Assembly: GCA_916613615.1 (NCBI GenBank)
Contig: OU744727.1
Span: 20,344,093 to 20,408,092 of the forward strand
DNA from: Steromphala cineraria
Lineage: Eukaryota; Mollusca; Gastropoda; Trochida; Trochidae
Reading direction: 5' to 3'
Length of the DNA stretch: 64,000 bases
The position numbers and the translations under genes are program-made. Shown piece by piece: positions 1 to 64,000 of the stretch; the first letter of the stretch is position 1, and the number at the start of each line of letters is the position of its first letter. Below the pieces are notes generated by a model. It ran no database searches. It was given only the letters and a program-made list of their open reading frames with translations, and was not told where the DNA came from.

Positions 1-902
1 TAAATATTAAATCTTCTACAATTTTGTTGATGCAGAGTAGATTTATGTTTACAAACTTACAAAAAGAATATATTTTTAACAAAAATTTATTTGTTGAAAA
101 TCATCATTAACATGCTTTAATTTTGTTTGCTATTTATTAATTAACATCATCATTTATCACAAAAATGTTGATTTTCTTCCTTCTTCCAAAACAGTTGATT
201 GTATCTTAACTTTACATAATCTTGTCGATAACATGTCAAACTTTGAATATTTACTTTAAAGTTTTTGGTAAGTAACAGAGGAATGTGTTTGACATATAGA
301 AGTGAAGTACGAGAGGCCTAGAGGCCCTAGTTGATTGATGTCAACTGTGTGACGGAATGGTAGATCAAACATTAGAATCAGACGCTAGATGGTTGATAAT
401 TATGATAGAAATTATTTTGAACATTTATTTTTCATCAAATCACATGAAAACACTGCATGTCACAATTCTTTGACCACTTAAGGCATGCTTATACAAGTTA
501 TAGTTTTTTTTTTTTTTTCAAAATTAGAATGATTACACTTTTTTCTTTTGTCTTTGAGACAGATAAACAAATTGTTACTAGATTTCAGATAGGTTAAACA
601 AGTCTTGAGTTAAAATTTCAGATACCATTTTTCAAGATGTTTCTTCAACAACTGTAAAACCTTTGAAAATTAAAGTATTGTTTAGTTTGAAGGGTTTATT
701 GAACCCTTTGTTATTATACATATATATTTGCTAGACAAAAACTTTAAATATGGGAATCAGGATAAAGCAATAAAGCCGTTGTCTTTATTCAAAAATGTAT
801 TGAAATTAACAAATCCTTTTTATATTTGTTATATATTCACTTTTAATTCACCTATGATTTCAATCAGCATAATTTTGCATGCACATTTTTTCACCACTTT
901 AG
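1..902 (+). other. AT-rich intron upstream of the left-edge terminal exon
   Basis: This stretch is AT-rich with poly-T runs near 506-519 and no convincing exon on either strand. It ends in a T-rich tract and TTTAG at 898-902, which forms the 3' splice site of the exon that follows. I read it as the last intron of a plus-strand gene that starts outside the window. The short open frame around 728-910 has no coding-like composition and is not supported. Confidence 0.55.
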
Positions 903-1286
903 CCAGATGATCCCAAAGAAGCTGCACGAGACATTATTGCTAGGGCTGCGGCCAAGGGACTATTGGGCAAACCAGCTCTAAGGGTTAACGGAGAGGGGGC
1001 GGGGAGGAGTCGAAGATCCCCCAAGAGGGTTCGGGGGACAGCGTCAGCGCCCACGGGGGTCCCTGCATACGTGAAACACAATGGCGCCGTCAGCAGTCCC
1101 GTGTCGAACTACATTCACGCCCCCTCTCGCTCCCCCACTCGAATATCACCAAAATCGGGCACGGGCATCGGATCACGATTGCATGCAAATCAACAGCGGT
1201 TAGTCTCCTCGCACTCAACGCCACAGAAACTGCACAATGGTCCTGAGCACGTCAGAGTTATAAAACACCCTGCACCCTTTAGATGA
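903..1286 (+). CDS. Terminal coding exon of an unrecognised basic Ser/Pro/Arg-rich protein (5' part outside the window)
   Basis: The open frame runs from the acceptor AG at 901-902 to a TGA stop at 1284-1286 and gives 127 codons. A TAG immediately upstream (900-902) is in frame, so the reading frame must enter by splicing at 903, in phase 0. The exon is far richer in GC than its surroundings, which supports real coding. The peptide starts PDDPKEAARDIIARAAAKGL, a short amphipathic, possibly helical stretch, and continues as a low-complexity basic tail rich in Ser, Pro, Arg and Gly (for example RSRRSPKRVRG and SRSPTRISPKS). I do not recognise the family. The tail looks like a disordered, phosphorylatable C terminus with SP sites, as in many cytoskeletal or RNA-binding proteins, but no function can be assigned. 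The antisense frame at 899-1081 is a shadow. Confidence 0.72.
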   Translation, partial: PDDPKEAARDIIARAAAKGLLGKPALRVNGEGAGRSRRSPKRVRGTASAPTGVPAYVKHNGAVSSPVSNYIHAPSRSPTRISPKSGTGIGSRLHANQQRLVSSHSTPQKLHNGPEHVRVIKHPAPFR

Positions 1287-4200
1287 AGGTCATGGTTGTT
1301 TGGGGAGAATGGGGTCAAGGTCAAATTGTCAAAATTTTGTAACACTAAGAGGTCTGATTATTTTTGGGTTTATAATATGCATCTACCACAGCAGAGATGT
1401 TGAAATTTATCATTATGAAGTCTTTTGTGCTTATATATTTATTTATTACTTTTTAAACTAAGAAGTCTATTCACACTTTTTACTTTTAACTTATTCAAAT
1501 TATGAATATCCGTCCAATAGCTCGCCAAACGTTTTTACACAAAGAAGTCTATTTATGCTTGTTGATATAAGAATTTTTAAATCAATATTTACAAATTATG
1601 AATATCCGATCACCGTCACCGTTTGACTGAAACATGACAAAGGTCATTACATCAAAACAATGTGTAATTGTCAAAATTAGCCTATGACAGCCAGTAGGTT
1701 GTTTATGATATTTATCATCTACACTGCAATATGTTTGTACTAACTTTCTGGTTGCCATTTGCAAAGATTGTTTTGTTCACCGCAATATACACAAGGTCAT
1801 TTGAAATGTATCCATGTCAATTTCATTCATTTCGAAAATGTGCTATTGCTTCACAGAGAGGCATCCATTTTTGTTGATGAAAATGTGCACCTAATATTAA
1901 CCTTCAATAAAATTATGAGTCTATGCTTATGTGTCATATAATTGGGGTCTCAATATGCAAATATTACCATTCAAGAATAATAAATATATCTATGTATTAT
2001 TTAGGACACATTGCCACAACTGATAGTAAGTGCTTAAATTTGAAATATACAAGATCACAGCTAAACTGCGCAATTGTTGTCGCTTGCTGCGTGTGCGTAA
2101 ATGTTGTGAAGTATTTGTTTTTATAATTTGTATTTTGTGTGTAAATCTTTATGTTTTCCTGTTTAATGGATAGGAATCTTTTCATGCCTAAATTTTTAAA
2201 AAAGAAATTTTGACGCAATATAAAAGTGACAAATTGCCATCAAGTTGTAAACATTTTCTCTTAAATATTTTAGACAGTACATTTTCAGATTTCAATCAAG
2301 AAATCAAGTTTGAAAAAATATTCTGTCCCTTTCCTTTCGTATTTATCTCTGTGTTTGTGTTCTTGTGTCAATGATTGTAAAATCTCTGTTATTTGTTAAC
2401 CCTTGTCATCCACGGTGCCTTGTGCTGCTAAAGAACCAGTAATAAATTGGCTTTAACCCTGTTTTAATATCTGTTGTTTCCCTTAATATACTTCCTACTG
2501 TTGCTTTTCCCCTCTCCTTTCTTCACTGAAACTCTTTAACCCTTATCAGGCCTTCACTAAATCAACTTCACTGATGTTCGCCTTATTAGATATCAAAGTT
2601 ATCGTACACTGTTGTGGTTCTTTGTTGTAAACTTTCCTCCTCAACCCCTGTGTAGACTTCATGCTGTCTGTCTTTGCTTTACTTTGCCTCTTTAATCATA
2701 AATGTTCTTAACCCTTATTCTGCCAAACTCCACGAATGTTTGCCTTTTACGACCAAAGTTATTATTCAGCATTATTGTGGTTAAGAAAAATCATCTCCCT
2801 TAACCCTTGTATTGTCTGTGTCTGTAAACTGTTCAGAGATATAGCAAACTGGTCAAATATTATATTTTATATTTATTATGTAATTGTAGAGTTATCAACA
2901 GTGATCTGCGCTCAAAGCGAAATTTACAATACAATGTGAACCAAGTTTTTGCTGTGCTTTAATTATTTCTCAACTGGGGGTAATCGTAAGATAATGCCTG
3001 ATTGTTAGAAGTCATCAACTATTAATTAATTAACAATTAACAGTTTAAGTTGATTATTATATAAATACAATAAATATATGTTATTGACAGATTTTTACCA
3101 AAAGGAAAACAATCTTTGATCAGTATAACTATTGACTCATAACATGTTTTTCTTTTCATTGCCATCTTATTAAGTCAAAACAATATTGTGTCTAGTAAGA
3201 AAGAATGACAGTTGAGGCAAAATAAAACAGTATTATTAATAAGATCTTCTACCTATATTTAATGATTATTTATATTTCAGCATTGATATTTGTAATAAGC
3301 AAACAGTCTACAGAATTTATATTGTTTGTCATAAAGTACAGTAAATAAATGTTGTAATATTGTTTGTAGTCTCTATGAATACAATTTAATAATTGGGTGC
3401 CTTTTGGAATTCATATAGCTTACATCTGTGATAATTTCAAAGAGGTTCAGTATAGTTCATGTACTAATTATGCACAAATTAAAATTCAAATGATTATTTA
3501 TTTTCAAAGATGTGCAATTAGGTATTTTGACAAGTTGAATGTTATACAAGTTCTTGTCAAACATTGACTATATATATATATCTATGTGAGAAATGCAATA
3601 TGTCATCAAATATTGCTTATATATGGATTATATTTGGGATGCCATATCTTGATATATATATTGCCTCATTTTCAAATGTATAGAATTTTGGAGCACACAT
3701 CGTCAAATAAAATGTTAAAATTATTAATAAGTTGCACTATTGTTGTTTTGTTTTTTGCACAAATAACATTATGTTATACATCACAAGAAAACTTTTGAAG
3801 ACATTTTGGTACAAAGCCAAATTAAACTCAAAAGGGATACTGCACTTGTTCCAATGTTTTTTATTCCAAATATTTATACCATACCTAAAACAAGTAACTG
3901 CTTCAAATATGTATTTACATAACTGTTAACATTTATAAAAATCATAAAACAAATTTTTGCATTTCCAAAATTTATACATTTATGCACTTTCAACATTCAC
4001 ACAAAGTAAACTTTTATTTCAATAAATAATTGTAACTTTAAAAAAATAATGTATGTTTGACACTTGTATATTTCCTTTTAAAGAAAGCGGACAGAAAAGG
4101 AAGAAAGTAAACAGAGGTGAGGTGCATTGTTGGGAAAGGAAATAATCTGCACCTCGTTTTGTTAAAACTCACCTGAATAAATTCACATCTGATATCTTGA

Positions 4201-5444
4201 TGATGTATGAATCTGATATTACATGTCACCTGTGAAAAGACGTTAATATCACATGTTAATTAATACCACTTCAGATTGTTTATAACTGTTCACACAAGTT
4301 GGTTTTGTGTTTAGATAACAATAGATATGATATATTGCATGACACTTATATCACACACAATAATTTATGAAGATTAATACCTAAGAAACTGTCATATGAC
4401 TTTTTGGTAACTAGTGTCAGTTTTTGAATCAATCCAAACCAAGGCAAGGGTTGCATTCAAGTTTGCAAGAGTTTGAAAGAGTCATTTGAAACACTTCAGA
4501 TTGTTTCTTTTTGACAGACTATTTATAGCATTGTCTTGAACAATGGTTTTATGACTTCACAGCAAACAAAGGATTCGCACTCAAAGAATCAATGTTAGCA
4601 ATGAAAAGTGATATGTGAACATGTGTATGTAAATATGTCACAACTAATAATTAACCATACAGGTAATGTAATTCTATATCCATCTTTGTACAATAATTAT
4701 TTTTTTGCCAACCCTTTCAAAGTCATGAAAAAGTAGAATACATTAGATTTGGCTGACAATTTATTTAGCATATCAGTGCATTATCATACGTCCTATGGTT
4801 ATTTTAGATGAAGTCAGTTGAAGTAAATTTGATCAGTTTTGAGATTGAAAAACTTTTCTGATTCTTTGTCACGATGCTATCAAAGTACATTTTAGTTCCT
4901 TTAAAACAAATGTTGTGACTGTAAGATGTTGGTCTATAAGATTAATGAACCTTATAAATAGTTATAACCATTTACAAAGTTTAAAAGTTAAATGTTTAAC
5001 ATGCACTGTGAAGTGGTCACAGTAAATTTACAGCTAAAATGCCACCTGTAACTAGAGACAAACATATTTTATAAATGTGAAAACCTCTCACAGCACAATG
5101 ATGGCAAAATATTTACCAATAAATTCCATTTAATAATACGGAACAATGTTTAAAACTTTATTTTGAAAATAAATGCCTATAGACATAAAATAATGATTTG
5201 AAACTTTTCATGCAGAATTGACCATAGCTAATGTCTTTAAAAGAGCAGTCTCTTGGTATCATTTTATGAATGCTTCAAAAACTTTTTCAGAAAAAATAGA
5301 TGATATAAAATCAGTTTCTTCTTTCTATAGTACTGATGGAAATAGAAATAAAATGCTTTTGCCAATTATTTCTTTATTTGGAACAATCTTGAAATTTAAA
5401 TTCTAAATATCCATTCATAAAGCTTTTTCCCAAATTTTGTTTCA
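1287..5444. other. Non-coding region after the plus-strand gene, including its presumed 3' UTR
   Basis: No coding exon is visible. The first part is presumably the 3' UTR of the gene ending at 1286. AATAAA hexamers on the plus strand at 1906-1911 and 2441-2446 are possible polyadenylation signals, but I cannot choose between them. A small direct repeat occurs at about 1495 and 1590 (both contain AAATTATGAATATCCG). A degenerate tandem block lies at 2395-2830. The remainder is AT-rich with TATATA tracts near 3571-3582. Confidence 0.5.
2395..2830. repeat. Degenerate tandem repeat with TTAACCCTT motifs
   Basis: TTAACCCTT or a close variant recurs at about 2397, 2538, 2710 and 2800. Two longer units, starting near 2532 and 2704 (about 172 bp apart), share CTTAACCCTTAT, a central TGTTCGCC/TGTTTGCC and a shared CAAAGTTAT element. 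The copies are diverged, so this is an old local duplication. It is not telomeric: the hexamer is not tandem. Confidence 0.45.
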
Positions 5445-6704
5445 GACAGTTTTTGTAACATCCCTCGAAATGTTTTTACATGAGAGAAAAATGGGTCATT
5501 TTTACGCCTAGAAATTATTTCAAAGTCCAAATGTATGTTTCTAATGGAAGCTATAGTATGTAAATGAGCTGTAATCTCAGTACCGTCCGCTAAAATACAA
5601 TTTTTAATGCACACTATTTTTCATATCTTATGTCCTCTACTATACAAATCGTGTATAAAATTTATTAACTAATTGAAAAAAGTAAATGGTTTCCTTTATC
5701 TTTACAGACCTAAACACGTGTTACAAACTACTATTCTTACGAGGTCATTCATAACTTTTGTTGTCAATTGCAGAGTTGCTGGGGCAACGCACGTGCAACT
5801 GCAAATTCAAGCATTGCTTAGAGTGATGTAAGCCAAAATTATAGCAGGTTTCCAAATATATTGAAAATAAGCAAATTTTTGACAGTTTTACCTGAACAAA
5901 GGCAATATATATAAAGTATCATTTTGATTGCATTCATAAGGCCTAGTTGAGAAAAACTTAGTTATTTGAACATCTGTAGGAATTACATACATTAGTTGAG
6001 TAATAAGAAATAAACGGCAAACACCATTTTATTTCTATTTCCGTGAGTATTTTAATTATGCAGTCTTGATGTGCGACAGTTTTTGTAACATCCCTCGAAA
6101 TGTTTTTACATGAGAGAAAAATGGGTCATTTTTACGCCTAGAAATTATTTCAAAGTCCAAATGTATGTTTCTAATGGAAGCTATAGTATGTAAATGAGCT
6201 GTAATCTCAGTACCGTCCGCTAAAATACAATTTTTAATGCACACTATTTTTCATATCTTATGTCCTCTACTATACAAATCGTGTATAAAATTTATTAACT
6301 AATTGAAAAAAGTAAATGGTTTCCTTTATCTTTACAGACCTAAACACGTGTTACAAACTACTATTCTTACGAGGTCATTCATAACTTTTGTTGTCAATTG
6401 CAGAGTTGCTGGGGCAACGCACGTGCAACTGCAAATTCAAGCATTGCTTAGAGTGATGTAAGCCAAAATTATAGCAGGTTTCCAAATATATTGAAAATAA
6501 GCAAATTTTTGACAGTTTTACCTGAACAAAGGCAATATATATAAAGTATCATTTTGATTGCATTCATAAGGCCTAGTTGAGAAAAACTTAGTTATTTGAA
6601 CATCTGTAGGAATTACATACATTAGTTGAGTAATAAGAAATAAACGGCAAACACCATTTTATTTCTATTTCCGTGAGTATTTTAATTATGCAGTCTTGAT
6701 GTGC
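5445..6704. repeat. Tandem duplication, two copies of a 630-bp unit
   Basis: The block at 5445-6074 is repeated directly at 6075-6704. Every stretch I compared is identical, including the start (GACAGTTTTTGTAACATCCC) and the end (CAGTCTTGATGTGC). The near-zero divergence means either a very recent duplication or an assembly duplication. Matching minus-strand open frames in each copy (to the left ends of 5614 and 6244) are consequences of the duplication and not supported as genes. It lies in the intergenic region between the two convergent genes. Confidence 0.92.
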
Positions 6705-9700
6705 TACTTTATCTTGAGATTGGTTAGAGGTATTTTCTTCACATTACAGCAAAGACTTATCATAAGAAGATCATATCCACATTTTTTAGACATTTTGTTT
6801 CATTAAAATAATGTTTATTTGTCACTGCATGTTGTGAATTATCAAGTTGCACAGAGAACAAATATTGAAATACATAATTTATTAACAACTGCATTCTTAA
6901 TTTTATCCTTGTCCTTAATTTCAAGATCACAATTATACTTTGACATTTATCAGAACCTTGTAAAGTAAACTCCAGCTTCTTTATTTGCTTTATTTTTCGA
7001 TTCAAGAAGTTTTACTAAAATCTTTCAGGGAAGAAATAAACCCCAGTTGAGTTATCTTTCAAGATAAATCTTGTCAATTAAAACATTTGTATTTTATTTA
7101 TCACTGTCTGAAGACATGGCAAGAAGTATAGCGAACAGAGAAAATATCAAATAAAGAAGTTGTTACCCGTAAAATGTGTTGTATTCAAGGGATGATTCAT
7201 GCAGGTTTTATGACATTGTTGCTTCTAACCAATCATTTTGGTTTCAATAAACAAATGATTTATCATTTTATGATAAACATGGATCATTTAACCAGGGATG
7301 GACAAAGAAGGTGAAGACATTGAAGAGCTTGATGACAGGAAAGTGCTTCAAAATGGACATCTTTGGATTCAAGTCAAACTGAATAAACTTCTTGAAATAT
7401 GATTGAAGTCTTTTGTCTTTTTCTATGCCAAGCAATAGGAGAATAATTTTTCACAAGAATAGATAGAATAAATCCATGGTGATGATGTCACTCTATACTG
7501 CTCTTTGACTGTTCCGGCTACGAGGGGTGTTAGTGTTTTGTAATTTTGTTAGGAATATAATTTCTACTCAAATGCTTCAAGAACGATGAATCTAAAACCG
7601 TTTTTAAAAATTAACTTTTGAAAGGATTCCAGCCAAGAATCCAACATGCAACCTTTCAATCTCTTTTAAATAATATAATGTTCTTCACTGCGTTTGATTG
7701 ACACAGATTATAGATCTCGCAAGACGCCGTAAGTCTAGCTGTCAGGGTAACCTTTGACTGCTTGATCTGAGGAAGATTTCACTCAAATTGTTCGGCTCTT
7801 AAAGGCCACTACTCAAGATTTAAGCATTTTAACACAATGCAGTGAAAAATTATATCTACATCTTATGACCTTTTGATTTTTTCCATAAAGCAAGGTTAAG
7901 TGAATTGCAAAGGTTGCAAAATTCACAAATTCAGTTATAATGTCTTAGTATTTGACAGAACAAGATTCATCTAATTTGTATAATGTATATCAAATTAGTA
8001 TTACGACAGCACATTGTGGCATGCAGAGATTTATTCTATAAAGGTAACATTATGTATTGGCGTGGACCTTTTTCGACCAACAGATTGATAGAGCAGATAT
8101 AAAGCACAGTTTGAATAATTAATTCGGATATGGTAGGAAATATTTGTATTCAATATTTAGAAATAGTCAGAAATGTTTGTTTTCCCACGAGTTCTTAAGA
8201 TTGGACATGAATACCTGTAGCCAGCACCCAAGCGTACTGAGCAAAGTCGCTGATTGGCTGAGTCAAAGGAGACCCTGACGGCTGTTATAACTGAGCCTGG
8301 TATGATCTACATACGTAGCATAGTCTAGCAAATAGATCATATTTTAATAAGATTGTGTGAAGTCATACATGGATCAAGATGGAGAATGCATTTGATGTCA
8401 CAAATCCACTCAACCTCATGCATTCTCAATTACTTAAATTCTCTTACCAGTACATTGAAAATGGTTTGTCTTCAGTGTTGACGCCTCTTTTTTATCATAC
8501 CACTGTTCGACACACCAATATTTGATGGAGCAGTCATCTAATTTTTAAACTTATCTCCATGAATTTCCTCTCAACAGTTACATACTTCATCATTGATATA
8601 GAAATATTTTGTAAGTTGGGTGCTCTCTATGGCTGTAATAAATACGACTATCTAATGATTATTTCTGATGTGTTAACAGAACAATTAGCTATTTGACTTT
8701 ATTGCAAAGGAATAAGGAAGTTTTTATCATGCACAAAAAACTTACCATATTCTAAACTCTCCTTCGTGGGGTGCTAAACCCTGCATGCCCCCTTAAATTC
8801 AGCCAATGACAGTGCTAGATAGAATTTATTTTGGTAGACCATTTGGGAGTTCCATTAAACAACAGGCTATTACAGGCAACTAAAGTGTATGCATCCTGTG
8901 AAGTTTACTCTCAATTTGAATGTTCTCTATGAAAATACAATATGGCACCACATTTTGGACATTTTTTCATATTCTGGTCAGAAACGTTTTGGAGACCCCT
9001 CATATTTCTACAAATATACAGTAGAATAAGGATATAACAAACTCCAAGGAACTTATGTTTGCTATATCCGGTGTTCTCTACTCGCGTTTACCTGTCATAC
9101 ATTATTTACTAAGGGCTTTTGAGGGGACTTAACAATTTGTTCACTATATTCGAGTTCGCTATATCTGTGTTCTTGTACTTGAATACTGTCTGTTGCCACT
9201 TAAATCTTTAAAACACAAGAGAAAACACATTTGCATATTCATATTTATTAGCTTCTGTCAGTCCTTCTGTGGTGACTTGCATGGATTTAATATCAATACA
9301 ATGGAGCTCCAACAGAATAGCAAGCCTCGAATAGATTGAAGTACATGCTTGAACAATGACAATTAACAATGGATAACCCTTGTCTGAAAACGTACATCCA
9401 AATCATAGATACATTTTATGAAAATTGAAATTATAAAAAATCTTGTGTCCTTCTTGCTGTATGTAAAAAGTCCCCAATTTCCTATCCCAGGAGAAGGAAT
9501 TAGCATTTTTCATATTTTTCATATTTTGAGAAGGAGATAGCATATTTCATATTTCAATACATAATCAGACAAGGAATTACCCATTGTATAAATAACAAGC
9601 TAACCTGTAATGACAACTGTAAAACACTTAAATAAAACAGTTTTTATGCACAGATATTGAGTATTGGGACTACTAGTGACTTATAACAACAAGCTAAAAC

Positions 9701-11714
9701 TGAAATGCGTTGTAATCGACACCCGATATAAACACGATCGTAGAACCGAGTAGAACAACTCAATGTGAGGCTGGACCCCGTAACACAAGACAACAGTAAC
9801 TTGCTTATAGCTCACTCTGCTAGTTATAGATACGATATATAAAGTTGATAATCATAAAGACTACGCTTTGACTAACTACGAACTAAATATGATATGAAAT
9901 ACGAAACTCTTCTTTGACTAGAAAGATGATCTGAGAGATCTGAATGCCACTGGCGTGAACCTTGCTGTAATATCAATATCCGAAAAGACTATTTTTTTCA
10001 AAAATCATTATTATTTATAGGGAGAGAGATATTTTCGAAACATAATTTGGCCCGAGATTTGAAACTATAATCAACAACTTAATGTTGCGACATTTAGGGT
10101 TTAGTTGACAGGTTATGCAAAATTATGGTACTTCAAACATTTTTACATTTTTGGGAGATTAGAGAATTTTTTTAAACGTTTTCATATGCTCAACAGTTAT
10201 TATGAATGTGTTTAATTTGAAATACAGCAGTATTGGATTGCAAAGTCTGTGCATTTATAACATTGGTTAGTATAATAAATGCAATTCAATGCAATTTTAT
10301 GAAGGCCATTGCCTCAAATAGTGATTTATGTAAATGTATAGTATATAGTATAGTAAATGTATGTATAAATGGTTAGTATACTTCAGTCAAATCTTATGTA
10401 GTTTAACAACTGATATTTGTTGGTACATTAACATTGGTTCGTGCAAGTTCTGTATCATAATAGTATTGTTCCTAATATTGCCCTTAAAAGGCCATTGAAA
10501 AAGTTAAAAAACAAATATATTGCCTGCATAATATAAGTTTTAAATATCATTAAAAGTTATGAACTATAGACTTAGTCATAACATAGTTTGCTGATGTTAT
10601 TTCGATTTGTAAAAATCATTCATTCAGAATAAAAGCCTTAGATAATGATATGATAGTGAATAAGGTTAGTTATGCATGGTTAGTAATGGTTAGTGTCTCA
10701 AAATTGTTATCTAGTTCAGTCTAGGACTATCACAGTGCGTACACAACCACTTGACAATTTTGCAGGGAAAAAATTCAACTAAACAAAAACAGGAATGTAA
10801 GCTCAATCTGTGAAGATTTGCACAACTGTAGAATAAAAAACACTTTGTATATTCTATCACAACGACTTCCATAGACAAAACAAGTTTCATGAACATGTTA
10901 TAATAGGCAGAAAGTATTATTAATCTTTCTTGAATGAAGAATTGTAAGTTTCAGGTGATAAGAAAGAATTGCTTAGAATCGGTGAAATCATAAGAATTGA
11001 CAAGAAAAATTAAATTCGTTACATGGCTATAACAAATTTTGTTAATACTTAGAACTTGACATTATAAATGAATCAATGTTAAAACAAAATTTCTTGTACA
11101 AAATGTTGTAACCTTGTAATGAAAGGAGGTATTCAGCTGAATGTCAAAATTGCAGGATTGCATAAAACTGAAAGACAACTTACAACAGCACCTATGCTAT
11201 GAAATAGGGAGGAAAAATGTGAAACATTGAAATTGACAAGTGACGCACATTTCATCGACAGGTACATCACTTTCATCAAGATATACACTACCCCTCTTGC
11301 ACCAAGACACACATATTATTGCTTTGTTAACATGAGATAAATATAAACAAGATATAGATTACTTACCAAAAACTCATTATACATATTACTTAATTGAATG
11401 CAAGAACAAAAATCATGATATATGACCTGATTGAACAGAATAAAATCATAGGAATAAATATTTCCAGGCTGAGCAGACATATCCAAACAAAAGAAATGAA
11501 AGGAATGAGTTTTGAGCAGAAATAAATTCGCATTGTGAATAAATTAACATCGTTTGCGATCTTGATAACAAAATTAATGAGCAAAGTCCAAAATGGAACA
11601 AAAAGATAATCCAAGATAAGTAACTCTTTCTAAGTATCACAAGTGAAGACCACTAAAATATTCGGTGCAAAAGGGGTAAATATTGAACTAGGATCAAGCT
11701 CACCAATTCATACC
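6705..11714. other. Intergenic AT-rich DNA with no gene seen
   Basis: I find no exon, RNA gene or strong repeat here. The open frames at 6760-7005 and 11390-11640 on the minus strand are AT-rich and have no recognisable protein features. Local oddities are a TATAGTATATAGTATAG microsatellite near 10335-10360 and a stretch at 9010-9190 with repeated 'gctatat' words. Confidence 0.5.
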
Positions 11715-12540
11715 ACAGCTTATAACACAATATCAATATCTGGAATATATCAACGTCAATATCTGGAATATATCAATGTCAATATTTAAATTATATCAAT
11801 GTCAATATTGGTATCCAGTTATTGTCAATACCAATCCAGGTGACATCATCATATCATTATCTGATCACAAGATCACACCAAAAGCCATCATAAAAATATT
11901 TTGATAAGTCATTGAAAATATCAAATAGATATTGACTTCAATATCAATATGACAACCATGTCCAAATCTGAATGACATTGACGACAGTTATCAAGATGAT
12001 ATCACCTTACAATATCAACATTCCTGACATCGTTACAAATACATCAAGTGACATCAATATTATAAATATCAAGATGACATCAACATGATTATCAAGAAAA
12101 ATTAAATATCTTGACATCAATATCCAGATCATATCAACCTCACCATGAGATCGGTATTGATATCAATTTCCATGATACTCATAATCAATATTCAATCAAT
12201 CAATATTTGAAGACGTTGTACCAATACCTTGATAACATTGTATCAATAACTTGATGACATTGTTTCAATATCTTCAACATAGTGATGACATTGTATCGAT
12301 ACAGTGACATTATCTTTTCAATATTGTATCAACATCTTGATGACATTGTATCAATATCTTCAACATAGTGATGACATTGTATCGATACAGTGACAATATC
12401 TTCTCAATATGGTATCAACATCTTGATGACATTGTATCAATATCTTCAACATAATATCAATTTCTTGCCGTCATCAACATAAAATTCAATATTGATGTCA
12501 ATATCAAGATGTCATCATCCATCAAGCCAACACATCACAC
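11715..12540. repeat. Satellite-like block of ATCAATATC / GACATTGTATC repeats
   Basis: About 820 bp is built almost entirely from permutations of TATCAATATC, GACATC and CTTGATGACATTG. The left part contains three near-identical pieces around AATATCTGGAATATATCAA (11739, 11760, 11783). The right part (12220-12460) carries a larger unit of about 115 bp: TTGATGACATTGTATCAATATCTTCAACATAGTGATGACATTG occurs twice nearly unchanged. The base composition is extremely poor in G on the plus strand in the left half. It looks like a young microsatellite that has amplified in higher-order units. Confidence 0.8.
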
Positions 12541-14154
12541 CAAGCCCAATCAACAACTGGCAGCTTGATCCAAGAGCTCATCTAGACAAGACATTTACAA
12601 TCAAAGATAGAAGAAAATGAGTGGTAAGGCCTCTGTGATGATGGGGACCAGGTCAAAATTTGCACATTTCATAATTTGTAAACATCATGTAGGATGTTGT
12701 AGGTTATGATCAAAACATAATGGTTAAATACTCATACTTACATTTTATTTTTGAGCTCGGAATGAATCTTATATTTAAAATATCTTATGATGTCGCTGAA
12801 GTAAATTGTTGCAATCTCATCCAAAACTGTTAGTTGTTTTATGATTGGCAAAATGTTTTTAAATTTGTGAAAAGATTTTGGGTAAAAATATTTATTCAAA
12901 AGGTTTTATTATAATCACTCTTAATTTTGTTTGAAATTTGGAATAATTTTGTTTTACAAAATAGAGAAGATGCTATTGAATTTAGGCTTCCATGAAATGT
13001 GATTGCAAATTTAAACAGAGTCCCTCTTGATACACATGCTCACTCAGAAAGTCAACATGATAGGGTTTCATTTTCTTAAAAATATAAACTCGCTAACATT
13101 TACATATACACAAAACAAGACAATACAGACAATCAAAATAAAGGTGGTGTAAACAAGTGCAGTACTGTCAAAGTGTAGTCAAGCAGATATCGTACATAGT
13201 TGTTGAGATTTACCTTTCATTGTCGAGAAGAATTATGTCAATGTTATGAGAACACATGGAAATATAATTATGGTATGCAAAACTGAAAAGTTAAAAGAAA
13301 AATTCTGAAGTTTTGAGGACGGGGAAATTTAAAGTTAGTAATTCAGTGATTTTATGACACTTCATTCAGATTAGTTTCAAGGAGACTTACAGATTATTTT
13401 ACTTAAATCATTTAGGAACTAATACATATTTCTACTTTGATCAAAAAAGCTTCTTTTGATTTGTCTTCAGATCTAAGCAGATATTTTGAACATTTAATGA
13501 AGGAAGATTATGAAAATAAAATTGAGACAACTGGGTTACATTCAGAAAATGATTATGTAAAAGCAAATTGATATGTGAAAACATCTGTATGAAATTAAAA
13601 AATAATGTAAATCATAAAAACTTCTAAATGGTTGTATTATAAAATAAAATATTGAGAAATGAGATTTAAGAAAGATATTATGAAAATCTTGAAGCGAAAG
13701 TATTTTGCCTTCTAAATCATTATAAAACAATTAAAAAACAAGATAGATATATTTGATAGGAAAACCATATTTTTATACCTTAAACATGGCAATGAAAATC
13801 CTAATATATTTTCTTGATTCAATAACGTCATATACGTCCCATTATGGTAAACTATCTCATACCCATACTTGACAATCTTAAAATTGCACTATATCGATGA
13901 TAATTACTTCATAGACAAAAGCAGAGACTTCAAAATGCATAGAAACATAACAGTGAGTGAGTGAGGGTTAGATATTAGTGATAAAGCTTGGTAACCAAAT
14001 TACATTGCACAGGTTCCCATTTAACACATACAATCTAGGGAATGTAGCACTAGTCATAGATCATAAAGGTGGCCAATCAGCAGCTAAGATTTACCATATT
14101 ATGACCTCAAAAATTACAATACATTCTATATACAACTTAGAGAAATGGCAAAAA

Positions 14155-14465
14155 CCTTCAAGGGAGATAATTCTCAGTCAGTATTTGATAACTAGACTTA
14201 TTCCCCTTTTAAAGGGAGATAATTCAGACTTAATGTTTGATAATCCCACTTTCAAGGGAGATAATTCAAATTTAGTGTTTGATAATTAGAATTATTTCCC
14301 TTTTTAAGCGAGGTAAGTTATACTTAGAGTTTGTTAACTAGAGTTTGTTCCCCTTTCAAGGGAGGTAATTCATACTCTGTGATTGATAACAAGACTCTAT
14401 TCCCCCATTCAAAGGAGGTTATTCTTACTTGGAGTTTGATAACTAGTATAATTCTCCTTCTCAAT
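14155..14465. repeat. Minisatellite with AAGGGAGATAATTC core, about five copies
   Basis: Units of roughly 40-65 bp each contain a version of TTTCAAGGGAGATAATTC followed by TTTGATAACTAGACT and a CCCCTTT run. Copies start near 14159, 14212, 14253, 14300, 14357 and 14414, with the last ones degenerate (GGGAGGTAATTC, GGAGGTTATTC). The same core occurs singly elsewhere in the window, for example minus strand at 18807-18820 and plus strand at 59221-59231, so it is a dispersed motif that has expanded locally. Confidence 0.7.
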
Positions 14466-15129
14466 TGAAATAAGTCAAAGATTGAATCAGTTAATTGCCT
14501 TTAAAGGAAGATTTTTCTCAGAGACTGCTTAGTTAGTTCCCTTTTCAATGTTGAAAACATTGGTTGATTAAAATTAAGTTAAATAATGTTAGAATCAGTT
14601 TTCCCTCTTTGAGAAGTTGATAAGCTTACAGAAGGTAAATTAATGCCATATTGGTTTTATGCTTCTTATATATTGGTGAACATTCTTATTGGTATTAAAT
14701 AAACGATATGTTGTAACAAGATAAAATATTATTCAACAAACAACATTATTGACCAGGTAAAATCAAGAACATGAAAACTGGACATTTGTTGATAAAACTT
14801 ATAAATTAACCTCAATGAGCTTTTTTTTAAATCAAATCAAAAGCTTGAATATATATGATGAAAATGTAAATTTCAAACATCTTTCAGAGTGTAAATTTGT
14901 GGACAAATAATGTTCCATGTTATGTAAAAAGTTTAAAACAGTGAATGCGTTTCCATAAATTGACAACCTTTTCCATGCATGATCTGAACCAACTGAGCTA
15001 AATGTTCAGTTCACAATGCGTCAATCACAAAATGATCAAATGCAGTTCACAAAAACAGCCATCAAATCCATACACAATACATAATATGAATGTATAAAGT
15101 TCATTTCAATCTGATGTATAACACATCCC

Positions 15130-15270
15130 ACAATCACTTGTATTAAATCATATCATATCGCTTACATTATATCATATGCCATATCGCTTACATCATATCA
15201 TAGCATGTCACTTAAATCATATCGCTTACCTCATATCATATAGCGTATCGCTTATATCATATCATATGAA
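15130..15270. repeat. CATATCGCTTA minisatellite
   Basis: CATATC and ATATCGCTTAC/T alternate about five times over 140 bp, with spacing near 28-30 bp. It is purely non-coding and lies about 300 bp beyond the Fe65 stop codon, so it could fall in the 3' UTR if that is long. Confidence 0.7.
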
Positions 15271-15566
15271 AACAGCATACTACAGATACTACACAAAACT
15301 ATCATGGCTGATTATGGGCAAGATCACCAAATATGGTAATAAATAGCTGGTTCGACGACAATGATTGGTCAAGAAATGAAGTAATGTGCAGCTGGTTTGA
15401 CATGGCAGGATGTCAATCTGCCCTAGTCTGGTGCAGACATTGTGGATCTCTACACGAACAACGAATGCTCTCAGGCTTCAGCTATTGAGATTCTGGGAAT
15501 TGTGAATGTGAGACAATCTGTTGTCTTCTAACTCGACATGCGGCATCCAGGAATCTCCCTTCAACT

Positions 15567-15572
15567 TTTATT
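15567..15572 (-). promoter_or_regulatory. AATAAA overlapping the Fe65 stop codon (possible polyadenylation signal)
   Basis: The minus strand reads CCA AAA TAA AAG, so the hexamer AATAAA includes the stop. I saw no other clear minus-strand AATAAA for about 1.5 kb downstream. Use of this signal would leave a 3' UTR of only some tens of bases; it may equally be chance in AT-rich sequence. Confidence 0.3.
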
Positions 15573-15642
15573 TTGGCGATGCCAGTTGTGCTATCGAGCC
15601 AAAAACGGTCTGCATTCCGCTCTTGATGCTTGTTCCAAGATT
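15568..15642 (-). CDS. APBB: Fe65 exon N: C-terminal tail with stop
   Basis: Acceptor GCTTTATTCCAG; 24 codons then TAA (15568-15570). The peptide NLGTSIKSGMQTVFGSIAQL, then ASPK, matches the pattern of the Fe65 C terminus: vertebrate APBB2 ends ..TTNVKRGVLSLIDTLKQK.. and APBB1 has ..VRRGVQSLWGSLKPK.. (from memory). It is joined in phase 0 to exon M. The similarity of the K-x-G-x-Q-x-hydrophobic-G-S core and the proper stop make it convincing despite its small size. A minus-strand AATAAA overlaps the stop codon. Confidence 0.85.
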   Translation of the reverse strand, partial: NLGTSIKSGMQTVFGSIAQLASPK

Positions 15643-18600
15643 CTGGAATAAAGCAATTGAATGAGTGAGTAATAGGTGAAGGAAAAAGTTCATATTACTT
15701 TTTTTATATTATATTCAAGAATATTCATTCCAATGCGTTAATTGATAAACAATTAATCATGCATTAATTTTTTAAAATCCATTAATTTTCTTGATGTGAT
15801 ATCAATTGAATTTATTTTCAAATTTTATATGAAAATTTTACATAAAACATGCTCTCATGACCTTTAATCAATCGAAAGAAAAGAAGTAAAACAAAAGCCA
15901 TAACCTAATTAAAATTGACAAACACACAAAGGGAGACAATTCATAAAGGGAAGTAACTCTGCAAGGTCCAGCATTCTAGTGTAGAAAGCCCATATGGTTA
16001 TATATGATAGAAATATATATGTTGTGTAAGCTTCTTTTTGCAGCTTAGCAGTGAGTGGAAGCAGACAAACCGTGCAAAACTGAAACTTAATTATTAGTGC
16101 ATGCAGATATATTGCTCAGTAATTGCTCTTAAAAAACAAAAAATAATAACTAATCATAGATACAATAGTAAAAAGGAAACATCTATAAATCTTTGTGATC
16201 ATTTATTATTAAACTCTGTATAGGAAACATTTTAGATAATTCATTATTTAAATTTTCCTTTTAACTTTTCCTTTATTTTGATTAATTGACGGTCTCATTC
16301 AACATTGAAACTGTCAATTCAGATTCATAAAAAATAATTTATCTTGACAGAGAAAAGTTTCCCTTGCTTAAAATCTTCCCTGCAAGCAACTATAACAATA
16401 TTTAGAGCCTTGAAGCCAGCCTTAATACAAGCATGACATACATATTCAGCCCAAGCAGCGGCAGTTTGTGAAAAAAGCCAGTTCAAACATCATGTTTGTG
16501 AAATTTGTCACTCAAAACACTCAAAGGCATATCTCAAACAAGTCTGCTGCATTTTAGCCCAAGCTCATCCACATACTTCACCTGAACATGGTCATTACAA
16601 CCAGAGACTAAAACCAAGAATTTGGGCACAATGCAGCAAGGCTGAATGAACCAGAGATTGGTATGAGGTAAGCCTTGGATGCCATACAGTGACGGATCTA
16701 CAGGAGGGTTGAAACTGAGGGTTTCAGGGGGTTTCAACCAACCCCTTTTGGGAAAAAAAATTCTGATAGGTACACGAACAGGGTGAACTCCCTGTTTTCA
16801 ATAGGATTTGATTTAAACACATTTATTCAAAATATAGGATTGGGTACAAACAATCCTGATCTTAATCCCTCTTTCTTACTTAATTTTGGGATTTCCACTG
16901 TCATGAATTCACATAATCAGTCTTTGGGCTAGCTTTTTTCACACACTGTAAGTTAACATATCTACACCGACAATATGAAGCTTAAATATTGCATTCGGCC
17001 ACTGATAGCTGCAAAATGAAGCCGCGACAGGTGTACGTCTGTCGGCAGGTTTACCTAGAAACTGAGATCAGCACTGGCCTGTTCTCTTGATCTTAAGAAT
17101 TCCGATGACATTTTGAACACTTTGCACACTGGCTTTTACTCCAGCCTTTAAGGTGGCCCCTAGACCCTGGGAGAAATAAGGGACAAACGTAAAACAGCAA
17201 ATCATCAACGGAAAATGTACAACATCTACATAGGTAATCACTGCCTGCCATCATTTTGGTGTGGTGTTGTTAGTCTGCTTGGTTACTTGTGCAAAAACTT
17301 CACAAAGAGGTTTTTCAACAACCCATATCTATGGAGCATTATTATCAATGTAAGATAGAGTTGTGAGGATATATCAATACACTGGGAATACACTCTACTA
17401 AACTGGTAATATGAATTGATAGAGCTTGCGTTGCCGTCCTCGCCCGGAACGGCGCTTGATTACTAACCTCACCCCCCAAAATTTTCTCCTCAAATATAGA
17501 CGATTCACAAAAACGACCCAAATTAGCCCAAACCCGAGGAATTCCTTGGAGCCGAGGAAGATTCTTATCACTGTTAATCTGACGATATATGTATCGTGAT
17601 ATGATGTCAGTATCGTGATGCGTATTGTTGACTCTTAAACCGCTTTTTCAAGATGTTGGTCAAAGTTATTATTTTTTTCTATAAAATACCCTGATCATTT
17701 TGTACTGTGAAATGTATCGTTTCCAATCGTATGGTTCTCATATATTGTTATATTTATCGCATTGTATCTGAATTTCAGAAACTGGTGAGTTTTCACAGCT
17801 TAAAGGGGTGTAGTTTTGTTAATAAATTTATTTCAGTGTTGCAAAAGTGCATTCCTTGTTACATTCTCTATTGAATATCATAGTATGTTGGTTTACATAA
17901 TCCACTGTATCCCGTAGTAGCTCTCGTTACATTCTCTATTGAATATCATAGTATGTTGGTTTACATAATCCACTGTATCCCGTAGTAGGTCTTTCATTAC
18001 AAAAGTAATTTGTTAAACAACCAACAAAGATAAAGAAGTTGTTGGTAAAAATGGGATGAAAGTTTTTACTTCATTTATAGTTTCATAATGATAAAGAATA
18101 TATTTCAAAATTATGTTTTTAATTCATGTCATATGTTTAATGAACATTATGAGGATATATGTAAGGCAAAAAGCAAAGGAATTTAAGGAATTGCAGAAAA
18201 GCAACATCATGCCAATATGATGAACCAAGCAATGATTGAAAAATTATTACAGATCGGTAAAATACAACATTGATAGGTGACAGAATATTTAAAAACATAA
18301 ATCATAAATTTACCAAACAAACATTAAATTTTTTATTTAAGAAAAATAGAAAGTCTTTTATAAGGATGTATATTATATCTTGAGAAAGAAGAAGTCAGAA
18401 ATTCAGTTATTACTTTATGAGAAATGACATTATAAGCAAGCACACAAGAACATATTGAAGAAAACCAGCAGAAAGAATAAATAATGAAGCACAAAAATCA
18501 ACAAAGGAAACAATAAGTACAATGATTTTGAAAATAGAATGAGAAAACTCAAATATTGATGATATGATTGTATGGATTTTTAAATGAAACTCTTAATTTT

Positions 18601-21600
18601 CCTCTTGTTCATTTACTCTTTTTTAAGTTCTAAATAAAATTTAGAATTTTTACTTAATTTTTAAATATGTGTATCACATAAATTGCAAACTGACACAAAA
18701 TACTTAATGAAAACAAGAAGTACTAATCTATTCAAATAAGATACCATAAAAGGAAAACATCAACTCTTAATCTTGAAATTTTTTAAGTGGTATGCCACCA
18801 ACAACAGAATTATCTCCCTTACCTTGCCACTCTGCGAGGGAGTCTTGGGAGTTTGAGGGTGTGCATCGAGACATTTCTGGTATCTCAGCTGAAATAAAAA
18901 GACATTTCATGAAAATAATGTGGGTAACATTGTCTCATTTGACGATCAATGTACCTAGGCTTTCATTACTTGCAAATGACGGAAGTGGGATAACCCTAAA
19001 ATGATGGCGACCTTTTAATTGTCACATTTTCAAACCTCAATTTTAAATTATCAACTTTGTAGTTCTTTCCATCTAATTTACTATCAGAGCATTGGTATGA
19101 CTTATTACCTTGAGATAAACTTTTGGTACACCAACAGACAAGCCAAATAACAAAACACAAGTACAACAAATCAAATCCTAAAAGGACACAATTTAATCCT
19201 AGAAAGAAGGACTGATGTTAGACAAATATCACTACAGTTCTTTGTGTGTATTGCTGAGAGGTGACATTACTCCTGCATATTGCTGCCAGGAATCACTAAT
19301 TGCAAATTGCTACTGTATATTGCTACCATAATCGCTTATTGTCAATTGCTTCCGTGAATTGCTACAATGAATCATTATTTGAATATTTGCTACTGTGTAC
19401 TGCTACCAAGACTCGTTAATTGCAAATTGCTACTGTATATTGCAACATAATTGTTTATTGTTAATTGCTTTTGTGTATTGCTACAATGAATCATTATTTG
19501 AATATCTGCTACTGTATGTTGCTACCTAGACTTGTTAATTGCAAATTGATACTGTATATTGCCACCATAATTGCTTATCGTCAATTGCTTCTGTGTGTTG
19601 CTACAATGAATCATTATTTGAATATTTGCTACCGTGTATTGATACCAAGAACTGCTAATCACAAATTGCTACTGTATAATGCTACCAAGAATCGCTAAAT
19701 GAACATTGCTACTGGGTCAATGTAGTGCCTAACAAAATAGGACTGCTTCTGAGATCAAAAATTATGCTTGACTCATTCATATAAACTACATCCAAAATGC
19801 CAATTGTTATCTGTTGATATACTAATGATTCTTGAATATTTCTGCTGTCTTAATGGTGAGAAAATATTTACAATCACCTATAAAGTTTTCAGAGGGGAAA
19901 ACTTCACTTCTGTCTTGTCTTATCCATCCATAAACAATTTAAAAACGAAAAGTAAAATTCAAGCAGAAAGAAGAAATAAAGTGACGTACCTTGCAGGCAG
20001 CCTCTATAGTTTTACAGAGGGGACCTCCAGATGGTTCACAGTGGAACACATGGGCGTAGAATTGGTCCTGGGCCGCATGCATGATGAACGCACACAGTCT
20101 GTAACAAATAGCGGATCAATGAGGTGAGGTGATTTGATGGAATCCCTCCAATAGGGATCTTGCCTTGGATAGGGGCAAGGGTTCACTTGCTCAAAGCTCC
20201 CTTAGAGGAAGGTGATCTAATTCTGTGTCATAACTTTGAGCTAGGTCTAAGGAGCGTCTTCAACACTAATAGGGCTCTCAATAATGAGGGCAATGCCTCT
20301 AATAGCAGATTTGGATTAAGGTGCACAGAGGTATCATAAACAGATATCACTCTTATATATATATAACCTATTTCATGTTGATTTCAATGTCTCAGTCACA
20401 GGCCTTTACGGGTAACACTTTTACCTAAAATATTAGTCTTTCAGCAGGCAGGGATGATAGCTACACAAAGAGATATATAATTCTGATCAATAAAATGCTT
20501 CATGATAAATGTTAGTGTCTCATATCAATCATATTATTCATAACCTTCTTTCTTCTGTGTAATGAGTGCACACCCTATATTAGCAGCCGGGGATAATGGT
20601 ACACAAGATGGAAAAGAGCAGGGCCCCTAAAGATATAAATATCAAAACCCTTGATTCTTTATTTTTTAATGCAAAAGATTTACAGATGTCTGTTTTAAAA
20701 CTCACTTGACATTGCTCATGGCGATCCCCATGAAGGACAGGAAACGAACACGACACTCGTCAATCTTGTTCTCGGGTCTCTGAAAGAATACAGACATAAC
20801 ATATTCATTCAAATAGCATCAACCAACTTGCTGAAAGGAGCTTGTTGACTAGTATTATTTTAATGACATTTCATAAAATTCTAAATTTAAATCTTTTTCT
20901 CTAATTAGAAGCATAATTTCCCTTATGAAAAAAAAGGTTTCCATACCCCATGTTCAGAGATGGTGAGGGTGGATGGAGCGACGGCCACGTTGACAAACAG
21001 CCATCTCTCGGGGGGCACCTTGCGGTAGGCACGATCAATAGCCTCGTTTAGGGTCTCCATACCTGTACAAGAAACAATACCTTGATAATAAGGTCAAAGG
21101 AAAATTGAAATGTATCCATATTGTAAAGCTGATTTGCAAGACACACAGGCAGTCTAGGGCAAGATATCCTCTCCATTGTGACGCTGCGTCATGAACAAAG
21201 CTTTGATGTGACAGTATGCCTATGAAATTGTGCTCCGTATATACTGATGGCAGGTAATTTGCCAATGCTAAGGTGCAGATATTGATAGTTTTTTTTAATG
21301 TTATTACTAAAGTAATAAACATAACATGATTCTTGTGTCCCCCGTATACTATAGTTACGACTCTTGTAGGGTAATTACAAATATTTAGGCACTTGTGTCA
21401 TATGAACAAATGTCAATTCCCCATGGTTAAATATGCGCCAAATGACAACAAATTTCATGAAATAACACACTTCACAATGGACTCTCATGATAATATCCAC
21501 TAAATTACAAGAAGTAACTACAATTTGCAATTTTTTATTGTATACAAACCAGTGGGTCTGTTGACCTCCATTTGACCCAGGTAGTGACAGCGGATGTTTT

Positions 21601-24600
21601 TCTTCGGTTCTTCCATCGGAGTGGGGAAAGAGGCATCTGAAGAGGACAAAAATGTCATTATTTTCCTGTCGAAAGACATCCTCCTTAGTAGATTTTTAAT
21701 AGATTAAACCAACATTTCCATGAAAGATTCTACTTGATTTGAAATTCATTTTCCCTCAAGAGTCAAAACATATAGCAATCTGACATATGCTTTAGGGAGC
21801 AGTACTGACAAAAGAACTTAATTCTGTCCATTTGGCTTGTTTGAATATAGTCATCATTCTCTTGCCACAAGAACTACTTTTTTTTATCAAAATGAGGAGA
21901 AATCAAGCACACATACTGCTGTAGAGACTCTGGAAGGACAGTTTCTGCCCGTTAGGCTGGTTGTTCTTCTCCAGATTGGGCAGGTCCGTGGGTCGACTCA
22001 GTCTCTGCATGGCCGTGCGTTCTACCATGATCTTCTTGCAGATGTCTCTCAAAGTGTTGGCAATCTGTCGGGCGGGAGTGTCGCATCGGAACACGTGGCA
22101 CATGTGCCGTCTGCTCATCTTGTCTCGTGCCACATATGCAAAGTCCCTGAAATGTGAGGAAATATTGTCAAGTGTTGTCTTGTAAAGAAGGAAGATTTGT
22201 ATATTGTTTGACTTGATCCAGGGAATTCATGTCAGAGTTATTGGGAATTTTAATAACAGGAGGTATTCTATCAAAACACTAGAAATTAAATCTTCATGGC
22301 TTTTTATTCTATTTCGGGAAAATCTTTCAATCTGTTCAATCTTGGAATGCAGTTATCTGTTACAATGCTCTGAATCAACTGAGTGAGTGAGTTGTTTAGT
22401 GCCACCTTGGCAATAGTTCAGTCATTAGCAGCGTTGAAACGATATATAGCACCATTGCGTCACAAAGTACATTATTTTTAGTTTGTTTGTTTTTTGGTTT
22501 TTTTTCCAGACCACCAGCATTTGAAACAAGATTTGTGAAAACAGACAAAAGCAAAACAACTGTGTGTTACAGAGTAATGAAAAATTACAACAAAAGAACA
22601 GCTTCAGTGAAATTTCACTTTTTATCAAGAACAATTAATAACAGTTTGTTTTTTAAAATTTATGTTTTAAGCATGCAAATACCTCTGCCTTCAATTCACT
22701 ATCAAAGGCTTTGGTTTCTAAAAATGAGTTTGAAACAGAAAGATTATAAATATATTTAAGACAAAGATATTTATACTCTGTGCAATGACAAACTAAATAA
22801 AACTGTTTGTTTTGAACAAATTATGAACACCAATAATGTATGCACATTTGAAAAAAATAATCTTAGAGAAATGCGGCCGTCACATTGCCAATTATTTGAA
22901 ATAAATCATTTTGAAAACAATCGTTTGATGGATAGAGCAACGAAAATGCTACAATTGAGCAATGATACATTGAGACAGCCAGAGTTACCTTTCCCTGAGA
23001 GAAGAGAGAGGGAATAAAGAGAAAACATGATGGACAAATGAAACACATAATGTACTAAACTTCATTCACTATTAAAGATTAAACTAATGAAAGATTCAAA
23101 ATGAGTTAAAATAACAAAGAATTTACATTCAAACTCAAAATTTAAATAATTAATAGGAAAAATTCTGCAAATGGTAAGTAAACTTACTGAGTGTGATAAG
23201 AACTGATAAGAATGTTTTTTGAATAAACACCTTTAAAACAATATCATTCTTGTAAATCTATCACTTATTACAAATTTGTGAATATTCCTTATGTGGTTGC
23301 TGTGACCTGGGTTGTAAATGTGAGACTCAATAGAATGTCAGAAATCAAAATGTAGCACTTGTACCTCACTGCATTTCTGATTTGAGTATTGCTCTATGGG
23401 GTTCAGATCGAGTTGCTTTCTTTCTTACCTTTCACCTATATATATTAAAGCAATCAAAGACTTGCTTAGATATCAAACCTTGCTACCACATTGCTGATTG
23501 GCTTGGGTGCAAAGGGCACCTGATACCATCATCATTACTCAGATCAGAAACACAGTAAGGTATGAGTGAAACTTTCTAATTCTCAATGAGAGTAGATTGA
23601 AATTTATAACCCCTAGGTTGACATCTGAGTAACTTCAAACAACTGCTGCAATATAAGTAAGTATATGTAAGTATCTATGAAAATACTGACCGCCCGTTGT
23701 CTCGACCCACGCCCCAGACCCTGATGGAGTGGATTGGCTGAGAGTTGAGGAGGCTGAAGTCCTGGGTGTCCAACAGCCGCAGACTGTTGCTGTCCAGGTC
23801 CATGAACAGGTCCTTACCCTGGCAACGAGGGGGTTAACATTTAGTTTTCATTGACATGAGGGTAAAAATTAGCTTTTACGGACATCATGGGAGTTCACAT
23901 TCACATTCAGTTTTAATAAAACAAAGTGAAGATGAGGATGAAGATTATCATTATGGACATAGGAGTTACAAATAACTTTTGATGGATATGGGGATAAAAA
24001 TTTCTTTTGACAAGTAGTAAATGACTTATGTTGTATTATTGTATTGAATACTTGTTAACACATAGAATGGGTTAAATTTTGGTAAAGCAGTTCAACATTA
24101 GTAGTTGAATCAGTGTATTGTGTTCCTTGGGTTGGTGGCAATAGATAAAAGTGTCATTTTGGTTTGTCTTGAAAATTAACAATATTGGATTTTTTCAGAC
24201 TAAACGAGGTCCGTTGTGATTTGTTAACTTCGGCTATTACTCTTAAGTGTTGAAATGTAATTCTGGTTCTAAAATTAAATATTTCAACACAATTTAAACC
24301 ATGACAACAGCTAAATTATTTTTAATGTCACCTTCAATACCAGCAAAGTTTGGAAAACTTGTCAAATTGTTGTCAACTAACAAAATGATGTGAGTTTGAT
24401 CATAAAACTTTCCTGGAAAACTTCAAAAGTGGTGAAAAAGAATTCAATTGGAATTTAACTATCAGGTTCGTTTTTCAGTGGAGAAATTTTACGATGGATG
24501 TGGGGAAGTTTAATGATTTCATCAAAATTGGATAAAGATTTCATGCGTCATCCGACAGCTGAGGAATATAAAGTCCCAATCTCGCTATTGGAAAATGACT

Positions 24601-27600
24601 TCATTTTGGCATTGACACTCACATCTCCCCAACGGCCGACCACATCGTTTATATCGTTCCTCCCCAGCGAGAGATCCACAATGCATTTGTTGACGGCCTT
24701 GCTGCTTCGCTCCGGAGTTAGGTCCTCCTCGTCGATGCTCACCCAACCAAGGGATCTAACAGCGAATCTGATTGGCTTCTCAGTATTGGGCTCTTCATGC
24801 AGGGAGTTATGTTTGTCAGGAAGGGAGCATCTGTGAAAACAAAATCCTTGATTAATTAATGAATAGAGAAATGAAGCAAATAATTAGGGGACATTCTGAC
24901 CTACAAAATTTGCATATTCTCTGGAATGGACAAATTTCGGGAACATCCTGACCTACAAAATTTGCATATTCTTTGAAATGGCAAGACCTAATTTATCTAA
25001 TAAGACAAATTAGTCAAACAGCAAATTTCATAGGGGAATCTTAAATGAATTTTACTTAGTTTAAAGTATAATAAGCCTAAAATTAAGATTCATAGAATTC
25101 AAGGACCGTGAAAATTTGCACATTTCAAGATATTTCTGGATCAGAGATTAGTAACTTGTGAATAGCAATCTAATTGTCAACCATCAAATTCCTTTGGGGA
25201 ACTAAACATAGATTTTACTTCATAGAATGCATAAATAAGAAATTTGGATAAATTCTGACCAAGAACATTTGCATGTTTCTAGTTAGTTAGCAATCAAATG
25301 CAAATTTGCTTGAAAATAATCATCAGCTGGCCTGATATCAAATCCTCGGTGGAACTACAAATTTAGATAAAGCTTTAAGAAAGTAAAATTAACGATGATT
25401 AGAGCCCATGTGACTAAGGACAATTTACATATTTCTATCAATTCAGAATCAAATGCTTGGTTACTTTAGTATGTCATCTTTAGTTTAAGAGCAAAAATGC
25501 TCGAAACCAAAATAGATTTTGCAGCTGAGATAGATTTAGCAACAAACACAACATCCTTCCATTTTTCTTGAATATTTGGATATATAGGGTAATGAACTTC
25601 ATTGCAAATTCAGTCCTGGGCACTGATCTAAATGAACAGGAGGTTTAATTATCATGAATTTGAGAAACATCCTGACCGAGACAATTTGCATATACCTATT
25701 TAATTCTGGAACAAATTCATCCAGACTTCCTAGTTAGTGGAAAATCAAGTCTTATTGTTAAAGGAACCCAAAATGGATTTTGCTTCATGACAATCGAACG
25801 CAACTAAGAGTGTGCCCTTTGGACTCAATTCTCCTCAGAGGAAATGAAAGATTCTTATCAAATTAGGACTTTTTTCAAGAAAAAGTTCCAAAAAAATTTC
25901 TTGAAAAGTGTATCGAGAGTTGAAAAGGGAGATCTCAGTAGCAACAGGATGTGACCAGAATTCCCTGCAATTAAATCAAGCATTTTTCCATTTCTACGGG
26001 GAACCTTCGCTATCAGTGATCACAATCTAATTTTTTGTTTCACTCGAGTCGATTACCAACACGCAGTGTCTTATTTTTCCGAATCTTTGAATTTTTTGTT
26101 TTGAATTTGTTTTACCCATGTTGATTTTTTTCAAGTCATGTATTAAAGTATTCAAAATCTAAATTTCATTGTTTTTTTTAATTGATTTACTTTAGTCTAC
26201 TCTTGATAAATGCATGATATTTCACTCAATTCCTGTCCTTATTTTGGAGTACCCTGAAAGGATTTCATTTGATTCTTTGGAGCAGCTGGGAGTTTTTTTT
26301 GCAAGATTTACCTTGCTTGACATTAAAGATTTCTGTCTTAATGTGAGACAGACAAAAGGTTATATGAACAGGTTTTTACAAAATCCTTATTGAAAATGTA
26401 ACAAAGGTTTGGGGACAGTAATAAAACAGTTTTAAATCAATTCTTGACACATTTTATACTTTTCTAGTTTTAGGTATCTACTGCAAAAGCATTATCCATC
26501 TAATGTTACTAATATTGCTTTTTTTTCTCCCCTTAGGGGTAAAAGTAATCATTTTGCACTCTTTCACAATCCTTGAAAAACACAAAGCTGTGTATGTTTA
26601 TTAAGTAGTCCACAGTGAAAAGTGTTTGTAGGTTTATTGACAGTAATGTGATTCAGTTAGAGAAAGGAGAGTTCTGTAACCTGAAACAAACAAAGAATTT
26701 CCAAAAGTTAAGCTTTCAAAGGTTCCAAAAGGAAAACAATTCAGTGGCGTAGGAACGGTTTGAGGGGTGGGGGGGCCCAAATTTTTTTTGTGAGAGCAGG
26801 GGGTGGCCTCTCAAGGAAATGAAAAATGATATAAATGGATTGTTGAGTGGAGTGGGCTCTTTTTGTGAGAGCGGGGGGGGGGGGGGGGGGCGGATTATCA
26901 AACAATGATATATATGGATTGCTGAGTTGGGGGGGGGGGGGCCAAACTTTTTTTGTGAAAGCGGGGGTTGCCTTTCCAAAAAATATAAAAATGATTTATA
27001 TTTATTGAAAATTGCTGATTAATGCTTGATGAATTAATGATTTATGACTCATAGTCGTAGATGGATGATTGATGGATTTCATGATAGAAGTAATTCATGG
27101 ATGATTTATGACTCATAGAGTGATTAATGATAACTGGTGATAATGATAATTTTGTTGTTTGTATCGATAATATAATAATATTTAACCTTATAACCTTGAA
27201 ATAAATAGGAAGCATTCTCCAAATTCTGTAAGTTTATCTCCATCATTTCTTCTTGTTTTTCATTAACTCCTTTGGTCTCAGAAACTTAAATAAGCTCAAA
27301 TGTCAATTTTACTCTGTGAATAGGTCAAAAATGTTCTAATAGCTTAAATATTCATAACAGCTTTGATATACTCAGATATTTTCAGTCACGTGAAAAGATC
27401 AAAATTAATATGAGTTAACGTTATAGGAATGCTTAAGGGGGAACTTTGTTACATAGTCTTTGTTCTCATCATATGAATGGTTTTGAGTTTTTAAATTTGG
27501 CCTAAATATCACACTTAAAAACGTGAATGATGAACGTGAAACAAAAAGCTAAAATGGTCAAATACGTCTCCCAGGTAATAGGTTAAAGACAACAGGGTCA

Positions 27601-30600
27601 CAATATCTTTGAAAATAATGTTTCTTGCAAAATGGAATTCACTTCAAAGGATCGCATTTTGTTCTGAAAATGGATATAATAAAGCTTTAAAGCTCCGAAG
27701 GGCATTGTCCTTATTAGGGGCAACAAATTCACCACAAATTCTAATCATATTTTTTAAAGTAGTCTGTATACAACAAATCAGTTTTTTATGCCTTTTAAAT
27801 AATATGGAAATAAATTTAGATTTTAAGGGCGTGGCCCCAGTGAAAAGATCTCACTTATTCACATCAGCAGGTAGTTAAAACTTTTGCAAGATAAATTATC
27901 TATGAATGTGAAAAGGAAGAAAAAATAATTCCTTTAAAACGATTAAAAAACCCTAATTCATGGGGGTAATTCACGTGCATGTATGTTTCAAATTTATGTT
28001 TCACATAATATCAGACATATTAAATACAGACAAACTGACAGGCACGCAGACAAACTGATACATTTTGTTATTTGCCATATATAGTTCAAAGTCTCTTTCT
28101 TACAAAGATGAAACACACATCTTTCAATGATGTTTAAGATCACATGTTTTTTAGGAAAAGTGTTTAAAGTATTAAAGGGACATTCCTGCCCATATGTCCG
28201 TTTCAGTGGTGATGGGGTAGACCCTTCTACTTTCCCTGACCCCTGAGCTTTTATGCCCCACCCCCTGGGAAGGTTGGGGTAATATCTAAATATTCTCGCA
28301 TTTTCGAGGTAAAAAAAATCTGAACCCTTAAAACCCAGGGGTGAGGGGATGTTGAATGGAATAGATCCATGGGATTCTCTCCCCACAGAGGCAGATCAAG
28401 TCATGAAATGTTGTTACAGCCTCTGTTCTTTTACGCCAATTTTGTGGGATAGAATGGGAGATGCCTGATTGGAGGCAATCGAAGTTAGTTGTGCAATCAG
28501 CGACGCTGTTCTTAAATCATTTTGACTGCTGAATCATTGAAAAAGCATTGTGACATGAGCCACCCTTTCCATGCGAGAAGCGTTGTCGTTTAATAAATGA
28601 ATTTTTTTTCTGCCAGAGGAAACTACAGGAACCCACAGATTTCGGCGAGTTAAAACAGAGGCTGTATCAACATTTCATGACTTGATCGGCCTCTGTGGGG
28701 AAAGAATGATCGATGGGCCGTATCAATGAATTACAGAATCCCAGTTGTATACTCACAGAGACTGTAGAGACTTGGCAGCGTACTGAAGGGCGTGACCCTC
28801 GAACTCCTGTAGATGGTCCTCAGTGTTTGATGTGACACTGGTGGGCGTCGACGGGATGGAGCTGCTCGTAACAGTGCTCTGCAACAAATAGGATAAGTAA
28901 GTCATGAATGCTATAAGATTATGTGATAAACTTGAAGAATTATCTTTATGAGGACCACCTATGAATACAGAATGCTCACGTCCTTCTCTGAAAAAAGATA
29001 TGTTAATTTGCGAATTGAATTAAAATTAAGCATGGATGATATGTGAAAATTATCCATACTAGTTATGTAACATGGAGCAATGAGTACCGTGAGCAATTCT
29101 CAAATTAATTCTTACAAATATCTTCAGGAATGCATGTGCGTAAGTATAAATATTATGGTACATTTGATGCTTAAAAAGGTTGGTATCATTTTTAAATGTC
29201 TTTAAAAATACAGTATTACTGTATTTTCAAAAATAGCGATTTCACAAATGAATAATGTTCTTATTAGAAAATTTAGAGATATAAATTTCTCACATCTCAT
29301 GGTTTTTTTTTAGATTGATTATGAATGTCTGCTTCCAAAGCAAGACAATTATACAAACTGCAAGTTCTCTGAATATGGATCAATTTAAGATAATTCAAGT
29401 AAATATATTTCTCCTTCTGAAAAAAAAAGACCTTATAATACTGAATACTTAAATAAGGACTTCTTGTCTTTCTTTCAGGCTTTGTGAAATTATTTCATTG
29501 CTCTTTTATAAAATAGGTTTAAGTATATTGAAACTCTAAATTCCGAGAATTCAACAAGATGATTTCTTTTTATGAGACCATATATTTCCATGGGAAACCA
29601 AGTTAAAGTGCTTTCTTTCCTAGAGGCACATTTATCGGATATTTAAGTCTGGCAGTAGATGGCTAGAACAATAAATATGATTAAACTTTCGGCAGGCCCG
29701 TATACTTTCTGTGAGTGCATCGAAAACTTGAATCAAGCTAAGGATTTACAGTTCACAATTCCAACAATCTGCAATATATATATGTACATAAGAATAGCAA
29801 ATTGTTCTGATTAATTGGGTTGTGCTCCACAAAAATGTCAAATGTTAAGAATTGAGAACAATATGGAATTCTTGGAATAGGAACATCTATGATTGAAATA
29901 ACAACTTGTAATTTCCATGTTAAGTATATTTGTTGCACTGAATAACCTCCTTACATTATCCATGAAAGCTTATATCTATTCTAAGCTATATTGTTGCGAC
30001 CGTACTTTATGTTTTGTGTTATCATATATATTGAGAAAAAAACCATTGGCAAAGTATTTTTGGACTTACAATCAATCAAGTTAGTGATGGAAAGATTGCG
30101 AGAGATCAAGAGAGATCAAGAGAGATCGCGATCATGAATGAGAGATCAAGATCAAGATCATCATCAGGATTGAGATCTAGGGTGTTGAAAATGGTGCCTG
30201 ACCTAGGAAAGGGTTTGTTATTCGGTTTAGGACGGTTTAGGTAAGCATAAGAACAAATCGACTTTACAGGGTTTTGGATATACCCCCGTATCCTCGCGGG
30301 TATAAGACCAGGGGGCCCGGCAAACAAATATCTTGAAAATAGGGGGGTGGGCTTTAACCCGCGAGAGACCCCAACCAAAAAAATCATTGATGCGAGTTGC
30401 ATTGAAAATTGACATCGATACTTTTGACTATGTTGGTCAGGTCTTGTTAAACATCAATTGACACTTTTCCAGACGTATATTATTAAAAAGAATCATAAAG
30501 AAATTGCAAATGCTAACTTACATTGTTTGTTGTTTGTTTTAATCAGATTATATGATATCATTCTCATGAAAAACGAACGTGAATAATCAGTCGACATCTT

Positions 30601-33600
30601 TTGCTGCATGTGTGTACGAGTAGAGAGATATTTGTTACAAGCCTTTTCATTGGCCCAGAAAAGTAGGTCAACCAATCAGCAAGTCGATTAGAAAACGATG
30701 TGTGAAACTGAAACGTGGTTGTAATAAGTTCATGACAACATACTGTCGATACAATATTAAATGTCTAAATATTCAAATATTTGTTAAATATTTTCGATAT
30801 ATTACATTTTCAAAAAAGAAACATGCAGTTAATTGAAATATTTACGTAAATAAATTTCGAAGAAAAATTTGCAAAAATTATGAAAATGAACGTGAAAGAA
30901 TATTGATAGTTATTTGTCGTCAAGAAATTACGATTGAGATTCCAAGTACTGTAAAACAACGTGCTTTCGCGAAAGTATATTTGACAAAGATTGCTTTGAA
31001 CTTCGACGATTAAATATGATAAATAAGTTTGGAAATATGTCATATAAAACATTTAGAATGGATAACAAGCCTCATAAAGCGTTAGTTCTTGATAATGTTT
31101 TGGGAATCAAATATTTCAATTCCCGATCGCTGATGAAAGTGAAGCCACATACGATACATCGTGATTTCTGCTGAAATTTAACAGTACGTGAATAATGCGT
31201 GAACAATATATTGTTATATTTTTATTAATTTACAAATAGTCATTAAAACAACAACAACAGGACAATGTATTTTTATTTTACAAAAAATGACATCGATGTA
31301 AACTTGTGCATTTTGCTTCCGGTGTAAACATCGCTAACTCGATAGTCTGACATCGATCGTGTCACACATCCGAGAATTGGGGGGTGGGCTTTAAACCGAG
31401 AATGACCCCAAACTGCTCAACCCTGGGAAAATGGGGGGTGGTCTTTAGCTCGAGGGTGGACTTATACCCGCGAGGATACGGTAACCAAGGTTTTAAAGTA
31501 TGAGATAAAACCTTTACAGTATCTTTTATGTCAATCATTTGTGAAAATTGGCTGCTCTCTTGTCCCAGAGAAGCATGCATGGCAAACTGAATTACTGAAT
31601 TCAACAAATTACATCGGCAACGTTAGGGTTAAGTGAGGCCAATTAAATGTCATACGGACAATTGATATAGAGGAAAATAGCCAAGCAGCCATCTGAATAA
31701 ACATCCATGACAAAAAATCCAATTATAGCAGCAAAAGAAAGTTTTGAAACCACCATCATATCAGAAGGTCCAAGATCAATTGTGGCAGTTCAGATGAACC
31801 ATTGAAAATATTTCTTCAAGAGAAGAGCAAATATTGCATTTGATTTAATAACTGCTGTTATTAATCTAACCCTAAGCAAATGGAAGTCTTTGAATTACCA
31901 ATGATATAACCAGGTTCAAGGTCAAGTATGGCACAGTTGGAGATATCTAATCAAGTAAATAGCAAATTATACATCTTTATTATACCGCTGCCATAAATTC
32001 AAATCATTGCAGCAAATAACATTTAAGCCCTCGACACAACAGAGGTCAAGGTCATCAATGGCAGGTCAGATGTACCATGGAAATTATTTCAGATAGTAAA
32101 GCTCAAATCATGCATCTAATACTTCCATTAAATAAAATTATTGCATATTGAGCCATCTTTATGCAAGCAAGTTAAGGGTTAAGTGAGGCCAAACCCATCA
32201 CACCAAACATAACTCAATTTCTGGCAATAATTGATTTAAGCCAGTGGAACATGCAAGGTAAGTATACAAATACAAGACCCAGAGGGGGTTGTTAGTGGTC
32301 CTTGAGTAACTGATTAGACGTCTGCAGGTTTTTATGCTTGGTCGACAGTAATTGATTGCTTAGAAATTGCCTTATTGTGGCAGAGAGACTTGCAGGCGTT
32401 TTCTTTATAACTTGCGAAATAAATATTTTGACAAATTTTCCTAAATGGGGTCTGGTTGTTTAGTCTGATTCTATGAGAATAGTTGCAATTTTCTTGTGAA
32501 TTTAACTATTTTGAAAATGTCTATATTTTGTTTGTGATTTGGTTTAAACAAATTTATACTATCAAGTTCTGTGTATTTAGTCTACTGAATTAAATTGTTG
32601 TAAGTTGTTTCAAGGAGAGCTCAGACTAAAATGGAATTGTCATCACTTAAACGAGAATCGTCGATGTAACGATTAACAAATTTCTAAATACCAGTTGCTT
32701 GTAAACTATTTATAGATTTATAAATTCACAAATGTTGTTTACAGAATTTTTCTCAAAATTAGCCTCATCTTATTTTTCACAACCAAAAACATTTATCAGA
32801 ACTTAAATCCTAAAAGATTTTATCTTTCATGAATCTATCACTTTAACACTGATGTCTCTCCAAAAATATCTAAAATATCAATTTGCAAAGAGCTTTACAA
32901 GGATATTTCCTTCATTTCCATATCAAACTGAATCCGTCTGCTCTGTAGATGCAGACGGTCAATACTCAGTATCTAAGCATCATCTGCATCAAACGTTGAA
33001 CCCTTTAATTCTAAAAGGCTGTCATGAAAAGGGAAGAGGTATGGCCCTTATAATTGATAAATATTTCCCGATGGCCGAATATGGCAATGATTGAGAACTC
33101 AGCAAACAGCTTTACAACGATAACGCCAACCTCAACAGCTGAATCTCCACTTTGGAGATGAAGACGGAACAAAAAACATGACTCTAGCCAGTACAAACAT
33201 CTAATTAAAGTTGTTCTGTCCAGTAAGCACTCAGTTCCCATACTAATCCTTCACGCTTATGCGCTATCATTTTCTCGTTTGCGGTATGTCAACTTGATCC
33301 GAAGAACACGTAAATTCTGGTTTTCCTGGCGCAAATTGCGGCAATATTCAGGTCCGAGAGACGATCGTGTGTCAGACCAAGGATATTACAACGTATGATT
33401 ACAGTAAAGCGCCGCCTGTGCTGAATGATTACACAGGATCACAGGGAGCACGGCCATTGATGTTTGAAGTTCATGGTTAGAATGCCAGTGTGAGGATTAC
33501 GCTCCCCGATTGATTCACTTCAGCAGCTTTTTGTCCAAGCCAACACAGCCGGGGTCTGAGACCCTTATGTTATCTTGCTCTATGGGTAATGCAGGCACTG

Positions 33601-36600
33601 AAGGGGAAGATTGTGAAGTTTGACAACTTTCTCGTCGGGTTTAACGAGAGGGTTGAGGAAATTTGGGTTGAAGTGATGTATGCAAGTTGATATTTATTGA
33701 AGACATAAGTGACAGAATTAGATCCTGATTTTACGTTACTTTTTTTTTACTGTTAATACATGCACCGGTGTGTCAAATGGGTGAAGTTTGACAACTTATT
33801 TGTTAGGTGAGACATGGAATGTTGAGGAAATTGGGTTCGAATTGATGTACATAAGTTACAAAGACATCAAAGACTTACCAAACCAGTGTTAAATTGTGTT
33901 ATATTTCTATACTGGTAGTGAATTAAGGAACCCAGTTGGCAGATGGTCAAAGTTTGACAAGTTTCTGGTTTGTTGAGGAAATTGAGTTGAGTTGAATAGA
34001 TGTATACAAGTAACAGACATCAAAGACCAAATTGATCAAAATATATATGGTTAATCTGACCATTTGGTCTCCATTCTGTGCATTGGTGCAAGGTGTATTG
34101 GCGATGGCACAAAGGTAAATCCACTTTGGAATAGCACAAAATTCTACAGTAAATTTATCAAACCAAGCGAATTGGGGAATATATCCATGACTCTTTTTTT
34201 CAGCATTTAACATGTTGTAAATCAAACAATAGACTGAAAGTTCAAAGAAGTTTGTTCTTTGTGTCTGGGACGAGCAAGTGTCTGTACTGTTGACATTGTC
34301 TGAACATGTGCTGGGTCAGTGGGATGGAATAGAATAGAGGAGATTGGAAATAAAAGTATAGTTGAGTAGTTTTCAAAGGGGCAACCCTTAGAAGAACATC
34401 CGCATTGGTCAAACACAAAGGCTGGTTTCTGTTTTGGACTCTTTGACAAATAAAGCTTTTTGAAGGTCAACTCAATCCCAATCATTATCATTTCAGGAAG
34501 GCTTTCTTAAGTGTTTATGATCACTCTGCTTCTAGATACATGAAACACTTAAAGGACAGGAAAATATGGTTACCTTCATAGCTATATTAGCCCTTATGCC
34601 TTGAGAAAGAAGAAGGAATATTGTCACTTCTGCATCTAGAGGTACAAGCAACTTGGCTCTAAACCGTTTTCATGACTAAACTGACTTAAAAAAGAAACAT
34701 TTCATACATAAAAAACAAAACATACACAAATATTAATATCAAAGGTATTGTATTCTATGGTATCTTTTGAAGTGTATCTCATAAAGAACACAATAAGATA
34801 TGCATTTAAAAACAAACTACAATCATTGTCTAGAAACCCAAGTTGAAACCAAAGTAGTGCAACCCAAGTTCCTGCATAGAGAACAGTAATCATCAGACAA
34901 GATTAAAACCCTTGTCGATTCAAACCTTCATCATCTTAAAACGACACAAAAAATGCGACATTTCACCCCAGACTCAGTTGTAAGATCATCATTATGTCTG
35001 CACTGCAATTTGACAACGATTTCATTGTTCTGAGTTGAACTCTAAAATATGTAATTTTCATATCAACACAAATCTAGTTCAGGGCTCTAGACACTACAAT
35101 CATCCTGATTATTGCCATGTGATCATTGGCCTATGAGAAACAATGGCAGAAGTTACTTGGGTCAACGGTAAGTATTTTACTGAAAGTAATTTGTCTAAAT
35201 TTTCAGATATCAGGTGCAATGTATTTGTCACTGTCGAACAATTTGATAAACATAATGTTTTGACTTATGGAGTTTTTAAATTAGGAACTCGGTGTGATAG
35301 ACACTGTACTTTGTCCACCATTAGTTTTTACTTAGAAAGTATTCATAACTTTAGTGATTATAGTTAAACAATAAGAAGTTTGAAAAAAAAATTCTGTTTA
35401 CTACGGAATATCATTTACATAAAATATTCACAGTGTGCTGTGCATGTCCAAGTCAAGAAAACATACGATTTTGTTAAACAAGTTCATTGTTCTATAACCA
35501 GGATTATATCAATTATATTGATTGACAATTCACAATGATTGAAATATCAATAATTTGATTGATTTGTTCATCATTGTCCTTGACATTTAGTAATATGTCA
35601 TTTCTAGTTTGTTAAGAACCAAATGATGCCTCGAAAATTTCAAATTAAAATGAAAAACAAGCACTTTGTTTTGAATTACTCCTTTGTAAAAATCTGAGAT
35701 TAGGAAAGGAAATTTCAATATCACTTTCATTTATGAATTTGAATAATTTCAATTTTCAGGTTAATATCACAAATCTCTATCAATTTCCTCACTTTTCTGA
35801 ATCTCTTAATTTCCTGCCTTAGGCTCTACTTGAAATTTAAATCAGTAAATTACTGATTTAATCAACAAGAGCTTTGAAAATATAAAATCATGAAAGATAA
35901 CAATGGGTGATAATGAAAATCCGAGCAAATTTGTTGAAAAAAAACTTATCAAAATCTCTTTTGTCATTTCTTACCACTCTATCATCACTGATGAAATCTC
36001 TGCGACTTAAAGTCTGGTTTTAAGGAATTGATTGCTGAAATGCAATTTCAAAACAAGATAAATAACAAACACTTCTTTGACCTCAATTTGGGGAATTGAC
36101 GAGAAATTCACAGCGAAATAACAAATCAGCGCTGTTAATAGAGGAAGCCATGTTTAAAGTTTAAGTGCCTATGTTTATGCTGATCACAAGAATATTGGAC
36201 GGTTTTACAAATGGCAAGAAGATATCAAACTCAGGATGAAAAAGTTTAACGGCGGTGTTGAATCCTATGGACGGAGGAAAATGAAGCATTCATTGCAAGA
36301 AAGGAAAATCAATCTCTCATTATAGTCAAGACACAGGAATAGTGTCAATAAATTGTCTTTCCTGGCATTGCGTCTAATTTTCCTCACGTCAAGTTGAAGC
36401 TGTTATCAAGAAAATACAACATCGTAAACATCTATTCTTGACAAGAACTGTGAAAAGCTAGGCTGCTTCAAAAGCTTTCTGATTTTTATACAAGGGTGGA
36501 AGAATTTGTATGAGGTGGAGAATTTTGTAGGGGTGGTTATAACTTTGGAAATGAGTTGTGAAAAGAGCGAAGTGGTGTGTGCCTTTGGATTTCGGTTCAG

Positions 36601-39600
36601 AGGCTGCTCATTCTATCAATGTTTGGAGGTGGAGTTTGGAATCAGTGAAGAACTATTTAGTGGACTTTGGATATGGGTAGTTCCAATGCTATGACTTGAA
36701 ATGAAACATGTCAGTTTGAACCAGCGATTTATAAAAGCACATTGAAAATTTGAAGAGATGATTAAAAAATTTAAACCTATTTTGTTTTATATGAAAATCA
36801 TTCAGTAAAGCCAAAATCATCCAAACTATATGAAAATAGAACAAGCTGTGTTTGTGAAACAATGATGCCCCCATTGCCAAGGTCAAGGTTTTGAGGTCAA
36901 AAGTCATGACCTCATCTGAGAGGTCTTATCATGATAGATGCACATGAGAAATATCAAAGGTCTACCGCCAAGTAAAGTTATGATCGAAGTTAAAGTTTTT
37001 TGTGACAAACACCTGACAGACTGGCAATAAACATCAGAATCAGAAATAAAAATCAGAATCTTAAAGAAATAACAAAGCTATAAACAAATTAATAAAGAAA
37101 CAGCACAAAGTACACAATGAACTGGGTGGGAGGACAGACAACAGGAAGTGGAACCATATTGTTTCCGCTCGTGTCAACTAGTGATTCATGGGCAATTCTC
37201 CGGGGTACTATTAGGTTTCTCTGGAAAAAGATAAGCAATCTAGATAAAGGAACCTCTCAACCACTTCTCATCATAAAAAAACATTCAAATTGAAAACCAT
37301 GAGATGACTTTTTCTTGCAGAAATTAAACGATGAATTTGAAATATATTTCATGTCACATTTGATTGATATTAGGGGAAACATTTAATGCTAAACAAAAGT
37401 TTTAAAAATGCTTTCTTATATTCAATCGAGACTCATTTTACTTAACGGGAAAGGAGCCAAGACTATGGTGGCTATTATCTATTTTAGAGAAACCCTATCA
37501 GAATCAGCTTGAACATTATTTTCAATTCGGAGCCTCACATATTGTTGATGATTTCGGTGTGTATTGACACAATCATCTTTCACAAAGCCCTATGGTGACC
37601 GTACTAATTAAGTCCTTAAAACAATCTTAGTGCAATGTTAAAGAATAGAAGTTAAGGTCAACCATAGTAAAGGTTGCTTTGTGAAAAGAGACCCAGGTCT
37701 TTTAGGGTCGACAAAAACAAATTGTGCTTCCAAAATCCAAGACCAAAATTTTCCCAAAGCAACATTATCTGTGGGGAGAAGTACAAAAGTGTTTGATAGA
37801 TGACAAATGGGAGGTTGAGCTATCCACAATAAGACTGGTCACAGATTGGTATTAAAACCGTATCAGATTCCAGACATCTCCAATACCTCCTCTGCAGCTT
37901 GCAGTTTCATAATTCTACCAGGACAAACTTTGAACACCCTGTGCAAAATTTGAACCTAAACCTATCGATCCAAAACCTTACATGCTGACCGACCAATGCT
38001 CCATCCTAGTGACAACTCTTAAATCAGGCAAAATGGTCCATATCAATCAAAATCAAAGACTGGTTATGTCTAAAGGGCTTGTTAGGTAAACACCATTCTC
38101 TGAGGTGAATGTAAAGAATAGCATGTGGGAGGTCTAACTATCTGAAATCAGACTCATAGATTGACATTGAGTCTAGATCAGACTCCAGACATCTCCAATA
38201 CCTACTGTGCATGTGTTTGACAATTTAGCAAGACTTTGAATGAAAGTCAGCAACCCTCACAAGATTCAAACCTGGAAGCCCAGGTTGATAGCTTATCATG
38301 AATCCTATGATCAAAAGCTTGAACCCGATGATCAAAAGTTTGAACCCAGTGATCAAAAGTTTGAACCCAGTGATCAAAAGCTTGAACCCGATAATCAAAA
38401 GTTTGAACCCAGTGTTCAAAACTTTGAACCCGATAATCAAAAGTTTAAACCCAGTGATCAAAAGTTTGAACCCAATGATCAAAACTTTGAACCTGATAAT
38501 CAAAAGTTTGAACCCAGTGATCAAAACTTTGAACCCGATGATCAAAAGCTTATGAAAATGCTCAATTCAATTGCAACAGTTAAAATCAGGCTATGTAGAA
38601 GACACAAAATGTTGATCATATCAAAAATATTTTTTCAAGAAAGAGCCATTATCTGTGGTGACAAGTACAGAAGTGTTTCAACAGACGCATGGCACGTCTG
38701 AGGTCAAGCCATCTGCAGTCAGACTCAGATTGGTATTGAGTCCTGATCGAGGTCCAGACATCTCCAATACCTACTTTGAATCTTCAAGTCACATAATTGA
38801 ATCAGGACTTCCAATCCTCTACCTTGTTATTTCAACTCTGCCCGTTACATTTGTCTGGGAGTGTGTTGTGATGAAGCTTCTAGCCAGGGGATGACAACAT
38901 TAACTCTTAACAAGCTACGTTTATATTTGTTGCGATGATCTTAGTTGTCATTTGATGACATGATCCTTGTTTTGTGAAGTATTTAATTACTTATAGTGGA
39001 TAGTATCATTGCAGGGAGAAATCCAGTCAAGATTTGTCTAAATATGAGGACTTTTTCTACTTGGGCTCAATTCTTCAAGAGAGACCATTACACCAAAAAT
39101 GTTTGCCAAAAATATGATATTGGTAGGATATCTGCAAGCTTTTAATTAATCTAAGGTGATTGTCAATCTTGTAACAAACAACTTTGGGTAACATGAAACC
39201 TGCCCAAAAAGTGTAATGAAACATAACAAATTTTGATAAAGCATTATTTGCTCTAAAACAACTTCAAGCAAAACAGTTCTATCATTATCTCTTGGTAGGA
39301 ATTTGAAAGGATTAAAATGAGTGAGAGAGTTATTGATTAGCTGCTTGGGAAATATCTCAGCCATTAGGGGCGTGAAAGGACTTGAGGAAAGCCTAAAATC
39401 AATCATGGCATTATGTATGATGGAACCTGCATTTGAACTGCAACCACCATATGCAGGGGTCATGGGTCATTTTGCACATGTTTTGCAGATGTTGCTTTAA
39501 CCTTTGAATTTTACTCTTGATATGCACATTGGATGAAAAGATGTTGCTTTAACCTTTGAATTTAACTCTTGATATATATATCAAGAGTACAATTCAAAGG

Positions 39601-42600
39601 TTAAAGCAACATCTTTTCATCCAATGTGCAAAATGACCCATTTCCCCCTGCATTCCCCATATATATATATCATATAAGGGCAATGGCCTCTTTCATATTT
39701 AGAGGACAAGTTGAAAAACTGAAAATGGTTCAATGTCAAAGATGTCTTTCCCAATCCCTGCATTATTGAAGAAAATAGACACAAAAAACACTTACCGATT
39801 CGCTGGTGATTGAGATTGACCTCAATGTCGTCTGATCAGGGGTCAAAGGTGAAGGTTGGTCACGCTGAATAGTCCCACTCTTGATGTGCCAATAGTACGC
39901 TCCATCATTATCTGAATAATGCAAATATGATTATTTCTTTGTCTAGATATTGTGTTTTTGTAAAGTATCTGATCAAACCACAGAATCTCTCAAAATGAAT
40001 CAAAGGTCATTTGAGTTCCTTTGAAATCACAGTAAAATTAAACTATGAGTATATTTTAGACGAAGAGTAGTAAATGTGTAGGCAAAACTGGTATAACCTT
40101 TTTGTACATTTTTACCATGGTCCAAAGTGAATGATATCTTTTCAAGGGAAGGATTCTTAATACATTCAAAATTTATCATCTAAATTACAAACTTTGAATT
40201 TCAAAGTTGTCTTGAAATTCAAATGTAGGCATTATTCTTTTATCAGGAATTAATACTCATATATCACATATGCAAAGAGTTCACATTCAAAGCAACATTC
40301 GAAGATATGAATCTAGTTATTCAAAATCATACATGACATTTAAATTTGAAGCTTGAAGTTCTGTAATTCAAATCAGACTAGGGGCTTACAATAGGGTAAT
40401 TTGCATGTGGAGGATTGAATTTCACTTGGTTCAAAGAGACCCCATTATTTGTCAAACAGAAACCACAAACACTGAATATTGTAAACAGAATTACAGTGAT
40501 CAAACTTTTGTTAACTGTAAAATGCCTTTGGTGTGAATTTGGACATTAATACACTATTTACTTAATACAATACGTTACAACTGCCATTTCCCAAAGGCCA
40601 ATTTTAATTCACAAATCAATAGAAAGTCTTGTTAATGCCTAATCCATTACTGAATCAATTAAAGGTGTACAAATATTCTATGAAACCAAAGAATTTTTCT
40701 TTACAACTGTTTTCCCCTAATTCCATGATTATTGGATTAAAATGTTCTTCTTTACATTATGATGCAGTTCAAATTACCAGTTTCATCATCCTTGAAAATG
40801 TTAAATTCTTACTAAGAACTATTGTTTATATAGCATGAATATTTTAATTTAATTTGGAGAAATAATGAAACATCTACAAACATTCAATATCTTAAAATAA
40901 TTTCTCAATGCATTTGTGATAGAGATCAACTTAAAACGCATTAATCCATTAAGAATGAATTCAAAGGCATTAAAGCAACTTAAAATTCATGTCGAAAGAT
41001 TTACTTCAAGCAAGACAAGAATCTTCACTTTAGAGTATATTGTTTAAAAAGTCACGTCTTTAGAATCTAAAACATGAAGTGAACATTCTGCAAAACATGT
41101 TGGCAACCAATTCAAAAGCGAACACATTTTGCTCATTGAAACAACTGTTTACATTGCCGATACAGCAACTCCAATTATCCCTGCAGGAATTGAGATTTGG
41201 ACCTTTTTTCTGGAGCGAGCATTCGATGATATCGGCGAGATGACGCAAACTTGACTAAATAGACTTAACAAAGCCAGAGCACCCAAGCGAAATGAAAGAG
41301 GTTAGTTTTTGGAACATTCACTACGGACCCTGACAGGTTAATGGACCTGAAGATGTTTTTTGCTTTTTTTTTATTTGTATAATTATACTACTGCACACAA
41401 CGTGAGCTTTCCTCAACGGATAACTCTGTTATCCTGACGCTATCAGTAACGCAACAACGCTTCAGTTTCGGCTTAATCTTGGTTGCAACTTCCTCTGATG
41501 ACACTCAGTTTGTGAACAAGATCGCTACTAGGTTTGAGAGCTAAATTTACACGGAGGTGTTAGTTTTTTTAATATCTGTTAGATTCTTTAAGGGCTTTCA
41601 ATCATGATTTTACTGATATTAACTGATAAGGAGCATCTGTTAGATTTTTAAAGAATGTAATGTTCTAAAGCTTTGTTTTAATTTCAAGATAACTTAGTTT
41701 ATTGCAACTCATAAAATGACAGTTCTACTGTTGCCTGATACATTGTTGATTCGTTAGACATGTCTTGTCATAACAATTTCTAATAAAAATAAGTCCCGCA
41801 TCTGAACTTCCATACCCAAAGTGCTGTTAACATGGATTCGATATAGCAATGTATAGAAAAACTTAACTGAAAACTAATGAATTAAAAATATTGGAAAAAT
41901 TTGAAAAAGGAAATTTCTAATTGAGGCTTCCCAGTTGGTGTGACCATTCCTTCAACTTGTTTTAAAGGTTTGATAAAATAATTGAAAGCATTTTGACAGG
42001 AATAAAAGAATGAAATCAATGGCAGGATGATCCTGGCTTCAGTTTGTTCAAGAAGACTGATCATATCCTGAAATACCGTATAATGGGCTTGACAACACTT
42101 TTCTTGATATTCCAATCTTGTAATTGATTGTCAACAAAATGCTTCAATTAAAAGATGAAATATTTGAATTGTTAAGAATTGTTCACGCAACCATTTAATA
42201 TTTCTTAATTAATTATAACTTTCTAAGTAGAACAAGGTTGATCAGTCATGTCAACCACTTCCAATTCATTGATTTAAGAGACGTAGAATAACCCAAAGGA
42301 TGTAATTTCATAAACATATTTCAAACAAATATTCCCTGGAACTTATTTTCCATTAAAAATGTTCCAATAGACCTGTAGCTTCTTCATCGAAATAACTTGT
42401 TAAATCAAAATTAAGTTTTTTATTAAAAATCTAAATAATCACCTTCACATTTCTCCCAACCTGGTGGCAAAATCTCTGAACTTTCGTCCGATTCGCTAGC
42501 CAATGAATCTTCAGTGCTCGCCTGTAAAAAGATAATTCACATGTTTGCAAAAACAGATTGTAGGAAACTTCAATTTGTAAATCGTGGCAACAACCTGACA

Positions 42601-44909
42601 GAATGTTGATCCAATAAATGGATTTCTTGATCAATTCTACGCCCAATACATCTGAATACTTTTCACGTCTTCAATCACATTCCACTGAAAAAATATCACA
42701 GCAAAACCAATGCTTCATCTTTATTGGCAATTTAAAAACGCAAACCATTTTCACCATCACACATAATTATATCAAGGTGGCGAAAACCTAATCCCGTAAT
42801 GTATTTTGTTTTAATTGGGTCCCAAACTGTACACAATTTTGCATTTAGCCTGAGGTAAATATGGCACTGGGAATCTAAATTGGACTGATCACTTCTCTAT
42901 GATGGTAAATGCCTTTAGTGTCATGGTCGACTGGATCTACAGCCATACTTGAAAGGAATTTGTAATTCTCATTTATTCCATTGGGGCTCTAGCTCGCCTC
43001 TTATACAGTCTCCAGTGCCTAATTCTGCTGATGTAAGCTACTGGGTTTATAACTGCATGAAGCTTCCATACTGGTGTCAACATTAACCCCTTTGGTGCCA
43101 TCTATTCTTAATAGGTTCAGATTCTGTTTAGATTCTTAAAGTCAATGGAGTTACAAAGATGATTTGGGCTTAAAATCTATATGTTGTATTACAGAGCCTT
43201 AATTTTGAATGTTAAGAGATTATTCTGGATATTTTGAAGGAAAAAACATGAATACTAGCTATATGTTATCATAATTATTTTCAAGTAATTGATCATGGGG
43301 TAATTTCACTATTAGCAGCATGCTGCCCCTTTATTTTTCTAAAACTTTTATCAAACTGTCAAATAAAGAAGTGTCATCCATATAATTTCTTTGTCTTCCT
43401 TATACTATCAACTTCTTGAATGACACTCAAAAAGTTCTAAAATTCTACCAAATATTCAAATGCCCAATCTGGAATGCAACAGCAGTGGTGTCAGAGGATT
43501 TTGAATCGCATTTCGTCACAATTAAAAAAGTTATAATTTGCCATTGCATTATATGAAGTAAAGTAAAATATTGATGTCCACCTACCTCTTCTTCTGGAGC
43601 CTCTTTCTGAGGTTTGTTGACCTCGATCTCCTCATCGTGACCTGTAGTAGAGGTCGGGGTCACTCCATCGTCAGAGCGAGCATCTGATTGGATCCCACTG
43701 TCGTTAGAATCCGGTGAGTTGATCATAGTGTTACCCTCATATCTGTAAAACATGAATACATTAAATGATTTAGCCTGAGGGATGGCTGAAAGACTTAATT
43801 GTAGATTTGACAAAACATTGAAAGGACTACATAATATTCTGACGTCAATTTTCATCAATAATCAAGTAAGAGTGTACGTGATAGCTGCGCTGTCACATTT
43901 AGGTGATTTTACTAACTAGCTTGTCATTTCCAATTTCTGTAATTATTTGAGGACTTACTCTAAATGTGTATACATACATATATACAGTCAATTTCATAGA
44001 GCTGGTGTACACAAAAATGACAATAGTTTCTTTTACTTCACTGTGGTGGCATAGATTGTCAGTTATTTTATATGGTGTTACGATGAAGGTTAATGATTTT
44101 ATGGACAAATAAAGAAATTCAACTTATTCTCCTTGCTCATTATAATTACTTGAAAATGGTGTAAATATTTGCACTGAACATCACATATAATGCAAAATAA
44201 AAATTGTTTTCCCTATAACCTTTTGTCCCTCACATGGTGTCTTTAATGATTATATCCAAACCATAACATTATTTGCAGGTTAAAAAACATATGCTCAAAA
44301 AAAAACATATGCTCCTACAGAATCAAGAAATTTTTGGAACTTCAAAATCAACTTACTTCTCCTCAGGCGATTTCTGTTCAAGCGGAGTGATATCCCCTGA
44401 CGCAACATCAAGGCCATCATCAGGACTATCCGGACTCTCGATATGGGTTTTCTGTCGTTCCCTCGCCTTGGCCTCCAGCAATGAATAGTAATCCATGAAC
44501 CCCTTGGGTTTAGGTGGGCCTCCGGAGCTGTACTTGACCTCATCAAGGTCACTGATCTCCGTACTGTCAAGCAACTCGTCTGTTTCATCCATGTCGTGAT
44601 GACGTCTGCCATAAGTCTCGTCATCGCTGTTTTCATCACTGTCTGGAGAGTTCAGCTTGTCCAGGATGAAGGTCTTGTCTGGAGAGAGGAGCTGAACCGG
44701 GCTGATCATTCCCATTTCCGAGAGGCCGATGTTTGCATAATTCTTGCGGTTCTTGCTCAGCTTGTTATCAGAGTTGTTTTTATCATTCTCGCTGAAAAGG
44801 TTTTCATTGAGACTGCTACTGTTGTTGTTATTGTTGTTGAGACTGGAATGGAGGCTGTCGTCAAAGTGGTAGTTGGGGTTAGCGAAGCTCAGATAGGTGG
44901 CATCGGAGT
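15568..44909 (-). CDS. APBB: Fe65-family adaptor (amyloid precursor protein-binding family B, APBB2-like), spliced, 5' end missing
   Basis: Fourteen exons and one optional microexon join into about 706 residues with no internal stop. Order: acidic Asn/Ser-rich N-terminal part (1-237), WW domain (about 254-284), Ser/Thr-rich linker, PTB1 (about 362-505), PTB2 (about 544-672), basic tail (683-706) and a TAA stop. Fe65 proteins are cytoplasmic and nuclear adaptors. In known members PTB2 binds the cytoplasmic tail of APP-family receptors, PTB1 binds LRP, CP2/LSF or Tip60, and WW binds proline-rich ligands such as Mena. Diagnostic words are IRVWGVGRDNGR, DFAYVARDK, CHVFRCDTPA, ECRVRFLSFMG and LRYQKCLDA. 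The human homologues have 710-758 residues, so only a short N-terminal piece is missing. The first visible exon starts in mid-codon and has no early Met, so a 5' exon lies upstream. Family assignment is very secure; orthology to APBB2 rather than APBB1 or 3 is less so, since invertebrates usually have one gene. Confidence 0.96.
15643..18822 (-). other. Fe65 intron M-N
   Basis: 3180 bp. It contains the 68-bp duplication at 17858-17988, and a CAGTGACGGATCTACAGGAG-type start of a dispersed repeat near 16688 that runs into G-rich sequence. The segment 17399-17470 is locally GC-rich. No additional exon was found. Confidence 0.7.
17858..17988. repeat. 68-bp direct tandem duplication
   Basis: GTTACATTCTCTATTGAATA and the following bases up to CCCGTAGTAG occur at 17858 and again at 17926, essentially unchanged. 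It is intronic (M-N) and recent by its identity. Confidence 0.88.
18823..18888 (-). CDS. APBB: Fe65 exon M: end of PTB2 helix and start of tail
   Basis: Acceptor TTTATTTCAG, donor GTAAGG. 22 codons, residues 661-682, phase 0 at both ends: LRYQKCLDAHPQTPKTPSQS, then GK. LRYQKCL.A is the invariant end of Fe65 PTB2. After it the tail becomes Pro/Thr/Ser-rich with TP sites. The donor sits inside an AAGGGAGATAATTCT word shared with the dispersed repeat at 14155-14465. If the donor were skipped the frame would read on into AT-rich sequence, so splicing to exon N is preferred. Confidence 0.95.
18889..19989 (-). other. Fe65 intron L-M
   Basis: 1101 bp. About half of it is the 120-bp tandem repeat at 19235-19705; the remainder is AT-rich. 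Confidence 0.75.
19235..19705. repeat. 120-bp tandem repeat of TTGCTACTGTATATTGCTACC units
   Basis: Each 119-120 bp unit contains four sub-units of about 30 bp built on ATTGCTACTGTATATTGC. The anchor CAATGAATCATTATTTGAAT occurs at about 19365, 19484 and 19604. Almost four units are visible, with point differences. The plus-strand open frame 19465-19698 results from this repeat. Confidence 0.88.
19990..20098 (-). CDS. APBB: Fe65 exon L: PTB2 last strand and C-terminal helix
   Basis: Acceptor TTGTTACAG, donor GTACGT. One base completes K624, then residues 625-660: LCAFIMHAAQDQFYAHVFHC, then EPSGGPLCKTIEAACK. It aligns with vertebrate AFIM..G...F.CHVFWCEPNAG..SEAVQAACM. The conserved HVF-x-CEP is intact, while the usual Trp of FWCEP is His here. 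The plus-strand frame over this region (19768-20127) is a shadow. Confidence 0.96.
20099..20705 (-). other. Fe65 intron K-L
   Basis: 607 bp, GTGAGT to TTGTTACAG, with a TATATATATA tract at 20355-20364. No other feature seen. Intron J-K (20780-20946, 167 bp) is similarly plain. Confidence 0.75.
20706..20779 (-). CDS. APBB: Fe65 exon K: PTB2 core
   Basis: Acceptor TTCTTTCAG, donor GTGAGT. Residues 600-623 plus two bases of K624: RPENKIDECRVRFLSFMGIA, then MSNV. ECRVRFLSFMG is the most recognisable word of the Fe65 PTB2. The following residues, MSNVK-LCAFIM across the junction, differ from the usual KDVHTFAFIM, so the strand 5-6 turn is diverged in this species. Confidence 0.97.
20947..21062 (-). 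CDS. APBB: Fe65 exon J: PTB2 helix 1 and following strands
   Basis: Acceptor TTGTACAG, donor GTATGG (weak at positions 5-6). Residues 562-599, ending in phase 0. GMETLNEAIDRAYRKVPPER is helix 1 of PTB2, followed by WLFVNVAVAPSTLTISEHG. The VNVAVAPSTLTI strand resembles human APBB1 (VSVAPATLTIL, from memory). It is followed directly by exon K. Confidence 0.95.
21063..21549 (-). other. Fe65 intron I-J
   Basis: 487 bp, GTTTGT donor to TTGTACAG acceptor. The minus-strand open frame at 21035-21322 is intronic and not a gene. Confidence 0.8.
21550..21636 (-). CDS. APBB: Fe65 exon I: start of PTB2
   Basis: Acceptor TCCTCTTCAG, donor GTTTGT (non-consensus at position 3). Residues 533-560 plus one base of G561. 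ASFPTPMEEPKKNI precedes RCHYLGQMEVNRPTG, the first strand of PTB2 (vertebrate KFHVQYLGMLPVDKPVGMD). FPTP also matches the vertebrate lead-in. PTB2 is the domain that binds APP-family tails in known Fe65 proteins. Confidence 0.95.
21637..21916 (-). other. Fe65 intron H-I
   Basis: 280 bp, GTATGT donor to CTCTTCAG acceptor; no feature seen. Confidence 0.8.
21917..22146 (-). CDS. APBB: Fe65 exon H: C-terminal PTB1 and inter-PTB linker
   Basis: Acceptor ACATTTCAG, donor GTATGT. Residues 456-531 plus one base of N532. DFAYVARDKMSRRHMCHVF, then RCDTPARQIANTLRDICKKI and MVER, form the last PTB1 strand and C-terminal helix, nearly word for word the vertebrate pattern (CHVFRCDTPAKAIA...ICSKIM.ER). The rest (TAMQRLSRPTDLPNLEKNN and following) is the variable linker to PTB2. 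The plus-strand frames at 21837-22185 are shadows. Confidence 0.97.
22379..22440 (+). repeat. Dispersed GAGTGAGTGAGT...TTGGCAATA...CATTAGCAGCG repeat, copy 1
   Basis: The segment shares GAGTGAGTGAGT, a GTTTAGTGCC-type word, TTGGCAATA and TCATTAGC in the same order with copies at 39319-39380 and 56063-56290. It resembles a repeat I associate with gastropod genomes, where GAGTGAGTGAGT leads into a GCCGC and GCAATAT core. Confidence 0.6.
22989..22994 (-). CDS. APBB: Candidate 6-nt microexon (inserts Arg-Glu in PTB1)
   Basis: On the minus strand a pyrimidine tract, CCCTCTCTCTTCTCTCAG, is followed by GGAAAG and then GTAACT. Between exon G (ending ..GGG CG) and exon H (starting G GAC TTT), the six bases keep the frame and read CGG GAA AGG GAC, that is R-E-R-D instead of R-D. 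Established for vertebrate Fe65: a 6-bp, neuron-enriched mini-exon adds Arg-Glu at this same GR/DFAY junction (neuronal form GRERDFAYVARD). The CU-rich tract resembles PTBP-binding repeats that silence neuronal exons outside neurons. Six bases alone are weak evidence; it is the combination of position, frame, residues and strong tract that persuades. The rest of the intron lacks a comparable pair in what I read. Confidence 0.8.
23691..23818 (-). CDS. APBB: Fe65 exon G: PTB1 core strands
   Basis: Acceptor CGTTGCCAG, donor GTCAGT. Residues 413-454 plus two bases of R455. The peptide GKDLFMDLDSNSLRLLDTQ, then DFSLLNSQPIHSIRVWGVGR and DNG, forms the central beta strands of PTB1. SIRVWGVGRDNGR is almost identical to vertebrate APBB2. 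The exon stops exactly at the Gly-Arg junction where vertebrate Fe65 genes carry the optional Arg-Glu mini-exon. Confidence 0.97.
23819..24622 (-). other. Fe65 intron F-G
   Basis: 804 bp, GTGAGT to TTGCCAG. Contains GATGAGGATGAAGATTATCA-type simple sequence near 23930. Nothing else seen. Confidence 0.75.
24623..24830 (-). CDS. APBB: Fe65 exon F: start of PTB1
   Basis: Acceptor TTTTCACAG, donor GTGAGT. Residues 344-412. An acidic lead-in (HEEPNTEKPIR) is followed by FAVRSLGWVSIDEEDLTPER, then SSKAVNKCIVDLSLGRNDIN and DVVGRWGD. This is the hallmark first strand and helix 1 of Fe65 PTB1 (vertebrate KCFAVRSLGWVE...EEDLAPGKSSVAVNNCI). The family's Lys-Cys before FAVRSLGW is Ile-Arg here. The exon ends in phase 0 within the loop after helix 1. 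An antisense frame at 24498-24836 is a shadow. Confidence 0.97.
24885..25720. repeat. Degenerate repeat carrying ACAATTTGCATAT octamer-like words
   Basis: CATCCTGACC-x-ACAAAATTTGCATATTCT occurs at about 24891 and 24951 (61 bp apart), then in weaker form at about 25254, 25410 and 25670. All copies keep the order GACC, a 5-8 base spacer and ATTTGCAT (or ATTTACAT). ATTTGCAT is the POU-factor octamer. The block is intronic (E-F) and clearly repetitive, but too diverged for me to fix its unit length. Confidence 0.55.
26738..26985. repeat. G-run element: three units of GGGG...CAAATTTTTTTTGTGAGAGCGGGG
   Basis: It starts at CAGTGGCGTAGGAACGG, a common opening for short dispersed repeats in invertebrates. 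Three units of about 80-90 bp follow, each with a poly-G run, a T-run and TGTGAGAGCGGGG or TGTGAAAGCGGGG. The G runs at about 26873-26890 and 26931-26941 are long enough to be replication- and sequencing-unstable. The proline-rich minus-strand frame here is a by-product. Confidence 0.65.
28381..28701. mobile_element. MITE-like element with ~48-bp terminal inverted repeats
   Basis: The left end begins CCCCACAGAGGCAGATCAAG and continues to CAGCCTCTGTT near 28428. The right end (about 28653-28700) is its reverse complement with only a few mismatches, ending GGCCTCTGTGGGG. The element is about 321 bp, has no coding capacity and lies in intron E-F, 56 bp from exon E. This is the form of a non-autonomous DNA transposon. 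No clear target-site duplication was visible at the edges, so the superfamily is unknown. Confidence 0.82.
28757..28878 (-). CDS. APBB: Fe65 exon E: linker between WW and PTB1
   Basis: Acceptor TTGTTGCAG, donor GTGAGT. Residues 303-342 plus two bases of L343. A Ser/Thr-rich stretch (STVTSSSIPSTPTSVTSNTE) leads into DHLQEFEGHALQYAAKSLQS. The second part aligns with what I recall of vertebrate APBB2 (LKEFEGATLRYASLKLRN), a short conserved segment just before PTB1. The exon is clearly GC-richer than the flanking introns. Confidence 0.92.
30080..30175. repeat. GAGATCAAGA simple repeat
   Basis: Repeated AGAGATCAAG and AAGATCAAGATCATCATC words over about 90 bp; an imperfect microsatellite in intron D-E, just left of the inverted-end element. 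Confidence 0.75.
30286..31481. mobile_element. 1.2-kb element with 21-bp exact terminal inverted repeats
   Basis: The 21 bases at 30286-30306 (starting CCGTATCCTCGCGGGTATAA) are exactly reverse-complementary to 31461-31481. Both ends also carry a GGGGGGTGGGCTTTAA word in direct orientation (30342-30357 and 31379-31394), so the termini are complex. The interior is AT-rich and has no transposase-like frame. I read it as a non-autonomous DNA element or a nested insertion between two related fragments. No target-site duplication could be confirmed. Confidence 0.65.
31620..32180. repeat. Degenerate ~130-146-bp tandem repeat
   Basis: GGTCAAGGTCA-x-GTATGGCA-like words recur at about 31766, 31912 and 32041, each followed by a CAGTTCAGAT/GGCAGGTCAG word. 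The block is bracketed by two GGTTAAGTGAGGCCAA words at 31627 and 32175. Old and diverged. Confidence 0.5.
33605..34035. repeat. Tandem repeat, about 169-bp unit, 2.5 copies
   Basis: Three starts share GTGAAGTTTGACAACTT or a close variant followed by GTTGAGGAAATT and a GATGTA word (about 33611, 33781 and 33950). The third is truncated. Copies differ at many positions. Intron D-E. Confidence 0.7.
37740..38830. repeat. Three diverged copies of a repeat ending CCAGACATCTCCAATACCT
   Basis: CCAGACATCTCCAATACCT lies at about 37870, 38180 and 38755. Upstream of each is a shared order of words: a gap-rich GTACA-AAGTGTTT, AGGT-x-AGC-ATCT and CAGACTCA-GATTG. The 21-bp minisatellite at 38309-38551 sits between the second and third copies. 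Confidence 0.6.
38309..38551. repeat. 21-bp minisatellite (GATCAAAAGTTTGAACCCAGT), 11.5 copies
   Basis: The unit is GATCAAAAGTTTGAACCCAG plus one base, with variants AAGCTTG, AACTTTG, CCGATG and CCCGATA. Because 21 is a multiple of three and the unit has no stop in several frames, long open frames arise on both strands (for example DQKFEPS repeated on plus, and IIGFKLL repeated on minus). No codon bias or flanking exon signals support translation; it lies inside Fe65 intron D-E. Confidence 0.92.
39319..39380 (+). repeat. Dispersed GAGTGAG...GCTTGGGAAATAT...CCATTAGGGGCG repeat, copy 2
   Basis: Same word order as the copies at 22379-22440 and 56063-56290, with CTGCTTGGGAAATATCTCAG closest to the 56-kb copies. 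Confidence 0.6.
39523..39630. repeat. Loopless 108-bp palindrome (54-bp arms)
   Basis: The arms 39523-39576 and 39577-39630 are reverse complements with two mismatches and no spacer; the centre is GATATATATATC. The left arm's GTTGCTTTAACCTTTGAATT core is also repeated directly upstream at about 39491, giving two direct and one inverted copy. TGCAAAATGACCCA just beyond the right arm matches, in inverse, TGGGTCATTTTGCA at 39463-39476. Such fold-back structure is typical of template switching or a MITE fragment. It is 165 bp from exon D. Confidence 0.92.
39796..39911 (-). CDS. APBB: Fe65 exon D: second half of the WW domain
   Basis: Acceptor TTATTCAG, donor GTAAGT. The exon encodes residues 265-302: NDGAYYWHIKSGTIQRDQP, followed by a Ser/Thr-rich linker ending ISITSES, leaving phase 0. 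YYWHI followed by a G-T turn is diagnostic of the Fe65 WW domain (vertebrate YYWHIPTGTTQWE..P). The second signature Trp of WW domains is replaced here by Arg (R280, codon CGT at 39862-39864). The terminal Pro is kept. The change would alter the XP groove that binds proline-rich ligands, so ligand choice may differ from the vertebrate WW. Confidence 0.95.
39912..42442 (-). other. Fe65 intron C-D, inside the WW domain
   Basis: 2531 bp. Mostly AT-rich unique-looking sequence. The segment around 41220-41530 is somewhat richer in GC but shows no exon-like frame. No repeat was identified. Confidence 0.7.
42443..42521 (-). CDS. APBB: Fe65 exon C: first half of the WW domain
   Basis: Acceptor TTTTTACAG, donor GTGATT (a weak, non-consensus donor). 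It encodes residues 238-263 (ASTEDSLASESDESSEI, then LPPGWEKCE) plus the first base of D264. LPPGW is the conserved opening of WW domains, with the first signature Trp at 259. The acidic serine cluster just before it matches the acidic approach to the WW domain in vertebrate Fe65 (for example ETDSDLPAGW in human APBB1, from memory). The exon boundary inside the WW domain is in phase 1, and exon D supplies exactly the two bases needed. Confidence 0.92.
42522..43585 (-). other. Fe65 intron B-C
   Basis: 1064 bp, GTAGGT donor to CAG acceptor, AT-rich. No repeat or regulatory element stands out. Confidence 0.75.
43586..43742 (-). CDS. APBB: Fe65 exon B: acidic linker before the WW domain
   Basis: Acceptor TTTTACAG, donor GTAGGT. 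One base completes K185, then 52 codons give residues 186-237, ending in phase 0. The peptide is acidic and Ser/Thr-rich (YEGNTMINSPDSNDSGIQS, then SDDGVTPTSTTGHDEEIEV) and looks disordered. The segment is compatible with the Ser- and acid-rich stretch before the WW domain in vertebrate Fe65 proteins, which contains multiple phosphosites. No domain is present. The open frame continues past the donor for some codons, but the phase match to exon C supports splicing at 43585. Confidence 0.85.
43743..44356 (-). other. Fe65 intron A-B
   Basis: 614 bp, GTAAGT to a TTTTACAG acceptor. AT-rich. I see nothing beyond a short A-rich duplication at 44283-44311 (two AAAAAACATATGCTC words). Confidence 0.8.
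44357..44909 (-). CDS. APBB: Fe65 exon A (first visible): acidic N-terminal region
   Basis: Acceptor TTTACAG at 44910-44916, donor GTAAGT at 44351-44356. The exon covers residues 1-185 and starts with the last two bases of a codon. It opens with DSDATYLSFANPNYHF, which contains a PTB-ligand-like phi-x-NPxY motif at 9-14. Next come a run of six Asn (25-30) and a long Ser/Asp/Asn-rich acidic stretch, as expected of the disordered N-terminal half of Fe65. Residues 137-153 (GFMDYYSLLEAKARERQ) resemble a segment I recall from vertebrate APBB2 (FLNYYADLETSARE...), a conserved island in an otherwise variable region. The SPDSPDDG and SPEEK words are potential proline-directed phosphorylation sites. 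Antisense frames at 44273-44488 and 44596-44934 are shadows. Confidence 0.9.
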
Positions 44910-46914
44910 CTGTAAACAAGAAGGAAACAATTAGAGGATGGTATATAAGTTTGAAAGATTATAAAATGTTTTTAAGGGCTAAAGACTGGTTTCAAGAGTA
45001 TGTCACTGCCACTTGATAGCACTGCACTGAAACGTGCATGAAATTTCAAACCATTGGGATCATGTCATGGCACTGAACTTAAAATTGAGTATTGAAATAC
45101 ATAAAGATTGTCTAATGAAATCCAGAAAACAACAAAAGAAATCAAATTTTCTACTAGATGACAGATTTTATTTAATCATACCCATTTCCTCTCCTCAAAT
45201 ACTGCTGCAATTATCAAAAGTTTTCCAGTGATAAATGAAGCACTGGGGGAGTTGGTGCAAATTTCAAAGTTATTGATAAAATGACTTCAAAGAAACTAGG
45301 ATCACAGTGGATTGACATCGCAAGTTCAGACATAAATTTAAGTAAATTGCCTTCCGGATAACAGTATATTTGTCTGAAATCGTGAGGAATACAGATTCCA
45401 TGGCAGAACACTCATGACAAATTGTTAGATATTTTGTTAATGGATGTTTAAAAAGTTCTCCAGGGAAAAAGGGGTTTGTTAGAATTCCCCTGTGATGATT
45501 TCCACCATTTAAAAGGGATTCAGTTCTTGCAGTCTTGTTAAAATGCCTTCATCTGTTAGTAAATAGCTTTATCTGTTCATTCAACTAATTCTACTTTCTT
45601 AGAAAACAATTTTCTCCTCTTAGAAATGAAATGAAATAGACTTTTGATGAGGAATTTGTAAAGCAGATAAAGAACAAAGACACCCAAACAACAAAATTTG
45701 TAAATAATCATCAAGAATACAATAGACTAAAAAAGATAAAACAAAATTAACTTTCGATGGAGATATATGGAAAGTTAATTCAGAAACAAGATTCAAACAT
45801 TATATACAAATCTCGTTAAGGAGATCACAAAATATCACACACATTTACATTAACATACAAAAAACCCAACAAATTTCCTTTTTCACAAGTTGTCCAAATC
45901 AAACAAAAGGTTCTTCAGATGTTGATGCATTGCAAAACATGAACATGTTCTTGCATCAAATTGAGTTCTTAGCGAATCCTTTAAGAAGATGCATCCTTTT
46001 TCTCAGCTTTAGGATTAAGAAAAATCCTCTAGATATCCACACAAACAGAAGTCAGGATAACTGACGAAAGAAGGAAGATTTATCATTTGGAAGATTTATT
46101 GAGCTTCATTGCAATCTAAAGAGACTCTACGATTCAACCCAAACCTTATCCCTAAATCACTATTCAACTTCAGTTTATTTGCCTCCTCTTTGATTAATGA
46201 TCAGGATATATCAACCTTAAACCATCAATCATAACATTTCACGATCCAAGCGAGCCAAAACAAATCTGTTAGCGCCGAAAAAATATTTTCCTGTCTTTCT
46301 TTTAATCTCAAAGACAGCGCCAATTTCACTTTTATTCCCTTTGGTCACTTCCATTGATGCAATAGACAGAGTTTCTGATAACCTGAGCTTTAAAGCCTGG
46401 AGAAAGCTGAGAATTGGTCGTTTATAACCGCCAGCGTGAAATTACGCACCTTAAGTGATAGCGTAATAGACTAGAGGTCGAAGTAGATGACACGTCCTGT
46501 GTTTTTGCGATGACACAATCAGAATGACTATGACTCAGAGTCACGTATCGCTTAACTCGGGGCGGAGATGTCATTCAAGAAGCTGCCTACTAAACTAACG
46601 GAGGACATTGCAGACAATGTGGCTACAGTTAATTCTTTTTTGTGCTGTATGAGTAATTAAATGACCTCTTGGAAAACAGTGCATATTAAATACAAAGGGT
46701 TTGTATAAAGAGTGGTTAAAAAATTGGTTTTTGATCAAAAACATGATTTTCATATATTATAAAAAATTTCATTTGGAGAAGGCTGTCTAATGGAACTGAA
46801 TCTAAAATTTGTAACTTTTTTAAAAATAACCTGTTTTACTTGTTTAAATTTAATTCATATCTTTACAAGATTAATTCAGAAAACACTTATCTCTCTCAAT
46901 CCAAAAATCAATTT

Positions 46915-47575
46915 TTATTCAAAGACAAACACAAGGACAACATCTCTACACTATCCTTTTCCAGAAACCCTTGAGAAACAAACACAAACATTTAACTACC
47001 CAATTCGAAGGAACCCCCAAAAATACCATCAATGCAAGTGTTAGCTATAAAAATACAAAAGAACCTACAAGAGCAGCACCAATACAAGTGGTACCACCTA
47101 TTTTCAGCCTCTCATTGTGACCAATGAAGCATGTAGCTATGAATCCAATGTCTTGACCGTCCTCATAATCAACATGGAAAGACTTACTGAAGCATCAGTT
47201 TGTAGCTTATGTGTTGGAGAGAAGCCAACATTTTTATCTCGGTAGTAGATAGTATATATAACCTTTCTGATGTAATATGACTCTAAAATACTGGAACCAA
47301 AGTGTTGCAATGAATAAGTCTGTGATAAAATTTTATTCAAAGACATAGACAAACACAAAATTTGACTACCAAGTTTCAAAGAACGCAAAAGAATACTGCT
47401 TATCACTTTACAAAAGAACCCTAATAGCAAGTGGAACTGTCTATTCTTAGCCTCCGATTCCGACCAATGAAGCGTGTAACTATTAATCCAATGTCTTGAC
47501 CGGTCCATCATCCACACAGAAAGACTTACTGAAGCATCAGTTGTAGCTTATATGCTGGAGAGAAGCCAACATTTC
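46915..47575. repeat. Diverged direct duplication, units of about 340-420 bp
   Basis: 47101-47232 and 47443-47572 share a GACCAATGAAGC word, AATCCAATGTCTTGACCG, AAAGACTTACTGAAGCATCA and GAGAGAAGCCAACATTT in order. The preceding CAAAGACAAACACA words at about 46920 and 47338 extend the similarity. An old tandem duplication; the minus-strand frame 47137-47517 crosses it and is not a gene. Confidence 0.75.
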
Positions 47576-48349
47576 ACTGATTTATACATAGTGAAGGGAG
47601 GCATTTGGATTCTAGGCAGTAACTATTTGATTTACAGGAGTCTTCTAATGTGCAGTAAGTGCTTGATGGTCAGAGGCTGATGTTTAAGAGATAAATAGTG
47701 CAAGTTCTGAAATCCAAGAACAAAGAATTTTTTTAAAAAGCCAGCAGATATTTTTTTTAGGTTTTGAATACAATTAATATTTGTGGAATCGAATTACACA
47801 ATGCTTTATTATTTAAATCTTTGAAGGATATTTGAAAGTAGAATTCATAGGAAAACCGAGATTTTCTGTAATCAGATAATGGAGTTAGCATATAACAAAG
47901 GAATTCATTTATGGGAAGCATGCAGAATTTCTGTCAGAAAACACAGAACACCATATTTAATTGTTTCTCTCTTTCCTTATAACCAATATTTACATTTGAA
48001 CAAGAAGAAGGCACTTCAAGCTTAAAAAGAACCTGGATTGTGTCTAGATGCATAAAAGAAAAGGTTGAAATGAATGTAGAGTTAGATTTAAAGCAATGGT
48101 CAAGAGGTTAGGATCATTGGACAGTCCTTTGGTCTTGTATATCCTAAAATTATAAGATTGTATAGCACTACAATTGCCAAGATTCTCAAATATTGAAGAA
48201 ATCACAAAATAGCATCCCCAATCAATAGATGAACAAAACTTTAAAATGACACAAATCAGTAAGCAGAAATAACAACTCTTTTTGACCCTCAAGTCAAGGA
48301 ATCTCCATTGTTGTGGATGATCATTTAAAGATGCTCTATCACACTCAGT

Positions 48350-48690
48350 GAGCAATTTGGTGTGATAACAGGCAAAACATAATGATACACTCCATGCCAC
48401 TACATTGAATATTAAGTGACGTGAACAGCAAGATGTTCTGGACAAAAACATAATTATTGTGAAAATCTCGATGTTTTGGAGTATATTTGCAACCTGTTAA
48501 AGAAATTGGCATATATATACTCTGAAGGTCATGATTTTCTTACCACGAAGAAATTGCTATACAAAAATTGTTGTTATTGTATTCACTTCTAAATGCCCTT
48601 GAAAGATTTGATCACTTTGGTGTGATAAGAGGCATAACATAATGATACACTCAATACCGCTACATTGGATATCAAGTGATATCAACATGG
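48350..48690. repeat. Partial direct duplication, 260 bp apart
   Basis: TTTGGTGTGATAACAGGCAA and the following 70 bases at 48357 recur at about 48617 with about a dozen differences, including AACATAATGATACACTC in both. Confidence 0.75.
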
Positions 48691-50704
48691 AAGATCGGGA
48701 TATTATACATCTCATCAGTTCACATATTACATGTCATGATATAGTTGTCCAAAGGCAGGGTAATTATGTTTGTAGTGCTTTGAGCATGCCCGTTAGAGGT
48801 TTGATAACAGCAGGTAATAAGAATCAACATTATCATCATCATGGCTAGGATTGATGAGAATACATGGATAATTCTCGCTTATATACTTTGATGAGCGTCA
48901 GAGATATATTTGTCTTGATAATTTTTCATTGGGAAATAATGACATCAACATATCCGAGATGCCTTTAAATGCTTGAACGGATTATCCAAAAAAATTGTAA
49001 TAGAAAATTTGATTTGTTTTTCAGACATTGAACAAGATAGGCCAATTTCACATTAGTAAAAAAAGAAATTGATTACATCTTAAAATATTGATTGCACACA
49101 AGAACATTATAAATGTATTTTACAAATAAACAAGGACAAAAACTGAACTAATGCCTCCTAATGGATATTGCCAAGAACAATTCATCGTCTTGAAAGTACT
49201 ATGATGTAAGACAAATTTCACTCAGATTCTTGCTTCAGGACTTTGGTCTTCAGCTGAATATTATAGGCTTTCCAGAATTATCCTGAGAGAAATGGAATGC
49301 ATCAAAATGTACAGATATGAACATTATGGCATGAACATCTTATATTTTTTACAATTTACAAAGTCCAACTAGAATTGGCCAAAAAATTGATATTACATTT
49401 TTTAAATTTGATGCAATATTTAAATTCAGGAACGTTTAAAGTTGAAATACACACAAACTGACAAAAGTAAAATCAAATAATGTTGTACTTTCTGGTTATT
49501 CTTCTATTCTTTCCTTTCCTTTGGACTATTAATTCTTGTCAGAGATACAGAAGGTAGAAAGTTAGTAAACATTTATCTTTATAAGCTGTCTCTTTGAATC
49601 TGGCAATTCTTCAAGAAATCATTGCTATTTTCCAACTCAGTAACACAATCAATGACAATAAAGGAACACAACAAGCCTAATGAATGCGTCTGCCAGTATC
49701 TGAGCCTCACAATCTCACTGATCTGATCATACAAAGTTATTGGACGTAGTGATCTAATGTGGCCCACGATCTAATGTTATAACCATGTTTGACCGAGGGG
49801 AAATACTACATACTGACTAGACTACATCATTTCGGAGCCAGACTGGCAGGTCAAAGGTCATGGCGATCTCAGATGCTACTCGCCGTACAAGTGATAATCT
49901 TAGATATTTTAGATGCTGCTTTCGTTACAACTCTTCATATAGGATGACAAGAAAAGTGGATTGATATTAGGATTTGGGATAATGTTGATCTTGAATAGCT
50001 ACTCATATCAATAATCAAAGATGCTGCTTGAATTACAACTAGTGATAAAGCTGACAACAGTGACAAGAAAAGCAAATATTATTCAAAATTTGGGACTTGT
50101 TGAATTTAAATTGATATTAAGAAAGGTCTTATAATCTCAGATAGTCTTATATAATGACAGGAAAAGTAAATTATCATAAAATTTTGGAGAAATTGATTTT
50201 GAAATGTTCTGGAATTGTAAAAGGTGAGATGAGTTTCATATGAGATGCATACTCCATGGACTTAGCATGAATTACACTGATTAGATGAAATCCAGAAAAA
50301 CGACCGACTTTTGATACAGTAGTAAGGATTTAGATTTGGTGTTAACATTTATTTCAAGGACTAGTATTATTACAGAGAGACCATATAGAGGAACCTCCCA
50401 AATAAATGATAGCATTTTCTGTATTACCAATAAGGAATTTTCCTGTACTGGGAAGAAGGAAATGACAAAGTGATCCTAAAACTTCTTGATAGAATGACAG
50501 TATCTGTCTGCAAAAAAAAATCCAAAGACAAAAAAATCAAGCATATCAGGGCAGACTGTTGGCATCAATTATGGTGCAAGATTTGGTTCTGTTCTAGCAC
50601 TAAGAGAGGAAGCTTTCTTGAGCTCAAAGTGTCAAGAAAATGGCTACCCTGCTGTGACAAATTAGTTCACACTTTGGAGCGCCAATGGTGAAAGCTTACG
50701 ACTA

Positions 50705-50955
50705 GGCACATGCTGTTTTGCTGTTGGGAATGGTTGACAGAATCTTAGCAATCTTCAGGTGTTTCTGTTGGCGCCAATGTCTTGGTAATGTCTTTTAATA
50801 CCAGGAATGGTAACTATGGTTAACTCCTCAAAGTACACGAGCTACATGCTGTTTTCTTCCTTGGTTTGGATGAAAGAAACTTGGATAGCTTTGGGTATTT
50901 CTATTGGTTCCAAAGTCTTGGCAATGTCTTTTAATACCAGGAACCTAACTAGAGA
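50705..50955. repeat. Two-copy direct repeat, about 146 bp
   Basis: ACATGCTGTTTT ... TTTCTRTTGG-x-CCAAWGTCTTGG-AATGTCTTTTAATACCAGGAA occurs at 50708-50812 and 50852-50947, with moderate divergence. Confidence 0.75.
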
Positions 50956-51779
50956 TTAAGTCTTATTGGTCAGTGGAGTGGTTCTTATTCTGATCCAGCT
51001 GTGTAACATCATTAATTGGTATTTGGCAAATTACAATATTACAATGCCAATTCTATACTACAAATTGGTGATTGCTTAACCATTACCAATATTCATATTA
51101 ATTCAGTCATTCATTTCTAATTTTTACATTCTTATTATTATTTGCTTTCAAGATGAAAAACACTTCATTGCCGAAAAACTAACAAACATCAACTCAAATC
51201 ATTTGTCTCTATGCAAGAAGAGGGGGAGAAATTATTATCAAGTCACATAACAAATAAGCTTAAGTGAATTAAGAACTCTGACATTCAAAAACTAATTTTA
51301 TAACCCAAAAAAACTGTTACCTTTTGAACACGAAGGTGATGTTTGAAGAATCGGTGAAAAGTTCACTCTCAAAATGAGTGACAACCTAACTTTAAGACAC
51401 AAATCTAAAACAAAACTCCAAACACTAATTTCAAGACCAAGAGGACTACAGTTAAACATGTGAGCACTGTTTGAAGAGGGAAAGAGGGGGACAAGTTGAC
51501 TGAGAGATTAACGAGGGCCAGGAATTAATGACAGGGTCAGAGCAACAAGAGCTTGTCTTTCTCACCAGTCATATTAAAGTCCTATCTCATTTGACAGATC
51601 ACGGCTTCAACTGCCTTTAATAAAGTGCAAGAGGGAGCAGCCCTTGCCCCTAGCCAGATTGCTTCTTCAGCAATGGCAGGCAAGAGGTCTTAATGCCAGA
51701 ACAAGGAGCATGGTTGAACACTTTGGGGGAAATCTTTTAAGAATTTTTATTCTTGAGATCTAAACAGTTAGCTGGACCG

Positions 51780-52060
51780 TCCGGAGGTGTTCTTGATTGG
51801 CATAACTGATATCCAATCACAGAAAGGATTGGTCTAAACATGATCCATTCAAGTCACCGATTGGTCTAAAGGGTATCCATTCAAGTCATTGATTGGTCTG
51901 AAAGGTATTCACTTTTGGACTAGCCTTGCATCCAAGGGTGCATGATTTGTCTAAAAGGTATCCAATGGAGTCATGTTTAAGCCTAAAATGCACCAATCAT
52001 GCCTCAGTCTGGCAAACCGATATCCAGTAGTGTCATAGATTGGTCGTGTTTTTGCACCTG
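51780..52060. repeat. Degenerate GATTGGTCTAAAAGGTATCCA tandem repeat
   Basis: GATTGGTCTAAA or a near variant plus a TATCCA word and CAAGTCA recurs six or so times at 45-60 bp spacing. Several units contain ATTGG (inverse CCAAT), but the repetition is better explained by local duplication. Confidence 0.6.
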
Positions 52061-53448
52061 CTGGTAAAACCGTCCAATCAATAAAGAGGATCAGAACCCT
52101 AAGTGGCCATCTTTGCCCTGCGGCCTCAACCAAGAGAATCTTTTTGGAAATTGACTTTCAGTTTCCTCAGAATTATTACAGCCCTGAGTGACAATAAAGC
52201 CACGAGTGCACCTCTCGCGCAATTCTCATACTTGACTAGTGAGGCATTCGCAGGAAATCCATGATGGCGGAATCGAAACTCCCTTGGTCCCTGAGGGGCT
52301 CTAAGTAATGAATGCTCGAAAATTACTGCAGGAGAGGACGCGACACGAACCAGCGATAGGATCAGATTGTAAATTGCATTAAACAGCCTCTGCATTTGTG
52401 AGTAAGCCGTCGGAACTTGTAACTTGAAGTGGCCAAAGAAGGGTCTTATGTCGTGAAATGAGAAAGGTAGAGAAAGCGTAGCCGGAAAATATGGAATAAT
52501 CTTCTAAAGTTTCTTGTAATATCCTATCCTTGATATTAGATTGCTGCTGTTAAAGGATGAGCAACCCTGTGAAAAAGTTGAGAATGAAGAACTCCTGTTT
52601 ATCCTGGATGATTCAGAGCACATTTCAATACCACTCTGACCATTTTTCTTCGATCTTATCTGCCACATTTGGCTTGAAGTTAACGATTTCATTTCAACAA
52701 TGAGTCAATTATGGGTGCCATTTTTCATTAGCTTTTATCTCTTTTCAAACAGTAATATATAATTGAGGATGCCATTTCATTTCATTGACAATATGAAACA
52801 ACACAAATTTATTTACAAGATCACTTTTTGAAATTCATTTCAAAAATAAACATACAACTTTTGACAATTTGTCCAGTGTACAAACAACTGAGTCTGTTCA
52901 AACATATCTGAATTTTTCCAAATTCATCTTTTTCTTTACAATTCGATGTAATATTTCATACCCTCCAACATAGTGATAAGATTTTTAAGTGATTGAACGG
53001 ATATTATTTTGGACCAAAATAAATCTTTGAATGAATGAATACTTCAATGAATTCAATCAATATAATCGAATAAGCAAAAAAAGACCAATGCAAACTTTCA
53101 TTACTTTTTCTTCCTCCAACATTATTATTTGAAGTGCTCCTGTGTTGATCCAGAACAAACTGGAACAGGAAATATGATTATATTATCACATATCAAACAG
53201 GCAACTTTTCCGCCTTTCGTGTCGGCCATGTTTTTTCTGCTGACAGTAAAGCCTCCAGTAGCAGTGTGTCTTTAATTAGAGTGCTCTACTATTCTGTAGC
53301 TGGGCCGACTCTAATCAAATCTTGGTAATTGAACATTACTGCTATCAATCTTTTTCAGCTAAAGTGATTCATTTTGTCTATTTTTCCACGAGGCAATTAG
53401 GTGAAATGCTTTGATTCCCTTCACATTGGGCCTTGGAATAGCAAAATG

Positions 53449-53467
53449 CTTAATTACTGTAATTAAG
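53449..53467. promoter_or_regulatory. Palindromic paired homeodomain-type site CTTAATTACTGTAATTAAG
   Basis: Two inverted CTTAATTAC half-sites with a one-base centre form an exact 19-bp palindrome. TAATTA is the core of many homeodomain sites, and TAAT-N3-ATTA-like palindromes bind paired-class dimers. The surrounding 53200-53470 is non-repetitive and has more TAAT words. Function is inferred only from the motif. Confidence 0.35.
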
Positions 53468-53727
53468 AGATTCATGAGATGGGAGATGGTTCAATGATAC
53501 AGAGGAGAGGTCGTAGAAAACTGAATGTATGTATCTTGAGTTTGGCACTGTTCGATGATAAAGACGCAAGGTCAAGGAACATTGTATATATCTTTATGTG
53601 CTTGGATCTGTTTAGCAATCTGAGGAACATTGGAGCAGTTGTAGAACATAGAATGTATCATTCTGAGAGAAATGAAATGAAAACATGAAATTTATACACA
53701 GTGAGAGAATTGACAGTCGCAGGAAAA

Positions 53728-53822
53728 TTATCTGAATCCTTGAACAGTTCCATTTTGAGGTCATACAATTAATTGCATCATTGCATCATTCTCAAAATGG
53801 AACTGTTCAAGGATTCAGATAA
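53728..53822. repeat. Perfect 32-bp inverted repeat with 31-bp loop
   Basis: 53728-53759 (starting TTATCTGAATCCTTGAACAG) is the exact reverse complement of 53791-53822. The loop contains GCATCATTGCATCATT. Exact arms in unique surroundings suggest a recent fold-back or a mini inverted-end element. Confidence 0.92.
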
Positions 53823-54584
53823 ACAGCTGTAGACCACTATTTGTTTGTACCTTTTTGAGCCATCAACAATATTATTAAAATAACATATAGAAGGTAACAG
53901 CAATTCAGAGAAAATTCAATGAAATAAAATCTAATTAGAACAAAAACAGTAAGAACATCAACATAACCCAGTACATCTCTTGAAAACTAAAATGAACAGT
54001 ATTACTGATAAATTTTTCCATTTGGACACCAAAACAAAGCCTTTGAGACTAATAAATGAAGAACTTTTTTGACACATTCTTGGCAGTAGATATGCATCTT
54101 AACTATGACTCACAGACACTGAGATCATAACATATGTTATATCACAATCTATAAAGACAATGAATTCAAGAAGACATTACTATCAATTGAAACAAAATAA
54201 ATTTGCCAATGTTCCAATATGATATCTTGGATTGGACTACCGCAAAAATATACCATGGTACATATGAAAGTAAAATTCTCCCTCCCATCATTACCATCGC
54301 TCCAACATAAACAGAACCACAGCAATACAATTTCATAGAATTAACTTTTGCATTACTTCAAACCCTTTAGAATTACCCCCAATGAAACATTAGATGTTGG
54401 GATGTTCTAATACAATCATCCTTAAAGGAGAGTACAGGATACATAAAAGCCTCGGACTAGCACAAGTTAATAAAGATAGCTCCATAAGCACCTTGACAGC
54501 ATGAGTATTTACCAGGGGGACGATGGTAGGACGAGAGGCTAATGAGATAGTGTTTCTGTAATAAGAGCTTAACACGGAGGGCGA

Positions 54585-55105
54585 TCAGCCAAGATTACTG
54601 AGAATCAACTCAGCGATAATGCTTCCCTATTAGCCGGACCCACGCACATGGACCTTCTCGCCTCTTGGTATGCATGAGGGTTTGAGATGACTAGTAAATA
54701 GAGGTACCTTAGGTCAAGAATGTTGACAAGTTTGATTGAATGAGAATGTTTAGGATATACATTTGTAAAATGAATATAAACGTAGAGGTATAAGACCATC
54801 GAAGATAACTGAGAATTATTTCAGCAATAATGCACATGGACCTTCTCAACTCTTGGTATGCATGGGGTTTGAGATGGCTGGTACATAGAGGTAGCTTTGG
54901 TCAAGAATATTGACAAGTTGATGAATGAAAATATACATAAGATATGAAATAAGTAAAAAGATAAAGATATAAGATCAGCAAAGATTACTGAGAATCAACT
55001 CAGCGATAATGCTTCCCTATTAGCCAGCCCACGCACATGGACCAAATACCCTCTTGGTATGAATGATGGTTAGAGATGGCTAGTACATAGAGGTAGTTAA
55101 GAGCA
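54585..55105. repeat. Three-copy tandem repeat, about 175-215-bp unit
   Basis: Starts at about 54588, 54803 and 54978 share GATTACTGAGAATCAACTCA, GCGATAATGCTTCCCTATTA, CACGCACATGGACC and CTCTTGGTATG followed by GAGATGGCTAGTACATAGAG. The first and third are closest to one another; the middle one has lost 40-50 bp. Minus-strand frames here (for example SMCVGPANREAL) simply translate the repeat. Confidence 0.85.
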
Positions 55106-56062
55106 GAAATTGTTCCAAAAGTATACAGGAATAAAAATATGACACATTCTATTTTTTTAATTCTAAGAAATACATGCTTATAATAGTCCTTGTTTTCATG
55201 ATCCAGTTGCTTAGGCCATAGTTTAATCATTGTCTGACACCCTTGTCTTTATTTGAATACAAGCATTGGTGGTTTAAACAAAAGGTACAACTTTTGGTTT
55301 GTAATCAATACTTTTTTGCTGAATCTCTGTTACAGGCGAGGACAATAAAGGAATTCCTCAACCTATAATTAAAATATCCACAAAATAGTTATTTCTTCTG
55401 CCACTAGTTGCTTTAGTGAAAATTCCTCCAATCCATGCACCAAGAAAATTTGCTAGGCAGATGTGAAACATTCACATGCATATAAATGGTATATAAATTT
55501 CTTGCTATGAACACAAACATCAGCTAGCACCTTGTATGAATAGCTAAAAAAGGAGCTATAAATATACACATTTATGAGCATAAGATATCAGAAACATCAT
55601 CAAAACATTTCTTCACCATATACCTGCATGTTTTATGACTATGTTCAAAATACGAGTAGAAATCTTTACAACAATCCAGTAACGGGAGCTGTCCAAAACA
55701 GGACTCGATTTATCAACCTATGCTTTTAATCTGTCATTTGTAAATTAATTCCAGTTATCTGAAATCTACACCAGCTAAAACTCATGCACCGGCAGAAGAG
55801 ATTTGTCAGAAATTGAATTAATAGTTTTTGCTTATCTGTCAATTTCAATTCTCCCTTGATAGATGATAGTTAGATGACTCCAAAACAGATCCACAATTTA
55901 AAATGCTTCATTTTTCCAAACACATTTTGCAGCAGAGAGTTGATTCTTTTGCAGCTGTATTGTGTAGGCCCTATGGTATTCCTGAATGGCCATCTATATC
56001 TCTGTATGTATAAAGTGGGCAGTCATGAACTCATCCTTTGCTGATGAAAATTGACACCTGAA

Positions 56063-56290
56063 AGAGTGAGTGAGGTATTGTTTAATGCCGCTTGGGTAAT
56101 ATTTCCGCCATTAGCGACTTACACTCACGAAAGAATTAAAAGATGAGAGAGTGAGGTATTGTTTAATGCTGCTTGGGCAATATATCAGCCATTAGCGACT
56201 TACACTCACGAAAGAATTAATAGATGAGTGAGTGAGTTAGTGCTTCACGCCGCTTGGGCAATATATCAGCCATTAGCGGCGTTTACCCCG
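56063..56290 (+). repeat. Dispersed GAGTGAGTGAG repeat, three tandem copies of 81 bp
   Basis: Three consecutive units carry GTTTAATGCCGCTTGGG, CAATATATCAGCCATTAGCG and ACTCACGAAAGAATTAA, with starts about 81 bp apart (56071, 56152, 56233). Single copies of the same family occur at 22379 and 39319. Comparable GAGTGAGTGAGTTTAGTTTTACGCCGC repeats are, to my knowledge, very abundant in gastropod genomes. Confidence 0.75.
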
Positions 56291-57357
56291 ATTTAAAAGA
56301 TGAAAAGTGACATATAAGATGTATAAGTAAAGGAAAAACTCAATATGTACTGTCTTTGTTAGGGACACAAATGTCAATGACAATAGATTCATCAAGATGG
56401 TGGAAGAATGAAGATAGATGAAATGGGTTCAGCACTTCATTGCCCACACAAAGATGCATTACCAGATTCAACCTACTGACGAATGAGGCCTGCTACTGAA
56501 ACCATGATTACACTAGCTCACTAAGTGTTCACTCAGTGCTAACGAGGGTACTAATTATGTCACTAGAATGGGAGTCAATCAAGTAGTTCTCATTTATTGA
56601 TCACAAATGTTTATCTTCCACGCTCTTGAGATAGACCTTAGCAATCAAAGCTTTCTATGCATTGAAAGAACATTGTTTTGTACATAAGAAAGAATAGTCT
56701 GGAAGCACAAACAATTATGTCTTATTCAAAATGTGGCTTAATAAATGAATGTTTTTTATTCAATCTTCAATGATCTCTCATGTAGTCTTGTAAATCAATT
56801 CTCATGAGTTCAGAAAGGTGTAAAATCTTAAAAGTTTGTTTTAATAATTTATCAATTTGTGTTTGTTAAAAGAATAATAATACCATAAATTTTGATGAGT
56901 TTCACTTTTCAGAACCATAGAGTAGGTCAAAAACAAACATAAAAACATTGAATTCTTTCTAACAAGTTCAAGATTTAAAAAGGATATTTTCTCCAAAAAA
57001 TCAGCACTTCAAAGGTATGGATGAATAAATTGAAGCATCCATACCTAACCTTTGAGTTAAAATCTAACAAATGCAGAAATATGGCGCCTTCAATTCTTCA
57101 AGAAGCATTTAGACTACATCTAATTTATTCAAAATCTGGAATAAGGGGCTTTTGAAAGATCAGGAAACATTGTAAATGTCAGGAATGATTTTCTAATGTT
57201 AATTTCTCTGTGCTCATATAACCACAGTAAACAAGATCAATTCAAATTGGACATTATTCAAATGTCTTTTAAACAATTTATGCTTCAAACATTTTCTTCA
57301 AAACGCTGCACAGTAAACTATAACACAGAATTTGTCTGGAACTCAACTAAGAAACCT

Positions 57358-57600
57358 TTTCTTGATCTTTTTTTGATGACTCTCCCCTTTACACAGTAAC
57401 CAGAAATTCTTTGTGTGCCCTTGGTTCCCAGCGAGCACCAGTTTGATCCATGTCCTTTCCTTATGCTGAGCAAAGCAAGGAAGCAAAACCTCATATTTCA
57501 AAATGTTTGGTAGGATGTTTCGAAGAATCAACCACAAACGTCCTTGATGATGAGCAGACACTCTAACAACTGAGCAACACACCAGTAATTGTGCTTTCAT
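57358..57600 (-). mobile_element. tRNA-derived SINE candidate
   Basis: Read on the minus strand, GTTGCTCAGTTGTTAGAGTGTC (57559-57580) resembles a tRNA A box with flanks (TRGCTCAGTGGTTAGAGC), and GGTTGATTCTTCG (57521-57533) resembles a B box (GGTTCGATTCC) about 40 bp downstream, close to tRNA spacing. A non-tRNA body of about 130 bp follows and ends near CAAAAAAAGATCAAGAAAAG, an A-rich tail. This is the layout of a tRNA-derived SINE transcribed by Pol III. The B box is weak (missing C), so the copy is probably inactive. The minus-strand open frame 57343-57621 is incidental. Confidence 0.6.
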
Positions 57601-57959
57601 GACACTGTTTGATGATATCACATGTGACCATAATCATGTTGAAGTAGAACAATGGTCCTTTTTTAAATTCTACCAAGTGGACAAGACACTAATGATTGTG
57701 GACCTGACTGGACCCCATATTCTGCCATATTATTCTGCATGAAGGCCAAGACAAGATCTTTCAAATAAATAACCAAGCTGACACAATGAGTCGAAACTTC
57801 TTACTCTGAGAGGCATTTCAAAACCTTTGCCACCTGTCATAATTTTATGAGTGTCAAGTCAATACATCATCAATGGTCTCAAAGATAGTGGATCCCAGGT
57901 GATAAGCACAAAAGAAAAAATGACCATCAAACCTTTATCATTGCTCTAGGGTGAAGTCG

Positions 57960-58310
57960 AAAGACCTTCCACCATTACTACAAAACCAAAACAATGAGCC
58001 AAAACCAAAACACTCTAATATACAAAAGGCCAGGACAAGAATCATAAGCCAATGCTGCCAAACCATGACAATGATCTAAGACCTTCTACTATCATTCTGC
58101 TTGAAGCTCAAGACAAGACCTTCATAACCACTAAACAAAAACAATGACCCAAGACCCCCTACTAGTATTCTGCTTGCAGCTCAAGACAAGACCGTCCACC
58201 AAGTCCAGCAAACCAAAACAATGATTCAAGACCTCTGCTCTGATGTTATCCTACTCGGGGCTAAGACAAGAAATTCCACCAAGTCTACAGAACCAAAACA
58301 ATGATTCACG
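57960..58310. repeat. ACCAAAACAATGA tandem repeat, about 70-bp unit
   Basis: AACCAAAACAATGAYYCAAGACC, a CTACT-TATTCTGCTTG word and CTCAAGACAAGACC-TCCACCAAGTC recur about five times with 68-78 bp spacing, increasingly diverged to the left. Confidence 0.7.
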
Positions 58311-59269
58311 GCCCAAAAGGTCTCTATTCTATTGAGCAACAGTCCTCTTGGCTGGGTTATCTGGCACAAACAATGGCCGCTCGAGGGTGCCCTATTTAAG
58401 ATGAAAGAGGATTAACTGGCTTCAGGGTCCATGTCCCTGGCGTCTGCTCTTGTGACTGGCCACCAGCACGGACAGGCTCTTCCCAGTAATTGGACTTCTT
58501 CCTTTATTTTCATACGTGATAAATGCAGAGTTGAGGATTGTTTCATCCACAGATGACCCATGTAGCAGAAATGGTCAAATTTCCATGGTTTAATTGGATT
58601 CACTGGTTCATCAAAGTTTGAGGGTTCCATTCAAAGATGACCAATGTTACAGAATGGGGGTCTCAGTTTTATTTGAACTTTGCTCAGTTGAAAGAGAAGA
58701 AATATCATTGATTTAAAGCTTTTCTGAATTGTTGAAGGTTTGGTATCTAAAACTTGAACACTAGCAATGATGTTTGTCTATGAAAATTTGACTTTTTAAA
58801 AAAAATTAAAGTATGAAAATTAACCAATATTGAGTTTGTTTGAAACATTTTAGCAAATCTGTCCAAAAATGATTTTAACTCTTTTCAAATTAACCAAACT
58901 TCTATGACATTAGAAGGGATATTTATTAACAGACTTTGATCTTGCTGACAAAGATTACTTGATTCAAAATCATATATATCTTTCTTCATATTTCAATGTG
59001 ATAACAAAGCAAAAAATTATCAATATTGATAACTTCTAATAGAGATCAAATGAATAAATATCAAATTCATTCAATACAGCATATAACTACTCAGACGTTC
59101 TTCAGGTTCCATCTATTGACAAAAGGTATATTCATTAAAAAGATCCCTGAAATTCAATTCAATAATTGGTGAAAGTCAAATTCCATGTTCAATTTTCATC
59201 TGGGAGTTCACTATTGATGAAAGGGAGATAATCACATTCCACATTTTGTATGTCATTATTTATGCTCTT

Positions 59270-59412
59270 ACCACTTTTATGACATACTATTAATATTTAT
59301 GCTCTCATGCAATTATATTGTATTGTGTATATCCTCACCAAATCATGTATTGCACTTTTTGTACCCTGGGCCTAAGGCCCCTTATACAAAATAAAAGAAT
59401 TGAATTGAATTT
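59270..59412 (+). mobile_element. 3' end of a non-LTR retrotransposon (LINE) candidate
   Basis: The segment ends with the hairpin GGGCCTAAGGCCC (59368-59380), then TTATACAAAATAAAAGAATT and short GAATTGAATTGAAT repeats. A small GGCC hairpin followed by AATAAA and ATTGA-type short tandem repeats is characteristic of CR1/L2-like LINE 3' termini in invertebrates. No reverse transcriptase remains; it is 5'-truncated, as usual for LINE insertions. A gene 3' end is an alternative reading. Confidence 0.5.
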
Positions 59413-59736
59413 GAAAGTCAAATTTCGGGTAGGTTCAGAGGTCAAGCCTATATGCATAATTATGACCATAGTCCATGCAATAATTGGTTTCTTTTACATC
59501 CCTGTATGATAAAACTCTTAGTTCAGGGATCGATGTGTCATCCCAGTGTCACTATCAAGGGAGAGTCATTAATTTGCTACTTGGTCAGTCAGAGATGACA
59601 TATGGGAATCATTTAACTTCATTTAATATGCAAATGTGCTTGTATGATCAAAAATACATCTTCTTTTAGATATTCATGTATTGGTAGAAATAATTTTTAT
59701 TTTTTTTATAAATCACTGAAAGTCAACTAGATTAGC

Positions 59737-60959
59737 GTTTGCGGGATACCGCAAAAGCAGAGCAGCCCCGGAACTTTGGGTTTCGCCTTACCCTGTTCCG
59801 CCTTTTACAGGCCTCACCAAATTGGGAATTTTCTCGTGACCTTGACCTTTGACACTCAAGGTCACACAATCAATGAACACATTTCATTGAGTATAACACT
59901 ATTGTAATGAAATAAAGTGTTAAAAATTATATTAATCCATTTTCTCCATATATGTTGACCATGCTGTGACCTTGACCTTCGACAGTTCGTACCCAAAACT
60001 TTTTTAAAATGTTGTACTTCTCAAGAGATAATATATACAAAATCTAAACTTCATAGCACAAAACCTTTTCAAGTTATTGTGTTTACAAGGAATTGCAATA
60101 ACTCATATCTCATGACCTTGACCTTTGACCTTCAAGGTCACACAATAATTGAACACTTTTTATTGAGTATAACAATCATGTATTGATTAAAAGTGATCAT
60201 AGTTAAAATTAAGCATTTTCGCTAAACCATGCTTAAGTCATGACCTTGCTGTGACCTTGACCTTTGTCAGATTGTAGCCAAAACCTTTTCAAAATTTTTT
60301 ACTTTTCCAAGGATGATATATACCAAGTAAGAGCTTCATAGCACAAAAACTTTTCAAGTTACCGTGTTTACAAAGAATTTTGTGGTGATTTTATAACTCG
60401 TGACCTTGACCTTTGAACTTGAAAGTGAACATGTCATAATGATTCCCTGGAAGTATTAACATTTAGACATGTTCATGAGTTCTGAAAAGCTAAATGGGAT
60501 AAAGTTATACCCCAATTTAGTGCATTTTGTAATAACTCATATCTCATGACCTTGACCTTTGACCTTCAAGGTCACACAATCATTGAACACTTTTCATTGA
60601 GTATAACAATCATGTATTGATTAAAAGTGATCATAGTTAAAATAAAGCATTTTCGCTAAAACATGCTTACGTCATGACCTTGCTGTGACCTTGACCTTTG
60701 ACGGATTGTAGCCAAAACCTTTTCAAAATTTTTTACTTTTCCAAGGATGATATATACCAAGTTAGAGCTTCATAGCACAAAAACTTTTCAAGTTATCGCG
60801 TTTACAAGGAATTCTTAGAGTGAATATATAGCTCGTGACCTTGACCTTTGACCTTGAAAGTGAACGTGTCAAAATCGTTCCCCCGAGGTATGAGTAGTAA
60901 GGTATGAATAAGAGTTCTGGAAAGCTTAGGGGAAAAAAGTTATAGCTAGTAGTACGAGT

Positions 60960-60990
<31 letters not shown>

Positions 60991-61040
60991 TGGAAACTTC
61001 ATAAAAACTGATAGCAGCCCCGTCCTTAGACGGGGCTGCT
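59737..61040. mobile_element. 1.3-kb repeat with hairpin ends and internal nuclear-receptor-like modules
   Basis: AGCAGCCCCG at 59761-59770 is mirrored as CGGGGCTGCT at 61031-61040. The left edge carries the hairpin TTTGCGG-GATA-CCGCAAA and the right edge the perfect 12-bp stem AGCAGCCCCGTC-CTTA-GACGGGGCTGCT (61013-61040). Inside are two-and-a-half copies of a module of about 434 bp (for example from 60101 and 60535) containing TGACCTTGACCTTTGACC. A (CGG)n run lies at 60959-60989. Hairpins at both ends and no coding frame suggest a non-autonomous transposon; a Helitron-like 3' hairpin followed by CTAA is possible, but a TC start could not be confirmed. Confidence 0.6.
60959..60989. repeat. 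(CGG)n microsatellite, about 10 units
   Basis: An uninterrupted CGG run, the most GC-rich stretch of the window, inside the 3' part of the 59737-61040 element. Confidence 0.95.
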
Positions 61041-61719
61041 AATCAGGTATTTTCATTAGCTGTCCAAAGAGGCATAGAAACCCTTTGTTGAATGTAATTA
61101 TAGGTGACCAAATGCCTTGAAATGATTGGACCCTTCTCAAATTTCCCCAATTTGATACTCCAGTTACAACATCTCTCAGTGGTGTTTCACTTGCCATTCA
61201 TTCGGTTATTGGTCACAGAGAAAAACATACTGAAATCCTTCAAATTCACTTCATCTTCTCAAAACCTTTAAACTCAAAATAATCTTATTGAAGAATGTAA
61301 TATAGTTTATTATTGTCTCATCAATCTACCAAGTAAGACAAGAAAGGTTCAGAACAACTTACAGTGAACATACATCAGTTGAAGGAAAAAGATAAACCAA
61401 GAACCCTCATGCATAAAATCGAAAAATGTTTCCATAAACCTTTTCAGGCTTGAAAAAAAGAAAAGATAAAGTACAAGGAAATATTGAACAAACAAAGCCT
61501 GTATTGCATGTTACAAAACCTACTGATAACTTGACCCATCAATTATTCCCAATGTGATAGAACTCAAGTTACGAGGTGTCTCATCTAAGTTTGACCCATC
61601 ATTAATTTGCCAGTTGGTCAGTGAGGGACATGTGGGATTTCTCAGACTTAATTACTGTACACTTAATAGCTTCCACACTGAAACAGGGGCATCGTATTGA
61701 AGAATATTCATAGAGTATC

Positions 61720-62600
61720 GACACCATTAATTGGGTTAGCGAAATAAGCATATTGTGACAGTTTCAACTAGTTCTACTGAACTTGTCTCGGATCATGAAT
61801 AATTGTTATGTCCGTCTGCCTTAGCATAATGTGTAGCCATTACCATCCTGCTAAAAGATCGAAGTAGGATATTCTTTCAGGTCAAATCTTGTCATCAACC
61901 TTTAATTGGGTTATACAGAAATTAGCATATTGTGACAGTTTCAACTAAGTCTTCAAGAACTTGCCTCTGATCATGAATAATTGTTATGTCCATCTGTCCA
62001 AACACACAGCGTAACCATTACCATCCTGCTTAAAGAAGGGAGGATATTCTTTCAGGTCAAATCTTTCATCAACCTTTAATACAGGGTAATGGAAATAAGC
62101 ATATTGTGACAGTTTCAACCAGTTCTACTGAACTTGCTTCTGATCAGAATAATTGTTATGTCCATCTCCCCAAGCATACAGTGTCACCATTACCATCCTG
62201 CTTGAAGATGGAAGGGAGGATATTTGTTCAGGTCAAACCTTTCATCAACCTTGCATTTGTTTAAGAAAATTAGCATATTGTGACAGTTTCACTCATCCTA
62301 CTGATCTTGTGAAGAACTTCTAAACATCTGCTAAACATAAAGTAAAGCCCTTAACATTCTGCTGGAAAATGGAAGGGAATATTCTTTCAGGTCAAATCTT
62401 TCATCAAGCTTCATTTGGGTTACAGAAATAAGTTTAATTGGTGACAGTTTCCACTAGTTCTACTGAACATGCATAAGATAGTAAATAACCCTTCCAGCCA
62501 TCTGCTGAACATGCAGTGTAGCCCTTTACATTTTACTGGTAGATGGTAAGGGATATTCTTTCAGGGCAGATCTCTCAGGTCAAACGGTCGTATTTGAACA
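61720..62600. repeat. Tandem repeat, about 175-bp unit, five copies
   Basis: AGCATATTGTGACAGTTTCA occurs at 61747, 61924, 62098 and 62272, and in mutated form near 62431. Each copy is followed by CTACTGAACTTG, ATGAATAATTGTTATGTCC, CCATTACCATCCTGCT and ATTCTTTCAGGTCAAATCTT. Divergence grows to the right. Confidence 0.88.
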
Positions 62601-63601
62601 TCAATCAAGAAGCAGTTCATCATTCTCTAATCTACATAAGATAAGGGTCATTGTTTCTAGATAGATCAGTTAATGTTGTCAAGATAAAAGCCGAGAAGTT
62701 TACCTCCATTTCAGCAGGATTTGTATCAATGAAAAACCTCAGTTTTACTTTATCATGTTTTTAAAATATTTTTCTCCTACAAAATCTAGGATGTATGTAG
62801 TATATGTCCTTATTCAAAAGGAAGTTTAATTCTTTTTTGTCTTTGATCCATTTTTAACAAAGTAGATTGTAGCCTGATCTTAAAAAAAAAAAATATGGTC
62901 ATGGAAAATTAATTTTCAATGAAACTCTGATTCATAAATCAAGAAGCACATAGGTGAGTAGTTCTATACAAAATTTCACGAAAAACTTATTAGACCTAGT
63001 GTTATTTTTTTTACAAACTCAACACAGAAGTTGTTGTATATTTTAAAACAATGATAAAGATTAAATTACAGGATATAAAAATCATTAATGCTGAATTTAA
63101 TGTTTCAGAAAACATCAGGATAAAAGTAGCAAATCTTGAATGGTAACAAACTTCATTAAAGCAGCTTCTATTTAAGAGCCATTTAAACATAAAACCTTTC
63201 ATGAAAAAAATCACAATAAAGAAGTAAACACTGAGTTGAAACATCAACTGTATGAGAGGAAACATCAGAAGGACATCAAGGATTTTTTTTACTTAAGAAC
63301 AAATCATGGCAACATTAACCATCCGATCACAGATTGAATTTCAAAGCAAGATTTTCCCTGACATTGGTTAGTTAGTGAAGTAGATTGAACAGAATTTTGT
63401 GTAAATAAAGTGAAAACAGGGCACGCAAGTCAGAGAGCGAGAGCAAAGGGCTCGTAAATGGAAACAAGCTGCATTATCTGATTTGACACTGGCGCTGATA
63501 TATTGACATCAGACATGAATATTCCTCCCATACTCCAACTTTTAATCCATGCTGATGAGAGAGCTAATACCTTTGGACAACTCTTGTAATTCTATCAGTG
63601 G

Positions 63602-63890
63602 TCATCCGATGGCGCCGAAAATGGTCAAGGGAAGAGGTGGACAAAAGATGGACATATCATTATTTAAGAACATCTGGAAATACTCAGCTCTAGAGAAAAT
63701 TTGGTGTTGGTTTTGATAAAACCGATGGTGCCTATTGGTCAAGGGAAGAGGTGGACAAAAGATGGACATATCATTATTTAAGAACATCTGGAAATACTCA
63801 GTTCTAGAGAAAATTTGGTGTTGGTTTTGATAAAACCGATGGTGCCTAAAATGCTCAAAGGAAGAGGTGGACAAAGATGTACATTATTTA
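63602..63890. repeat. 114-bp tandem repeat, about 2.5 copies
   Basis: GGTCAAGGGAAGAGGTGGAC ... AACCGATGGTGCC occurs at 63623 and 63737 almost unchanged, with a partial third from about 63851. The repeat is near the window edge; the minus-strand frame with duplicated HHRFYQNQHQIFS is its translation and unsupported as a gene. Confidence 0.9.
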
Positions 63891-64000
63891 AGAACTTAAG
63901 AAGGGAGGCGGTAAAAAAAGATTTTCATATCATTTTGTTACTACCACTGGAAATTCAGTTTAACCAGGGTTCACATTTATTTACATTGATGGTCAAAGGA

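Follow-up and report, generated by a model that had tools for sequence, protein, structure and literature searches.

A microexon of 6 nt is present in vertebrate APBB1, APBB2 and APBB3, with both isoforms occurring in mammals, chicken and fish; its residues are placed within a beta-turn loop of APBB2 and, from vertebrate data alone, its age is put at more than 400 My (PMC4317164). In Fe65/APBB1 this is mini-exon 9 (E462-R463), and two further reports indicate that Fe65 forms lacking this pair of residues dominate in non-neuronal cells (PMC8304848) and that inclusion of the APBB1 microexon leads to stronger Kat5/Tip60 binding (PMC8911335). Deletion of the Apbb1 microexon left the neurite outgrowth of Neuro2A cells unaffected according to PMC5247714, a null result that counts against a strong role of the microexon, and the apbb1 microexon is part of a zebrafish deletion set (PMC12626424).

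A second point of reference is provided by the neural microexons that depend on eMIC (Srrm234) for their splicing in Drosophila and mammals. As characterised in PMC8797185, such exons have a UGC close to the 3' splice site, a long AG exclusion zone and a long UCUC-rich tract, their 3' splice sites being weak in both fly and mammal and, in the fly, their own 5' splice sites being weak and the upstream 5' site strong; the same paper ascribes to the fly PTBP orthologue no role in repressing them, and states that conservation falls off fast outside vertebrates.

The candidate microexon and its host gene

The window (the whole 64,000-nt stretch of Steromphala cineraria DNA that was analysed, 20344093-20408092 of its contig) contains an Fe65/APBB gene whose features are collected in Table 1. 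When joined without the microexon, the modelled exons form one open frame of 713 codons plus a stop, the model beginning at 44909 and leaving out exons upstream of that position. Its product has the layout of the Fe65/APBB family, i.e., a WW region (LPPGWEK...YYWH) followed by PTB1- and PTB2-like regions; its best database match is an APBB2-like protein of Haliotis cracherodii (96% over the PTB1 region), and the human PTB1 chain 3d8d is matched with E=1.7e-32.

Table 1. Coordinates of the Fe65/APBB gene and of the elements around the candidate microexon, in positions of the window
Feature	Position	Strand	Remarks
Fe65/APBB gene body	17068..44909	-	14 exons hand-modelled from splice sites and frame
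Fe65 exons	44909-44357, 43742-43586, 42521-42443, 39911-39796, 28878-28757	-	
Fe65 exons, continued	24830-24623, 23818-23691 (G), 22146-21917 (H), 21636-21550, 21062-20947	-	
Fe65 exons, last four	20779-20706, 20098-19990, 18888-18823, 17166-17068	-	
Exon G of PTB1	23691..23818	-	3' end ...DNGR, split codon CG|, donor CG|GTCAGT
Intron part upstream of the microexon	22995..23690	-	696 nt
CU-rich tract, UCUC-rich	22997..23025	-	29 nt including one purine
Microexon 3' splice-site AG	22995..22996	-	Scored with the small PWM
Candidate 6-nt microexon GGAAAG	22989..22994	-	Inclusion would add E-R (equivalently R-E) to Fe65 PTB1
Microexon 5' splice site GTAACT	22983..22988	-	AAG|GTAACT; scored with the small PWM
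Intron part downstream of the microexon	22147..22988	-	842 nt; one TGCATG near 22677
Exon H of PTB1	21917..22146	-	Start |G GAC TTT (RDFAYVARDK...), acceptor TTTCAG|GGACTTT

The preliminary description of this DNA had pointed out a CU tract, CAG, GGAAAG and GTAACT between exons G and H, and this arrangement stands: the six bases lie at exactly 22994-22989, flanked by TTTTCTCTTTATTCCCTCTCTCTTCTCTCAG on the 5' side and GTAACT on the 3' side, within a phase-2 intron of 1,544 nt whose repeats are short and imperfect. Because the intron divides the junction codon as CG|G, skipping of the six bases would leave DNGRDFA (DNGR-DFAY) in the S. cineraria protein and their inclusion would produce DNGRERDFA (DNGRERDFAY), a change that the preliminary description had already proposed and that the joined translation bears out. 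The candidate is an in-frame unit of exactly six bases, bounded by AG and GT, in an intron of PTB1, and it would add Arg-Glu/Glu-Arg at ...GR^DFAY, the point at which the human PTB1 crystal construct 3d8d reads DSGRERDFAYVARDK, with Glu-Arg present. In length, in PTB1 position and in the Glu-Arg pair of human APBB1 it resembles vertebrate mini-exon 9, and, as for this exon and the 6-nt microexons of APBB2 and APBB3, both protein forms are encountered across animals; unlike them, it belongs to a protostome gene, and its likeness to human is known at the protein level (3d8d). The position, phase and residues that had been said to agree with the vertebrate mini-exon do appear to fit.

An AG-N6-GT arrangement per se is common, with four such sites in the G-H intron and 386 on both strands of the window. 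Within the intron, however, GGAAAG is the only one with a pyrimidine tract (17/17) and the only one coding for R-E-R; in the window, at least 15/17 upstream pyrimidines are found at 4 sites, at least 16/17 at 1/386 and R-E-R coding at 1/386, the last two being the GGAAAG site. When the intron was shuffled 20,000 times with its dinucleotides preserved, any AG-(RER six-mer)-GT arose in 117 of the shuffles, whereas an RER site with at least 15/17 pyrimidines arose in none of them (and in 1/20,000 once R-E-K was allowed as well). In the 1.27-Gb assembly (281 contigs), the pattern Y15-N-CAG-NGARMG-GTRA has one match, which is this very site, and its backward control has 0, a uniqueness that is partly post hoc because the pattern was written after the site had been seen; the exact 18-mer TCTCAGGGAAAGGTAACT likewise occurs a single time in the genome. 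Chance is therefore an unlikely explanation for the site, as the preliminary description had supposed and as the site counts, the shuffles and the genome pattern search all bear out.

Several other features of the same gene and window may be recorded here. The last coding exon of Fe65 has two homologous alternatives on the minus strand, 17166-17068 (GLGATLKAGVKASVQSVQNVIGILKIKRTGQC) and 15642-15568 (NLGTSIKSGMQTVFGSIAQLASPK), the H. cracherodii entry ending in the latter type and Gigantopelta in the former. At the minus-strand exon start at 21062 (the exon following 21636-21550), the model has PTGMETLNEA but the H. cracherodii entry P0001 has ATGTTDSTRRMDTLNEA, which suggests an extra small exon or an alternative acceptor in PTB2. 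Two minus-strand ORFs, 5396-5620 and 6056-6250, are identical over their first 59 residues, as expected of a local duplication, and both-strand ORFs of a repeated unit of about 7 residues at 38225-38566 indicate a short tandem-repeat array within an Fe65 intron.

Splice signals and plausible regulation

Splice sites were scored with a small matrix derived from the Fe65 gene's own sites, the other sites being scored leave-one-out. On this scale the microexon acceptor reaches 8.6 bits (3.3-12.6 at the 14 other Fe65 acceptors, 3 of them higher) and the donor 5.6 bits (1.6-9.6 at the 13 other donors, 3 of them lower), and the upstream donor of exon G scores 8.5 bits. Neither microexon splice site is outstanding alone, as the gene span contains 1,451 AG sites, among which the acceptor ranks 30th, and 1,409 GT sites, among which the donor ranks 75th, i.e., 29 and 74 sites, respectively, score higher. 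Taken as an acceptor-donor pair six bases apart, they are second of the 386 in the window, the first being a plus-strand pair with an acceptor of 3.1 bits.

What sets the site apart from the gene's 14 other acceptors is the upstream sequence, with 10 UCUC/CUCU words in 40 nt (0-2 elsewhere) and a pyrimidine run of 29 nt with one purine allowed (6-15 elsewhere); the AG exclusion zone, at 62 nt, is the second longest of 15 (18-71 at the others). The candidate thereby shares with eMIC-dependent microexons the very short in-frame length, the long UCUC-rich tract and the long exclusion zone, and differs from them in that UGC is absent from the 130 nt upstream of it and in that its acceptor does not appear weak on the small matrix; TGC occurs downstream at +28, +50 and +145. 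The PF15230 (eMIC) profile had no match in the snail's own genome, nor in any of 14 control genomes.

The bilaterian Srrm234-eMIC system may raise inclusion in neurons, and the UCUC tract may help to hold the exon out elsewhere; since the tract and the exclusion zone are present, UGC is absent and the acceptor does not appear weak, neuronal, eMIC- or PTBP-type control is something we infer from these signals. The CU-rich upstream tract, known here from the DNA itself, recalls the mammalian PTBP1-repressed microexons, but PTBP repression can be put forward tentatively at most, because the fly orthologue, according to PMC8797185, does not repress eMIC-dependent exons. Use of the exon under some other regulator, or its broad inclusion without being a neuronal eMIC/PTBP target, is possible, if on the doubtful side, and this reading overlaps with the preferred one, so that the probabilities given to the explanations do not sum to one. 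It would accord with the missing UGC and with the insert being present in 28/28 rows with a D-H-C-R junction (best 120 of 2,028 protein matches, see below), as if the exon were widely included in ants and bees, although these rows are perhaps a biased sample because the query carried the insert; the UCUC-rich tract, the long AG exclusion zone and the neuronal use in vertebrates suggested by PMC8304848 speak against it.

The insert in other animals and the competing explanations

A first protein search with an insert-bearing query was run against 90% cluster representatives, behind which further isoforms stay hidden; in addition, an exon of 6 nt may escape gene finders. Among its best 120 of 2,028 matches, 71 have two extra residues precisely at the junction (ER in 69, EK in 1, LR in 1) and 49 do not. 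Within these best 120 of 2,028, the insert is found in 56/62 named arthropod rows, in 2/29 named mollusc rows (Aplysia californica P0018 and Candidula unifasciata P0017) and in 13 of the 24 remaining rows for which no taxon is given, and is absent from the nematode (0/1), nemertean (0/2), brachiopod (0/1) and annelid (0/1) rows; the H. cracherodii entry, which represents a cluster of 10 members, is without it, as are 26/28 of the other named mollusc rows, and this counts against the exon in spite of the hidden isoforms. Two rows of interest come from short contigs: P0032 (2,795 bp, a transcript-like size), 90.6% like Elysia marginata, carries EK where the E. marginata row carries no insert, and P0123 (950 bp; nearest to Pinctada and Lingula) carries ER. 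Beetle-like (P0039 with, Atheta without) and louse-like (P0055 with, Pediculus without) pairs differ in the same manner, and in all three pairs the two members may be different species. The spider Larinioides (P0107) reads GRLRDFAY, with different inserted residues.

The second search, for shorter proteins and again with an insert-bearing query, gave among its best 120 of 184 matches ER in 9, SV in 1 and no readable junction in 26, the remaining rows lacking the insert or not spanning the junction. As the first two queries carried the insert and the best 120 were listed for each, insert-bearing rows are perhaps over-represented. Both forms also occur among the vertebrate rows, as human cDNA P0161 has the insert and penguin P0181 lacks it. 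The third search, built on P0197, reached tunicate and vertebrate APBB rows, and DNGR without insert was read in 106/118 new rows among its best 120 of 1,770, the two named tunicate rows, Styela P0242 (DSSR) and Phallusia P0246 (DNVH), also being without it. In the group P0241-P0251 (Styela, Phallusia and nine neighbours), 10/11 rows were read and had no insert (the script gave no reading for P0245), and Arg precedes DFAY only in Styela among the rows read. In the salmon Oncorhynchus tshawytscha (P0150) the junction is GRSVDFAY, a form that was discounted because it likely stems from read-through of a GTCAGT-type donor and not from a microexon.

Short ORFs among the best 120 of 184 matches bear on the position of the intron. 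Fifteen end right after GVGRDNGR (12) or GVGRDHCR (3), which fits a phase-2 donor CG|GTAA (read as CGG TAA), four more run only a few residues beyond GR/CR, and 11 (P0230-P0240) enter RDFAY directly from unrelated residues; the nearest named relatives are insects, molluscs and nemerteans for the exon-G pieces and molluscs, an annelid and Daphnia for the exon-H pieces. This suggests that the intron is conserved in its place and its phase and that neither flanking exon contains the ER codons, a picture that pools ORF ends from several sources and for which no one species gives all the parts. That the insert merely extends exon G or exon H seems unlikely, as the 15 ORFs ending after GR/CR and the 11 entering RDFAY argue against it, if indirectly, the pieces for the two exons coming from different sources.

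On balance, GGAAAG is quite likely a functional optional microexon of Fe65 that shares its ancestry with vertebrate mini-exon 9; that it is real, optional and homologous is probable in view of the site, its phase, the coding change, its rarity and the occurrence of the insert in molluscs and arthropods. A decoy that the spliceosome never uses deserves hardly any credence: the candidate is known from DNA alone and the insert is missing from the H. cracherodii representative, as such a decoy would have it, yet none of the 20,000 shuffles combined an RER site with such a tract, the degenerate motif occupies one place in the genome, and the expected residues are encoded in the expected phase. Very improbable, too, is a relic, i.e., an ancestral microexon no longer included in this species, for even though the skipped form is the representative in 27/29 named mollusc rows (best 120 of 2,028), nothing is damaged in either splice site, in the reading frame, in the pair of codons or in the tract, and neutral decay would not keep them so for long.

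Convergence would mean that the exon is real and used, but that molluscs, arthropods and vertebrates each gained the ER insert on their own, at a turn of PTB1 that tolerates it. It may draw on PMC8797185, where the fly and mammal programs share only four exons at equivalent positions (three of these being favoured as convergent), as well as on the lack of the insert in most spiralian rows and in 6/62 named arthropod rows (best 120 of 2,028) and in both named tunicate rows. It is nonetheless unlikely: the same intron place and phase seem to recur in several lineages, the insert is always exactly two residues long, ER accounts for 69/71 inserts (best 120 of 2,028), and a single gain followed by losses would explain why molluscs, arthropods and vertebrates all have the insert. 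Under the preferred reading of shared ancestry, the microexon is probably older than the split between snail, insect and vertebrate; the origin before the protostome-deuterostome split proposed in the preliminary description seems well supported, because the same two-residue insert occurs at the same point in molluscs and arthropods, beside insert-less forms. We also lean, with less assurance, towards the ER microexon being a homologous neural microexon of the bilaterian ancestor, its residues kept in molluscs, arthropods and vertebrates.

Implications for Fe65 and for neural microexons

The strand adjoining the microexon turn normally pairs with the ligand peptide in PTB domains. In the protein model of Aplysia (mean pLDDT 77.6; 93 for block 141-150 and 90 for block 151-160), the insert, E155-R156, is placed in the PTB1 turn between the strands 145-148 and 157-163, so the ER pair is predicted to make the turn that joins strands 5 and 6 longer, next to the ligand-pairing strand. 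By analogy with Kat5/Tip60 and mammalian APBB1, this longer turn might retune partner binding.

A microexon of this kind is already known; what is new, as far as the literature search shows, is that a protostome has it and that the residues are the same, the search having found no title on an invertebrate Fe65 microexon, although it was judged mostly by title and a prior invertebrate report is possible. If ancestral, this two-amino-acid switch would be more than 500 million years old and, if kept for so long, would count as one of the most ancient neural microexons known. It would then be a counter-example to the view of a near-total replacement of neural microexon targets between phyla, and one invisible in Drosophila, should the fly have no clear Fe65, as PMC8304848 implies. 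Did the ancestral bilaterian eMIC program have fixed targets? The exon would, if the shared ancestry is true, allow a direct test of this question, and it would also point to an ancient role of the PTB1 turn, beyond the vertebrate, Alzheimer's disease setting of the work on Fe65.
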